Positions 1 to 45,217 of a stretch of DNA of 45,217 bases are shown here, piece by piece. The translations under genes were made by a program, and so were the position numbers. Below the pieces are notes generated by a model. That model did not search any database and was not told where the DNA came from. It saw only the letters and a program-made list of their open reading frames with translations. The stretch's first letter is position 1. Every line of letters starts with the position of its first letter. This DNA is from a virus, in the IMG/VR virus record IMGVR_UViG_3300037297_000118, positions 1 through 45,217 of that record. The stretch is one strand, 5' to 3'.

Positions 1-183
1 ACACTGGGTACACTGGGTACACCAATTTTTTTTTCACCTGTTGAATAATAGGGTGTTTTTTTTAGATGGTCCTGGTGTACCCACTGTACCCACTGTACCC
101 ATTTTCAGCTAATTGTATATTGTGTATATAGTTATATTGGGTACACTTTGGGTACAGTGGGTACACTTGTTTTCTATCGGTGA
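1..183. repeat. Left copy of terminal direct repeat
   Basis: Matches 45035-45217 over 183 bp with one difference (T at 56, C at 45090). This is either assembly overlap of a circular or circularly permuted genome or a true short terminal repeat. The single mismatch suggests population variation or an unfinished overlap. The copy includes eight complete GGGTACA/TGTACCC heptamers. Confidence 0.95.
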
Positions 184-217
184 TCAAGAAAAAATTTAAT
201 TTTTTTTCGTTTAAAAC

Positions 218-246
218 TGGATTTTTAGAAAAACTGGTGATACAAT
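218..246 (+). promoter_or_regulatory. Candidate promoter for the rightward arm
   Basis: Weak -35 TGGATT (218-223), 17-bp spacer and -10 TACAAT (241-246) with an extended -10 TGA in front. The -10 lies inside a perfect palindrome, so binding there would block RNA polymerase. The assignment rests on consensus match only. Confidence 0.45.
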
Positions 247-257
247 TAATTGTATCA
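238..257. promoter_or_regulatory. 20-bp perfect palindrome over the -10 box, candidate operator
   Basis: TGATACAATTAATTGTATCA is a perfect inverted repeat. A half-site AATTGTATC recurs at 2213-2221, just downstream of the -10 box of the promoter for the gene at 2244, and both are followed by a similar AGAGTTAAGGAGTT leader. This suggests a dimeric regulator acting on both promoters, although the dyad could also act as an mRNA hairpin. Confidence 0.45.
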
Positions 258-278
258 AGAGTTAAGGAGTTATGAACT

Positions 279-767
279 ATGAAGAATTATTTTAGTGAAT
301 GTGCTGATCTTGAAGCTGCAAAAAAGATTTACAGAAAGCTTGCTTTTAAATTGCACCCTGATCAGGGTGGATCAAAAGAAGCTTTTCAGAATCTTCAGAA
401 TCAGTATGAAGCTTTTCTTAACAACACCTGGACAAATGCGTTTAATGCTTATGCTGAAGAAAAGGGTTATGCACCTAAAGCTAATGCTGATGTTTTTAAG
501 GAGATTTTGAAAGAAGCTGTCAAGCTTGCAAATGACAAGTATCTTGTGCAGATCATCGGTTATTGGATTTATGTTTTTAACGGTTTCACCATTAAAGAAG
601 ATTTGAAATCTTTGGGTTTCTGGTGGAGCAAGAAACATAAAGCATGGATTTATTCTGGTATGTCTAAAATCAAGATTACTACCAGACTAACCCTTGATCA
701 GATTAAAGATCACTATGGTTGTGAAACTATAGTTGATGAAAAAGAAGAAATTAAGAAGATTCAATAG
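279..767 (+). CDS. J-domain (DnaJ-like) protein
   Basis: 162 aa. The N-terminus is a minimal J domain: helix II ending in the HPD signature at residues 26-28, then a short GG loop and a helix reading EAFQNLQNQYEAF. J domains stimulate host DnaK (Hsp70) ATPase, so the protein may direct the host chaperone to phage targets. Residues 90-140 form an aromatic-rich domain (GYWIYVFNGFT, LGFWWSKKHKAWIY) that I associate with other phage J proteins but cannot assign. The start follows AAGGAG by 9 nt. It is the first gene of the rightward arm, so it is probably expressed early. Confidence 0.8.
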   Translation: MKNYFSECADLEAAKKIYRKLAFKLHPDQGGSKEAFQNLQNQYEAFLNNTWTNAFNAYAEEKGYAPKANADVFKEILKEAVKLANDKYLVQIIGYWIYVFNGFTIKEDLKSLGFWWSKKHKAWIYSGMSKIKITTRLTLDQIKDHYGCETIVDEKEEIKKIQ

Positions 768-815
768 TTGAAGTTTTAATTAAAAAGTTATAAAATTTAT
801 ATTAAGGGGTTTTAT

Positions 816-1094
816 ATGGAAGAAAAACAAACAGTAATTTGTGCATGGTGCAATAAGGTTTTAGAACAGGGAAATAGTAAACATATTTCCCACGGTATGT
901 GTAAAAGCTGTTTACAGGAACAGCTAAAGGAGTTGTCAAGAATAGAGAACAGAACAATTAAAAAAGAATATGTTTTAACTGATAGTTCTGGTGCTGTTTA
1001 TGATTGTCGATTAATGGATAAAATAGAACTTGACAAAGCACAAGCTATTATGTTAGAATCAACTGATGGTTTTAGATTCTGGAAACTGAAATAA
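816..1094 (+). CDS. Small zinc-finger protein
   Basis: 92 aa. The N-terminal third carries a probable treble-clef or zinc-ribbon site: CAWC near residue 10, then H and CKSC, with conserved spacing for four zinc ligands. The remainder is a short beta-rich domain ending in WKLK. The start ATG follows AAGGGG by 6 nt. It lies between the J-domain gene and the DUF2786 gene in one operon. I do not recognise a family, and nucleic-acid or protein binding is only inferred from the zinc site. Confidence 0.7.
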   Translation: MEEKQTVICAWCNKVLEQGNSKHISHGMCKSCLQEQLKELSRIENRTIKKEYVLTDSSGAVYDCRLMDKIELDKAQAIMLESTDGFRFWKLK

Positions 1095-1106
1095 GGAGTT
1101 AAGGAA

Positions 1107-1841
1107 ATGGAAGGAAAAGAAACGATTTTAAAACGGATTCAAAAACTGTTTGCACTTGCTGGTAATAACCCATCTGAAAAAGAAGCATATGCAGCTATGT
1201 TGAAAGCACAAGAATTGCTGCTTGAACATGGTTTGTCTATGGAGCAGGTAAACGGTTTTGAAGAGGAAGAAAAAGCAGATTCTTCTATTAAAGAAGATTC
1301 CGTTGAACAGGGTGGTGGTAAACTGTATGGTTGGCAAACTGTTGTGATGCGTGTTATTACTAAGAACTTTAGATGCAAATGGTTTGTTGATCGTGATAAT
1401 GGAAGGATCACGAAAAAGGGAACATATAGAAACGATAAGAAGCTGATGTTGTTTGGTCAAGCAAAAGATGTTGATGCAGCAAGGGAAACAATTAATTTTA
1501 TTTTCAAGGTTGCACCTGCTTTGTGGAAACAGTTTTATAAAACGTGGTCTGAAATACCTGGAAACTTTACTTTTAATAAATCACAAACCTATGCTATGAA
1601 AAATGATTATTTTGCAGGGTTTGCTAAAGGGTTAGAAGATAAATTTATTGAGCAGGTACAAAGCAAAGATTTAATGATTGTTATTCCTGATGCTGTTATC
1701 AATTCATGGGAAATGCGATCAAGAAACTTTACCAGTTTAAAAGGTTCTGGTTTTAATCGGTCCTATAATGATCAAGCTTATGGTCAAGGTTATAGGGATG
1801 GGAAAGGTGCATCTGAAAAACACAAATATATTAATGGTTAA
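1107..1841 (+). CDS. DUF2786 domain protein
   Basis: 244 aa. Residues 4-46 (ILKRIQKLFALAGNN, EAYAAMLKAQELLLEHGLS) match the DUF2786 pattern, a helical domain common in phage and bacterial proteins of unknown function. The following region, with W, F and K-rich segments and a C-terminal GYRDGK, resembles the domain usually fused to DUF2786. A strong AAGGAG precedes the ATG by 8 nt. The gene is translated in series with the upstream zinc-finger gene (12-nt gap). Its biochemical role is unknown; proximity to regulatory genes suggests an early function. Confidence 0.75.
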   Translation: MEGKETILKRIQKLFALAGNNPSEKEAYAAMLKAQELLLEHGLSMEQVNGFEEEEKADSSIKEDSVEQGGGKLYGWQTVVMRVITKNFRCKWFVDRDNGRITKKGTYRNDKKLMLFGQAKDVDAARETINFIFKVAPALWKQFYKTWSEIPGNFTFNKSQTYAMKNDYFAGFAKGLEDKFIEQVQSKDLMIVIPDAVINSWEMRSRNFTSLKGSGFNRSYNDQAYGQGYRDGKGASEKHKYING

Positions 1842-1853
1842 GGAGTTTAATAA

Positions 1854-2030
1854 ATGCACTGTATTAAATGTGGGCATATTTTTAAAGTAGATGAAAAAAT
1901 GCATTTGGTTTCTGGTGCAGCTATTTGTGAAGCTTGTTTTAAATGTCCTGGTGGATGCAGCAGGGTTGTTGTTCAAGCTGATGGTACATTTAAATGTTTG
2001 GTTTGTGGTACTGTCAGGAAAGCTAATTAA
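1854..2030 (+). CDS. Small double zinc-ribbon protein
   Basis: 58 aa, too short for most gene callers. It carries four cysteine pairs: CIKC (residues 3-6), CEAC (25-28), CPGGC (31-35) and CLVC (48-51), enough for two zinc sites. A TAAGGAG sits 11 nt upstream of the ATG, and the gene follows the DUF2786 gene by 12 nt. It ends just before a strong terminator, so it closes the first operon. Function unknown; likely a nucleic-acid or protein-binding adaptor. Confidence 0.75.
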   Translation: MHCIKCGHIFKVDEKMHLVSGAAICEACFKCPGGCSRVVVQADGTFKCLVCGTVRKAN

Positions 2031-2050
2031 AAGTATCAGATGCACCTTGA

Positions 2051-2084
2051 AACAGGGGATTTTGAAAATCCCCTGTTTTTTTAT
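2051..2084 (+). terminator. Rho-independent terminator closing the first operon
   Basis: 13-bp arms AACAGGGGATTTT (2051-2063) and AAAATCCCCTGTT (2065-2077), so the loop forms by opening the innermost A-T pairs. A T-run at 2076-2082 follows. It sits 20 nt after the stop codon at 2030. Confidence 0.9.
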
Positions 2085-2086
2085 TT

Positions 2087-2148
2087 AAAACCTTGCACGT
2101 GAAGGCATCACCACGGCATTTTCTAAAGCAAGTTGATACTTGGATACC
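2087..2148 (+). promoter_or_regulatory. Bipartite upstream element, copy 1
   Basis: Two blocks: AAAACCTTGCACGTGAAGG (2087-2105) and TGATACTTGGATACC (2134-2148), 28 bp apart. The same two blocks with the same 28-bp gap occur on the minus strand at 33711-33650. In both cases the second block ends exactly 57 bp before a -10-like hexamer (here TATATT, 2206-2211). The sequence between the blocks is not conserved, so this looks like selected spacing rather than recent duplication. Likely an activator-binding region or a structured RNA leader. Confidence 0.7.
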
Positions 2149-2182
2149 ACCCAAATCAAGCATAAAATTTTTTCTGAAAATC

Positions 2183-2211
2183 TGGATATCTGCAAAAAAC
2201 CGTGCTATATT
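2183..2211 (+). promoter_or_regulatory. Promoter downstream of bipartite element, copy 1
   Basis: Extended -10 TGC-TATATT (2203-2211) with a poor -35 (TGGATA, 2183-2188) at 17 bp. The weak -35 plus the conserved upstream element suggests activator dependence. It would drive the gene at 2244. Confidence 0.5.
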
Positions 2212-2243
2212 TAATTGTATCTTAGAGTTAAGGAGTTTAGGAA

Positions 2244-2399
2244 ATGACAAGAAAAGATTATGAATGGTTTGCTGATCTGATTGGGGTGTATCAGAAAGAA
2301 TTGCCTTGGAAGTTTGTACAGGAAATTGAAGATTATTTTGAAGCTGCTAACCCTAAATTTGATCGGGAAAAGTTTGAAAAAAGAATAGAATTAGATTGA
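2244..2399 (+). CDS. Small acidic helical protein
   Basis: 51 aa (MTRKDYEWFADLIGVYQKEL at the start), rich in acidic and aromatic residues and predicted helical. AAGGAG lies 8 nt upstream of the ATG. It is alone in its transcription unit, with a bipartite element and promoter upstream and a terminator hairpin from 2427. The opening resembles short phage proteins of the pattern YE.FA..I, but I cannot name a function. The tight regulatory framing argues that it is a real gene. Confidence 0.7.
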   Translation: MTRKDYEWFADLIGVYQKELPWKFVQEIEDYFEAANPKFDREKFEKRIELD

Positions 2400-2425
2400 C
2401 AGAAAACAGTAAAACGTGCTACATT
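2396..2425 (+). promoter_or_regulatory. Sigma70-type promoter overlapping a stop codon
   Basis: Perfect -35 TTGACA (2396-2401, overlapping the TGA stop at 2397-2399), 18-bp spacer and extended -10 TGC-TACATT (2417-2425). The predicted start near 2432 falls inside the left arm of the terminator hairpin at 2427-2451. New transcripts would therefore lack an intact hairpin and escape termination. Confidence 0.7.
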
Positions 2426-2426
2426 T

Positions 2427-2460
2427 AAAGCAGGTTCGTTGAACCTGCTTTATTTTTTTT
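2427..2460 (+). terminator. Rho-independent terminator
   Basis: Perfect 11-bp stem AAAGCAGGTTC / GAACCTGCTTT with a GTT loop (2438-2440), then TATTTTTTTT. It ends transcripts coming from 2244-2399. A promoter sits immediately upstream, so the start site lies within the hairpin. Confidence 0.9.
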
Positions 2461-2476
2461 ATAAGGAGTTTTGCAG

Positions 2477-2914
2477 ATGGCAAAAAGCAAAACAAAATCT
2501 TCAGGGGATGCTTCAAAGGAAGAATTGAAGCAAGCGAAAAGGGAAGCAAAGATCAGGATCAGGGATTTTATTAAATCCCTGGAAGATGATCACCAATTGA
2601 AAGCTGATCTTCTGCTTGTAGTGGGTGTTGGTAGAGTTGGTAGAAAATCAACAGTTGCTTCTATGAACATGCAAATCAAAGATGCTTTGATAGAAGCAGG
2701 GGAACAGGGATTGACCGAAATGGACATTTTTAAACAGTTCAAAATTGGTCGTCCTGAAATGAACAGGAAGGTTCGTTTGTTCCTAAAGGTTGCCGATCCT
2801 GATTCAAGGGTATGGGTTAGTTTCAAAGATGGTGTTTACAGAGTTGAAGCACTTGGAGCAAACCCACCTGAAGAATGGGGTGGTTATCTTCCTTCAGATG
2901 TAGAGCAGCTATAA
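2477..2914 (+). CDS. Winged-helix-like DNA-binding protein
   Basis: 145 aa from ATG at 2477, chosen because AAGGAG (2463-2468) lies 8 nt upstream. A TTG at 2471 in the same frame is too close to that site. The N-terminal 35 residues are Lys/Glu-rich and helical. The segment from about residue 65 (MNMQIKDALIEAGEQGLTEM, then a helix and RVWVSFKDGVYRVEAL) looks like a winged helix: three helices followed by a beta wing. It has its own promoter and terminator directly before the terminase genes, so a regulatory or packaging-site binding role is plausible. The fold is inferred from pattern only. Confidence 0.55.
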   Translation: MAKSKTKSSGDASKEELKQAKREAKIRIRDFIKSLEDDHQLKADLLLVVGVGRVGRKSTVASMNMQIKDALIEAGEQGLTEMDIFKQFKIGRPEMNRKVRLFLKVADPDSRVWVSFKDGVYRVEALGANPPEEWGGYLPSDVEQL

Positions 2915-2934
2915 AGCTGCACGGTTTACCTTGC

Positions 2935-2964
2935 AAAATCCCCTGGAAACAGGGGATTTTTTTT
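2935..2964 (+). terminator. Rho-independent terminator before the packaging genes
   Basis: Stem AAAATCCCCTG (2935-2945), loop GAAA and CAGGGGATTTT (2950-2960), followed by TTTT. The arms have the same sequence as those of the terminator at 2051-2077 but in swapped order. Confidence 0.9.
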
Positions 2965-2965
2965 A

Positions 2966-2994
2966 TTGACAATTTAATTTAAATCTGGTACTGT
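2966..2994 (+). promoter_or_regulatory. Promoter for the packaging and head genes
   Basis: TTGACA (2966-2971), 17-bp spacer and extended -10 TGG-TACTGT (2986-2994), directly after the terminator at 2935. It would give a leader of about 60 nt before TerS at 3061. It is the best promoter candidate seen for the long rightward morphogenesis operon. Confidence 0.65.
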
Positions 2995-3060
2995 TTAATA
3001 AATCCCATCTTCTAAATTCATTTTTAATTTATTACAACCTGCAATAATGGGCTATACTAA

Positions 3061-3414
3061 ATGACATTAGATGAAAAGAAACAGGTAATTATAAATGAAT
3101 TTGAAGCAATCCCAAATTTAGATTTAGCAATTGAATCTGCAAAAATAAATTATGGTTTAACAGATAAAGATATAAAACGTGCTTTTGAAGATTCTGATTT
3201 TAATAGAAGAATTAAGAAAGTTGAAATTGATTTTAAAAAAGAACTATTAGATAATTATCTTGATTTGGTTAGATCAGTAAAAGATGATGATAGGTTAAAA
3301 TCACAATTGTTAATTAAAAGTTTAGAAACATTTGTTTCTGAAGTATTTGGTTCAAAAGATAAAAAAGAAGCGCCTGTTGTTCCGCAAAAGATCATATTGG
3401 AAGGTGTAGATTGA
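3061..3414 (+). CDS. terS: Terminase small subunit (probable)
   Basis: 117 aa. Assigned mainly by its place directly before TerL, with a 4-nt overlap, and by its size. The N-terminal half is helical and could hold a helix-turn-helix (DLAIESAKINYGLTDKDIKR); the rest is charged helix suited to oligomer formation. Small subunits recognise the packaging site and stimulate the large-subunit ATPase. No strong ribosome site precedes the ATG at 3061, which is unusual in this genome, so the start is less certain. Confidence 0.6.
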   Translation: MTLDEKKQVIINEFEAIPNLDLAIESAKINYGLTDKDIKRAFEDSDFNRRIKKVEIDFKKELLDNYLDLVRSVKDDDRLKSQLLIKSLETFVSEVFGSKDKKEAPVVPQKIILEGVD

Positions 3415-4688
3415 TCCAAAAAGTACAGATAATTAAAAAGGTTCAAGATACACTTGTTAAATCAGATAAAAGGCATAGGTTGATTGTTGGTGGTAGGGGT
3501 AAAGGTGCAAGTTGGTCAATAGCACGTGTTCTATTATTGGAAGGGATGCGTGATTCTTTATTTATTCCTTGTGTTCGTGAAATCCAAAAAACAATACGTT
3601 ATTCAGTAAAAAAATTGCTCGACGATACAATTGAACATTTCGGGTGGGAATGGTTTTATAATTCAACACTAACTGAAATTTCTGGTATTAATGGAACTAA
3701 GTTTATTTTTGTAGGGATGCAGGATTTTAAAGCTGATGATGTTAAATCACTTGAAGGTGCAGATCGGTGTTGGGTTGCTGAAGCACAAGCAATTAGTAGA
3801 AGATCAATTAATATTTTAAGACCAACAATCAGAAAAGAAAATTCTGTTATCTGGTGGGATTTTAACCCACGATATGAAACTGATCCTGTTTGGATAGATT
3901 ATATTTTAAATGCTGATCCTAATGCAGAAGTGCTTTGGTTAAATTGGAAAGATAACCCTTGGTTTACTGATGCATTAAAATTAGAATTAGAATCTGATTA
4001 TAGAAGAAATGAAGAGGAAGCACGGCATATTTGGGAAGGTGAATTAAGAACTGCTGGTGATCGTTTTGTATGTCCATCTTCTTTAGTTGATATTGCAATT
4101 GAAAATAAAATTAATTTTCTTGAAGGTGATAGTGTAGTAGGTGCAGATATAGCGCATCAGGGTGGTGATCATATTGTATTTTATCGTAGGCATGGAAATA
4201 AAATAGTTGATAAGTATGAATCTCAATATCAAAATACACAAACAACAATTAGACATTTAAAATCCTTTGCAATTGATAAATCAGTAATAATTAATATTGA
4301 TAATGGTGATATTGGGAAAGCTGTTGCAGATTTTCTTGAAGCAGATGGTTGGAAAGTAAACAGAATTAATTTTGGTGGTAAACCAATTGATACAGAACAC
4401 TATGAAGATATTGCAACAGAAATGTATTTTAATTTAAGGGATAAACTACAATATATTGATATTCCAAATGATGAAGAATTAAGAAACCAATTAATACAAA
4501 GGAAATATGATTTTATAAATGGTCGTAGAGGTTATGAAGTAATGAAAATTGAAAATAAAGATACATTTAAAGAACATGCTGTTATGAATAGTAATTCTCC
4601 TGATAAAGCTGATGCTTTAGTATTGTGTTTTTATGAAGGTGCAGCAAAAAATGCTTATGCTACAACAGTTGATTATAACATTTTTTAA
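3411..4688 (+). CDS. terL: Terminase large subunit
   Basis: 425 aa. The ATPase domain has a deviant Walker A (VGGRGKGAS, residues 27-35), a Walker B-like segment (CWVAEAQAIS, about 120-129) and WWDFNPRYETDP. The RNase H-like nuclease domain starts with GADIAHQGGD (near 245), then NIDNGDIG and the late acidic motif DKADAL. This is the PBSX-like terminase layout. It pumps DNA into the prohead and cuts concatemers. The start is TTG at 3411 in a TTGA overlap with the TerS stop, with GGAAGG 6 nt upstream. The P-loop lysine is displaced from the usual GKS/T position. Confidence 0.9.
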   Translation: MIQKVQIIKKVQDTLVKSDKRHRLIVGGRGKGASWSIARVLLLEGMRDSLFIPCVREIQKTIRYSVKKLLDDTIEHFGWEWFYNSTLTEISGINGTKFIFVGMQDFKADDVKSLEGADRCWVAEAQAISRRSINILRPTIRKENSVIWWDFNPRYETDPVWIDYILNADPNAEVLWLNWKDNPWFTDALKLELESDYRRNEEEARHIWEGELRTAGDRFVCPSSLVDIAIENKINFLEGDSVVGADIAHQGGDHIVFYRRHGNKIVDKYESQYQNTQTTIRHLKSFAIDKSVIINIDNGDIGKAVADFLEADGWKVNRINFGGKPIDTEHYEDIATEMYFNLRDKLQYIDIPNDEELRNQLIQRKYDFINGRRGYEVMKIENKDTFKEHAVMNSNSPDKADALVLCFYEGAAKNAYATTVDYNIF

Positions 4689-4699
4689 GGAAAATTAAC

Positions 4700-6061
4700 A
4701 TGGGGTTATTCGACCGAAAAAATAAAAAGAAAGAAAGAACTATTACAATACAAGCAATTTCAGATGTAGAGGGAAGAAAAGAAGCAGTTTTAATTGAATC
4801 ATTATTAACTGGTAGAACAATCAATATTACTATTCCAGGTACAGTAAATGCATATTCAAATTATGAATCACAAGTTATTGAAACGTATAGAAAATATAAT
4901 GGTTTTAGTAGTTTTGGAAATCAGCAAGCACGTGCAATTGTTGATTTAAGAACTGCTTTTATTGCAGGGGAAGGTATTTCTGTAAGTGCTGAAAAAGATA
5001 GAACTGCAAAATGGATTGAAAAACAATTCCAGAAAAATAATTTTAATTCTATCAACTTTATTGAATCTGTAAAGGGTACTGAATTAGCTGGACAATCCCT
5101 TTTTATTCTAAAACCTAAAGAATGGATGGATGGTCAATTATATATAAAATTTATTCGTGTTCCTTATTCAATTGACCATGCATATCGTCCTGTTTATGAT
5201 GATAAACTAACAAAAGAAAATATTATTGATATTCAAATTAAAAAAGATGGTGTTTGGGTTAGTGCAGGGTTTAGGAATTATCTTTATGTTAGAACTGGTG
5301 GTGATGATTTTAGCAGCTATGGAGCAGTTACAAAAACAGGTGTTGTTTTAACTGACATAGAAAATTATGATAGAGCAATTAAAGATATGCGTAGAAATAA
5401 TCATATCTTTGCAAGAATAACACCCGTTTTTGAAACTGCATCAGCAGGTGAAGCTAATGGTTTACAGGCAAAGTTGAATGATTTAAAATGGAAAATTGGT
5501 CAAGCTTTTATTGGAAGTGCGAAATTTAAATATGAAACACCATCACAAGGTGCACATGAAAATTTAAATTCTGAATTGGTTGCAACAGTTAAAACAATTT
5601 CTTCTGTTACTGGTGTACCTGTACACTGGTTAGGGTATGTTGATTTAATGTCTAATAGATCAACAGCAGAAACCCTTTATGAAATGATCAAACAACATAC
5701 AGTAAATGAAAGATCAATTTGGGAATCTTCATTATATGATATGATCATCAAAGCACAAGAAATGTATATTGATTCTGGTGGTCAAGAAATTTCAAACCTT
5801 GATTATAATTTTGAAGTAAAGTTACCCCTTATTGATTTTGCTGGTTTTCTTGATCGTGTAAAAGCTTTGAATCTTGCCTATACTGATGAAGCAATTTCTA
5901 TTGATGATTATAGAAATATGCTTCCAGGTATTGATCCATATAAAACAAAACGTGCAATTGAAAAAGAAAAGAAAAGTGAAAAAGATAATTTAATGTCTAT
6001 GGGGTTGCAGTTGCAACAGCAAGAAAACAATTTAGAGCAGGAAGGGGAACAGGCGATATGA
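4700..6061 (+). CDS. Portal protein
   Basis: 453 aa, a usual size for a siphovirus portal. It follows TerL by 11 nt with AAGGAA in front of the ATG. Supporting features are the segment GNQQARAIVDLRTAFIAGEGISV near residues 72-96, a helical stem region, the segment SVTGVPVHWLGYVDLMSNRSTAE typical of portal clip and stem regions, and a polar, Gln-rich C-terminus. Twelve copies would form the DNA entry channel and dock the terminase. Family membership is inferred from position, size and these segments. Confidence 0.85.
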   Translation: MGLFDRKNKKKERTITIQAISDVEGRKEAVLIESLLTGRTINITIPGTVNAYSNYESQVIETYRKYNGFSSFGNQQARAIVDLRTAFIAGEGISVSAEKDRTAKWIEKQFQKNNFNSINFIESVKGTELAGQSLFILKPKEWMDGQLYIKFIRVPYSIDHAYRPVYDDKLTKENIIDIQIKKDGVWVSAGFRNYLYVRTGGDDFSSYGAVTKTGVVLTDIENYDRAIKDMRRNNHIFARITPVFETASAGEANGLQAKLNDLKWKIGQAFIGSAKFKYETPSQGAHENLNSELVATVKTISSVTGVPVHWLGYVDLMSNRSTAETLYEMIKQHTVNERSIWESSLYDMIIKAQEMYIDSGGQEISNLDYNFEVKLPLIDFAGFLDRVKALNLAYTDEAISIDDYRNMLPGIDPYKTKRAIEKEKKSEKDNLMSMGLQLQQQENNLEQEGEQAI

Positions 6062-6189
6062 AAGTAGTTACAGTAATGGATTGGTACAAGAAAAAGTATC
6101 CTAAAAAGTATGCTGAAATTACAGGTGAAGAAAAAGAGGAAAAACCAAAAGCTAAAATTGAAAAGAAATCAGAAATTAAAAAGGAATAG
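6058..6189 (+). CDS. Small lysine-rich protein
   Basis: 43 aa, overlapping the portal stop as ATGA, so translation is probably coupled. It starts MKVVTVMDWYKKKYPKKYAE and continues as a Lys/Glu-rich tail. Similar tiny charged proteins are seen after portal genes in other phages, but I cannot name it. The alternative is an untranslated spacer; the exact ATGA coupling and the open frame up to the next gene argue for a gene. Confidence 0.55.
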   Translation: MKVVTVMDWYKKKYPKKYAEITGEEKEEKPKAKIEKKSEIKKE

Positions 6190-6191
6190 TT

Positions 6192-6647
6192 ATGTATAAA
6201 AAAGTTTTACAAGTTGCAACACCTGAAGGCGAAAAGATAGTTGCCCATGTTCAAAAATCAGGTACATGGGTAATTATTAATGTACCTTATTTAGAAGCTG
6301 TTAAAAAAGATAAACCTGAATTTGCAAAAAAGGGAATTATTAATTTCAAAGTAAAACTTTCAGATTATTCAAATGCAATTATTAGTTTAACAAAATATCT
6401 TGAAGATTTGTTTTTAAAGGAAATGTCTGATGAAAATAACCGTACAAGCATTAGAACTAAATCTAAATCTGGAAGAAATGAAAGAAAAGATACCGAAACA
6501 AAAACTGGAACAACTGAAGGGGAAGGGGATTCTGCAAGCTTACACGATAGCACAAGAGGGAATCAGCAAACCCAAAGTGATCGGGGAAGGACAGCAGATT
6601 CTAAAATGGACAAAATCGACGATCAGGAGATTAGCAGACAAGATTAA
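6192..6647 (+). CDS. Unknown head-region protein with overprinted C-terminus
   Basis: 151 aa. Residues 1-77 look like a normal folded protein (MYKKVLQVATPEGEKIVAHV, alternating beta strands, then helix). Residues 78-151 are low-complexity, polar and probably disordered, and lie over the first 218 nt of the protease-scaffold gene in another frame. Codon use in the overlap is unlike the rest of the genome (many GGG, GAG, ATC, CTG codons), which fits two constrained frames. Function unknown; its place between portal and protease suggests a head accessory role. Confidence 0.6.
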   Translation: MYKKVLQVATPEGEKIVAHVQKSGTWVIINVPYLEAVKKDKPEFAKKGIINFKVKLSDYSNAIISLTKYLEDLFLKEMSDENNRTSIRTKSKSGRNERKDTETKTGTTEGEGDSASLHDSTRGNQQTQSDRGRTADSKMDKIDDQEISRQD

Positions 6648-7485
6648 AGAGGGAACAAAGTTTTTTGTTGGGCATGGTGCAACAAATGACCATGATAATC
6701 GTGCTTCAGTTGGGGAAGTTTTGGTTTCTTTTCTAAAAGATATTGGTGGTAAATTATCAAATGTAATTATTGGGCATTTTCCAGATGAAAACAAAGTTAA
6801 AGATATGGATGTTTGCAGCATGGAAAGCGATATTGAAATAACTGAAGATATAGTTTCAGATATAAATGATGTAACTGGTATTGCATTAGGTTCAAGCGAT
6901 CGTGAATCACCTGCTTTTCCAGGTGCTTTGCGTTTGGGTACTGTCCACTGTTTTAATATTCAAGCAGAAGAAAAAAACAATAAGGAGTCAAAAAAAATGG
7001 AATTAACTGTACAAGATGTAAAAAAAGCGATTAGTGATCTTAACATTTTCCCTTGGCAATTGTATAGCATAGACGATATGAAAAATGATCGTGTATTTGG
7101 GAAATTGTTTTCAGAAAACCAAACTTTAAAATCAGATAATGAAAGACTGAATAAAGAAAAATTAGATTTGGAGAGTAAAAGTAAAGAAGCTTTGCGAAAA
7201 CTTGATATTGATAATGCAAGAAAAGAAATAAATAATTTAATGAGTGAAGGATTTACTGATAAACAGAAAAAGTTTATTAGTGATCGGTTTAAACCTGAAA
7301 GTATGGAAGATTTAAGTAAAGAAAGTTTAAATACATTTATTGAAAATGGAAAAAAAGAATTTGCTGAAACTGCACGTTTGTTTGGAGTTGATGAAACAAT
7401 AAACAAAGGTACAGATAAAGGTGAAACTGAAGAAACACCTGAATCTTTAGAAGAGGAAGCACTAAAGTTAATGGGTGTAAAATAA
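6430..7485 (+). CDS. Prohead protease-scaffold fusion (probable)
   Basis: 351 aa. The N-terminal ~190 residues contain a conserved-looking segment FFVGHGATNDHDNRASVGEV with His and Asp residues, as in phage capsid maturation proteases, and a later GIALGSSDRESPAF segment that could provide the nucleophilic serine. The C-terminal half is a charged coiled coil (SENQTLKSDNERLNKEKLDL) ending in an acidic tail, as expected of a scaffold. An internal ribosome site lets the scaffold half be made alone. The order portal, protease-scaffold, cement, capsid is canonical. The protease assignment is inferred; catalytic residues are not proven. Confidence 0.7.
   Translation: MKITVQALELNLNLEEMKEKIPKQKLEQLKGKGILQAYTIAQEGISKPKVIGEGQQILKWTKSTIRRLADKIKEGTKFFVGHGATNDHDNRASVGEVLVSFLKDIGGKLSNVIIGHFPDENKVKDMDVCSMESDIEITEDIVSDINDVTGIALGSSDRESPAFPGALRLGTVHCFNIQAEEKNNKESKKMELTVQDVKKAISDLNIFPWQLYSIDDMKNDRVFGKLFSENQTLKSDNERLNKEKLDLESKSKEALRKLDIDNARKEINNLMSEGFTDKQKKFISDRFKPESMEDLSKESLNTFIENGKKEFAETARLFGVDETINKGTDKGETEETPESLEEEALKLMGVK
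6981..6999 (+). promoter_or_regulatory. Internal ribosome site and start codon for nested scaffold
   Basis: TAAGGAG (6981-6987) followed after 9 nt by an in-frame ATG (6997-6999) inside the protease-scaffold gene. It matches the best ribosome sites of the genome, so internal initiation at codon 190 is very likely. Confidence 0.8.
6997..7485 (+). CDS. Nested scaffold protein (internal start)
   Basis: 162 aa, identical to residues 190-351 of the protease-scaffold fusion and started from its own Shine-Dalgarno site. It comprises a short globular start (MELTVQDVKKAISDLN), a coiled coil, and an acidic C-terminus (EETPESLEEEALKLMG). The arrangement mirrors the lambda C/Nu3 gene pair, where the nested product is the scaffold around which the capsid assembles. 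The free form would supply most scaffold molecules, with the fusion bringing in the protease. Confidence 0.75.
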   Translation: MELTVQDVKKAISDLNIFPWQLYSIDDMKNDRVFGKLFSENQTLKSDNERLNKEKLDLESKSKEALRKLDIDNARKEINNLMSEGFTDKQKKFISDRFKPESMEDLSKESLNTFIENGKKEFAETARLFGVDETINKGTDKGETEETPESLEEEALKLMGVK

Positions 7486-7515
7486 TTTAATTTAATTTTT
7501 AAGGAGTAAAATGAA

Positions 7516-7890
7516 ATGGCAAAAGAAGTTGAATTGCTTGCAAAAAGCTATGAAGAAGTAACTTATACACCTGCTGCTGCTGGTGTTGCAGGGGAAGTGC
7601 TTAAATCAAATGATGTACTTGGGTTTCTAATTGAAGATATAACTGCTGCACAAGTTGCAGCAGGTGAAACCCGTACACTAATTACTAAAGCTGAAACTTG
7701 CAAAGTAATTAAAAATACTGGTGAAGTTTGGGCAGTTGGTGAACCTGTTTATTGGGATGATACTAATAATTGGTTTACTAATGTAGCTGGTGCGCTTGAT
7801 CTTGCTGGTTACATTAAAGAAGCACAAACTGCACTGGTGCTTGAAGGTGTAATTAATTTTGACGGTTATGCTGCTTTCTTGAAAGCATAA
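7516..7890 (+). CDS. Capsid decoration (cement) protein, DUF2190-like
   Basis: 124 aa, with pattern typical of DUF2190-type phage decoration proteins: a beta-rich domain with VGEPVYWDDTNNWFTN (residues 74-89) and repeated G-V-L steps. It lies directly upstream of the major capsid gene, where such proteins are usually coded, and has its own TAAGGAG. It probably binds the outside of the mature capsid and stabilises it against internal DNA pressure. Family assignment is from recall of the YWDD pattern. Confidence 0.75.
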   Translation: MAKEVELLAKSYEEVTYTPAAAGVAGEVLKSNDVLGFLIEDITAAQVAAGETRTLITKAETCKVIKNTGEVWAVGEPVYWDDTNNWFTNVAGALDLAGYIKEAQTALVLEGVINFDGYAAFLKA

Positions 7891-7933
7891 TCTAATCTAA
7901 TTTAAAAATTTATTTTTAAGGAGTAAACAAGAA

Positions 7934-8995
7934 ATGAATGTTGATCTTGAAAGAATGTTTGATCTTGTAGTTCACATGAATGAAAATGCTGGTGAAGATT
8001 ATGTTTTGGAAAAGAAAAAAGGCATAGTCCTAAATTATAAACAGCAGGGGCATGTTCTGAATAAATCAATTCAGGCATTTATGCAAGCTGTTGCTGTAAA
8101 AGATTCAGATAATAAAATAATTCAGGCATTTTCTGGTAGTAGTGATCTACCACAATTGACAAAAGATGTTTTTAATGTAACACAAGCTGTTCCTGAATTT
8201 GATACCTTTTGGCAACAGTCTTTCAGGGGTATTCGTTTGCGCCGTGGACAACTAAGTTGGGAAATTGCAGACGTTGAAACTGGAATGACATTTGAACTAA
8301 TCCCTGAAGGTGGAAAATGTAAATTTTATTCTGTATCTGGAAGTAAAACAGATGCAAAAATTGAAAAGTATGGAATGGGAATTGGTGTTACATGGGAAAT
8401 GATAGAGGCAAGAAAACTCTATCAGTTCATTAATTTAATGGAAGATGTACGTGCTAAACTTAACAATTTGTGGGCTGATGTTCATTACGGTTTGCTTGCA
8501 ACAGCTTGTGCTTTAAATGCTGTTGCATGGCAAGGTGGGGCAACTGATCCAATTTTGTCAAGGGATATTGCAACTGTAAATACAGGTTATGTAACAATTG
8601 GAAATGCAACTAAAGATAAAGGTTATGGTGATACTGCAAATGCGCCGATGGTAATGTATGCTTCACCTAATCTAAAAGCACGGTTGATGCAGGTGTTCCG
8701 TGCAACTTCACCTGATATTGTTTCTGGTAGGGTTGTCGGTTCTGCTACAACTTTAGCTGATGGGCAAATACTTGAATATAATGTAATTCCACGATTTAGT
8801 TGGAATTCAAATATTCCAGTTAATAAAGCTTTGCTTGTATTGCCTGCAAATAAAATTCAAAATTCAGTTTACATGCAGGAAATGGGTTTGAATGAAAGGG
8901 ATATTTCAACCCTTTCAGAAATGAGAACTTACTGGACAGCTTTTGGTGCAATTGTTGCTGATACGGATCAGTGCGCCGAATTGGCATTTGCTTAA
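7934..8995 (+). CDS. Major capsid protein
   Basis: 353 aa, the expected length of an HK97-fold coat protein without a large insertion. Supporting features are the position after scaffold and cement genes, a strong AAGGAG upstream, an N-terminal helical region (to ~residue 60), an Ala/Thr-rich middle with short helices (EDVRAKLNNLWADVHYGLLA) and a beta-rich C-terminus. The hairpin at 9025 directly follows, consistent with a highly expressed gene whose transcript is trimmed or terminated. It resembles Mu-like major head subunits in layout. Confidence 0.8.
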   Translation: MNVDLERMFDLVVHMNENAGEDYVLEKKKGIVLNYKQQGHVLNKSIQAFMQAVAVKDSDNKIIQAFSGSSDLPQLTKDVFNVTQAVPEFDTFWQQSFRGIRLRRGQLSWEIADVETGMTFELIPEGGKCKFYSVSGSKTDAKIEKYGMGIGVTWEMIEARKLYQFINLMEDVRAKLNNLWADVHYGLLATACALNAVAWQGGATDPILSRDIATVNTGYVTIGNATKDKGYGDTANAPMVMYASPNLKARLMQVFRATSPDIVSGRVVGSATTLADGQILEYNVIPRFSWNSNIPVNKALLVLPANKIQNSVYMQEMGLNERDISTLSEMRTYWTAFGAIVADTDQCAELAFA

Positions 8996-9024
8996 AAGTA
9001 AGTAAGTAAATTAATTAAGTAATG

Positions 9025-9059
9025 AAAGCAGCAGGTAATTAATTTTACCTGCTGCTTTT
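9025..9059 (+). terminator. Hairpin after major capsid gene
   Basis: 14-bp perfect stem AAAGCAGCAGGTAA / TTACCTGCTGCTTT (9025-9038 and 9045-9058) with a 6-nt loop and only a short TTTT tract. Probably a partial terminator or a 3' end stabiliser that raises capsid mRNA over downstream genes. Confidence 0.7.
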
Positions 9060-9071
9060 CAAGGGGTTAAA

Positions 9072-9512
9072 ATGGCATTAACAGTTGGTGTTAATAGTTG
9101 GTGTACTGTAGCAGAAGCAAATGATTATTTAGAAAATAAATTTGATACAAGGGAATGGTTTACATCAATACAAGATACTAAACCTAAAGGAATGGAAAGC
9201 AAAGAAACTTTATTAGTTTCTGCTTTTTATTGGTTGTATAATTCCCCTGATTTAAATTTATCACCAACTTTAACTTCACAAAAAGTAAAAAATGCACAAG
9301 CTGAAGCAGCATGGTATTTATATAATCATTTTGAAGAATTAGATGCACGTAGAGCAGAAATCTATTCTGGTTTGACAGAATTTGAATTGTCAAAACGTAG
9401 GGAAGAATTAGAAATTAAAAATATTAAAATTCCTGATTTTATTATAGGTATGTTACCTGAATACATGGTTGAAAATTATATTGTTGAATTACGTGGTCAA
9501 TATGATATTTAA
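9072..9512 (+). CDS. Head-tail adaptor (DnaT-like family)
   Basis: 146 aa. The start MALTVGVNSWCTVAEANDYL and a following helical bundle with W and Q/K-rich positions match the phage family often annotated as putative DnaT-like ssDNA-binding protein, which sits just after the capsid gene and is thought to be the first head completion ring on the portal. Its place directly after the capsid gene supports the connector role rather than replication. Start follows AAGGGG. Confidence 0.7.
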   Translation: MALTVGVNSWCTVAEANDYLENKFDTREWFTSIQDTKPKGMESKETLLVSAFYWLYNSPDLNLSPTLTSQKVKNAQAEAAWYLYNHFEELDARRAEIYSGLTEFELSKRREELEIKNIKIPDFIIGMLPEYMVENYIVELRGQYDI

Positions 9513-9524
9513 GGAGTTTTATTT

Positions 9525-9878
9525 ATGGATTTTTACGGAGATAAAACACAAATACTTGCTGAAGATTCAGCAGTAAATGCAACACAAGTTGTTTATACTG
9601 TACCCGCAGGGAAACGGTTTTATTTAATTTCATCTGATCTTGATACAGATGCAGGTGCAGTTGGTATTGTATCTGCTGTAATTCAAGATGGAACACCAAC
9701 AATTCAAAAATATATTAATCAAATTAGAGTTGGTGCAACAGCACAAGTAATTCATATGGATCATTCACCTTTGAATTATCCTATTGAAATCCCTGCTGGT
9801 TGGGAAATTGCAGTAATTAGTGATACTGCTTTATTGACTGGTACACTGTCAATTTTTGGATTTGAAACAAACGCATAA
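9525..9878 (+). CDS. Unknown beta-rich virion protein
   Basis: 117 aa. The whole protein reads as beta strands (TQVVYTVPAGKRFYLISSDL, YPIEIPAGWEIAVIS), like a jelly-roll or immunoglobulin-like sandwich. AAGGAG precedes the ATG. It lies among head completion genes, with the next gene starting inside its stop codon (TAATG). It could be a head fibre or decoration protein, but no family is recognised. Confidence 0.6.
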   Translation: MDFYGDKTQILAEDSAVNATQVVYTVPAGKRFYLISSDLDTDAGAVGIVSAVIQDGTPTIQKYINQIRVGATAQVIHMDHSPLNYPIEIPAGWEIAVISDTALLTGTLSIFGFETNA

Positions 9879-10852
9879 TGTCAAATTTTGGTGGTCCTAA
9901 TAGTGCATTTGAAAAAGATTTTGCTTTAAGATTTCAAAGCTTGTCAAAGAAACTAACAAAGCTTGAAACATCTTTGCAGAAACTATTGGTATCATCAATT
10001 AATGGAGCAAAAGCAAGTATTGGATATTGGAAAGCAATTGAAGCTGAAATGAATTATATCTATGCACAAATGATTGCCCAATTTGATACATGGTCGTTAC
10101 AGCAAATCCCAAAAAGGTATAAAAATAGTCTATATACAATTAATCAAAGAATAAAAAGAAATAAATCAATTCTTGCAATTGGAAAAAGAACTACAACAGC
10201 ATTATGGAATAGTAATGCTTCAAGGCAAATCGTAAATGCATTATATAAAGATGCAGCAGATTCTTTTGCTTCTGCTGCATTATCAGGAAAAAGAAATATA
10301 CAACGATTATTAAGGCAAACACAACAGGCATTAATTAATGAAGGATTAGTTGATATTACTGTTGCTGTTGGTTTTGAAATGGGTGATTTAAGAAAAGCAG
10401 CAGATGCTTTATCTGGTGGTTTGTGGTCTGCACTTGATGAAGCTGTACAAAATAAACAATTTGTGCAAGCTGGAAGATATAAATATAAACCTGATTATTA
10501 TGCTGAATTGGTTGCACGAACAAAATTTCATGATGCACATACACAAGCAGCACTTGCACAAGCAAGAAATTATGAAACTGATTTAGTGCAGGTTTCTTCC
10601 CATAATACTACAACACGAATTTGTATGCCATTTGAAGGGAAAATATTTTCTGTATCTGGAAATGATAATAGATTCCCACCTTTAAATGATTCACCACCTT
10701 ATCACCCGAATTGTTTGCATTTAATTTATCCTACATTTATAGAAGCTTTGGAAGCTTCAAAACAATTAGATTCATTTTCAGCTTTTAGTAAAGGTGATAT
10801 AGAAAAACCACCTGCACCTGCTGGTTTTATTCCAGTAGGGCAAAGGGCATAA
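9878..10852 (+). CDS. Minor capsid / head morphogenesis protein
   Basis: 324 aa. It is mainly helical, then carries the C-terminal signature of phage minor capsid protein 2 or Mu gpF-type proteins: TRICMPFEGKIFSVSG, then FPPLNDSPPYHPNCLHLI. The conserved Cys and His in that segment could bind zinc. Such proteins attach to the portal or internal head and may be ejected with DNA. It starts inside the previous stop codon (TAATG), so translation is coupled. Confidence 0.75.
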   Translation: MSNFGGPNSAFEKDFALRFQSLSKKLTKLETSLQKLLVSSINGAKASIGYWKAIEAEMNYIYAQMIAQFDTWSLQQIPKRYKNSLYTINQRIKRNKSILAIGKRTTTALWNSNASRQIVNALYKDAADSFASAALSGKRNIQRLLRQTQQALINEGLVDITVAVGFEMGDLRKAADALSGGLWSALDEAVQNKQFVQAGRYKYKPDYYAELVARTKFHDAHTQAALAQARNYETDLVQVSSHNTTTRICMPFEGKIFSVSGNDNRFPPLNDSPPYHPNCLHLIYPTFIEALEASKQLDSFSAFSKGDIEKPPAPAGFIPVGQRA

Positions 10853-10853
10853 T

Positions 10854-11180
10854 ATGCAGATTTATTTTACTGATGAAGTTATGATTTATAATAATTCTAC
10901 TGATCCAAATTTTAGAACTAAAACAGTTTTAAATTCTTTTGAATCAAAAGCATATATAGAAGAAAATAGTGAAATTAAATATAATGCAACTGGACAACCT
11001 ATTGATCCTGAAGTTTGGGTTTTTCTTCCACCAAATACAGAAATTCATTTAGGGGATGATATAGAAATTATTAAATTTCATGGGAATGATCCGACAGCAC
11101 AAGAATCAGGAAGGCGTCAAGTAAAAAGAATACATAAAGCAGGTGCATTTAAACAATCACATTTGGAAGTATTGATTTAA
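10854..11180 (+). CDS. Head closure or head-tail connector protein (probable)
   Basis: 108 aa, beta-rich with a pattern WVFLPPNTEIHLGDDIEIIKFHG and HLEVLI at the end that fits head-closure (stopper) proteins, which are small beta barrels. Position three genes after the capsid and before a tail completion protein supports it. The ATG lies 1 nt after the previous stop and the next gene overlaps its stop by 1 nt. Confidence 0.55.
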   Translation: MQIYFTDEVMIYNNSTDPNFRTKTVLNSFESKAYIEENSEIKYNATGQPIDPEVWVFLPPNTEIHLGDDIEIIKFHGNDPTAQESGRRQVKRIHKAGAFKQSHLEVLI

Positions 11181-11668
11181 TGGCAAAAGCTGCACGTTTA
11201 GAAATGACAGTTAATTTAAAACCCTTGCAAAGATTAGCACGTAAATCACCTGCTATGTTTCAAAAAGCATTAGAAAAAGGTGCAATACAATTTTTAACAT
11301 GGGCAAATACTGGTTCATCTGGTTCAAAGGAATCAAGAAAACCACCTATTAGGTGGGGTGTTTTGCGTGGTTCATCTTCTGCATTTGTTGGGAATAAACT
11401 TGTAAAAATATATGAATTAACTATTAATTCTGAATCACCTGAAAGACCTGATCCTGCAAAAACACATTCTGCTAAACCACTAACAGCAACTTTTGTTTGG
11501 AATACAGATTATGCAAATAAAATGCATGAATGGCAAGGTGGGTGGGGAAGGTTTACAGTTCAAGATTCTGATGCTGGTAATAAATGGGTTGAAAAACATT
11601 TGCAAGCAGATAAAGATTTATTAATGGAAGTTATCGGTCGAGCATATAAAAGGGAATCAGGTATATGA
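11180..11668 (+). CDS. Neck/tail completion protein, HK97 gp10-like (probable)
   Basis: 162 aa. The layout is an N-terminal helix (LKPLQRLARKSPAMFQKALE), a basic Gly/Ser-rich loop and a C-terminal WVEKHLQADKDLLMEVIGRA helix. This is the layout of HK97 gp10-type proteins that connect the head stopper to the tail. The segment KMHEWQGGWGR resembles the conserved YA...E G motif of the family. It overlaps its neighbours by a few bases on both sides, as in a compact morphogenesis operon. Confidence 0.6.
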   Translation: MAKAARLEMTVNLKPLQRLARKSPAMFQKALEKGAIQFLTWANTGSSGSKESRKPPIRWGVLRGSSSAFVGNKLVKIYELTINSESPERPDPAKTHSAKPLTATFVWNTDYANKMHEWQGGWGRFTVQDSDAGNKWVEKHLQADKDLLMEVIGRAYKRESGI

Positions 11669-12054
11669 TTTATAATTTAGTGCAATATGTAATTAATAAT
11701 TTATCTTCTTTAAATATTATTGCAAATGGTTTTGATCCTGATTCAAATTCTGATCAAATTATGATTAATGTTACTGGTGGAGAACCACAACATTTTTATA
11801 ATAGAACTGACTGGACAGTACAAATTTTAAGCAGAAGTAAAAATGTAACAACAGCAAAAAAACAAATAGAGCAGGTTTATAATTTATTAAAAAATAAATT
11901 CGCTATTGTTTTGCCACAAGTAATTGTTGATGGTGTTACCTATCCAACAATTACAGCATGGCAAATATCACCAATTCAAGCACCTGGTTATTTAGGTGCA
12001 AATCAAGAAAGCATAGAAATGTTTTCTTTTAATTCTATTGTAACAACTTCATAA
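11665..12054 (+). CDS. Tail terminator protein (probable)
   Basis: 129 aa, immediately before the major tail gene, the usual place of the tail terminator or minor capsid completion protein. An N-terminal helix (IYNLVQYVINNLSSL) and a central RTDWTVQILSRSKNVTTAKK segment fit the alpha/beta fold of this group (lambda gpU-like). The terminator caps the tail tube and joins it to the head. ATGA overlap with the preceding gene. Confidence 0.6.
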   Translation: MIYNLVQYVINNLSSLNIIANGFDPDSNSDQIMINVTGGEPQHFYNRTDWTVQILSRSKNVTTAKKQIEQVYNLLKNKFAIVLPQVIVDGVTYPTITAWQISPIQAPGYLGANQESIEMFSFNSIVTTS

Positions 12055-12074
12055 ATTTAAGGAGTGAAAAAGAA

Positions 12075-13001
12075 ATGAGTTTTGGTGGAACGGTTTTTGA
12101 AGGAATTTCAAAACTATTTGATGGACCTTTAGGTGTAGTACAGGTTGCATTTGAAGGTTTTGATTTAGGGAAAACAACTGCTGATACTTTGCTTACACCT
12201 GATCAAGATGTAAAGGATATTCTTTATCAGCAAGATGGTACAAAAGCTGCTGATCATGTAAGAACTGGAATTGATTATATTTTAAATGTTACTTTTGGTG
12301 AAATTAAAACTGGTTTGCTTGTACAGCTAATGTCTGGTTTGTCAAGTGAAAATACAAACCCTGCTGATGATGCTGGTACAGTTGGTAGAAGTATTTACCA
12401 ATCTATGCGTGATCTTGAAGCTGGTGTTTTGCGTGTTGGTGCAGTTGATGAAAATGGTGTACCCCTGGAAGATGATTACAACACTATGTGGTTTTATGAA
12501 GCTATCCCAATTGTAAATGGTGATCTTGTTAATTGGGGTGCTGATACACAAAGGAATTTGCCTGTTCAGTTCCGTATTAAATGGCATAGATTTTCAACAG
12601 GGGAATCGACAACTAAAGTAGGTGCATTTGGCTATTGGGGTGATCCTACTGGTGAAGATGTACCTGCTGTTGTTTGGCCTGATGTTGCTGGTCCTGTAAT
12701 TCTAACTGCTGAAGCTACAGATGCAGTTACACTTGAAATTACATTTGATGAAAATATTGCCTTTGTTGGTGCATCTTTCAGTGCAGCAGATTATGTTGCA
12801 AAAGCAGATGATGAATTTTTTGTACCGACAAATGGTGTAATTGCATCAGCACTATTAACCTTAACATTCCCTGCATCAACATTTGTTGCTGGTGATGTAA
12901 TTAGGTTTTATATGTCTGGTGATGCAATTGAAGATTTGGAAACTACACCTAATGTTGCAGGTGCAGTAAATGATTTACCTGTAACTAACAGTGTACCATA
13001 A
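12075..13001 (+). CDS. Major tail tube protein with C-terminal Ig-like domain
   Basis: 308 aa. Residues 1-200 resemble a siphovirus tube protein (FEGFDLGKTTADTLLTPDQD, mixed beta and one helix). Residues about 205-305 form a separate Ig-like domain (VTLEITFDENIAFVG, FSAADYVAKADDEFF, LTLTFPASTFVAGDVIRF) of the kind displayed on tail surfaces. AAGGAG upstream and a strong hairpin after the stop fit a highly expressed structural gene. The Ig-like part is probably exposed and may bind weakly to cells or mucus glycans. Confidence 0.8.
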   Translation: MSFGGTVFEGISKLFDGPLGVVQVAFEGFDLGKTTADTLLTPDQDVKDILYQQDGTKAADHVRTGIDYILNVTFGEIKTGLLVQLMSGLSSENTNPADDAGTVGRSIYQSMRDLEAGVLRVGAVDENGVPLEDDYNTMWFYEAIPIVNGDLVNWGADTQRNLPVQFRIKWHRFSTGESTTKVGAFGYWGDPTGEDVPAVVWPDVAGPVILTAEATDAVTLEITFDENIAFVGASFSAADYVAKADDEFFVPTNGVIASALLTLTFPASTFVAGDVIRFYMSGDAIEDLETTPNVAGAVNDLPVTNSVP

Positions 13002-13023
13002 TTAAAAATTAGAAAGGGTTTTG

Positions 13024-13100
13024 AATGGTGGGGATTAAATATCAATTTTATTATTATTCTTCCTCTAATTAATAAAATTGTTCCCCACCATTTTATTTTA
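13024..13100 (+). terminator. Long hairpin after the major tail gene
   Basis: Outer stem AATGGTGGGGA / TCCCCACCATT (13024-13034, 13082-13092) and inner stem CAATTTTATTA / TAATAAAATTG (13043-13053, 13070-13080), followed by TTTTATTTTA. Probably a terminator that lowers expression of the chaperone and tape-measure genes relative to the tube protein. Confidence 0.8.
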
Positions 13101-13121
13101 ATTAAAAAGGAGATTTGAGAA

Positions 13122-13442
13122 ATGGCAAAATTTGTTGCACAAAAATTAGATTTAGATTTGGAACTAACAACTTTAAAAGGTGAAGAAATTATAGTTGTTC
13201 CAAAAGAATTTATTAATGCACAAAAATGTGTTGAAATAATGAACCACTGGACAAAACTTGAAAATGCAGCAAAAAAAGATAAAGATTCAAATCCTTTAGA
13301 AACAATTGCTATTGAATTAGCTATGATTTATGATAAAGATAAAAATTGGTTTTTAGAAAATATTGAACCTGGAACATTAACGGAAATTCTGGTTTATGTT
13401 GCAGAAACAATTGGTGGGGTTAAAAAAAACTTGAAGAAATAG
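13122..13442 (+). CDS. Tail assembly chaperone (gpG-like)
   Basis: 106 aa, between the tube protein and tape measure. It starts with a beta-rich segment (LDLDLELTTLKGEEIIVVP) and continues as helices. Near its end the frame contains A AAA AAC at codons 101-103, a canonical -1 slippery site, giving a minority fusion with the next gene. Such chaperones coat the tape measure and recruit tube subunits; they are not in the finished virion. AAAGGAG lies upstream. Confidence 0.85.
   Translation: MAKFVAQKLDLDLELTTLKGEEIIVVPKEFINAQKCVEIMNHWTKLENAAKKDKDSNPLETIAIELAMIYDKDKNWFLENIEPGTLTEILVYVAETIGGVKKNLKK
13424..13430 (+). other. Programmed -1 ribosomal frameshift site (A AAA AAC)
   Basis: The zero frame reads GTT AAA AAA AAC TTG AAG AAA TAG. 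A -1 slip on A AAA AAC moves the ribosome into an open frame (CTT GAA GAA ATA GAA...) that runs without stop into the gene ending at 13792. The fusion would be 223 aa. This is the same heptamer class used by many siphovirus chaperone pairs. Confidence 0.9.
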
Positions 13443-13456
13443 AATTAATTTTATAT

Positions 13457-13792
13457 TTGATTGAATTAGGTTTTAGTATAACTGATTCAATAATTTTAAT
13501 TGATAGATATGATGTTGTATTAGATAATTTTCTTGAAAAATTAACAAACAGCAAAAGAAAAAAAGAATTAGTCAATTTATTAGAACAATCAAATTTATTG
13601 TCTGTTGTTCAAAATGTTGGAACTAAAAAAGGCAATCCGATCTTTTATAAATACAGGCAACAGTTGGTAAATGAACTGGATGAATTATATAAAAAGAAAA
13701 AAGAAACTGTTTTTGAAAGGTTGAAGAAATTAAAAACAAAAGGAACTAATACAGTATTTGATCGGTTAAAGTATATGAAGGGTGTTAAATAA
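13457..13792 (+). CDS. Frameshift-extended tail assembly chaperone part (gpT-like)
   Basis: 111 aa if started from TTG at 13457. No good ribosome site precedes that codon, so it is almost certainly expressed as the C-terminal part of a -1 frameshift fusion that enters this frame at 13430. The sequence is helical and lysine-rich (ENFLEKLTNSKRKKELVNLL-like segments). In the lambda G/GT system the T part binds tube subunits while G binds the tape measure. Its stop overlaps the tape measure start (TAATG). Confidence 0.8.
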   Translation: MIELGFSITDSIILIDRYDVVLDNFLEKLTNSKRKKELVNLLEQSNLLSVVQNVGTKKGNPIFYKYRQQLVNELDELYKKKKETVFERLKKLKTKGTNTVFDRLKYMKGVK

Positions 13793-16245
13793 TGGCATTT
13801 AAAGCTGGTGCTATTTATGGTGAAGCAATATTAGACACAAAAAAATGGCAAGGTGGATTAGGAAAATTAACTAAATCTGCTGGTATTGCTGCTGCTGCAA
13901 TAGGTGCTGCTTTTGTTGCTGCTATGACAAAAGCTGTAGCAACTGCAAACGAATTTCAAAAAGCTATGTCTAATGTTGCAACAATTGTTGATACAACACA
14001 AGTTGATTTACAGGGATTAGCTACAGAAGTTTTAACATTAAATCCAGCTTTAGGTGATGCAACAGAATTAACACAAGGTTTATATCAGGCTTTTTCTGCT
14101 GGTGCAGGTACAGCAGAGGAAGCTATGAAAACTACAACTGATGCAGCTATGTTTGCAAAAGCTGCTTTAACTGATACATTTACTGCTGTTGATGTTTTAA
14201 CAACTGCTGTTAATGCTTATGGTCGAGAAACAATAAATACAACACAAGCTTCTGATATTTTCTTTAAAACAATTCAATTTGGTAAAGTAACTGGTGATCA
14301 ATTAGCTTCAACAATTGGTCAATCAATACCCTTGTTTGCATCTTCAGGTATTGCACTTGAAGAATTAGCTTCAGGAATTGCAGCTATGACAAAACAAGGT
14401 GTTAGTGCTGCAAATGCTACAACACAATTAAATGCAATTGTTAATTCATTTTTAAAACCTTCACAAGCTATGACAGAAGCACTTGAAGAAATGGGTTATG
14501 CTTCAGGTTCTGCTTTTCTTGAAGCTGAAGGTTTAGCAGGTGCATTACGATTAGTTGAAGAAAGAACTGATGGTGATGCTGCTGCTATGTCTGCACTTAT
14601 GCCAAATATTAGGGCATTACGTGGTGCTATGGCATTAACTGGTGTAGGTGGTGAAGAGTTTACAAATACCCTTGAAGCTATGGGTGATGCTGCTGGTGCA
14701 ACAGAAGAGGCATTTAATAAACAAGAAAAAACATTTGAAACACTAAGAAATTCAACAAATAATTTATTAACTGTTGTAGGGAATGTTGGTAAAGTTTTTG
14801 TTGATGAAATAGCAGTTGGTGCAACACAAGCTACACAAGCTATGATTCAATTTTTGCTTTCTTCTGAAGGTATGAATGTTGTTTCAAATATAATTGGTGG
14901 GTTAGCAGGTGCATTTGAATTAGTTAAAACAATTGCTGTTCCTTTAATAGAAACTATGCGTGATGTTTGGGGTGGAGTATTTGAAACAATACGTGATGCA
15001 CTTGCAGATATTACAGGTGAAGCAACTGGTGGAGCAGGTGCATTAAAATTACTTTCTTTGGTTGTTAATCTTTCAACTTCTGCATTAACTGTAATGGGAA
15101 AAGTTTTGCAGGGATTAATTAGATTAATTGCTGATCTTGTAATTGGAATCAGGGAAAGTATAGATACAGTTGGTACATTCTTTGATTTTTTACGTGGTGA
15201 AGCTACATGGGAAGATGTAAAAGCTAATGCAAAAGAAGCTGGTGGTGCATTTAAAGATTTAGGACAGAATTTTATTACAAGTGTAGGCGCTGTTTATGAA
15301 ACTGTTAGAAATGAAATAGAAACTTTTGCTGGTGATACTGAAGAATTAACTGCTGATTTAAATGCTAATATTCAAACATCTTTTCAAAATACAAGGGATA
15401 ATGTCCGCACCAATTGGGGTGAAATGGTAACTGGACAAAAAGATTTAGTTACAGCTTTAAATGATGCATCTGCTGAATTGGTTACTGGTGTACAAAATCA
15501 AAATGATGATATTAAAGATGATACAGACGAAACAGTTGATGAACTTGAAGCAACATGGGAAGATTATTTTGATAGTATAAATCAAGGGTTTAGTTCTGTT
15601 TTTTCTTCAATTGGTAATTTGTCAACTATGGCATATCAAAATGAAAAAGATAGATTGGATTTAGCATTACAGGAACAATTAGATGATCTTGAAGAAAAAA
15701 GACAACAGGGAATAATAACAGAAGAAAACTATGAAGCACAAAAAGAAAGCATAGAAGCAGAAGCTTTAGAAAAATCAAATGCACTTGCAGAAAAACAATT
15801 TGAATCACAAAAGAAATTTCAAACAGCACAAGTTTGGATTGATACAGCAGGTGCAATTGTTGGGTGGTGGCGAGCAGCAACACGATTAGGTCCGATTGCT
15901 GGACCAATTTTTGGTGGAGTAATGACAGCAGCATCATTAGCTTTAGCTGCTGCACAAACTGCTTTAATTGCACAACAGGTTTTTGTTCCTTCAAGGCAAC
16001 AGGGTGGAATGACAGCAGGTGCAACACGTGTTAATGAAGCTGGTGGTGAAATTATTACTTTGCCTGATGGATCACAAGTAATTCCAAATGACATTTCAAG
16101 GCAAATTGCAGATAATATTGCTGGTACTGGAAACAATATTAATGTTTCTTTTGCTGGTGCAAAAATATCTGATGAAATGGATTTAAACAGAGTAACCGAT
16201 CAAGTAATTAAAAAACTTGGTAGGGAATTAAGGTTAGCAGTATGA
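13792..16245 (+). CDS. Tail tape measure protein
   Basis: 817 aa, the longest gene of the tail core. The N-terminus (AILDTKKWQGGLGKLTKSAG, a hydrophobic Ala-rich helix) and residues 60-300 match the TP901-type tape measure core (FQKAMSNVATIVDTTQVDLQ). Residues 600-690 form a coiled coil followed by hydrophobic segments that could insert into the host membrane. At 1.5 angstrom per residue the tail would be about 120 nm. It fixes tail length and is probably ejected ahead of the DNA. No lysozyme or peptidase domain is apparent. Confidence 0.9.
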   Translation: MAFKAGAIYGEAILDTKKWQGGLGKLTKSAGIAAAAIGAAFVAAMTKAVATANEFQKAMSNVATIVDTTQVDLQGLATEVLTLNPALGDATELTQGLYQAFSAGAGTAEEAMKTTTDAAMFAKAALTDTFTAVDVLTTAVNAYGRETINTTQASDIFFKTIQFGKVTGDQLASTIGQSIPLFASSGIALEELASGIAAMTKQGVSAANATTQLNAIVNSFLKPSQAMTEALEEMGYASGSAFLEAEGLAGALRLVEERTDGDAAAMSALMPNIRALRGAMALTGVGGEEFTNTLEAMGDAAGATEEAFNKQEKTFETLRNSTNNLLTVVGNVGKVFVDEIAVGATQATQAMIQFLLSSEGMNVVSNIIGGLAGAFELVKTIAVPLIETMRDVWGGVFETIRDALADITGEATGGAGALKLLSLVVNLSTSALTVMGKVLQGLIRLIADLVIGIRESIDTVGTFFDFLRGEATWEDVKANAKEAGGAFKDLGQNFITSVGAVYETVRNEIETFAGDTEELTADLNANIQTSFQNTRDNVRTNWGEMVTGQKDLVTALNDASAELVTGVQNQNDDIKDDTDETVDELEATWEDYFDSINQGFSSVFSSIGNLSTMAYQNEKDRLDLALQEQLDDLEEKRQQGIITEENYEAQKESIEAEALEKSNALAEKQFESQKKFQTAQVWIDTAGAIVGWWRAATRLGPIAGPIFGGVMTAASLALAAAQTALIAQQVFVPSRQQGGMTAGATRVNEAGGEIITLPDGSQVIPNDISRQIADNIAGTGNNINVSFAGAKISDEMDLNRVTDQVIKKLGRELRLAV

Positions 16246-17054
16246 TTGAATATGCATTACGTGATGATGCAGGTAATGAATTAGATTTAAATGATGTTAC
16301 TATTTTACAACCTGCACGTGGAAGTTTAACCTATGATTCAGATATATTTTCTTTTGAAAATGAATTAATACCAAATTCTGCATTACCTGGATCGGTTAAA
16401 GTTGGTAAAATAAGAACACGATCAAGGCAAATTGTTTTAACATTTTCACGTGCATTAGGTACTGATAAAGTTGGTGAAGAAAATTCTGATGATTTTAGAT
16501 CAGCAGAAAATGAATTAATTTCATTTCTTTTTAAAACAACAGAATTAAGGGATAACACAAATAATTTAAAAATACCTATTGCACCTGTAGATTATAATAT
16601 TTCATATGATAGGGGTGGGCATAAAATAGGTGCAGATATTCAATTTACTTTAGAATTACTTGATCCTTTTTGGTCTGCTATAACAGCAATAGTTTATACA
16701 CAATCAATACCAATAGGAACAACATTAATTTCTGTTACTAATAGTGGGTTTGCATCTGTTCCACCTTATATTGTACTTGATGCAATTGCACCTGTAACAG
16801 AATTTCAAATATATATTGAATCTACAAAGGAAGGTATTCAACTTTCTGAAGATGTTTTTGGTCAAACTGGTTTTGGTGAATTAATAATTGATTGTATTAA
16901 TGGTTTAGTTTCAATTGGTGATTTGGATAGAACTATTTCAATTCTTCCAGGTACAGGATTTTTTACTATACCTGTTGGAACATCTAATTTAGTTATTGTT
17001 ACTGATGCAATATTTGATTTTACTATGAACTTTAATGAAAGGTTTTATATTTAA
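16242..17054 (+). CDS. Distal tail protein (Dit)
   Basis: 270 aa, directly after the tape measure with ATGA overlap. The N-terminal half has the Dit pattern of belt strands (SVKVGKIRTRSRQIVLTFSR, then FRSAENELISFLF) and the C-terminal half is a galectin-like beta sandwich (SVPPYIVLDAIAPVTEFQIY, GELIIDCINGLVSI). Dit forms the hexameric ring joining the tube to the tail tip and carries receptor-binding proteins. Size and order are typical. Confidence 0.8.
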   Translation: MIEYALRDDAGNELDLNDVTILQPARGSLTYDSDIFSFENELIPNSALPGSVKVGKIRTRSRQIVLTFSRALGTDKVGEENSDDFRSAENELISFLFKTTELRDNTNNLKIPIAPVDYNISYDRGGHKIGADIQFTLELLDPFWSAITAIVYTQSIPIGTTLISVTNSGFASVPPYIVLDAIAPVTEFQIYIESTKEGIQLSEDVFGQTGFGELIIDCINGLVSIGDLDRTISILPGTGFFTIPVGTSNLVIVTDAIFDFTMNFNERFYI

Positions 17055-19450
17055 TGCCCGAATTTGAAGTAATTAGTCCACCTGAAGGAATACAATTACA
17101 ATTAAGATCACCAACAGGTGAAGTATTAGCTTATTTATCTGATACAGATAAATCAGGTGCAATATTAAATGCTCAAATTGTAGAAAGAAAAATTGGTGGT
17201 GTAGAAAAATTTAGTTTTCAAATTTCAAGTGATAATGATTTACCTATTACAAGAAATACAGAATGTTTTTTCTATGTATCAGGTGTTTTACGCTTTATCG
17301 GTCAAGTTGTAGAAATTCCTTTGCCTGATCAAGATGATCCTGTATTAGAAATTAGGGGTGAAGGATTTTATAAAAATCTTTATAAAAAAGTTATTAATGA
17401 AAATTATTCATCTGCTAACCTGGAAGATATTATTAATGATATTTGCTCTAATTATCTTGGTGCAGATATTGATATATTTTATAATTCTTTTAAAATTGAT
17501 GTTCCTAATTTAACAAATATAACGGTTGAATTTAAAGATAAGAATTTATTTCAGGTATTTTCTACTATTTTACAAATAGCAAATTATGATTATGATAATG
17601 CTAAATATAGATTTTATGTTGATAATGAAAAGGATTTTGTATTTGAATTATTGCCTGAAGAATTAAGAACAGGTTTATTTGAAGGTTATCAATATCAAAC
17701 ACCTGAAGTTACAGAAGATAATTCAAACATAATAAATAAAATTCTTACTTTTAGAACAACTGTTGCTGATCCTAAAGCAGTTGAATATGTTAATACTTAT
17801 GAAGATACTGAATCACAAGGAAGATTTGGTTTATTTGAAAAGAAAATAACTTTTCCTGATTATATTGATACACCTACAATTGCAAATATTTGTGATTTTA
17901 TTTTAGAAAGAAGATCACTTCCCCAAACAAAAATTGCAGTTACTAAATCTGAAGTATTTAGAAAAGATAGAGTTAGTGCAGATTTAGGAACTATGAATAA
18001 TGGTGCTGGTGAAGAACCTTGGAATTTAGATTTTGATTTAAGTACTACAGAACAAATCACATTAGCAACATCTATTAGAAGAGGATTAAGTGCAGTTGAT
18101 TTTGGTAATTGGGCAATTTCAAATAAAAGAAATTTATTTTGGGAAATAATAGCGGAATGTGATTCTTTAAATAATTGGGATTTATCTAATTTATCTGTAA
18201 CAACTGCTGTACTTTCAGCAACACGTGTTTTAACTGGTAGACAATCAATTAAATTTACTACTGGTTCTGGTTCAGATGGTGAATATGCAGAATTTGTTTT
18301 AGATCAAGAAATACCATTAGCACAATTGGCAAGATTATATATTTATTTTGAAGATACTGTTGATAAAATATCAATAATATTTTCTGATACTTTTGGAAAT
18401 ACAATTACTCTTGAATTTGGTTCAGTTGAAGGAACATTAGAAGTTGATACTTCAACACCTGCAACAGATGATGCAGAAATTGATTATTCACTTGGAACAG
18501 ATTTACTTGATGTAGATATTATAAATGCAGTTACATTTAATCAGTGGTTAAAACTTATTCAAAATATAGATTTACAAACTACCCTTTCAGGTTTTGAAGT
18601 TAAACCTAATGGTGGTTTATTTGATTTTCAAGTTGCTGCTGGTATTGATTTTACTGATTTAATGGATCGTGGTAATTGTGAATCAACCGATCCACCTATG
18701 ATACAAGGTGAAACAACACCTTTAAATGTTGGTGTTAGTTGGGCACGTTCTGCTGATCAAGCTGCTGAAGGTTCATTTAGTTATAAATTAACAAAAACTG
18801 ATGGTACTGCTGGAAATAAATATATTTCCATTTTTGATAATGAAAGCACAACTGATTTACATGGTTTGCTTCCTGGTAAAAGTTATAACATTAAATTAAA
18901 ATATTATATTCCTTCAACTGGTGGTCCATCTTTAACAGGTGAATTTAGGTTACTTGTTCAAAATTATGTTTCTGGTGCATGGTCTGGTTTAGTTTCAGCA
19001 ACAGGAACTAATCCTAAAGATGCATGGAATCAGTGGGATTTTGATTTTACGATAGATGCTGCTGCAACAGGTATTAGAATTTGGTTTTATTTAGTTAGTT
19101 TAACACAAGTTGGTGAATTTGTTTATATAGATAATATAGAAATGCTTCAACCTGTTGCTGAAGATTTTGAAGTTAGAGTTATAACTAATCCAGGTTTATT
19201 AAATGTTAAAACAATTAGAATTAATATGCTAACAAATAATGTTTTGAATTTTTATTTAGATAGGATTGATGCATATGCAAATATTTACAAATACCATGAA
19301 TTACAATTAGAAGAGGTTATTTTTAATTTAGCATCTAAATTGTTTACTGCTGAATTAAATTTTGGTGAATTAGAAGATAATATTATTGATGAAATTGATA
19401 AAAAAGTAGAGGAAGGGGATACTGCTTTAGCAATATTCTCTAAACAATAA
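17054..19450 (+). CDS. Tail-associated baseplate hub protein (Tal)
   Basis: 798 aa. Residues 1-370 follow the gp27-like hub pattern of siphovirus Tal proteins (VERKIGGVEKFSFQISSDND, FRFIGQVVEIPLPDQDDPVL-like segments, LEDIINDICSNYLG). Residues about 530-690 look like a carbohydrate-binding jelly roll (ANVGVSWARSADQAAEGSFSY-like, ...WFYLVSLTQVGEFVYIDNIE). Start and Dit stop overlap by one base. It forms the tip that opens toward the host envelope, and the jelly roll may bind surface sugars. No peptidoglycan hydrolase motif is visible. Confidence 0.75.
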   Translation: MPEFEVISPPEGIQLQLRSPTGEVLAYLSDTDKSGAILNAQIVERKIGGVEKFSFQISSDNDLPITRNTECFFYVSGVLRFIGQVVEIPLPDQDDPVLEIRGEGFYKNLYKKVINENYSSANLEDIINDICSNYLGADIDIFYNSFKIDVPNLTNITVEFKDKNLFQVFSTILQIANYDYDNAKYRFYVDNEKDFVFELLPEELRTGLFEGYQYQTPEVTEDNSNIINKILTFRTTVADPKAVEYVNTYEDTESQGRFGLFEKKITFPDYIDTPTIANICDFILERRSLPQTKIAVTKSEVFRKDRVSADLGTMNNGAGEEPWNLDFDLSTTEQITLATSIRRGLSAVDFGNWAISNKRNLFWEIIAECDSLNNWDLSNLSVTTAVLSATRVLTGRQSIKFTTGSGSDGEYAEFVLDQEIPLAQLARLYIYFEDTVDKISIIFSDTFGNTITLEFGSVEGTLEVDTSTPATDDAEIDYSLGTDLLDVDIINAVTFNQWLKLIQNIDLQTTLSGFEVKPNGGLFDFQVAAGIDFTDLMDRGNCESTDPPMIQGETTPLNVGVSWARSADQAAEGSFSYKLTKTDGTAGNKYISIFDNESTTDLHGLLPGKSYNIKLKYYIPSTGGPSLTGEFRLLVQNYVSGAWSGLVSATGTNPKDAWNQWDFDFTIDAAATGIRIWFYLVSLTQVGEFVYIDNIEMLQPVAEDFEVRVITNPGLLNVKTIRINMLTNNVLNFYLDRIDAYANIYKYHELQLEEVIFNLASKLFTAELNFGELEDNIIDEIDKKVEEGDTALAIFSKQ

Positions 19451-19462
19451 GGAGTTAAATTC

Positions 19463-21217
19463 ATGGGCATTAAAATGTCTGGATTAGATGAACAATTAAA
19501 TGTTAATGATGATGATATTTTTCATTTAAGAACATCTGGTGGATTAGATAAAAAAATTACTGCACCCAATTTAAAAATAGGTTTAGATGTTGCTGGTAGG
19601 GTTGTCGGTCCTGCTGTAACATTAACTGGTGCTGTTAGTAGGGGTGATCCTATTTTTAGATTACATCAAAAATTTGGTACTGGTTCAGATTTTGCTTTTA
19701 GAACAATAATTCCTGGTGTAAATATTTTAGCTGGTCCTGATTATGGTGCATCTGGTTTTTATATCGGTGCAGATTTTTATGCAGTTTGTTATATTGATGT
19801 TCCAACAGCAACATGGGAATATAAATTAAGAATTTATGAACATAATTTTAATCAAACAGCTTTTACTTTGCGTGGTTCTGGTGTTGATATTTTTACTGCT
19901 TCAAGTAATTATCCGTTTTTTATGGGTGGTGGTTATTTACGTGATGTAGATTCAAATACAATTGAATTTTGTATTGTGATTGCAGAAGATTCTACAACAT
20001 ATAAAAGAATTTATACTTATCGTTTAAATAAAACAACTTATGTTGTAACACAAGTTGGTTCATTTCATGAAATGGATGATTATTGGTCAGCTTCAAATAA
20101 TTCTTATGCACGAACAGCAGCAGATGGTTCAGAAGAATTATATTGTTTTTATAATATTGTAGCATCAAATAATAGATTTAGGGTTTATCATTCAAATAGG
20201 GATGGTACATATACTGAAAGGGGAACATTTTTACAGTATAGTGAATCCCATAATTTTCAAGATTGTGGAATTCCATTTAAAGTTGATGGTAAATATATTT
20301 TCGGTTATTCCTATGGAGCAGCAAATATAATACAAACTGGTTATGATCCAATAACCTATGCTAAAACAGAACAAATAAAAGCGCCTATATTAAATTATTT
20401 TGGTACAAATCAATATCCAACAAAAACACATTTTAATACATCCCCAATAGGTTATGATTATTCAAATAGAACTGATGATTATGATTTTACTATTGCACGT
20501 ACTTTTGGTAATGTAATTGGTCCTGGTTTGATTCTTTTAATTTATGCTGCTTCTGCTGTTGCAACTGATTCTGAAGCACCTTATTGGATGCAAGTTTTTA
20601 AATATGATGCAGTACTTGATTTTTGGCAACCTGCAAGTAATCCTGTATCAATTGCATCATTAACAGATAATGTTTCACAAGGAAATATTGCAAAAGTATT
20701 TTTATTGACAAACGGTTTAATTTTAATTGATTGGGTTGCATTTAGTTCTATTGATACGGGTGCTGCTTCTGTACAAAACCGTGAAGCTTATGTTATGTCA
20801 TTTCAAAATGGATTTTTGCAATTGATATGGAGGGGTTTAATTCGTGCACCTTTGGATGGTTCACAAGCAAGGCGTGGTATTTCTGGTGATTTAACTTTTG
20901 ATGGTAGATATTATGTTGCTGGAAATACTGGAAATGCGGATATACCTTTTCATGGTTTACTTTATATGTCAGAACTTTTAGGTTTTGCTGATCGTGATTA
21001 TTCAATTAGTGAATCTGTAAATCCTGTTATTAAGGGTGCAATAACTGGAATGTCAAATTTAATTGCTGGTGTTCCTTATGGATGGGATGTTAATATTGGA
21101 GCAATAAAACCATATTATACTGGTGGTTTAAATGTTGCAAAAGCAATTTCTGATTCTATTTTAGAAGTTGATGTACCAACTTCTAAATATGAATGGATTT
21201 GTATTGATGAAAGGTGA
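19463..21217 (+). CDS. Receptor-binding protein / tail fibre 1
   Basis: 584 aa. Residues 1-43 form an adaptor shared with the proteins at 21373 and 22220: DIFHLRTSGGLDKKIT followed by NLKIGL. The middle is beta-rich with repeated short strands separated by G/D turns, compatible with a propeller or sandwich. The C-terminal 90 residues (VIKGAITGMSNLIAGVPYGW) resemble phage fibre end domains. AAGGAG precedes the ATG. The shared adaptor suggests that these proteins occupy the same docking site on the tail tip. Confidence 0.7.
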   Translation: MGIKMSGLDEQLNVNDDDIFHLRTSGGLDKKITAPNLKIGLDVAGRVVGPAVTLTGAVSRGDPIFRLHQKFGTGSDFAFRTIIPGVNILAGPDYGASGFYIGADFYAVCYIDVPTATWEYKLRIYEHNFNQTAFTLRGSGVDIFTASSNYPFFMGGGYLRDVDSNTIEFCIVIAEDSTTYKRIYTYRLNKTTYVVTQVGSFHEMDDYWSASNNSYARTAADGSEELYCFYNIVASNNRFRVYHSNRDGTYTERGTFLQYSESHNFQDCGIPFKVDGKYIFGYSYGAANIIQTGYDPITYAKTEQIKAPILNYFGTNQYPTKTHFNTSPIGYDYSNRTDDYDFTIARTFGNVIGPGLILLIYAASAVATDSEAPYWMQVFKYDAVLDFWQPASNPVSIASLTDNVSQGNIAKVFLLTNGLILIDWVAFSSIDTGAASVQNREAYVMSFQNGFLQLIWRGLIRAPLDGSQARRGISGDLTFDGRYYVAGNTGNADIPFHGLLYMSELLGFADRDYSISESVNPVIKGAITGMSNLIAGVPYGWDVNIGAIKPYYTGGLNVAKAISDSILEVDVPTSKYEWICIDER

Positions 21218-21221
21218 TTAA

Positions 21222-21380
21222 ATGAGCGGATTAACAAAAGATGAAGTTATACCAAACTGTAGTGTTTGTGGAAATAGAGTTGATTTTGAATGTTATTTTA
21301 ATTTTAATAAAATAAGAAGAATAAAAGATATAAAGAAAAAACCTACATGGTGCCCATTAAAGGAAAAAGAAAATGGCTAA
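21222..21380 (+). CDS. Small four-cysteine protein
   Basis: 52 aa, MSGLTKDEVIPNCSVCGNRV at the start, with cysteines at 13, 16, 24 and 44, a likely single zinc site. It lies between two receptor-binding genes and overlaps the next by 8 nt. Proteins like this among tail fibre genes may be assembly factors. No family recognised; the cysteine spacing and the ribosome site (AAAGGTGAT) support it as real. Confidence 0.65.
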   Translation: MSGLTKDEVIPNCSVCGNRVDFECYFNFNKIRRIKDIKKKPTWCPLKEKENG

Positions 21381-22218
21381 ACAATTAGGTGATTTAACTG
21401 AAGCTTCTGCACTTTCAGCAGTAGATTTATTATTAGTTAGAAATTCTGCTGGTATTGATCAGAAAATACTTTTTAATAATTTAATTAAATCTTCACGTGT
21501 AACTGTTGCAAAAAGTTTTAATTTTTCTGTATTAAATACAGATGTTAATTCAGTTTTTTTAATAACAACTGGTGCAACTGATAGAACTGCTGCTTTACAA
21601 GCTGCTGCGGAAAATGAAAATAAAATATATACTTTTATTAAAGCTGATTCAGGTATAGGTAAAGTAATTGTTGAACCACAAGGTTCTGAATTAGTTAATG
21701 GTACTTTAAATTGGGAAATTACTGATCAATATGGTTATGTTGTTATAATTTCTGATGGTGTTGGTTGGTGGGTACTTGCAAATGAAGGTACTGTTTATGA
21801 AGATATTGTTACAACTGGAACACCTGCACAAACAAACCCTGTTTCTGGAACATGGTATAATGTAGGTTCACAAAGTTTAACTGTACCTGCTGGTGTTTAT
21901 ATGGTAGAGTATAGTCAATATGCTGTTAGGCAACATGGAACAGCACAAGCAATAATTAATTTAGCTGTAACATTATCAAAAACTGCTGGTGCTGAAGATG
22001 ATTTTAATTTTACCCAAAACTTTACTTTTTCAAATCCTGGTACAAACTTTTCGACAACAGTAAGTTTTGGTCAAATGTATCAAAAGAAATTAAAACAAAT
22101 ATTAACAGCAGCTACAACTTTTTATATAAATTTAAAAACTACTTCAGATGGTGGTCAAGGATCAATATTTAAAACTAATTTAGCATCACAAATTATTAGA
22201 GCTACAAGGATAGGATAA
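21373..22218 (+). CDS. Receptor-binding protein / tail fibre 2
   Basis: 281 aa. The N-terminus (SALSAVDLLLVRNSAGIDQK) is a diverged copy of the DI.HLRTSGGLD.KI adaptor seen at 19463 and 22220. The C-terminal half is a compact beta domain (SQSLTVPAGVYMVEYSQYAV, MYQKKLKQILTAATTFYINL) like C1q or TNF-like trimeric fibre heads. Probably a trimeric tip protein for host recognition. It overlaps the small cysteine protein gene. Confidence 0.65.
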   Translation: MAKQLGDLTEASALSAVDLLLVRNSAGIDQKILFNNLIKSSRVTVAKSFNFSVLNTDVNSVFLITTGATDRTAALQAAAENENKIYTFIKADSGIGKVIVEPQGSELVNGTLNWEITDQYGYVVIISDGVGWWVLANEGTVYEDIVTTGTPAQTNPVSGTWYNVGSQSLTVPAGVYMVEYSQYAVRQHGTAQAIINLAVTLSKTAGAEDDFNFTQNFTFSNPGTNFSTTVSFGQMYQKKLKQILTAATTFYINLKTTSDGGQGSIFKTNLASQIIRATRIG

Positions 22219-22219
22219 A

Positions 22220-23812
22220 ATGGCATTAAACATTTCAGATTTAGTTGCAGTAACAGAAATAAATGATACTGACATTTTACACCTTAGAACATCTGGTGGT
22301 TTGGATAGAAAAATAACAGGTGCAAATGTTAAATCAGTTTTAGTACCAAAGAATTCTAAAACTGTTACAATACAAGATAATATAAATGAAAATGAAATTG
22401 TTGTATTAGATTGGGGTGAAAGCTTATATAGAAAAGCAAGCACTTCATTTAATCCTTGGAATAGTTTTCAATTACTTACAACTGTAGCTGATCCACCTTT
22501 GGTAGCTTCTATATTTTTAGTACGTTTATCTCAAAATAGATATGCTTATATTTATGATACAACATCACCACCTGAATGTGGAATTTCTGTAATAACAACA
22601 AATGTAGATGGTACAATTAGTCAAGGTACAGTTCAAACATTTACAGATTTACAATCAGCAGCAGTAAGAAAAGTAATTCATGTTGATACAGATAAAATTG
22701 TTATACTTTATGAAGATGCAGCAGGTTCAGATTTATATGCACGTGCAGTTTCTTTTTCTGGATCAACTGTTACAATTGGTGCTGCAACATTATTGGATAG
22801 TGTTAATACTTCTTTTGATTTTAATGGTTGCAGAGTTAAAGCAGGATTTTTTGTTTATCATCATTCTGATACTGGTGATAATATTGGTCGTTTGCAACTT
22901 TGTTCTTTATCAGGTACTACAATTTCTAAAGTTGGAAGTGAATATAATACTACAAAAGTAGTTGCTGGATTTGATGCTGATCATTTAGCAAATGTTAGAG
23001 ATAATGTAATTGTTTATCAATATGAAGATAATGCAGGTACAGGTGCTTTTTTAAAATTATATCATATTAGTGATACTGGAACATTTACACCCTTTCAAGA
23101 AACAACACGTGAAATCTTTTTTCCTGATTCTGGATATGATACCCAAAATACAACTATGTTTGTTCGTAATTTATGGGAAGATTATTTTATTGTATTTCGT
23201 AGAGTACCTGTAGGAAATAGTGTTTTTGTTTTTCGTGTTCCTTTTGACGGTGATCCTGTTGCTGCTTCTTTAGATCAAGTACAATCGTATCATCCACGTG
23301 TTGTACACGAACAACTTTTTTATGGTGGTAATAATCTTAGTTCTATATTTTTAGAAACTACAACATATAAACCTGGTTTTTATTGTATGCAAGAAAACGG
23401 ATTAGATACAAATATAATTTTTATTAGTAGAAAAGGCATTTTTGGTTTTATTCCTGGTTGGGGTGAAGATAAATCTGGAAGATGGCAAGTTGCATGTACA
23501 GATAAATATCGTGGTTTATTTATTGGTAGTACTGTAGATACATCAGAAATTTATGGCCGTACCTTTAGAGGGTTTCAAAAAGTTGTTGGTATTGCAACTG
23601 AATCTGTTGTTGCTGCACAAAGTTTAGAAGTACAATTTAAAGGAATTAAAAACGGTTTTACTGGATTAACACCTGAAGCTGATTATTATTTAAAAGAAGA
23701 TGGTACTTTAGGTGCTGATGATGGTACTTTAGATAATATAGAAAGATTAGTTAAAATTGGTAAAGCAGTAAGTACAACAGAAATTGATATTAATATTGTT
23801 GAACCTTGGTAA
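22220..23812 (+). CDS. Receptor-binding protein / tail fibre 3
   Basis: 530 aa. The start carries the adaptor in its clearest form (DTDILHLRTSGGLDRKITGA). Residues 80-420 contain repeated beta units with D, G and W/Y positions (VITTNVDGTISQGTVQTFTD, KIVILYEDAAGSDLYARAVS) that fit a beta propeller. The C-terminus (KNGFTGLTPEADYYLKEDGT, then VKIGKAVSTTEIDI) is a fibre end domain common in phages. AGGATAGGA lies in front of the ATG. Likely recognises a surface glycan or protein. Confidence 0.7.
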   Translation: MALNISDLVAVTEINDTDILHLRTSGGLDRKITGANVKSVLVPKNSKTVTIQDNINENEIVVLDWGESLYRKASTSFNPWNSFQLLTTVADPPLVASIFLVRLSQNRYAYIYDTTSPPECGISVITTNVDGTISQGTVQTFTDLQSAAVRKVIHVDTDKIVILYEDAAGSDLYARAVSFSGSTVTIGAATLLDSVNTSFDFNGCRVKAGFFVYHHSDTGDNIGRLQLCSLSGTTISKVGSEYNTTKVVAGFDADHLANVRDNVIVYQYEDNAGTGAFLKLYHISDTGTFTPFQETTREIFFPDSGYDTQNTTMFVRNLWEDYFIVFRRVPVGNSVFVFRVPFDGDPVAASLDQVQSYHPRVVHEQLFYGGNNLSSIFLETTTYKPGFYCMQENGLDTNIIFISRKGIFGFIPGWGEDKSGRWQVACTDKYRGLFIGSTVDTSEIYGRTFRGFQKVVGIATESVVAAQSLEVQFKGIKNGFTGLTPEADYYLKEDGTLGADDGTLDNIERLVKIGKAVSTTEIDINIVEPW

Positions 23813-23817
23813 ATTAA

Positions 23818-24123
23818 ATGGCAAAAGATAATACAGAACATCATACTTCAGGAGTTTATGAAAAATTCTGTAAACCACGATTTGAAGGAATAGAGGAAGA
23901 TATAAAGGATACACAAACAACAGTTCATAGTATAGATAAAGTTGTGAATGATGGATTAAAAGATAAAACAGAAAGATTAGAAAAACATAGCAATTGGATT
24001 ATAGGTTTATTAATTAGCTTGTTATTTATAATTATTGCATCTACAATTGGATTATACGCAACAAATCAAAACAAAGTTGAACAGGTAAATGAAAAAGTAG
24101 AAAGGTTGCTAAATGATAATTAA
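23818..24123 (+). CDS. Membrane protein with coiled coil (holin-associated, XhlA-like)
   Basis: 101 aa. The N-terminal 60 residues are charged helix (GIEEDIKDTQTTVHSIDKVV), followed by one transmembrane segment at about 61-83 (WIIGLLISLLFIIIASTIGL) and a short coil. This is the XhlA/hemolysin-type layout found beside holins. It is the first gene of the lysis region; the next gene overlaps its end by 11 nt. The exact role in lysis is inferred from context. Confidence 0.6.
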   Translation: MAKDNTEHHTSGVYEKFCKPRFEGIEEDIKDTQTTVHSIDKVVNDGLKDKTERLEKHSNWIIGLLISLLFIIIASTIGLYATNQNKVEQVNEKVERLLNDN

Positions 24124-24595
24124 ACAATATAATACTGATCTTCACCCATATATTCAAACTGATGGTTGTTTATTTATGTCTTTACTTGATATTGCTTGTG
24201 ATTATTGTAAAGCAAAATGTCAACCTGCTTTAAAAAGTGAATTGACAATTGCAGAAGTAAATAAAATATATTGGTATGCAATACCCCAATTTATGCAAGA
24301 TGGTAGACAAGCACAACAAAACAGATGCTATATTTTAAATCATGCAGAAATTATTAGATTGGGTTTTTATATACTTGGAAAACGAAATATGTTTATACAG
24401 TACTTATATCGTGATGATTTTGATCCTTCAAAAAGTTTTGGAGAAATTAAGGGATGTAATTATTTTATAACTGAAATTCAATTACCTACTTTTAATCATT
24501 TCTATAGAAGTGATGCAGATGGAAATGTTTTATATAATCCTGGTAGAAGTTTTTCAAATAATATAGAAAGCACAAGAGGATATAAGATTGAATGA
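24113..24595 (+). CDS. DUF261/C39-like putative cysteine peptidase
   Basis: 160 aa. YIQTDGCLFMSLLDIA near residues 13-28 places a Cys at the start of a helix, as in C39-type and NlpC-like peptidases. A late PTFNHFYRSDADGNVLYNPG segment offers the matching His and Asp. I recall this layout as DUF261, described mainly from spirochaetes. Its place between a membrane protein and spanin-like genes suggests a lytic endopeptidase, but it has no signal peptide and could process another phage protein. Start overlaps the previous gene. Confidence 0.55.
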   Translation: MIIKQYNTDLHPYIQTDGCLFMSLLDIACDYCKAKCQPALKSELTIAEVNKIYWYAIPQFMQDGRQAQQNRCYILNHAEIIRLGFYILGKRNMFIQYLYRDDFDPSKSFGEIKGCNYFITEIQLPTFNHFYRSDADGNVLYNPGRSFSNNIESTRGYKIE

Positions 24596-24998
24596 AAAAA
24601 TTATACCTATCATTCTTATTATTCTTATTGCTGTTGCCTTGTTTATCGGCTACGGATTTGGAAAAAGAATTAGTAATAGAGAAATTAAATCAGCTAAAGA
24701 TACAATTAGTGAACTTGAAAATACAATCGGAAAACTTAACACAACAATTACAGCAACAAAATCAGAATATAATGAACTTGAAAAGTTATATAGAGCAGAT
24801 AGAGAATCAATTGAAAATCTCAAAAACGCAAATAGAGAACTTGGAACTATCCTTGAACAACAAAGAAATATCATTAGAGAAATTGAAAAAAGAAATTCAG
24901 AAGTTGGAGAATCAAGTACAGGAATTACAAAAGGAATTGCAGAAGCTATCACAACAGTTGATGCAATTATTAAAACAATCAAGAAAGGAGAAAATTAA
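24588..24998 (+). CDS. Inner-membrane coiled-coil protein, i-spanin-like
   Basis: 136 aa from TTG at 24588, with GAGGA 7 nt upstream. The N-terminal membrane anchor (IIPIILIILIAVALFIGYGF) has a Lys/Arg stop (GKRISNR), followed by about 80 residues of coiled coil (ISELENTIGKLNTTI, LEQQRNIIREIEKR). That is the topology of an Rz-type i-spanin. 407 of its 411 nt are also read in another frame as a second secreted coiled-coil protein, as in the lambda Rz/Rz1 overprint. It would help fuse inner and outer membranes during lysis of a diderm host. Confidence 0.65.
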   Translation: MNEKIIPIILIILIAVALFIGYGFGKRISNREIKSAKDTISELENTIGKLNTTITATKSEYNELEKLYRADRESIENLKNANRELGTILEQQRNIIREIEKRNSEVGESSTGITKGIAEAITTVDAIIKTIKKGEN

Positions 24999-25083
24999 AG
25001 TTGGTTTAATAGTTGGTGGTGTTTCGTTTTCAATCGGTGTAGGTACTGGATTAATTTTATTTCAGTTACTAAGGAGTGATTAA
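24592..25083 (+). CDS. Secreted coiled-coil protein with C-terminal membrane segment, spanin partner
   Basis: 163 aa, starting with an ATGA overlap with the previous stop. It has an N-terminal signal peptide (MKKLYLSFLLFLLLLPCLSA) with a possible relaxed lipobox LLPC, then ~110 residues of Gln/Leu/Lys coiled coil, and a C-terminal membrane segment (GLIVGGVSFSIGVGTGLILF). A lipoprotein-like N-terminus plus C-terminal anchor is the layout of a unimolecular u-spanin. It overprints the i-spanin-like gene almost completely. Whether it is a partner or an independent spanin cannot be told from sequence. Confidence 0.6.
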   Translation: MKKLYLSFLLFLLLLPCLSATDLEKELVIEKLNQLKIQLVNLKIQSENLTQQLQQQNQNIMNLKSYIEQIENQLKISKTQIENLELSLNNKEISLEKLKKEIQKLENQVQELQKELQKLSQQLMQLLKQSRKEKIKVGLIVGGVSFSIGVGTGLILFQLLRSD

Positions 25084-25084
25084 A

Positions 25085-25447
25085 ATGGGTGAAAAGAGTT
25101 TACTAAAATCAAAAACCTTTTGGGGTATGATTGCAGCAATTATACTTGCAATTATATCGTGGATAACTGGACAACAAAGTTTACAAGCAGTAGTGCTTGA
25201 AATTGTTGGTGCAGTTGGTGTTATTTTTCTAAGATCAGAAATAGATAACAATCTTAGAAATTTTTTCAACAAATTTAATTGGTTCACCAATAAAACCGTT
25301 TGGGTTGCTATTGCAGCAGCACTTGGGTTTGTAATTTCCTGGTTAGCAGGGGAAATTGAATTGTTGCAAATGTTAATTGGTGTAGTAACTGCAATTTCAG
25401 GTATCTTTCTTAGAAGTGCTGTAGAACCTGAAAACCCTGGTACATGA
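25085..25447 (+). CDS. Holin-like membrane protein with internal duplication
   Basis: 120 aa from ATG at 25085, 8 nt after AAGGAG; a GTG at 25076 lies on the ribosome site itself and is unlikely. Two tandem modules share the pattern KT.W..IAA....ISW..G....L......V.A...IFLRS (about 11-52 and 72-114), each with two short hydrophobic segments. The module duplication suggests four membrane passes. In the lysis cassette it is the best holin candidate: timed holes that release the lytic enzyme or depolarise the membrane. Confidence 0.65.
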   Translation: MGEKSLLKSKTFWGMIAAIILAIISWITGQQSLQAVVLEIVGAVGVIFLRSEIDNNLRNFFNKFNWFTNKTVWVAIAAALGFVISWLAGEIELLQMLIGVVTAISGIFLRSAVEPENPGT

Positions 25448-25486
25448 TAAAAAAAGTACATCATTAAATTTTAAGGAGTAAAAAGA

Positions 25487-26188
25487 ATGATCAGAAGTAA
25501 ATCAATTATGAAAGGTGTTGTTAGAGCAAAAGTAATTTCCCTTGATCCTGTTGGAATTGAAAAACTTGAAGCACTAAGAATTCAATTCCCTGAAAGAAAA
25601 CAAAATCCAGATTATTTTATTGCACGTGATGCAATCTATAAAGAACATAGTTTTAGAAAGAAAAGAACAACTTGGAATTTTAAAGTATTTACAACTATGG
25701 TTGCTTGTGCAATTAGAAAAAATTTCCGTGAAGCTTTTGAAGTATTAAAATTTGAAACTGCTGTAAACCACAACATAGTTACCGATGAAGGGGATGCACT
25801 GGTTGCTGATAATATGGCAAATACCCCTGCACGAACTAAAGTTGATCAAACAAATGGACACATTACAGTTGGTACAGGGTGGACAGGAACAACCCCAAAA
25901 CAAAATACAGCAGTAAATACACCTACTGGTTCACCTGAAGTAATGGATACAGGTTATCCAGTACTTAAAGGAACATGGGGAAATACAGATGATAATGTTG
26001 TACAGTATCGTGCAACTTTTGAAGCTGGTGATTTAAACCAAACTGGAATTGATGAAGCTGGTTTAGGAAATAATGCAGTTGAAGCTTCAGGTGATAATTT
26101 GGCATATGGTCAAATTACACCTTCAGTTGATGTTGCTTCAACAGATACTTTGCAGGTGGATTGGGAAATAACTTTTTTGGGTGCATAA
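25487..26188 (+). CDS. Unknown virion or fibre-like protein
   Basis: 233 aa. The N-terminal 90 residues are basic and helical. The C-terminal part contains NGHITVGTGWTGTTPKQNTA and TDTLQVDWEITFLG, a beta-rich region of a type I associate with small phage tail-fibre or tail-tip proteins. Strong AAGGAG upstream. It follows the lysis cassette and begins a second structural block, so it may be an appendage gene. No certain family. Confidence 0.5.
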   Translation: MIRSKSIMKGVVRAKVISLDPVGIEKLEALRIQFPERKQNPDYFIARDAIYKEHSFRKKRTTWNFKVFTTMVACAIRKNFREAFEVLKFETAVNHNIVTDEGDALVADNMANTPARTKVDQTNGHITVGTGWTGTTPKQNTAVNTPTGSPEVMDTGYPVLKGTWGNTDDNVVQYRATFEAGDLNQTGIDEAGLGNNAVEASGDNLAYGQITPSVDVASTDTLQVDWEITFLGA

Positions 26189-26192
26189 ATTA

Positions 26193-26594
26193 ATGGCAAC
26201 TTTTATTGTCAGATGGGAATCATCCTGGATGGAATTAGCTGATCGCACTGATTGGGGTGTAGGTAAATTAAAACAGTATGATCAGCGATACATTCAGGGT
26301 GATCCTGTTTCTGTTGTAGCTGATGGGGTTTTATTTGATCCTTTAACAGAAACTTGGTTACAAGAAATAACAAATCCTAAATGTGTTGGTGTACACGTTT
26401 ATGATTTATCATTAGCTGAAGCAGAAGCATTTTTAGTTGCTTATCGTTCAGGTGAAACTATAATATTTAAAAGGAAATATACAATTGATAAATTAAATTT
26501 ACCTACACCTTTAGTTGATAGAATTGAAGCAGAAAGAAAAGTTGAAGTAACAAGGGATCAATTTAATGCAGCTATAAAAGATAAAAGTGTATGA
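26193..26594 (+). CDS. Unknown protein
   Basis: 133 aa from ATG at 26193; a GTG at 26181 lies inside the previous gene and lacks a better ribosome site. Mixed alpha/beta with a hydrophobic core (LSLAEAEAFLVAYRSGETII) and a helical C-terminus (DRIEAERKVEVTRDQFNAAI). Neighbours are appendage-like proteins. The next gene starts in its stop (ATGA). No function assigned. Confidence 0.5.
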   Translation: MATFIVRWESSWMELADRTDWGVGKLKQYDQRYIQGDPVSVVADGVLFDPLTETWLQEITNPKCVGVHVYDLSLAEAEAFLVAYRSGETIIFKRKYTIDKLNLPTPLVDRIEAERKVEVTRDQFNAAIKDKSV

Positions 26595-26923
26595 ATAAAA
26601 AAAGAAAGGTTTCTATTCTAAGTGATTTAATATCTGGTGAATTAAATAGAAGAAACCTTTGGTTATTTGCTGGTATTGAACCAATTGGATTTTTTAAACA
26701 AGAAAATCAGAAATGGTATATTAAAATTAATGGTTGTTCATCTTGTGGAAAATGTTGTATTGATGCAAATGTTTTTAATACAGGAAGATGTAAATATTTA
26801 AAACAGGTTTCTAAAATTACAACTGAATGTGAATTAAAATTAAATCGTCCTTTTAACTGTTCAACAGATGATGGTAGAAATAGCATCCCTGAATGTACAG
26901 TTAAATATAAAAAGGTGGAATAA
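26591..26923 (+). CDS. Cysteine-cluster protein (YkgJ-like zinc/iron site)
   Basis: 110 aa. The segment NGCSSCGKCCIDANVFNTG gives the C..CG.CC motif of the YkgJ family, which binds zinc or an iron-sulfur centre. More cysteines follow (CKYL, CELKL, CSTD, CTVKY). It is unusual inside a structural gene block and could be a maturation or modification enzyme for the large fibre encoded next. ATGA coupling with the previous gene. Family call is by motif only. Confidence 0.55.
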   Translation: MNKKRKVSILSDLISGELNRRNLWLFAGIEPIGFFKQENQKWYIKINGCSSCGKCCIDANVFNTGRCKYLKQVSKITTECELKLNRPFNCSTDDGRNSIPECTVKYKKVE

Positions 26924-29900
26924 TTGGGTAAAATAAAACCACCAGTATTAACATCTTCACGTATTTGTGATGCTTCACGTGTAGCTATTGCTGCTGATGA
27001 TACACCAGTAAAAAAACAGAATTGGGAAAATGAATTTATTTTATGTACTCAAATTGAAGATGATGGTAATGCATGGTCTGCTGCTTATAAATTAAGATTC
27101 AGAGATAAAACTGCTGCTGGTGCTTTTGCTGATGTTGGATCAGCAACAGCTATTAGATGGGGAACAGGTACAGTTTTAGTTGATGGTGCAACATTAACAC
27201 AAGCAAATAGTAGATGTACAAATAATCCAGGTAGCATTTGGCAAGATGGTTTAGAAAATGAAGGGGATAATTTATTACCAGATACAGGAACATATGCTTT
27301 AGGTGGAGCAAACTATACAGAATTTCAGTGGGCGCTTGATCCTACTGGTGTTATTCTTTGCCATGAATATGAATTTGAATTATATGATGTAACAAATGGT
27401 GCTGCAATTGGTACTTGTGTTGCAACATGGTCAAGTTTTATTTTGCATTATGTAAATACTGGTTCAACTCCTGGTGGAACTGGTAAAACAAATGCGACAA
27501 CTGGAACTGATAGGGCATTTGCAAGCACTTCAGAATGGGAAGCAGCAGCAGATGAAGATTTAGTTGCTGCTGGTTGTGGAAATTCACAATTATATTTAGA
27601 TGGTGGTCAAGAGGAATATAAAACTTCAACAGGTGCAATTGTAATTTCTGGTTGGAATACTGATCAAGATAATAAAATTGAAATTTTAGGTGGTTATCCT
27701 TTAGGAAATGGAAGGCATGATAATACATTTAAAACTGATAGACATAGATACAGATGGACAGTTGACACAACTACTGCACCACCTAACGGTTTATTTGATA
27801 TTGAACTTGCATTAGATGATGCTGTTGAATTTTCATTTATGCAGGTTGAATTTAATATAACTGCAAACTTTGGTGCAAATACTGTTAGAGTAATTGATCA
27901 ATTTAATAATGATGAATTAGGTTTTTTCTGGTATCATAATAATTTGGTTAAAGGTGATTTTGATACTTCACCTGGTTATGGTGATGTAATTCCCCAAAGG
28001 CATTTAAATTTAACTCATATTGTAACAGGACCATCAGGACAAAGTGCTGCAAAAGCTTATATTTATAACAATATTATTTATTTACCAAATCAAGATTCTA
28101 TTGGTCGAAATGGTGGTGGTTTTTATTTTTACGCAAATGATACAGGTTTAGAAGTATGGTGTTATTATAATACAGTAATTGGTGGTACATATGGTATTGT
28201 TGTTTTTGCTGTAAATTCACTTGCAACTGATTTGCAAGTACATTTAAAAAATAATTTAGTTGCTTATCAATATCTTGGTGCTTTAAATGAAGTAAATCCA
28301 AATGGTGTTGCAACAGATAGTGATTATAATACAACTGATGATTCATCTTTTTCTGGTGGTGCAAATGATAAAGTAAATCAAACTTTTGATTTTGAAAATG
28401 AAAGTGCAAAAAATTACCGTTTAACTTGTTATGATCGTGGTGCACAATATTCAGCAGTTGATGTTTCAGCAGATACTAATTTACCTGTTGATGATGATGG
28501 TAAAGGACAATCCCCACGATCAGATTATCCTGATTGTGGAGCAGATGAAGAATATCATTTATGTGTAACATTTGAAGATACTGTTGGTATTACAGATGTA
28601 TTAACAAGAATTTTAAATGCAGTTAGATTAATTGCTGATACAATTGGAATAACAGATGTATTAACAAGAATCGGTACATTTTTTAGATCAATAGCCGATA
28701 CTGTTGGAATAACAGATTTATTAACAGCAGTTAAAGTTGGTGCAGCAAAGTTTGCTTCCCTTGCTGATACTGTTGGAATTACAGATACAGTTGCAAGAAA
28801 AAAAGGTGCAATTAGATCAATAGCAGATAATGTTGGGATAACTGATACTGTAAATAGAATTGGTTCATTCTTTAGAACTATAGCAGATAATGTTGGGATA
28901 ACTGATACTGTAAATAGAATTGGTTCATTCTTTAGAACTATAACCGATACAGTTGGAAGTACAGATTTACTTGCAAGATCATTAGTTTATTTTAGATCAA
29001 TTGCTGATACAGTTGGAATTACCGATACTGTTGCAACAGTAAAAGGTGCATTTAGATCAATAGCTGATACAGTTGGAATTACTGATTTACTTGCAAGATC
29101 AAAAGGTGCTATTCGTTCAATATCTGATACTGTTGGAATAACAGATACTTTAAATAGAATTGGTTCATTTTTTAGATCAATAGCCGATACAGTTGGAAGT
29201 ACAGATTTACTTGCTGCTTCTAAAATGGTTTTTGTTTCCCTTGCTGATACTGTTGGAATAACAGATTTAATTACAACTGCAAAAGGTGCAGTTAGATCAA
29301 TAGCCGATACAGTAAATATTACAGATACATTAACAAGAATTGCTTCATTCTTTAGATCAGTTTCTGATACTGTTGGAATTACTGATACTGTTGCAAGAAT
29401 AGGTACATTTTTTAGAACTATAACAGATACCGAAAATATTACAGATACACTTGCTGCTATAACTAAACTTGTTAGATCAATTTCTGATACTGTTGGAATT
29501 ACTGATACAATTACAAGAGTAGGTACATTTTTTAGAACAATAACAGATACCGAAAATATTACAGATACATTAACAAGAATAGGTTCATTCTTTAGAACTG
29601 TAGCCGATACAGTTGGAATTACAGATGTATTAACAGCAGTTAAAGTTGGTGCAGCAAAGTTTGCTTCCCTTGCTGATACTGTTGGAATTACAGATACAAT
29701 TACAACAGCAAGAAATATTATTAAATCAATTTCTGATACAGTTGGAATTACAGATGTATTAACAGCAGCTAAAAAAGTATTTGTTTCTTTAGCAGATACA
29801 GTTGGTATTACTGATATAATCACAAGATCAAAAGGTGCAGTTAGATCAATAACGGATACTGTAAATATAACAGATACTTTAACAAAAATAGTTTCTTTTG

Positions 29901-30394
29901 TTCGATCAATAACTGATACTGTAAATATAACAGATACTTTAACAAGAATAGGTACATTTTTTAGAACAATAACAGATACCGAAAATATTACAGATGCATT
30001 AACAGTAACTAAAAAAATACTTGTTTCCCTTGCTGATACTGTAGGCATAACGGATATATTGACAAGATCAAAAAAAGGAGTTAGAATAGTTGCCGATACA
30101 GTTGGAATTACAGATTTAATTACAAGATCAAAAGGTGCAGTTAGATCAATAATTGATACTGTTAATATTTCAGATACAATTTCAACAATTAGAACTATTA
30201 TAGTTCAACTTGCTGATACTGTTGGAATAACAGATGTTTTAAATGCTTTTGTTAGTTTACCACCTAAAATATTTGAAGGCATTTCAAATATTGTAACTTT
30301 TACTTCTGCTGGTATTTCGACAATATCAAAAAGTATTATTGAATTTATTTCAAATATCTTTACTAAATATGATGGGGGTGATTCAGAATTATGA
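26924..30394 (+). CDS. Large repeat fibre / surface adhesin
   Basis: 1156 aa from TTG at 26924, with AAGGTGG 5 nt upstream. Residues 1-540 are a beta-rich globular part that includes a possible beta helix (GYGDVIPQRHLNLTHIVTGP-like steps). From about residue 550 to 1107 there are about 28 repeats of roughly 20 residues with core DTVGITD followed by a hydrophobic, Arg-containing half. Such repeats probably stack as a rod holding a tip. Some neighbouring repeats are identical at the DNA level. Function as a long tail fibre or cell-surface adhesin is inferred. Confidence 0.65.
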   Translation: MGKIKPPVLTSSRICDASRVAIAADDTPVKKQNWENEFILCTQIEDDGNAWSAAYKLRFRDKTAAGAFADVGSATAIRWGTGTVLVDGATLTQANSRCTNNPGSIWQDGLENEGDNLLPDTGTYALGGANYTEFQWALDPTGVILCHEYEFELYDVTNGAAIGTCVATWSSFILHYVNTGSTPGGTGKTNATTGTDRAFASTSEWEAAADEDLVAAGCGNSQLYLDGGQEEYKTSTGAIVISGWNTDQDNKIEILGGYPLGNGRHDNTFKTDRHRYRWTVDTTTAPPNGLFDIELALDDAVEFSFMQVEFNITANFGANTVRVIDQFNNDELGFFWYHNNLVKGDFDTSPGYGDVIPQRHLNLTHIVTGPSGQSAAKAYIYNNIIYLPNQDSIGRNGGGFYFYANDTGLEVWCYYNTVIGGTYGIVVFAVNSLATDLQVHLKNNLVAYQYLGALNEVNPNGVATDSDYNTTDDSSFSGGANDKVNQTFDFENESAKNYRLTCYDRGAQYSAVDVSADTNLPVDDDGKGQSPRSDYPDCGADEEYHLCVTFEDTVGITDVLTRILNAVRLIADTIGITDVLTRIGTFFRSIADTVGITDLLTAVKVGAAKFASLADTVGITDTVARKKGAIRSIADNVGITDTVNRIGSFFRTIADNVGITDTVNRIGSFFRTITDTVGSTDLLARSLVYFRSIADTVGITDTVATVKGAFRSIADTVGITDLLARSKGAIRSISDTVGITDTLNRIGSFFRSIADTVGSTDLLAASKMVFVSLADTVGITDLITTAKGAVRSIADTVNITDTLTRIASFFRSVSDTVGITDTVARIGTFFRTITDTENITDTLAAITKLVRSISDTVGITDTITRVGTFFRTITDTENITDTLTRIGSFFRTVADTVGITDVLTAVKVGAAKFASLADTVGITDTITTARNIIKSISDTVGITDVLTAAKKVFVSLADTVGITDIITRSKGAVRSITDTVNITDTLTKIVSFVRSITDTVNITDTLTRIGTFFRTITDTENITDALTVTKKILVSLADTVGITDILTRSKKGVRIVADTVGITDLITRSKGAVRSIIDTVNISDTISTIRTIIVQLADTVGITDVLNAFVSLPPKIFEGISNIVTFTSAGISTISKSIIEFISNIFTKYDGGDSEL
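28573..30245 (+). repeat. Coding tandem repeat array, about 28 units of ~60 bp
   Basis: Each unit encodes about 20 residues with the core (A/S/T)DTVGITD. A 62-bp stretch from 28821 recurs perfectly 60 bp later, and about 70 bp near 28721 recur near 29627. Insertion or loss of units would change rod length in frame. Confidence 0.9.
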
Positions 30395-30717
30395 GTGATC
30401 GAATAGAAAAAAATCAACCGTTTCAGTTAATTATTACTTGCATTAGGGATGGTGTAATTGTTGATTTTTCAGATGTAACCATTACTAATAAAACAATAAA
30501 TTATCAATCCCCTGAACAGGTTGAAAGTGCAAAATTTGCAGCATCAATTTTAAATCCACCTGGAACAGATGGGAAGATTTATATTGATATTCCAGTAAAT
30601 ACTTTTAATGAAGTTGGTGATTGGGAAGCAAAACCATATGTTACTTTTGGTACAGATGAATTCCCTGGTTCACCTGTAACGATTCCAATTGTAGAACCTT
30701 GGCAAACCGGAGGATAA
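30391..30717 (+). CDS. Ig-like baseplate or appendage protein (probable)
   Basis: 108 aa, ATGA overlap with the large fibre. Strand-rich (FQLIITCIRDGVIVDFSDVT, IYIDIPVNTFNEVGDWEAKP) in the style of BppU-type or Ig-like domains, where a short N-terminal beta domain attaches fibres. No catalytic motif. Likely part of the same appendage as the repeat fibre. Confidence 0.5.
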   Translation: MSDRIEKNQPFQLIITCIRDGVIVDFSDVTITNKTINYQSPEQVESAKFAASILNPPGTDGKIYIDIPVNTFNEVGDWEAKPYVTFGTDEFPGSPVTIPIVEPWQTGG

Positions 30718-30722
30718 TAAAA

Positions 30723-31115
30723 ATGAAGAAATGGTTGTTAATCATTCTGTTGTGCTTGCCTTTGTTGTTAGGGCAAACTGTACAGTATACTAATCAAATT
30801 ACAATTGAATGGGATGCTGTAACAGATACAGGTGCAATAAGCTATGAAGTTTATTTTGCACCTTATCCTGTAGCCGATCCACAAAATGTTGACACATTAA
30901 CCTTTGTGGAAGAAACAGCACTATTAGAATCAACAGTTACCTTTGCAACTGAAGGTAAATATGCTGTTGGTGTTAGAACTAAAAAAGTAATTGATGGGGA
31001 AACTTTATTTTCTGAAGTTAATTGGAGTTATGAAAATGGAGTAAATACACCAAACCCTTTTATTGTAGGGTTTTTTACTCCACCTGTAGCACCAGAAAAT
31101 TTAAGGAGTCAATAA
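30723..31115 (+). CDS. Secreted fibronectin type III protein
   Basis: 130 aa from ATG at 30723, with GGAGGA 8 nt upstream; the ATG-less extension to 30699 is unlikely. It starts with a signal peptide (MKKWLLIILLCLPLLLG), then one FN3 domain (ITIEWDAVTDTGAISYEVYF, YAVGVRTKKVIDGETLFSEV). Signal peptides are rare in virion proteins, so it may act in the host envelope, for example to block superinfection or help lysis. Function inferred. Confidence 0.6.
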   Translation: MKKWLLIILLCLPLLLGQTVQYTNQITIEWDAVTDTGAISYEVYFAPYPVADPQNVDTLTFVEETALLESTVTFATEGKYAVGVRTKKVIDGETLFSEVNWSYENGVNTPNPFIVGFFTPPVAPENLRSQ

Positions 31116-31116
31116 A

Positions 31117-31362
31117 ATGCCCTATCCAAACGAACATGCTTGCAGAGTTTTAAATCCTGGTAGTTTTGAAGCTGGAAGTTTTAGACGCAAAAGTGTAACT
31201 TCAGGTGTTGATATAATTATTGGTAGATTAAAAGGGCAAACTACTACACGAACACAAGCATATAGATTAAAAACATCACGATTTAAAACAGCAGCAGATG
31301 CACGTAAATGGTTAAAAGATAATAATGTTAAATGTGCTTCTTTTGAAGCTGCTTCAGATTAA
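31117..31362 (+). CDS. Small phage protein of MPYPNEHACR type
   Basis: 81 aa starting MPYPNEHACRVLNPGSFEAG. I have seen this opening and the C-terminal (TAADARKWLKDNN...FEAASD) in small phage proteins, often near capsid or scaffold genes or fused to other domains, but their function is not established. AAGGAG precedes the ATG. It is the last rightward gene; its stop overlaps the convergent nuclease gene by 9 nt. Confidence 0.65.
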   Translation: MPYPNEHACRVLNPGSFEAGSFRRKSVTSGVDIIIGRLKGQTTTRTQAYRLKTSRFKTAADARKWLKDNNVKCASFEAASD

Positions 31363-31788
31363 ATTAATAACTTTATAATCATTATCTAAAACACCAACAA
31401 TATCTTCTGCATCAACATCTTTTAGAAATTGTGCATACTTTGCTTTTTTTATAAATGTTTCTTGTGTATAGCTTCTTTCTATGTTTTTATTTTTAAAGAT
31501 AAATAAAGATGAATCAATAGATATAAATAAAAAAGCATTTCCACCCATAGCAACATAATTTTTAATCCAATTTAATTGCCCTGGTCGAAAAGGGATTTTA
31601 ATTTTTTTCTGTTCTAATTTTATTGGGTGTTGTATTACTTTAAATTCAATCCATCCATCAGTTTGTGTTGTCCTAAAAAATAAATCTGGTATTCCTACAC
31701 CCGTCATAGGTGATTCTATGCGTTGAACAAATATCCCTGAAAATTGCAGCAATTTAATTATCTTTCTTGATAATTCTGTTTCTTTCAT
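31354..31788 (-). CDS. VRR-NUC family nuclease
   Basis: 144 aa. The N-terminal helix (ETELSRKIIKLLQFSG) is followed by a compact PD-(D/E)XK core: GVGIPDLFF (Asp), then GWIEFKV (E-F-K) and RPGQLNWI. That is the VRR-NUC layout found as stand-alone phage nucleases, likely acting on branched DNA such as Holliday junctions or replication forks. It overlaps the DNA polymerase 3' end by 35 nt and so belongs to the replication operon. The rightward operon ends in it (convergent). Confidence 0.8.
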   Translation of the reverse strand: MKETELSRKIIKLLQFSGIFVQRIESPMTGVGIPDLFFRTTQTDGWIEFKVIQHPIKLEQKKIKIPFRPGQLNWIKNYVAMGGNAFLFISIDSSLFIFKNKNIERSYTQETFIKKAKYAQFLKDVDAEDIVGVLDNDYKVINLI

Positions 31789-33559
31789 GCTTTGTATACC
31801 CCTTTACATTTGCCCAATTTGTACCAATTTCTGCATCAACCTTTACAGGTACTTTTAATTTTATAGCTGTTTCCATTATATATTTCATTTCTTCAAAAGC
31901 TTCAAACCCTTCATCAGTTACAGGAATACTAACATCTAATTCATCATGTACTGTCAAATGGGGATGTAAAACATCAAATATTCCAGCTTTGTAATTGTCA
32001 AGCATAGCTTTCTTCATTAAATCTGCTGCTGAACCTTGAATTAATCGAGCAAACATTATATAAGCTTTCTTTTTATCAAGTAATCTGTTTCTTCTGTTTA
32101 AAATAGTTTTAATATATCCTCTTCTTTGGGCTACACTACTAACAGCTTGCATAGTTGCCTTTATATATGGTGCTTTATTATGGTAAACATCTAAAATTTC
32201 ATAACAGTATTTTAACGGCCAATTAAAAAATTGTGACATAAACCTTGCACCCATCCCATAACCAACACCGAAATTTAAATTTTTACTTTTCTTTCTATCT
32301 AATTTGGTTAAATCCATAATGTATTGATGATAATCAGTATCAGGGTTTTCAATATAAGTTTGTCTTAATTCTTCTGATCCTTTACCCCTTGCATAATGGG
32401 CTATGATCCTGTACTCAATTTGTGAATAATCACATTTACCCCAAATGCAACCTTCAAAGGGTATAAAAATTTCCCTGCACAATTTACCATATTCTTCTTC
32501 TGCTGGTATTTGTTGCAAGTTTGGATCGGAACAACTTAACCTTCCTGATCTTGCACCAAAATCATCAACCCTTGTATTATGATAATTTGGGTGAATTAAT
32601 TCATTTATTACATATCTTTCTAAACTTCCCATTAAAAATGTATTTACTGTTTTATGTGCTTTCCTGTATTCATGGATCATTTTTACAATAGAATATTGAT
32701 CTTCATATTTTCTAAAGAAATATTGATCTATGTTTGGGTTTCCTTTTTCTGTTAAAGGGTATTCAATCCCTTTTCTATCTAAAGCTTGTGCAACTTGTTT
32801 ACCACTATTGGGATTAAAATTTTCCCAAAATTCATCCCATAAGAAAAATTTAATTTTTTCATATTGATCTTGTAACTGTTTGGCATTTAATTCCCTTTTA
32901 TGATGATCAACTTTTGCACCTGTTTTTCTAAACAATAACAAACATCTAATTAATTCAGATTCCATTTCAAATAGATGATTTAATTCTTCTTTAACAAGAA
33001 TTGAATTTTGTTTTTCTAATATATCAATTGGTAGTTTTGCGTCTATCTTTCCATATTTAGATACAAGGGATGCAGGCATTTTAAACAACCAATTTCGTGC
33101 ATCCCCTGCTAAATTATTATCTTTACAAAATTGATAAATTTCTTCTGTATATTTTGTATAATCTAAATACTTTTTTGCAATATAATCTAAATTATATGTT
33201 CCCTGGTTTTCATCAATTAAAGCTTCAGCAATTTGAACATCAAGTATTTTACCCTTAACAGGAATTTTTAAAAAGTTTTCGATCCAATCAATATCATAAA
33301 TGATATTTGCACCAACTTTGGGAACATGGTTTTTAAATGTATCACGTAAATATTTTAGATTCTTTTGCTTTTCTGCTGGTTGTATATCAGTATGCCCTAT
33401 ATTGTAATACTCATTAAAACCGTTTTTGGTTGCAAGGGATATACCTAATACATAACCATCATCACGGAAAACACCTGTACCTAACTTTTTTAAATTAGGA
33501 TCATAGGTTTCTATGTCAAACCCTAAAATTGGTTCATTTCTCAAATCTGGATATTTCAT
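31754..33559 (-). CDS. Family A DNA polymerase with 3'-5' exonuclease
   Basis: 601 aa. Exonuclease: FDIETYD (residues 14-20), IIYDIDWIENF (86-96) and KYGKIDA (168-174). Polymerase: motif A CDYSQIEYR (376-384), O-helix RKKSKNLNFGVGYG (422-435) and motif C VHDEL (537-541). The Phe at 430 in the O-helix is the standard non-Tyr form. No 5'-3' exonuclease domain. It probably replicates the phage genome with the nearby primase and helicases. AAGGAG and a TATAAT-like box lie upstream, about 90 nt after a bipartite element. Confidence 0.95.
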   Translation of the reverse strand: MKYPDLRNEPILGFDIETYDPNLKKLGTGVFRDDGYVLGISLATKNGFNEYYNIGHTDIQPAEKQKNLKYLRDTFKNHVPKVGANIIYDIDWIENFLKIPVKGKILDVQIAEALIDENQGTYNLDYIAKKYLDYTKYTEEIYQFCKDNNLAGDARNWLFKMPASLVSKYGKIDAKLPIDILEKQNSILVKEELNHLFEMESELIRCLLLFRKTGAKVDHHKRELNAKQLQDQYEKIKFFLWDEFWENFNPNSGKQVAQALDRKGIEYPLTEKGNPNIDQYFFRKYEDQYSIVKMIHEYRKAHKTVNTFLMGSLERYVINELIHPNYHNTRVDDFGARSGRLSCSDPNLQQIPAEEEYGKLCREIFIPFEGCIWGKCDYSQIEYRIIAHYARGKGSEELRQTYIENPDTDYHQYIMDLTKLDRKKSKNLNFGVGYGMGARFMSQFFNWPLKYCYEILDVYHNKAPYIKATMQAVSSVAQRRGYIKTILNRRNRLLDKKKAYIMFARLIQGSAADLMKKAMLDNYKAGIFDVLHPHLTVHDELDVSIPVTDEGFEAFEEMKYIMETAIKLKVPVKVDAEIGTNWANVKGYTKHERNRIIKKDN

Positions 33560-33586
33560 GCTTCATAACTCCTTATAGTATATAGA

Positions 33587-33592
33587 ATTATA
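33587..33592 (-). promoter_or_regulatory. -10 box (TATAAT) of the polymerase promoter
   Basis: TATAAT on the minus strand, with no convincing -35, exactly 57 bp downstream of the second block of the bipartite element. The same 57-bp distance holds at the other copy. The poor -35 suggests activation from the upstream element. Confidence 0.5.
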
Positions 33593-33649
33593 GATCTATT
33601 TTCATACCTTTAACGTGGTGGGGTGTAGGATCGACGCAAAATCAAAAAA

Positions 33650-33711
33650 GGTATCCAAGTATCACCTATGCCCAAAAGATCGCTTCTACACCCCTTCACG
33701 TGCAAGGTTTT
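33650..33711 (-). promoter_or_regulatory. Bipartite upstream element, copy 2
   Basis: Read on the minus strand: AAAACCTTGCACGTGAAGG (33711-33693), 28 bp, then TGATACTTGGATACC (33664-33650). Both blocks and their spacing are identical to 2087-2148. It lies between the helicase stop (33725) and the polymerase start (33559). A 9-bp inverted repeat GGGGTGTAG/CTACACCCC brackets the second block here but is absent in copy 1. Confidence 0.7.
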
Positions 33712-33724
33712 TTCCTATGTGTTT

Positions 33725-35122
33725 TCAAAAATGAATATATGAATCATACCCATTTTTTGAGTTTGAAAACACTATATGAAGGTTCTTTTTTGCACGTGTA
33801 CAGGCAACATATAAACACCTTAATTCTGAATCAGGGTTATTTTCAAAATTTTCTCTAACTGATTTGGTAAAATCAAGCTTAATAACAACATTATCTGCTT
33901 CACCACCTTTAACACCATGAATAGTATTTATCATTAAATTCTTATTGTTTATATCATGCCCATTTTTAATCAAATCCCTGTAATACATCATTAGATCATT
34001 TTCCATTTCAAAATTCATAAACCAAGGCAATTTTAAATCAATCTTATCTTCATCAACATATCTTTTAATTGTCATTTCTTCTGTTTCTGACATTTGCCTT
34101 GTTTTGCGTATCTTTTCAAAAGTATTGATTGCAGCAACATCTTTTTTATTGACAGAAAATTTATCTTTATAATAGTAGGGTAAACCATGCATGTTTAATT
34201 GTTCTGAATATTGTTTTAAAAACCAATTATTTCTACATAGAAAATACCACGTTTCATTTGGATCAATAGAAATATCTTGAAGATAATTATGAAAGTATAT
34301 TTTCCCTGCATCCCCTATAGGTTCAAATTTCTTTTCAACCTTGTTTTTAATTTGCTTTGAAATTTGTTTTGCAAGCTTTAGAATATCCTTTTGTAATCTG
34401 TAGCTTTGATGTAATATTACTTTTTTACCTGTTAAATTTAAAAACTGTTCAACATCTGCACCCGACCATTCATAAATTGCCTGTTCATCATCCCCTGCAA
34501 TATATACCCTTTTGCAATCCTTAAAGGCAACTTTGCACATTTCCCACTGTAAAGATGTTAAATCTTGTGCTTCATCTATAATAGCAACATCAACAGGCAA
34601 AGCTTTTTTAGTTTCAACAAATCTTTCAATCATATCTGTAAAATCAACAATCTTTTTAAACTCCTTAAATCTAATATAGTTGTTTCTTACATCATTCAGC
34701 TTTCTAATATTCAAACCATATTTAAATTTTTCTGCTTGTTTATTGTTGTTTCTTTCAAGAATAGTTTGAAATAAATATCTATCATCATTATGATAAAATT
34801 CTTCTGTATAATATCCTGTAAATGTCATTCCCATAGCACGTGAAAATTCTTTGTAATCCCTTTTATTAATTACATCATATTTAGAAAAACCACCTTCCCT
34901 AAATGCTATTGAATGAAGGGTACGAAAATATTTAAAATCTTTTTCATCATAACCAAATTTTTCAATTGCTCGATTTCTTCCTTCATATGTTCCTTTTCTG
35001 GTAAAACTGACAAAAGCAATTTTATTAGGTTCATTTTGTTTTAATTCCTTTTCAAGAATATCAAGTAAATAGGTTGTTTTTCCGCATCCAGGTGCACCAA
35101 AAATAATATTTATATCTTCCAT
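33725..35122 (-). CDS. UvrD-like superfamily 1 helicase
   Basis: 465 aa from ATG at 35122, chosen because AAGGAA precedes it and it starts 1 nt after the primase stop; a TTG further up would overlap the primase gene. Motifs: P-loop IIFGAPGCGKTT (6-17), VAIIDEAQDLTS, YIAGDDEQAIYEWSGA, LHQSYRL, NTIHGVKGGEADNV and LYVACTRAKK. This is a compact UvrD/Rep-type helicase moving 3'-5' on ssDNA. Next to AEP primase and PolA it may be the replicative helicase, since no DnaB-like gene is present. Confidence 0.9.
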   Translation of the reverse strand: MEDINIIFGAPGCGKTTYLLDILEKELKQNEPNKIAFVSFTRKGTYEGRNRAIEKFGYDEKDFKYFRTLHSIAFREGGFSKYDVINKRDYKEFSRAMGMTFTGYYTEEFYHNDDRYLFQTILERNNNKQAEKFKYGLNIRKLNDVRNNYIRFKEFKKIVDFTDMIERFVETKKALPVDVAIIDEAQDLTSLQWEMCKVAFKDCKRVYIAGDDEQAIYEWSGADVEQFLNLTGKKVILHQSYRLQKDILKLAKQISKQIKNKVEKKFEPIGDAGKIYFHNYLQDISIDPNETWYFLCRNNWFLKQYSEQLNMHGLPYYYKDKFSVNKKDVAAINTFEKIRKTRQMSETEEMTIKRYVDEDKIDLKLPWFMNFEMENDLMMYYRDLIKNGHDINNKNLMINTIHGVKGGEADNVVIKLDFTKSVRENFENNPDSELRCLYVACTRAKKNLHIVFSNSKNGYDSYIHF

Positions 35123-35123
35123 T

Positions 35124-36722
35124 TTAAAATTCCTTTTCTGGATCAAAGTTGGCAACAAATTCTTTTTGTTCTGCTGTTGTCATTAATTTAAAATCTTTTA
35201 ATCCTAAACACCAAACACGAATTTGTTGCCTTGTTTCTGTTTTAATCTTTTTTGGTTTAGCACCTACTCTTGTTAATTCCCTATGTATTTCAGTTGTAGA
35301 AAAATCTCTAAAATTTTTCTGGTGAAAAAATTCTACTAAATCAAATGATCTAAAATAATATTCTTGATATGGTTTATCAAAGTAAACACGTTTATTTAGT
35401 ATTTGATCTTTATTGTTTGCCATAGCTCTATTAGTTAAAAAATCTATGAAGTAGTTTCTAAATATACTGTATGGGGAAATATCATCTTCTTTATTAACAT
35501 GAATAATTTCTATTTCTTCTAAATGCTGATTAACAAGTTTAAACCATTCAACTTGCTTCATTTTAACAGGTAAAGTATGCAGTTCTCTAAAACACAATCT
35601 AAGAAAAACATCTTGTTTAATAATTTCATCTTCATTTCTGAAGGATAATCTTTTAAATGCACCTGAATTAGATTGTGCTTTTACTTCCCATTCATAATAG
35701 GGTAACTCTGTTTGTATCTGGTAAAGCTTTCCAAATTCAATATTAGAAAAATACCCACCCATTTTACCAATACCGAATTTTCTTGTTTTACAGATTGTTC
35801 TATTACAGAAATCGACACAAGGGGAATCAAAGCACTTGTAAATATAATCTTTCTTTCTTAGGGAAGAAAGCACGGTTTTTTCTAATTCATTTTCATCTAA
35901 TGGTGCTTCTAATTCATTATTTATCACTAATACTTTTTGCTCAAAAAAATGTTCATCTTGTTTTTTGAAGTAAACACCAAAAGAAAAAAGATAATTATTT
36001 CTTCCTGAATTTTTGCGTAAAGGATTTAAAAGGTAAATAGTTTGTAAACAGGGTGGACCATCAAAGAAAGGAATATTATCAAGAAAAGCTTTTATATCAT
36101 AAATAGAAATTATTTTAGATTTAATATAGGTAAGTGCATCACCTAAGCTTAATTTTTTACCATTTTTAATTGCATATTGTTGTGTATCATCTGCATTAAA
36201 ATATGGTAGGTTTATCCAAGTACCAATATTATCTGCTGCTAATTTTGTTTGTTTAGGAAATATTTCTAAAACCCTATTTAATTGTTTTTGTATTAATAAA
36301 TCCAATCCTAAAAGGATTGCCATTTTTTCAAGATAAATTCTAACATTTTTAACATCAGCATATTTTGATAAAAATAAATATAAATGTAAACCACCTGATT
36401 TTGATCTAAAAGGAACTAAAGGGAAATTATGTTTTTCAATTGCTTCAAGATATGTTGAAAGATTTTTACTATAAATGTCTATGTCTATAACAGCAAATTT
36501 ACACTGATTTTTTTTATTAATAGGAATAACACCCAATCCAATTTTTCCATCTAAATGTGCTTTATATTGTGTTTGGGTTAGCAGTTTTTCCTTTATTGTA
36601 TAACTTTCACCAGCTTCTTTTTCACCTTTTTTAGAAGTAAATTTATATTTGTGTTGCCCATAGTTTTGTTTATTACCTTCAAAGATTTGTTGAAATTCAG
36701 TTAGATAGAGTTTTTTGTCCAC
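35124..36722 (-). CDS. Archaeo-eukaryotic primase (AEP, TOTE-like)
   Basis: 532 aa from GTG at 36722 with AAGG 7 nt upstream. The AEP catalytic core is clear: FAVIDIDIYS (metal-binding Asp 80 and 82) and FRSKSGGLHLYLFL (105-118), the SG.H.Y nucleotide site. A cysteine cluster near 303-318 (CFDSPCVDFCNRTICKTR) suggests a zinc or iron-sulfur element, as in primase accessory regions. The C-terminal third is helical. It makes primers for phage replication. The stop is 1 nt before the helicase start. Confidence 0.85.
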   Translation of the reverse strand: MDKKLYLTEFQQIFEGNKQNYGQHKYKFTSKKGEKEAGESYTIKEKLLTQTQYKAHLDGKIGLGVIPINKKNQCKFAVIDIDIYSKNLSTYLEAIEKHNFPLVPFRSKSGGLHLYLFLSKYADVKNVRIYLEKMAILLGLDLLIQKQLNRVLEIFPKQTKLAADNIGTWINLPYFNADDTQQYAIKNGKKLSLGDALTYIKSKIISIYDIKAFLDNIPFFDGPPCLQTIYLLNPLRKNSGRNNYLFSFGVYFKKQDEHFFEQKVLVINNELEAPLDENELEKTVLSSLRKKDYIYKCFDSPCVDFCNRTICKTRKFGIGKMGGYFSNIEFGKLYQIQTELPYYEWEVKAQSNSGAFKRLSFRNEDEIIKQDVFLRLCFRELHTLPVKMKQVEWFKLVNQHLEEIEIIHVNKEDDISPYSIFRNYFIDFLTNRAMANNKDQILNKRVYFDKPYQEYYFRSFDLVEFFHQKNFRDFSTTEIHRELTRVGAKPKKIKTETRQQIRVWCLGLKDFKLMTTAEQKEFVANFDPEKEF

Positions 36723-36753
36723 TGGTTTACCTTGCTGCTCGAAAATGAAAATA

Positions 36754-36781
36754 GTGCTATCCCTTGTTACAGGGATAGCAC
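36754..36781 (-). terminator. Hairpin between SSB-like and primase genes
   Basis: 11-bp perfect stem GTGCTATCCCT / AGGGATAGCAC with a 6-nt loop, followed on the minus strand by TATTTTCATTTTC. Probably an attenuator that makes the upstream SSB-like transcript more abundant than the primase transcript. Confidence 0.65.
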
Positions 36782-36811
36782 AATAATTTGGTATTTCTCT
36801 ATCTAATTAAT

Positions 36812-37540
36812 TTAAAATTCGTTTTCTGATTCTGTTGTTTGATCAGAAATTTGTGAATAGTCTACTTGTCTTTCTGGAAGTGCTTTTCTTTCAGGACCGA
36901 TGATTTTATATTGCTTTTCGTTTATGTACCCACTAAAAGACATTCTTGGTACATACCAATCATAAGGTTCTTTTTCGATATGTTCAGAAGTTATTTCCCA
37001 AACTAAATAATAAGGCAAAGCACGTTTGCCATTATCAAGTACATGGGTTGTCAATAATCTATTCCATTCACGTGCAGATTTAATTGCACTGGAATAAAGG
37101 GAAAATACATTAATCCCTTCCTTTTCATGCCCATCAAGCAGCAAGAAATAAACATAGTTTTCTTGAAGTATATTCCCTGTTTCTGTTTTCCATTTACCAA
37201 ATGTTTTATCTGCTGCAATCCTTTCTGCATTTTCAACAGAATGATAACCGACAAAACCACCACGATTAGGCAACCATTCAATATAAATTCTTTCAAACTT
37301 TAAAACAATTGCCTTTAGTTTTTTGCCATAAACTACTTTGGAAACAGTATTAAAAAAATCACCTGCTTCTAATTCTTCTATATACCCTGGATTGTTCTTT
37401 TTCAATTGGGGTGAAGAATCTTGTGCAATCCTAACAAAAGGAATTGCCATAGTTTGTGTGCTGATTTGTTCAAAACCTTCAAAATTATCTGCTTTGTCTA
37501 CAAATCCCAATACTGTTTTTTTGTTTGTTCCGTTTGCCAT
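36812..37540 (-). CDS. Single-stranded DNA-binding protein (probable, gp2.5-like)
   Basis: 242 aa. A beta-rich core (PFVRIAQDSSPQLKKNNPGY, KAIVLKFERIYIEWLPNRGG) fits an OB fold, and the C-terminus is acidic and ends in Phe (TTESENEF), the hallmark of phage SSB proteins that recruit polymerase and helicase. Length is close to T7 gp2.5. AAGGAG precedes the ATG. The attenuator hairpin after it agrees with high demand. Not confirmed by fold search. Confidence 0.65.
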   Translation of the reverse strand: MANGTNKKTVLGFVDKADNFEGFEQISTQTMAIPFVRIAQDSSPQLKKNNPGYIEELEAGDFFNTVSKVVYGKKLKAIVLKFERIYIEWLPNRGGFVGYHSVENAERIAADKTFGKWKTETGNILQENYVYFLLLDGHEKEGINVFSLYSSAIKSAREWNRLLTTHVLDNGKRALPYYLVWEITSEHIEKEPYDWYVPRMSFSGYINEKQYKIIGPERKALPERQVDYSQISDQTTESENEF

Positions 37541-37561
37541 TTCTTTGACTCCTTAATAAGT

Positions 37562-38143
37562 TTATTTTAATATAGTTTTGTGGAAGGTAAAAATTTTAGC
37601 AAAAGTTTCAATTAACTCCTTTCTGACATACTTACCAGATTTTAAACCATCTTCAATATCTGGTTTGTCAATTCCAAGTAATTCTTTAAAATATTTTTTC
37701 TTTGTTTGTGTATGTACATCTTTTTTGCTGTCAAAATCATATTCATTTGTCATTAGAAAAGTAAATAAATCTTCAACTTTGCTGCTTTCCATTTTCCCAA
37801 AATCAAAATGAAGTTTAACAATATCATCTTCTTTTCTTGATTCAAGAAAAGTAAAGAATTGTTCAGCATCTTTAATTGTTACAGATATATCATCTTTAAC
37901 AATTACTTTTTCACCTGTAGCTAATTTGATTTCTGATAAACCAAAATTTGCAAGTAGTTCTGGAATCATAACACCACTGTATTCATTAAATAATTTTTTC
38001 TGTCCAGCAAGTTTTTCTTCTAATGTTTCAATTGATGTTTTTAATTCCTTATAAATTGCAACATAGCTTTGTAGTTTATCTAATGCATCATTTGATATTT
38101 CTTCATTTAAGTTTTTCAAAAATTCAGGTGTTGCTTTTTCCAT
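37562..38143 (-). CDS. Early phage protein with coiled coil and beta domain
   Basis: 193 aa from ATG at 38143 (AAGGA upstream); a longer start would add a stretch of Lys/Arg with no better ribosome site. A coiled coil (NDALDKLQSYVAIYKELKTS, LEEKLAGQK) is followed by IKLATGEKVIVKDDISVTIK, a beta hairpin pattern of a common early phage family of unknown role, often near SSB or recombination genes. Overlaps the Csx16-like gene by 20 nt. Confidence 0.6.
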   Translation of the reverse strand: MEKATPEFLKNLNEEISNDALDKLQSYVAIYKELKTSIETLEEKLAGQKKLFNEYSGVMIPELLANFGLSEIKLATGEKVIVKDDISVTIKDAEQFFTFLESRKEDDIVKLHFDFGKMESSKVEDLFTFLMTNEYDFDSKKDVHTQTKKKYFKELLGIDKPDIEDGLKSGKYVRKELIETFAKIFTFHKTILK

Positions 38144-38465
38144 TTTCTTTTTCCTTTTTCTCCTTTTTTTCTTCCTCTTCAAATGAAGTTTGCCTTATAA
38201 TGTAGGTTTTAGGTTCACTTGCATAAAAACGTATTTCTTCTAAAGTTAATTCTGTACCACGTTTTTCACTTGGTATTCTTAATTGAACTTCAGTGAATTT
38301 TGCAGTATGGCAAGCTAACCAATAAGGCAAAACACCTAACACATGCTTGTTTCTAACATCATCAGCATTTGCATGTGTAATAATTTTGGTTTTATCATCT
38401 ATAAGTTTTAATTCTTTTAGATAATCAACCAAACTTTTGTACCTTGTTACAACTAATTTTTCCAA
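38124..38465 (-). CDS. csx16: Csx16-like protein (CRISPR ring nuclease family), candidate anti-CRISPR
   Basis: 113 aa from TTG at 38465, with AAGGAG 9 nt upstream. The sequence follows the Csx16 (VVA1548) pattern: VVTRYK at the N-terminus, HANADDV (31-37), LGVLPYWLA (43-51), LRIPSEKRGTELTLEE (62-77) and TYIIR (87-91). An added charged tail (FEEEEKKEKKEKENG) is not typical. Csx16 occurs with type III CRISPR, where relatives degrade cyclic oligoadenylate. No cas genes or repeats occur here, so a phage copy would more likely switch off host type III signalling. Family match is from recall. Confidence 0.75.
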   Translation of the reverse strand: MEKLVVTRYKSLVDYLKELKLIDDKTKIITHANADDVRNKHVLGVLPYWLACHTAKFTEVQLRIPSEKRGTELTLEEIRFYASEPKTYIIRQTSFEEEEKKEKKEKENGKSNT

Positions 38466-38479
38466 ATTTTGTAACTCCT

Positions 38480-38668
38480 TTAATTATAAATTTTGTAGTA
38501 AATCTCATTTAGTTTTATGGATTGATTCATAGTTATATCTTTTTCGTAATATCTCCTTTCTTCTAAATCAAGAATAAAATCTATTTCCCAATCATTTAAC
38601 AAATGTAAATGATTTCTACAATATTTAATTCTGTTATCCCATCTTTTACGAGTTTCTTTACTTACCAT
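38480..38668 (-). CDS. Small phage protein (W..RI...R / WEIDFI type)
   Basis: 62 aa from ATG at 38668; an alternative GTG at 38719 lies within the preceding small gene. The pattern WDNRIKYCRNHLHLLNDWEI, FILDLEERRYYEKD and KLNEIYYKIY is one I know from small phage proteins of replication regions with no known function. It overlaps the 40-aa gene by 11 nt. Helical throughout. Confidence 0.6.
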   Translation of the reverse strand: MVSKETRKRWDNRIKYCRNHLHLLNDWEIDFILDLEERRYYEKDITMNQSIKLNEIYYKIYN

Positions 38669-38780
38669 ATTTTTGTTCAAGAGTAAAAAGAATTCTTTCA
38701 GCAATTCTATTACATGCACTTGATAAACCTATAAGAATTTTCACAATCAATTTCTGAATCTCATAATCTAAATCATTCAT
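38658..38780 (-). CDS. Very small helical protein
   Basis: 40 aa, MNDLDYEIQKLIVKILIGLS at the start, linked to the upstream zinc-ribbon gene by an ATGA overlap and running into the next gene. The middle is hydrophobic and amphipathic. Its precise coupling on both sides supports translation, although 40 codons is near the noise limit. Confidence 0.5.
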   Translation of the reverse strand: MNDLDYEIQKLIVKILIGLSSACNRIAERILFTLEQKYGK

Positions 38781-38977
38781 AGTTCTAATTTCCTTTTGAA
38801 ATGTAAAGCATTAACTTCACCTACAGGTTTTTTACCTGCTTGTTTAGTTCTCAATTTTAATGTCTGATCTATACACGAACATTTTTTATAAAAAGAATGA
38901 AATTCACCTTTAACTGTAAAACGTAATAATCTAATTTCTTTACAGTTAGGGCAAGCTTCCCTTTTTAATATAAACAA
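38777..38977 (-). CDS. Small zinc-ribbon protein
   Basis: 66 aa from TTG at 38977 (AAGGA 5 nt upstream). CPNC at 9-12 and CSC at 33-35 give a likely zinc site; the C-terminal part is basic (KLRTKQAGKKP). It overlaps the RecB-like nuclease gene by 13 nt. Could serve a nuclease or replication partner; no family named. Confidence 0.65.
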   Translation of the reverse strand: MFILKREACPNCKEIRLLRFTVKGEFHSFYKKCSCIDQTLKLRTKQAGKKPVGEVNALHFKRKLEL

Positions 38978-39588
38978 AATTTGTCCTTATAAGCTTTCAT
39001 TAATTGATAATCAGCTTGTATAAATTCAATTGTTTCTTTTACCTTTTGTTCAACTGTATGTCTCAATTCATCTTGTGATTCAGTTAAATTAATAGGTATT
39101 TCTATTTTATCTTCAATCTTTCCATCTGAATCAAAAACAGCAACCAAATATTTAAAGTAATGAATATTAGTAATGTAACAATACAGCAAATGTTGAAAGG
39201 ATTTTTTATAATATTCTTTGCCTTTATAGCTGGATGTTGTTTTAATATCAATTAAACAGTCTGGAAAATAAACATCAACTTTTCCAAACAAGCAATATTC
39301 AACATCATTAATTTCTATAAACTTTTTAATTTTCTTTTGAACTTCCCCACCTTTACACTGAATTATAAACCATTCTAAATCTTTGTTTGTTGTTTTGCGT
39401 TTGTGCTGCAAATAATTGTAAATTCTTTTTTCAAAATTGATACCTAACTTAATTGCATTTTTTGGTTCTAACCAAATACGATTTAATTGGTTTAACAAAT
39501 CTTCATATGCTTTTGCTTTCCAGTGTACAGGTGCAATTTTAAACCAATCTATACTACTTATTAAACTGGTTGTAATTAGTCTGCTCAA
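38965..39588 (-). CDS. RecB/Cas4-like PD-(D/E)XK exonuclease
   Basis: 207 aa from TTG at 39588 (AAGGA 9 nt upstream). Motifs: GINFE (49-53, with catalytic Glu), GKVDVYFPDCLIDIKTTS (102-119, with Asp and Lys) and QHLLYCY (132-138), the layout of RecB-type nucleases. It probably trims DNA ends for phage recombination together with the SSB-like protein. Cysteines are scattered rather than in the four-Cys Cas4 pattern, so an iron-sulfur cluster is not evident. Overlaps neighbours on both sides. Confidence 0.75.
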   Translation of the reverse strand: MSRLITTSLISSIDWFKIAPVHWKAKAYEDLLNQLNRIWLEPKNAIKLGINFEKRIYNYLQHKRKTTNKDLEWFIIQCKGGEVQKKIKKFIEINDVEYCLFGKVDVYFPDCLIDIKTTSSYKGKEYYKKSFQHLLYCYITNIHYFKYLVAVFDSDGKIEDKIEIPINLTESQDELRHTVEQKVKETIEFIQADYQLMKAYKDKFCLY

Positions 39589-39739
39589 TTAATTTAATCC
39601 TTTCTTTAACTTTTGCTTTGTAGTTCTCCAAAGCTGCTTTTGCCTTGTGTAAATCAGCAATTGTATTATTTATATTGCCAATCCTTAATTCTAATTCAAC
39701 CAATTGATTTTGTAAATTTATATATTCAGTTTTTGCCAT
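39554..39739 (-). CDS. Small coiled-coil protein
   Basis: 61 aa from ATG at 39739, 6 nt after AAGGA. Almost entirely coiled coil (INLQNQLVELELRIGNINNT, LHKAKAALENYKAKVKERIK). It overlaps the RecB-like gene by 35 nt and may be its partner, in the manner of accessory subunits, but this is only context. Confidence 0.55.
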   Translation of the reverse strand: MAKTEYINLQNQLVELELRIGNINNTIADLHKAKAALENYKAKVKERIKLIEQTNYNQFNK

Positions 39740-40073
39740 TTCCAATCCTTAAATATATTCTATCATATCCCATATTTTCATGCAACATCCAATAATGCCC
39801 ATCAAAATTGTGAGAACATAAATGTTCATAACCGATAGAAAATATAGAATAAGATAATTCAGTATAAAAAAAGAAATCTGCATATAAAGGTGCAAAAAAT
39901 TGATTATGGGGAAAAATATATATTTTTGTTTTGCTTCCAATTTCTAAATATTTAAAAGCTTCAATACCAAAATCTAATTCTGTAAACCCTATTACTTGTG
40001 CAGGTTCAACGTGAATTGGTACGGATTTAGGTTTTTCTAAACCAATTAAAAACGCAAAAAGTAATTCAATCAT
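39726..40073 (-). CDS. Unknown protein, possibly exported
   Basis: 115 aa, ATGA-coupled to the preceding small gene. A short hydrophobic N-terminus (MIELLFAFLIGLEKP) could be a signal sequence. The body is aromatic and beta-like (FFAPLYADFFFYTELSYSIF, YEHLCSHNFDGHYW, GYDRIYLRIG), resembling short outer-membrane beta strands. Next to an M23 peptidase gene it may act in the envelope. Low certainty. Confidence 0.5.
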   Translation of the reverse strand: MIELLFAFLIGLEKPKSVPIHVEPAQVIGFTELDFGIEAFKYLEIGSKTKIYIFPHNQFFAPLYADFFFYTELSYSIFSIGYEHLCSHNFDGHYWMLHENMGYDRIYLRIGNGKN

Positions 40074-40270
40074 TTAAATTTAATCTGTATTTCATATGTA
40101 AAATTAAAAGTATCTTCTGCATCCATTCTTTCTTTTAGTACTGCCCATTTAATTTTTGAAATAGAAATGCCCATTATTCTAAATACAATATAACAGTATA
40201 ATTTAAGCATAAATAAAATTGGATGTTTAGTTATTGCTTTTCCCCAAAAAATTTCTGCTCTATCATTCAT
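40070..40270 (-). CDS. Small membrane-associated protein
   Basis: 66 aa, ATGA-coupled to the M23 peptidase gene. One hydrophobic segment (HPILFMLKLYCYIVFRIMGI) flanked by basic residues suggests membrane insertion. It may help the peptidase or affect the host membrane; no family recognised. Confidence 0.5.
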   Translation of the reverse strand: MNDRAEIFWGKAITKHPILFMLKLYCYIVFRIMGISISKIKWAVLKERMDAEDTFNFTYEIQIKFK

Positions 40271-40860
40271 CTTTGATGCTCCAAAAAATAAATTGGATCA
40301 ACAGTAATTTCAAAATGTAAATGTGGTCCTGTTGAAATTCCTGTATTCCCTACTTCAGCAATCTTTTCACCTGCTTTAACAAAATCCCCTTCATGTACAA
40401 AGGTTTTAGAATTATGCCCATAATGGGAATAAAGATTTTCAGAATGTTTTAAAATAATGTAGCAACCAAAAATATCATGCCCTTTATATAAAATACCGTT
40501 ATGGTATCCAGGTGGTAGCCAATTAGCAATTACTTCACCATCTAAAACAGCAAAAACAGGTGTTCCGATTGTTGCAGAATAATCTTTACCTTTATGAAAT
40601 TTTTCATCACCACCACCCATAGGATTTTGCCTTAATCCTGTTGATGAAGTAATAACTGTTTTATTTAATGGATGATAAAAAACAGGAACAATTAATTGAT
40701 CTTCCAAATCTGCAATCTGATTTTCTTTAATTTCAATTTGTTCTTTTAATGCTTCTATTTTTCTTTCTTTATCTTGTAATTTAGTTTCCATATTAAAACG
40801 AACAGCAAACATGAAACATAATAAAATGCTTCCAATCATTACAATATTTTCTATCTTCAT
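40267..40860 (-). CDS. M23 (LytM-like) peptidoglycan endopeptidase
   Basis: 197 aa. N-terminal membrane anchor (IVMIGSILLCFMFAVRF), a coiled coil (27-55) and an M23 domain with HKGKDYS (His 89, Asp 93), YSHYGH (144-149) and GPHLHFE (178-184); the HxxxD and HxH residues bind zinc. It would cut peptide bonds in peptidoglycan from the membrane side. In this phage it lies in the early replication arm rather than the late lysis cassette, so it may act during entry, exclusion or slow wall opening as well as lysis. Confidence 0.85.
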   Translation of the reverse strand: MKIENIVMIGSILLCFMFAVRFNMETKLQDKERKIEALKEQIEIKENQIADLEDQLIVPVFYHPLNKTVITSSTGLRQNPMGGGDEKFHKGKDYSATIGTPVFAVLDGEVIANWLPPGYHNGILYKGHDIFGCYIILKHSENLYSHYGHNSKTFVHEGDFVKAGEKIAEVGNTGISTGPHLHFEITVDPIYFLEHQR

Positions 40861-41015
40861 TTCTTTTTCTCCTTAGTATTTTGTTTGATGTATCTGATTC
40901 TGTACATTTTAATTCCGCACTTTTTACAGAATCCAATTCTTCCATACTTAGGGTGATACTGTAATGTGTTTTCATCAATTACGTGTTGGCAAGTTGTCTG
41001 GTTTATTTTTTCCAT
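40857..41015 (-). CDS. Small zinc-ribbon protein
   Basis: 52 aa, MEKINQTTCQHVIDENTLQY at the start. Zinc ligands are likely Cys 9, His 11, Cys 30 and Cys 33 (FCKKC), followed by a basic tail. It overlaps the M23 gene start as ATGA. Its own start at 41015 has no clear ribosome site, so it may be translated by coupling from the upstream gene, which it overlaps by 41 nt. Confidence 0.6.
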   Translation of the reverse strand: MEKINQTTCQHVIDENTLQYHPKYGRIGFCKKCGIKMYRIRYIKQNTKEKKK

Positions 41016-41235
41016 GATCTTTTATATAAGGTGCATTATTCGTTTTTTTATCTCCACGCCCATCATCAATTACACGTGGTTGTTTATATTTTTTTACACT
41101 TTCAATATAACCATGAGCATACATATGGACTAATGCAGAAAATGCATCACCCATTCTAAGATTTTCAGCATAAGCATGTTTTCTAAATTCAAAAAAATCT
41201 TTATCTGTTACAACTGCAAATACTCTTCTAATCAT
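40975..41235 (-). CDS. Ribbon-helix-helix-like regulator
   Basis: 86 aa from ATG at 41235 with AGGAG upstream. The segment MIRRVFAVVTDKDFFEFRKH, ENLRMGDAFSALVHMYAHGY has the strand-helix-turn-helix pattern of CopG/Arc-type ribbon-helix-helix proteins: a short strand, then helices split by a Gly turn. The C-terminal half is basic and disordered. Likely a DNA-binding regulator of phage genes; its target is not known. Confidence 0.65.
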   Translation of the reverse strand: MIRRVFAVVTDKDFFEFRKHAYAENLRMGDAFSALVHMYAHGYIESVKKYKQPRVIDDGRGDKKTNNAPYIKDHGKNKPDNLPTRN

Positions 41236-41398
41236 TTTTAAAATACTCCTGTTTATAATATTTACAAACATAGCAATTTGGAACTGTACACCTGTTTATA
41301 AATTGTGAATGATACATATTTAATTTTGGATTTGCTTTACACTGAAATGTTGGTTGCTTGTCTACAAGGGAAAGAATAGAATATTGACAAACCTTCAT
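41228..41398 (-). CDS. Small cysteine-rich protein, paralogue A
   Basis: 56 aa, starting in the stop of the previous gene (TAATG) with AAGGAG upstream. Cysteines at 4, 20, 37, 42 and 45. The ending NCYVCKYYKQEYFK matches the ending HFYSCKYYKELFK of the gene just upstream (41398-41667), so the two look like a tandem duplication. Probably zinc-binding; function unknown. Confidence 0.6.
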   Translation of the reverse strand: MKVCQYSILSLVDKQPTFQCKANPKLNMYHSQFINRCTVPNCYVCKYYKQEYFKND

Positions 41399-41667
41399 TA
41401 TTTGAATAACTCCTTATAATATTTGCATGAATAAAAATGTGGGGAACAACACCTTGGAATTGTCCAGGTGTAACGCATTTTAAAACACATTAAATTACAA
41501 AAACAATTTGGATTATTTGAATTGTCAAGATTAATATCTAAATATGGACAAGTTTTAATTGATGCTGATGGTGCAGAAATAGTTTGCTCCAAAACAGTCT
41601 TTACCTTCCTTTGGGGTTTCCTGGTTCGTCCATCGGCCAAATGGTTTATATTTTTAGTCTGCACCAT
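41398..41667 (-). CDS. Small cysteine-rich protein, paralogue B
   Basis: 89 aa. It starts inside the SNF2-like gene end (14-nt overlap). The C-terminal half has eight cysteines (TCPYLD, CFCNLMC, RCCSPHFYSCKYYKE), suggesting one or two metal sites or a disulfide-rich fold. It shares the CKYYK ending with the next gene. No family recognised; the N-terminal 35 residues are polar and may be an extension. Confidence 0.55.
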   Translation of the reverse strand: MVQTKNINHLADGRTRKPQRKVKTVLEQTISAPSASIKTCPYLDINLDNSNNPNCFCNLMCFKMRYTWTIPRCCSPHFYSCKYYKELFK

Positions 41668-43225
41668 CAGCTAAAATATCCCCTAAAGAATTTGATTTGA
41701 AAAAATCATTTAAATCTTTTCCTTCAGATAAAACTTTAAAAACTTTTTCATCAATTGTATTTTTTGCAATTATATCTTTATAAACACAAATTGATTTTTG
41801 ACCGATCCTATGTGATCTATCTTCAGCTTGTAAACGGTTTTCAGTTCTAAATGAATTGGAAAAGAAATATTGCATACTTGAATTTTGCAGATTTAACCCG
41901 AAACCTGCTGTTGAAGGATTGCCAATAAATATTTGAAAATCACCAGCTTTAAATTCTTTTATAATCTGTTCCCTTTGATACTTGCCTGTTTTACCATAAT
42001 ACAATCTACAAGAATAATCTTTTTTTAATTCATTATATAATAGTTCTAACTCTTTAACAAATTGCGCCCAAATTATAACTTGTCCATTTGTTTCTTCTAA
42101 ATCTTCTTTTAATCTTTCAAGCTTTGGGTTTACTTTTCCAATTGACATTATTTTTTGTGAACCATCTTCTTTATATGGAAAGAAACCACCACAAATCTGC
42201 ATTAATCGAGTTGTCAAACTTATTTTATTAACAACAGATAATTCTTTATTTGCGTATTGTGCTAAAAGTTGTGTTCTAAGATTTTTGTAAACTTTCTTTT
42301 GTTCAGGTGTTAATTCAATATAGATATGTTCATAAATCTTTTCAGGTAAATCTAAACATTCTTCTTTGGTAATTGAAAAAATATCATCTTCAATATATTG
42401 TTTTAATTCATCTATTCTTTTGAATCTTGTAAATTGATCTTGTGAAGCAATAAATTTAACATTTGCTTCTGATATTCCCATGATAGTTGCAACAGCTTCA
42501 TAATCATTATCTGTTTCTTTTAATTTATATTTAACAGTATTAAATGCTTTTTCATCAATTAAAGTATGATAGTTTGCACCTGTATAATGATTAGTACCCT
42601 TTTGCAGTATTCCATATCTATGTTGAAATATAAAATAGTTGCATTTAAAATAATCAGCTTTTAAAAATTCAAATTGACTCCATAAATCAAAAGGTGATTT
42701 AGCTGTTGGTGTTCCTGTAAGAATTGCCCTATGTCCATATTTATTTAAACGGTGAATTATTTGTGATCGTTTTGCTTTGGGTGTTTTTATTCTGGTAGAT
42801 TCATCAACAATTGTGAATACATCATGATTGTGTACTAATTCGGAAATAACAGGGATGATTGGTTTGCCTTGAAATGCTTCTACATTACAAGCAAAGATTT
42901 TTAATTTATCTGTTTCTGAAATCAGAAAATCATTTAAACGATTCTTTCTATATACAGCACTCATTTTTGAAGTTTCCCAAACAAAAGCTGTATATGGAAT
43001 AGAACAGTGTATTGGCAATTGCTCATGAATCCACTGGTGATGTACATGGTTAGGTGCAATAATTAATACTGCACTAATATCACCTTTTTTAAATTTGTAT
43101 TCAGCAATTTTAATTGCTATTCTTGTTTTGCCTGTTCCCATATCACAAAACAAGGCAAAGAATTCTTTTTCTTTAAATTTTTCAATTGCTTCATCTTGAT
43201 GTTGGTAATTTTTAATTTGATTCAT
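41654..43225 (-). CDS. SNF2-like superfamily 2 ATPase
   Basis: 523 aa. Motifs: Q-rich YQHQDEAIEKF, P-loop CDMGTGKTRIAIKI (27-40), TIVDESTRIK in place of the DEAH box, ILTGTPTAKSPFDLWSQF, then the second domain (QVIIWAQFVKELELLYNELK, IGNPSTAGFGLNLQNSS, RSHRIGQ). This is the phage SNF2/DEAD family found in replication regions. It translocates on double-stranded DNA or removes proteins and may help at the origin. ATGA-coupled to the zinc-ribbon gene upstream. Confidence 0.85.
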   Translation of the reverse strand: MNQIKNYQHQDEAIEKFKEKEFFALFCDMGTGKTRIAIKIAEYKFKKGDISAVLIIAPNHVHHQWIHEQLPIHCSIPYTAFVWETSKMSAVYRKNRLNDFLISETDKLKIFACNVEAFQGKPIIPVISELVHNHDVFTIVDESTRIKTPKAKRSQIIHRLNKYGHRAILTGTPTAKSPFDLWSQFEFLKADYFKCNYFIFQHRYGILQKGTNHYTGANYHTLIDEKAFNTVKYKLKETDNDYEAVATIMGISEANVKFIASQDQFTRFKRIDELKQYIEDDIFSITKEECLDLPEKIYEHIYIELTPEQKKVYKNLRTQLLAQYANKELSVVNKISLTTRLMQICGGFFPYKEDGSQKIMSIGKVNPKLERLKEDLEETNGQVIIWAQFVKELELLYNELKKDYSCRLYYGKTGKYQREQIIKEFKAGDFQIFIGNPSTAGFGLNLQNSSMQYFFSNSFRTENRLQAEDRSHRIGQKSICVYKDIIAKNTIDEKVFKVLSEGKDLNDFFKSNSLGDILADGAD

Positions 43226-43386
43226 AATAGTTCCTTTATTGCTTCATCATAACAACTTTGACAAATCCAAATTTCTAATGCTTCATTATAATATTCTTCT
43301 TTATATGGATCAGGTACAAACATACAATTTTTAATTTTCTTGCAATATTCACATTTGCGTTTTTTATAAGGTTGTGCAATAATCAT
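43222..43386 (-). CDS. Small double-CxxC zinc protein
   Basis: 54 aa, MIIAQPYKKRKCEYCKKIKN at the start, with CEYC (12-15) and CQSC (42-45) as a four-cysteine zinc site. It is ATGA-coupled to the SNF2-like gene, a constant arrangement that suggests joint function, for example as a DNA-binding adaptor. Too short for standard gene calling but clearly open. Confidence 0.65.
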   Translation of the reverse strand: MIIAQPYKKRKCEYCKKIKNCMFVPDPYKEEYYNEALEIWICQSCYDEAIKELL

Positions 43387-43393
43387 TATTTTT

Positions 43394-43576
43394 TTACAAA
43401 TAATTCTTTATCCATGCAATTTTTTTATCAAATTCTTTTTGTTTTTCTTCTTTTAAATTAATATATATTTCATCTATAAAACAGTTTACACAAATTGGTT
43501 GATAATCTGAACCTTCAAAACTCAAATGAACTAAAACAGATTTATATTCCTGTTTACAAAAAATACATCTTTCCAT
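43394..43576 (-). CDS. Small zinc-finger protein
   Basis: 60 aa from ATG at 43576; a TTG further upstream would overlap the preceding gene by 29 nt. CIFC near the start and CVNC in the middle give a treble-clef-like zinc site, with a charged helical C-terminus (NLKEEKQKEFDKKIAWIKNY). It follows the 57-aa gene by 4 nt. No named family. Confidence 0.65.
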   Translation of the reverse strand: MERCIFCKQEYKSVLVHLSFEGSDYQPICVNCFIDEIYINLKEEKQKEFDKKIAWIKNYL

Positions 43577-43580
43577 TTTC

Positions 43581-43754
43581 TTACTTAATTTTATAAATCC
43601 TTTTTGCAAAGTTTATTAATTGTTGCAGCACAACAGGTTCTAAATAAATTTTATCTGTTGGATTATCATGGGAATTAGCATGTAACCAAATTCCAAAACC
43701 ATCAAATCCACAATAAACACCATCACCAATATAAATTGAATTTTTATCTGTCAT
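43581..43754 (-). CDS. Small phage protein (YIGDGVY type)
   Basis: 57 aa starting MTDKNSIYIGDGVYCGFDGF. The pattern IYIGDGVY..FDG.GIWL...TD.IYLEP.VL..LI.FA is one I have seen repeatedly in small proteins of phage early regions; no function is established. Overlaps the previous gene by 11 nt. Beta-rich then helical. Confidence 0.65.
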   Translation of the reverse strand: MTDKNSIYIGDGVYCGFDGFGIWLHANSHDNPTDKIYLEPVVLQQLINFAKRIYKIK

Positions 43755-43977
43755 TTCCATTTTTTAAAACCTTAACTACTTGATCAAATTGTGCTGGATC
43801 AAATCCCCTACGTTTACATTCAATACGAATTGTTTCTATAATATTTAAATTTCCTAATAATCTTTTTTCATCAAAAGGTGCATTAAGTGATTTAGCAATT
43901 AAAATACTAACAAGATCATTAAAACTTTCTTGTCTGTCAAATAATAATTCTTCAATTGATATTTTTTGTATTTCCAT
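43744..43977 (-). CDS. Unknown helical early protein
   Basis: 77 aa (MEIQKISIEELLFDRQESFN at the start). Predicted entirely helical with a basic middle (IIETIRIECKRRGF). AAGGAG lies just upstream of the ATG. Operon position among small early genes suggests a host-takeover or regulatory role, but no motif is seen. Confidence 0.55.
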   Translation of the reverse strand: MEIQKISIEELLFDRQESFNDLVSILIAKSLNAPFDEKRLLGNLNIIETIRIECKRRGFDPAQFDQVVKVLKNGNDR

Positions 43978-43989
43978 TTTAAAAACTCC

Positions 43990-44205
43990 TTAATAATTTT
44001 CTTCTAATTCTTCCAATTCTTCCAGTCTATTTTTTGCTAAAACTAATGCACCTAAAACTTCTTCAATTGTTAATCGTGGTACAATTTCATCTGTTACTCT
44101 TTTAGTTTGATCTTTAATTAATTGTTCTAAACAAAATTCAATTGCTTCTTTTACATCTACGTTTGGTGAAGAATTTAAAATTTCTTCCCTTGAATAATCA
44201 ATCAT
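43990..44205 (-). CDS. Unknown acidic helical early protein
   Basis: 71 aa, rich in Glu and Leu with a coiled-coil end (LVLAKNRLEELEELEENY). Good AAGGAG upstream. First gene after a possible terminator (44230-44272). Its acidic helical character is common in phage early inhibitors, but nothing specific is recognisable. Confidence 0.55.
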   Translation of the reverse strand: MIDYSREEILNSSPNVDVKEAIEFCLEQLIKDQTKRVTDEIVPRLTIEEVLGALVLAKNRLEELEELEENY

Positions 44206-44217
44206 TTTTATTACTCC

Positions 44218-44361
44218 TTAATTTAGAAAAATTAAAAATTGATGAAACTCTAAACAGAAAATTTCATCAATTAATATTGCAATACTAATTAATTCAACTG
44301 AACACATATTATTTGGTTCAAAACACAAAACACCATGCTTTGCATTTAATTCTATAATCAC
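44218..44361 (-). CDS. Possible 47-aa hydrophobic protein
   Basis: 47 aa from GTG at 44361 in a GTGA overlap with the previous stop, with AAGG 7 nt upstream. The C-terminal half is hydrophobic (ELISIAILIDEIF, FLIFLN). The last third coincides with an inverted repeat that could be a terminator, so this may be non-coding structure rather than a gene. Confidence 0.4.
   Translation of the reverse strand: MIIELNAKHGVLCFEPNNMCSVELISIAILIDEIFCLEFHQFLIFLN
44230..44272 (-). terminator. AT-rich hairpin with T tract, possible terminator
   Basis: 11-bp arms AATTGATGAAA and TTTCATCAATT (minus strand 44272-44262 and 44247-44237), 14-nt loop, followed by TTTTTAATTTTTC. Weakly stable because it is AT-rich; may attenuate the early transcript after the helix-turn-helix gene. 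Confidence 0.45.
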
Positions 44362-44612
44362 GCAAAAACCTTTTCACCTGATTCTGTATAATGGTATGGA
44401 TCGCCTAACCTACCATCAGTAAAAGGAAATTCAGTTACTTCAGATGCATGTATCATGATCATTCTATCAAGCTTTACACCTTTAAGCTTTCTGATTTTAT
44501 TTCCGTTATGAAATAAATATCTAATTGTATGTTCTGATCTTTTAACGAGTTTAGAAAATTGTTTGGTGGTGTAGCAGGGTATGCCATTAATTTCAATTGT
44601 TTGGTTATTCAT
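44358..44612 (-). CDS. Small helix-turn-helix DNA-binding protein
   Basis: 84 aa. Residues 12-60 (YTTKQFSKLVKRSEHTIRYL, then a GNKIRKLKGVKLDRMIMIHA wing) follow the MerR/excisionase-type winged HTH layout: strand, helix-turn-helix, then a positively charged wing. Second gene of the leftward arm, after a strong promoter with repeated CCCTATAC sites, so it may be the repressor or activator for that control region. ATGA-coupled. Confidence 0.7.
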   Translation of the reverse strand: MNNQTIEINGIPCYTTKQFSKLVKRSEHTIRYLFHNGNKIRKLKGVKLDRMIMIHASEVTEFPFTDGRLGDPYHYTESGEKVFA

Positions 44613-44797
44613 ATAAGGGTGTTTGTCCTTTGCTCCATTTCTTCTATTGAATTGTAAATAATTAATTTACTTGGAATTTGCTTTCTTAATAGAAGATACT
44701 TTTTCAATCTTTTTTCTGTTGTGTAGTGTTCCCCTTGCTCATTATCCAGGTAAATAAATCTGTTCCCCACCTTATAGTTTACCACGTATAGCATCAT
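44609..44797 (-). CDS. Unknown small protein at the start of the leftward arm
   Basis: 62 aa if started at ATG 44797. That ATG lies inside the -10 box of the leftward promoter (44793-44798), so from this promoter translation would have to begin downstream, for example at GTG 44785, close to a leaderless start. The body is basic and alpha/beta (YLLLRKQIPSKLIIYNSIEE). The next gene follows as ATGA. Real start uncertain. Confidence 0.5.
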   Translation of the reverse strand: MMLYVVNYKVGNRFIYLDNEQGEHYTTEKRLKKYLLLRKQIPSKLIIYNSIEEMEQRTNTLI

Positions 44798-44830
44798 ACA
44801 GTATAGGGTAATATGCTGTCAAGTATAGGG
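44785..44830 (-). promoter_or_regulatory. Operator repeats around the early promoter
   Basis: CCCTATAC occurs at 44830-44823 and 44808-44801 (minus strand), a 22-bp repeat, two helical turns, lying just upstream of the -35 and within the spacer. A diverged copy GCTATACG follows at 44792-44785. Likely binding sites for a phage repressor, perhaps the nearby helix-turn-helix protein. Confidence 0.6.
44793..44822 (-). promoter_or_regulatory. Promoter of the leftward (early) arm
   Basis: On the minus strand: TTGACA (44822-44817), 18-bp spacer and TATGAT (44798-44793). It is the strongest consensus match in the window and faces the replication arm. Its transcript would start near 44786. Confidence 0.7.
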
Positions 44831-44869
44831 TGGGAAAGATTTAAAAAAATTTCGTGAATTTCACGATTT
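44831..44869. other. Spacer between early promoter and heptamer array
   Basis: AT-rich sequence containing TTTCGTGAATTTCACGA, a near-perfect small inverted repeat (TCGTGAA/TTCACGA). It may be another operator. No gene is seen. Confidence 0.4.
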
Positions 44870-45199
44870 GGGTACATCTATAAGGGTACAGGTGTACCCA
44901 CGGTTTTTAGGGTTAATTCCTTATCCTGTAACGAATAACCCTTGATTTTGGTGGGGTAAACATTTGTTAAGAAGTGTACCCAAGGTGTACCCAAGTTTAT
45001 TCTTTATACTGTAAGTAATTAACTCATTTTGGGTACACTGGGTACACTGGGTACACCAATTTTTTTTTCACCTGTTGAATAATAGGGTGCTTTTTTTAGA
45101 TGGTCCTGGTGTACCCACTGTACCCACTGTACCCATTTTCAGCTAATTGTATATTGTGTATATAGTTATATTGGGTACACTTTGGGTACAGTGGGTACA
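44870..45199. repeat. GGGTACA iteron cluster, candidate replication origin or operator array
   Basis: Fourteen GGGTACA or TGTACCC heptamers. Forward copies start at 44870, 44884, 45031, 45040, 45049, 45173, 45184 and 45193. Reverse copies start at 44893, 44975, 44986, 45110, 45119 and 45128. The two triplets at 45031-45057 and 45108-45134 have 9-bp periodicity and form an inverted repeat with 27-bp arms (two mismatches) around a 50-bp spacer. An AT-rich stretch follows at 45135-45172. The cluster sits between the divergent arms, as expected of an origin or a shared operator. Function is inferred; no initiator gene was identified. Confidence 0.7.
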
Positions 45200-45217
45200 C
45201 TTGTTTTCTATCGGTGA
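45035..45217. repeat. Right copy of terminal direct repeat
   Basis: Same sequence and orientation as positions 1-183, with one base difference. It sets the non-redundant genome length at about 45,034 bp and shows that the two non-coding ends form one continuous intergenic region. Confidence 0.95.

Follow-up and report, generated by a model that had tools for sequence, protein, structure and literature searches.

Two short sequence blocks that recur as an exact pair on opposite strands of a phage genome, at the same distance from each other and from a −10-like hexamer, raise the question of what kind of signal they form. The window in which they lie, i.e., the whole stretch of DNA analysed here, is a 45,217-base virus record, the initial 183 bp of which are repeated at its end. 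Its gene content points to a tailed phage as the source: it encodes a terminase (PF04466), a family A DNA polymerase (PF00476, E 8.6e-62; 31754–33559, minus strand), a UvrD/Dda-like helicase, an SNF2-type helicase and an AEP-type primase (35124–36722; AEP-TOTE PF22548, E 8.3e-15, together with PriCT_1). The genome ends (44798–45217 and 1–183) carry dense GGGTACA/TGTACCC repeats in both orientations, along with long inverted repeats spanning the ends, and are a candidate origin or packaging region.

The element is formed by two exact blocks of 19 bp and 15 bp, with one pair on each strand and both pairs intergenic. In copy 1, on the plus strand, block 1 (AAAACCTTGCACGTGAAGG, featuring a CCTT-N7-AAGG dyad) spans 2087–2105, block 2 (TGATACTTGGATACC, a GATAC-TTG-GATAC direct repeat) spans 2134–2148, and a −10-like TATATT is found at 2206–2211. 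Copy 2, on the minus strand, has block 1 at 33693–33711, block 2 at 33650–33664 and a −10-like TATAAT at 33587–33592. The placement of these exact matches on opposite strands agrees with the preliminary description of the locus, and recomputation confirmed its interblock gap of 28 nt and distance of 57 nt to the −10 hexamer in both copies. The same description gave a start-to-start distance of 43 bp, or about four helical turns; this value requires block 1 to be cut back to the 15-bp dyad CCTTGCACGTGAAGG, whereas the blocks as written give 47 bp (~4.5 turns).

Several statistics set this arrangement apart from background. First, when up to three mismatches are allowed, the expected number of block-1 occurrences in a shuffled genome is 0.03; two were found, both exact. 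Apart from the two full elements, the whole 45 kb has just one more exact half-site. Second, the identity of the filler between the copies is near chance, with 10 of 28 positions matching in the gap (expected 6.4, sd 2.2), in keeping with the divergence noted earlier, and 12 of 57 downstream (expected 15.3). Third, the probability that the two copies jointly reach a −10 score of 11/12 or better at an equal offset is P=0.003. We rejected, by inspection, two further readings of the blocks. They share a reading frame in both copies, but the frame of copy 2 runs for only ~31 codons and lacks a ribosome site, and the filler disagrees. On the reverse strand, block 1 could be read as a weak terminator after a guide-like filler, and no conserved promoter accompanies it.

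Copy 1 lies directly downstream of an intrinsic terminator (2049–2079, plus strand), comprising a stem-loop followed by a T run. It is followed by a putative promoter (2183–2211, plus strand; consensus match only), which combines a moderate TGGATA and a 17-nt spacer with a TGC-extended TATATT. Thus, the proposal that both promoters lack a good −35 is half right, as it fails for copy 1. Downstream are a 51-aa ORF to which no function could be assigned (2244–2399, plus strand) and the terminator that ends its unit (2426–2452). The terminase unit follows a third terminator at 2935–2960 and, judged by eye, has its own TTGACA-17-TACTGT promoter (read within 2915–3060). The left-end promoters (203–256, 2168–2221 and 2396–2425) have a common extended −10 context, and two of them share TTAATTGTATC downstream. 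Copy 2 occupies the 165-bp gap between the helicase and polymerase genes, both of which point leftward. Given these settings, one between a terminator and a promoter and the other in the helicase–polymerase gap, both copies lie in likely promoter regions.

Copy 2 has a further feature that was missed in the preliminary description: a third half-site, ACCTTTAACGTG (33606–33617, plus strand), which is an inverted version of the block-1 half-site ACCTTNNACGTG and ends 13 bp upstream of the −10, i.e., at the −35 position. Its probability of arising by chance in the shuffled gap is P=0.00035. The two block-1 half-sites form the ends of an inverted repeat of 103 nt (ACCTTgcACGTGaaGGGGTGTAG .. CTACACCCCacCACGTtaAAGGT; 33606–33708, minus strand) with block 2 near its centre, which scores 19.8 vs 8.1 (sd 1.1) for shuffles and is the strongest among 54 related UvrD-pol regions. 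Copy 2 folds well, both as RNA (z −3.4) and as a single-strand DNA hairpin (z −3.1). Such a fold could be that of a structured RNA, for instance, a transcribed intergenic hairpin of the RNase III-type processing or mRNA-stabilizing kind, or an antitermination RNA like HK022 put, a reading that we regard as unlikely. Copy 1 has no inverted third half-site and no fold above that of shuffled sequence (z 0.00), and it lies after a terminator and before its own −10. As it has neither the third half-site nor the inverted repeat, the conserved leader RNA that had been suggested finds no support. Further, the loops of an RNA do not require exact constant spacing.

The element is confined to a single phage among the sequences that we searched directly. 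Exact and gapped scans of public viral contigs recovered it solely from this phage's own contigs, which are at least 99.9% identical, the rest being chance matches in coding DNA, and no relative of intermediate identity, from about 70% to 99.9%, turned up. A DNA search of cultured phages yielded nothing above chance. A 17-mer scan of 84,980 bacterial and archaeal genomes returned 29 matches, against ~30 expected for random sequence by our own estimate, nearly all of them within open frames and without the second block or nearby repeats. As these matches are at chance level and isolated, there is no sign of a host operator or a CRISPR repeat, and we rejected both.

One near-identical strain differs from the window by four transitions within 33540–33656, which represent four of its eight differences over 8.75 kb. 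One of these falls inside block 2 of copy 2, converting TTGGATACC to TTAGATACC; block 2 is therefore not absolutely invariant. Another changes a G-C pair of the long stem to G-U, a substitution that would be congenial to a structured RNA. Transition clusters between near-identical strains were seen at 33540–33656, on copy 2, and at 2711–2821, and may reflect local recombination or selection. The clustering around copy 2, together with the existence of only two copies, is compatible with the element being a duplication by-product, in which recombination or a mobile sequence made a second copy of one intergenic region, too recently for the blocks to have diverged. We consider this very improbable: chance-level filler between perfect blocks is unlike neutral decay, and neither ends nor a transposase were seen.

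We then turned to the wider phage group. A helicase alignment search gave 80 loci, and the same gp34-primase-UvrD-polymerase module recurs at many of them; a terminase 57–69% identical to that of the window is also present in 7 of the 27 records searched for it. A scan of these relatives for intergenic repeat pairs detected multi-block elements of their own: genomes G001, G016, G019 and G022 each have one with two GTCAWTGAC-type boxes. Box 2 lies 67 bp after box 1 in seven elements (G001 and G019) and 68 bp after it in three (G022), and much of the sequence between the boxes is diverged in these three genomes. These elements are found upstream of pol and of terminase, the places of window copies 2 and 1, respectively. 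G001, G019 and G022 have further ones on the far side of pol, at the early unit's convergent end or adjoining it. In G019, two identical copies of at least 121 bp, each with a GTCAWTGAC element, flank pol (L238 18406 and L239 1666; genome positions 38406 and 41666), which indicates that such regions do get copied, as a duplication would have it. The analogous elements at the same loci in relatives speak against that origin.

The kinship between the window element and those of its relatives is one of layout. A sequence model, R1, built from 11 elements (ten from G001, G019 and G022 and one from G002), detected two further elements, in G016 and L143, with E about 1e-6. The window was absent from its results in a search of 1.07 Mb at E<=10, and the two window stretches searched alone gave only partial matches of 6.2 and 2.7 bits. 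As R1 does not find the window, the link to the relatives is one of position and plan, without proven descent. We also tried, and set aside, a homology between block 2 and the relatives' central TGATATTCGTATAT motif: the 10 of 15 positions matched by eye are expected by chance over so many positions, and the model does not support it. Other relatives have repeats of different kinds in the gap before pol: long inverted repeats with arms of unrelated sequence in L160, L147, L161 and L170, and direct repeats in G027 and G029. This plan is not universal, as many of the UvrD-pol regions examined lack such a repeat. Together, the window element and the signals of like build but other sequence that some distant relatives carry at the same two places point to a fast-changing control element.

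Some repeats of the related records merit separate mention. CTGTRTG-type words are repeated upstream of pol, at the place of window copy 2, in L249 and L248-L250 (G027; near record positions 20081 and 34450) and in L224 (G029; 9878–10027). The long inverted repeats of L144 (8965–9037), L146 (~2674–2795), L147 (5867–5941) and L160 (~11026–11126) share GAAAG(T/C)(C/T)T just before the 3′ arm and possibly constitute a separate hairpin class. L133 (G001) has an intergenic 24- to 26-bp inverted repeat, ATAACTCTATAAATTGATTGACGA, at record positions 42861–42972, with a third copy nearby.

The relatives also bear on the association with promoters. Of 11 elements, six have a −10-like hexamer starting 10–14 bp past their second box, against an expectation of 1.1: window copy 2, three elements of G019 and a single one in each of G022 and G016. 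The range was picked post hoc, which the P of 0.008 takes into account, since every 5-wide range was scanned. When a single fixed offset across the relatives' entire element was tested, the −10 association was not significant (P 0.13). The remaining 5 of the 11 elements have no −10 at 10–14 bp, and those at the convergent junction of G001 and G022 lack it. The lack of a −10 at these junctions may indicate a role beyond that of a promoter part.

The relatives contribute to the case for a structured RNA as well. Their elements fold far above shuffles, with z down to −8.9 and a mean of −3.2; the arms of L160, L147, L161 and L170 remain complementary despite their unrelated sequences; the central stems of G022 differ in sequence while keeping their pairing; and the elements of G001, G019 and G022 are oriented along early transcription. 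However, inverted pairs of protein sites also yield complementary arms, and arms that change in step between phages are thus not decisive. The mean fold z is equal on the two strands (−3.18 and −3.00), and G.U non-pairs show no excess over A.C ones (14 vs 12, with coding-DNA repeats among those counted). Nor does Rfam lend support: no match in the window reaches the gathering score, relaxed thresholds bring up only terminator-like or chance matches, and the loci of eight relatives have none except a tRNA.

The positions of the relatives' elements, which adjoin pol and divergent or convergent junctions regardless of promoters, also bear on a role in DNA replication. The element could be a single-strand initiation site for the AEP-type primase, as are ssiA and ssiB of RSF1010, or some other part of an origin; the primase of this genome has a PriCT domain, the window has one copy per strand as RSF1010 has of ssiA and ssiB (PMC4434180), and copy 2 has the hairpin potential as single-strand DNA noted above. 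Nevertheless, we deem this role unlikely, slightly more so than a structured RNA: G001, G019 and G022 each carry all their copies on a single strand, single-strand DNA folds reveal no hairpin common to both window copies, and both the in-register −10 and its counterpart in the relatives would have to be coincidence.

The explanation that we place first, though tentatively and at a little below even likelihood, is control of transcription at the DNA level, with the blocks serving as binding sites of a phage-specific transcription regulator; it is founded on two copies in one species and on the analogous plan in relatives. It is favoured by the position of copy 1 between a terminator and a promoter. 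Further, the boxes of G022 are palindromes of identical sequence, the pairing of which would include an A.A mismatch; protein sites would look like this, rather than a stem. Against DNA-level control are those elements of G001 and G022 that sit where the early and late units converge, a place at which one would not expect a promoter, and the strong hairpins into which copy 2 and several relatives fold. Under DNA-level control, the dyad of block 1 and block 2 would be bound by a phage-encoded regulator or complex acting on the host RNA polymerase, and the two promoters so controlled would be that of the DNA polymerase gene (copy 2) and that of the short unit preceding the terminase genes (copy 1). 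In copy 2, the inverted half-site 13 bp from the −10 would replace the −35 in the manner of a T4 MotA box, with the bound protein recruiting or redirecting the polymerase; copy 1 would keep the upstream sites and rely on a moderate −35 and an extended −10.

We infer protein binding, activation rather than repression, and a phage-encoded regulator from sequence data. The preliminary description, which envisaged a phage-specific activator or a structured leader RNA, is upheld in part. A phage-specific promoter-control element is supported by the intergenic location directly before promoters, the in-register −10, the third half-site, the elements of some relatives and the −10 link in 6 of 11 elements; for the activator itself, no binding protein was identified. 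No regulator gene stood out in the window, and the two candidates have low-confidence structure models: a 147-aa protein (2477–2911; mean pLDDT 43) without a homologue in the phage collection, and an 84-aa HTH_17-like protein (44358–44612; mean pLDDT 49) that falls below the Pfam cut-off.

A broader version, which we rate as unlikely, extends DNA-level control to the entire clade of phages with the AEP-primase/UvrD/PolA module. These would possess a rapidly re-specified multi-box promoter element, in which the boxes vary while the spacing within a phage is preserved, as are the positions (before pol, before terminase and, in some phages, where the early unit ends). A phage factor would take over the host RNA polymerase in place of the −35, in a system akin to T4 middle transcription but of separate origin, diversifying as immunity specificities do. 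If so, an uncultured phage clade has its gene switch at this element, and these related phages offer a natural series in which DNA-binding specificity was repeatedly rewritten with position and spacing kept. The regulator could then be sought as the gene that varies in sequence in step with the boxes.

A short literature search found no description of such an element. The nearest known kinds appear to be the T4 middle promoters, the L5-type operator/stoperator sets and HK022 put RNA, none of which it fits fully. In T4 middle promoters, the MotA box, with the consensus (a/t)(a/t)(a/t)TGCTTtA, lies 12±1 bp from the −10 and replaces the −35 (PMC2988021). Likewise, copy 2 has a box where the −35 would be, 13 bp from a −10 of host type, and five elements of relatives have one at 10–14 bp. 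In contrast, copy 1 has TGGATA in that space, the site of copy 2 reads CACGTTAAAGGT in the sense strand, which is no MotA box sequence, the window has extra upstream blocks at a fixed distance, and the box sequence varies between related phages. A Pfam scan of 20 window proteins gave no match to MotA or AsiA. The element may, by analogy, work like a MotA-type promoter without being one.

The L5-type operators and stoperators of cluster A mycobacteriophages (PMC6550527) are similar in that their sites are specific to the phage, mostly keep one orientation with respect to transcription and differ in sequence between related phages. However, they are many single asymmetric sites, whereas here there are two to four multi-block elements per genome, and no repressor was identified for the window element. 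The putL/putR RNAs of HK022 form two stem-loops, are transcribed from early promoters and suppress termination (PMC9378689). They resemble the window element in having two copies per genome on opposite strands, each of about 70–100 nt, and copy 2 forms a hairpin; unlike them, copy 1 is without a comparable fold and stands between a terminator and its own −10, and the two window copies have no two-stem architecture in common. With RSF1010 ssiA/ssiB (PMC4434180), the window shares one copy per strand and an AEP-fold primase in the same genome, and differs in having no hairpin common to both copies, in the several copies on one strand in three relatives and in the promoter association.

Two other proteins of the window deserve mention. 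A 1156-aa protein (26924–30394, plus strand) contains many tandem 20-residue repeats of the ADTVGITD.. type, with a DNA period of 60 nt. A 113-aa protein (38124–38465, minus strand) matches PF09652 (Cas_VVA1548, Csx16) in Pfam with E 3.5e-13, though it falls under the NCBIfam cut-off. Csx16 is a cA4-specific ring nuclease, present in only 2 of 28,114 phage genomes (PMC12409355), and the Csx16-like protein of the window could counter type III CRISPR signalling.

Follow-up and report, generated by a model that had tools for sequence, protein, structure and literature searches.

The window analysed here, the whole 45,217-nucleotide stretch of one IMG/VR virus record, encodes a terminase large subunit, a tape measure protein, a DNA polymerase and a primase and thus belongs to a tailed phage (Table 1). 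A megablast search with positions 20300-45217 matched no phage record, and the protein encoded at 4700-6061 matched zero phage records. The DNA polymerase matched 3583 phage records, at 37% for the best, and the gp34-like protein matched 501, with 28-29% for the 15 matches listed. No tRNA was found when the window was searched for them. One ORF of 1156 aa (26924-30394) contains more than 20 imperfect repeats of 60 nt (20 aa) at 28563-30260 and probably encodes a tail-fibre or receptor-binding protein, and the ORF at 40267-40860 resembles by eye an M23-type peptidase and presumably acts in lysis.

Table 1. Coordinates of the Csx16-type gene, of its parts and of other genes in the window
Feature	Position	Strand	Remarks
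Terminase large subunit	3411..4688	plus	marks tailed phage
Replication module (DNA polymerase, UvrD helicase, primase)	31754..36722	minus	
Pam3 gp34-like protein	36812..37540	minus	profile match
DUF7307/Pam3 gp33-like gene	37562..38143	minus	downstream of csx16; profile match
Csx16-type (PF09652) gene	38124..38465	minus	113 aa, TTG start; ORF and Pfam match
Charged C-terminal tail, residues 95-113	38127..38183	minus	coded by purine-rich RBS/start of downstream gene
Codons 69-72, RGTE	38250..38261	minus	conserved RGxE motif
Codon 31, His (family H31)	38373..38375	minus	Tyr in L072, L155 and L281; Arg in L004
Codon 9, TAC (Tyr)	38439..38441	minus	position of the TRH His; His in 102/104 viral copies
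Shine-Dalgarno sequence AAAGGAG	38475..38481	minus	9 nt ahead of TTG; from sequence
Small ORF, 79 aa	38480..38719	minus	upstream of csx16; counterpart also just upstream in sister L004 (44% over 62 aa)
SNF2-type helicase	41654..43225	minus	~3 kb from csx16; adjoins csx16 in L004 and L073

The initial annotation had assigned a Csx16-like protein to the interval from 38124 to 38465. The interval holds, and the coding strand is the minus strand, on which an ORF opens with a TTG at 38465 and closes with a stop codon ending at 38124, the plus-strand reading of the same interval being interrupted by many stops. The sister gene in contig L004 has an ATG start at the same residue as the TTG of the window gene. 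A promoter scan of positions 37500-39700 gave no signal, with 11 sites compared to 12.8 in shuffled sequences. The charged C-terminal tail of the protein had been regarded as an added feature, a view that inspection of the gene border makes improbable, as the ATG of the downstream gp33-like gene lies at 38143 and the two genes overlap by 20 nt. The tail is coded by sequence that also provides that gene with its ribosome-binding site and start, and it is much shorter in sister L004, so that it probably has no function of its own. Among the other viral sequences inspected, L034 also carries a charged C-terminal run, of about 14 residues.

The window had also been described as lacking both cas genes and a repeat array, and this was borne out. 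Neither the Cas10 palm nor RAMP domains were found in its record, which thus gave no linkage to a type III CRISPR locus, and a search for direct repeats (copies of at least 22 nt within 120 nt) gave no CRISPR-like array. The repeats present are the 60-nt units inside the 1156-aa ORF and four two-copy families.

The Csx16 (VVA1548) pattern proposed for the protein was confirmed, as it matched PF09652 (Cas_VVA1548/Csx16) with 49.8 bits (cut-off 25, E 4e-13) and the PADLOC Csx16 profile with E 1.3e-13, and as all the quoted motifs, HANADDV, LGVLPYWLA and IPSEKRGTELT, are present. Pfam therefore places it above the family cut-off, but the stricter NCBIfam profile TIGR02620 gave 16.7 bits, far below its cut-off of 46.35 (E 0.0064). 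A PHROG search with the protein gave no family at E 0.001. PF09652 was the sole Pfam family at E 0.001 in each of 47 viral members scanned, all of which also matched TIGR02620 at E 1 or better. From the alignments, we defined three motifs of our own, [ST]RH after strand 1, G-x-LP and RGxEL. The latter two are found in the window protein as GVLP and RGTEL, and [ST]RH is replaced by TRY, likewise in L004. The protein thus shares with Csx16 of type III loci PF09652, Arg8, His31, the G-x-LP and RGxEL motifs, a five-stranded alpha/beta fold and a profile match, at 99.6% probability, to five aligned Csx16 sequences, three CRISPR-linked and two from archaeal elements. It differs from them by the lack of cas genes found in its record, by Tyr9, by GVLP instead of GTLP or GSLP, by Leu12 instead of Ala12 and by its TIGR02620 score. 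The window gene is thus genuine, carried by a phage and related to a known family of ring nucleases; we do not class it as a canonical Csx16, because its TIGR02620 score lies below the cut-off, TRH is lacking and there is no CRISPR linkage.

The AF2 model of the protein, built on a 47-row alignment, has a mean pLDDT of 94.7 and is of the alpha/beta type, with strands at residues 2-5, 26-28, 40-43, 55-58 and 85-88, as in the five-stranded core fold described for Csx16 (PMC12409355). When the model was compared with known structures, the first row was AcrIII-1 (6scf), with a Z score of 4.2 over 71 residues at 3.1 A, tied with a methyltransferase at 4.2, values that are low like all those obtained here; the tool cautions that a Z below 8 may reflect no more than a common arrangement. 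Sis0455, SiRe_0806, Cad1 CARF and Sso2081 were also among the first 11 rows. For L006, a relative that has TRH (model pLDDT 92.3), the top rows were AFV3-109 (Z 5.0) and AcrIII-1 (Z 4.5), and the first eight were all cyclic-oligoadenylate proteins or their homologues, namely these two, Cam1 (two entries), Csx1-Crn2, Sis0455, Cad1 and SiRe_0806. The published DALI Z score of a Csx16 model against 2J6B is 4.8 (PMC12409355). Foldseek searches of the PDB and of viral (BFVD) models gave no match at E 0.001. The window model has the five-stranded Csx16 fold and may share that of AcrIII-1, a likeness for which the L006 model is the clearer of the two. A profile search of PDB sequences also retrieved designed ankyrin proteins with E down to 1.5e-6. 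These were rejected, as the score is summed over repeats, as none of the single stretches in the five alignments shown is significant (best i-Evalue 0.2), and as only the middle of the profile is matched.

AcrIII-1/Crn2 (DUF1874) is, like the product proposed here, a small viral cA4-removing protein, but no sequence homology to the window protein was detected (hhalign probability 0.2%; no DUF1874 match in Pfam). AcrIII-2 is an example of a bacterial defence fold, SAVED, taken up by viruses for cA4 degradation (PMC12751052); it is a SAVED protein of 230 aa, whereas the window protein gave no SAVED match in Pfam and only a weak structural row, 9r8s, with Z 3.1.

Besides the window, 103 further IMG/VR contigs carry the gene. 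Successive IMG/VR scans with alignments of increasing size gave 6, 54, 83 (80 kept) and 56 loci, corresponding to 98 distinct viral-type contigs; a scan with CRISPR-type proteins added four contigs and a search of primase relatives one. The single query P0001 gave no match among the viral contigs. At 90% domain identity, 90 of 102 loci remain. Near copies and truncated or mis-framed sequences (L018, L022, L044, L047, L050, L055 and L058, and in one alignment also L057) were left out of the alignments, and L121 took the place of the contig of L050. Searches for the Cas10 palm (PF22335) gave no match in two sets of 50 and 47 virus records, together 97 of the 104 (all but L007, L011, L022, L044, L055, L141 and the contig of L281), which is weak evidence for any one record because many virus records are fragments; an Aeromonas type III-B plasmid, used as a positive control, matched both times. 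RAMP (PF03787) was found at its cut-off in none of 50 virus records. A terminase of the phrog_2 type was present in 29 of 50 records, many of which are fragmentary, and some of those without it may not be tailed phages.

Several copies have unusual surroundings or architectures. The virus record of L023 (G016:C1:46841-47551) has a weak RAMP-like match below the cut-off (E 2e-5). Viral proteins L023, L032, L046, L052 and L057 have approximately 100-200 extra residues beyond the Csx16 domain and are possible fusions. Tandem fusions of two Csx16 domains are encoded by an MPF_T-typed plasmid of Allomeiothermus silvanus (L002:5992-6777) and by a Meiothermus luteus contig (L010:9821-10780), both with many conserved residues lost in the second half, and a third copy lies inside a 675-aa frame (G073:C3:1860-2108) of what its coordinates indicate to be A. 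silvanus. Two of 111 Deinococcota genomes matched, one of them the centre genome itself. In the archaeal plasmid P-10H_0 (L061), csx16 has no annotated cas genes within 8 kb, and the protein groups with that of virus contig L199 in the tree.

A search of INPHARED (50,697 records) with four protein queries retrieved Csx16 only from Methanobacterium virus Drs3, one virus deposited twice, and by the CRISPR-type query only, the viral-type queries P0001, L006 and L021 giving no match. Of the 28,114 phage genomes in the Millard set, 2 have been reported to carry Csx16 (PMC12409355), and the two Drs3 records presumably are these two genomes. Among the excerpts of PMC12409355, PMC12830947, PMC13148439 and PMC3936711, only that of the first mentions phage copies of Csx16. 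Like the window gene, Drs3 Csx16 is virus-borne, with no Cas10 palm found in its record; unlike it, it keeps TRH and has signature residues (Ala12, GTLP) nearer the CRISPR type. A scan of genome contigs with narrow patterns gave Meiothermus luteus only.

Leu12 is found in 79 of the 79 viral-type representatives outside the clade of the window protein, and GVLP in 70. Ala12 with GTLP or GSLP is found in the three CRISPR-linked plasmid proteins, in Drs3 and in one archaeal plasmid. In a tree of the 90%-identity representatives (90 of 102 loci, without L047, L055 and L058, as for the residue counts), the CRISPR-linked proteins and virus L197 lie on one side and the viral type, including two Deinococcota plasmid proteins, on the other. 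This tree is weakly resolved, with 3 of 93 inner branches starred, a short alignment and an outgroup that does not form one side of any branch. That most of the viral copies form a branch of their own, away from the three CRISPR-linked proteins in the comparison, thus has modest support and is likely rather than shown, the CRISPR-linked references being so few.

The closest relatives of the window gene are encoded by L004, L012, L072, L073, L155 (with its copies) and L281, in all of which csx16 lies among replication genes, at varied sites. In the window it precedes the gp33- and gp34-like genes; in L004 its neighbours are a small ORF on one side and the SNF2 helicase gene on the other; in L073, and by eye in L281, the SNF2 helicase and the gp33-like gene are on either side; and in L012, L072 and L155 it follows the DNA polymerase and precedes a gene that we take to be VRR-NUC-like, for which Pfam gave no match. 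Such a position would be expected if the protein bound nucleotides as an accessory to phage replication and had nothing to do with CRISPR, and it recurs in seven related phages, next to the gp33-like and/or SNF2 gene in four (window, L004, L073, L281) and after the polymerase in three. However, these are two different sites in one phage group, the other viruses have no neighbouring gene in common, and PF09652 is absent from 37 of 39 contigs that encode a related primase, so that we hold a role in replication to be improbable. The 39 contigs are those of at least 30 kb among 80 listed of 593 primase-related matches; the two carriers have the most similar primases, and the proportion of 37/39 overstates the absence among the nearest kin, as L004, L012 and L072, with related primases and csx16, lie outside the 39. 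The 119 proteins encoded by immediate same-strand neighbours of csx16, from naive gene calls, gave matches to 57 PHROG families, the commonest of which occurs in four. Because its neighbours differ between viruses and because 37 of the 39 contigs with a related primase do without it, csx16 behaves as an accessory gene in these viruses.

Position 9, that of the His in TRH, is His in 102 of 104 viral copies (near copies counted; L092 and L281 read separately) and in seven reference domains. The sole viral exceptions, both Tyr, are the window protein (TAC) and its sister L004 (TAT), and an IMG/VR scan with a pattern omitting position 9 gave no further Tyr copy. Among non-viral sequences, the tandem protein of Allomeiothermus has lost this His too, in its degenerate second half. 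Arg8, His9, Gly44 and Pro47 are each found in all 79 other viral-type representatives, Arg69 in 75 and His31 in 72. The likely general acid is a His in both AcrIII-1 (H47) and Crn4 (H15) (PMC12830947), and the excerpts of PMC12409355, PMC12830947 and PMC13148439 contain no statement on the catalytic residue of Csx16; we infer that it is the TRH His9. That His9 is equivalent to His47 of AcrIII-1 would be a guess from the models. In the comparison with 6scf, the alignment opens with residue 1 of the model on residue 40 of the chain, which places model residue 8 (Tyr9) on residue 47 if gapless; for L006 and AcrIII-1 it opens with 1 on 30, so that His9 and His47 do not pair without a gap, the first and last aligned residues alone being given.

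The catalytic power of the window copy appears doubtful, because it has Tyr where 102 of the 104 viral copies and the reference domains have His. At positions 9 and 31, the clade of seven has Tyr and His in the window, Tyr and Arg in L004 (which also has Lys69), His and His in L012 and L073, and His and Tyr in L072, L155 and L281. As His and Tyr alternate between the two positions, these may lie opposite one another in the pocket. These changes might also be those of a passenger gene under weak selection whose active site is decaying, as position 9, 31, 69 or 70 is altered in five of the seven clade members. We consider this to have little probability, since the window gene keeps an open frame and a good ribosome-binding site, since seven related phages carry the gene, with identities to the window protein of 45-64% in five, and since Arg8 and Glu72 are kept in the six clade members aligned.

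With Tyr9 present and His31 retained, the window protein would be expected to bind cA4, with slow cleavage at most. At the extreme, the window copy would not cleave at all and would block type III defence by holding cA4 tightly, as a sponge. This sub-case is possible, although we would not call it probable. The replacement of His9 by Tyr is confined to the window and L004, the latter with Arg31 and Lys69 as well; the inactive H47A mutant of AcrIII-1 still binds cA4 at ~25 nM (PMC7213978); and Csx15 is described as a good cA4 sponge and a very slow ring nuclease (PMC13148439). On the other hand, the window protein keeps His31 and Arg69, the catalytic role of His9 is itself presumed, and the authors of the Csx15 study regard sponging as perhaps fruitless against the large messenger amounts of type III systems and did not see Csx15 in phages (PMC13148439).

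Taken with the family, the phage setting and the lack of cas genes, these observations support the anti-type III use that the initial annotation had thought likely, the removal of host cyclic oligoadenylate to stop the defence, but they leave its catalytic part doubtful on account of Tyr9. As the rather probable reading, we infer that the window phage uses this accessory gene, a relative of csx16, as a shield against type III CRISPR through the removal of cA4. The host Cas10 would make cA4, the window protein, possibly as a dimer, would take it away, and type III defence would thus be blocked; the place of csx16 in the replication module would agree with expression at the time when phage DNA is replicated. 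A target in CBASS or a similar cyclic-nucleotide system, suggested by the Crn4 ring nucleases, which cut cA3, cA4 and cA6 (PMC12830947), seems unlikely, as the sole Csx16 tested, a cellular one, was specific for cA4: in EDTA buffer it degraded cA4, by ring opening, and not cA3 or cA6 (PMC12409355).

The idea of an anti-CRISPR Csx16 is not new, because the presence of Csx16 in phages and the cleavage of cA4 by a Csx16 of cellular origin have both been published (PMC12409355). With these already in print, the additions made here are of scale, the wide spread among viruses, and of anatomy, Tyr9. Few viral type III anti-CRISPRs that remove cA4 have been named, AcrIII-1 and AcrIII-2, with Crn4b, Csx20 and Csx16 as candidates in few phage genomes (PMC12409355, PMC12751052, PMC12830947). 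More speculatively, and we advance it as doubtful, viral Csx16 could be a widespread, little-reported class of type III anti-CRISPR with its own branch in about 100 uncultivated viruses, in which the window protein and its sister have turned into cA4 sponges or the chemistry has moved from His9 to His31. The natural His/Tyr variants at one position provide a ready test of the catalytic residue in Csx16. If a family rare in isolates is easily found in uncultivated viruses, viruses would seem to resort to cA4 removal more often than the isolate collections show.
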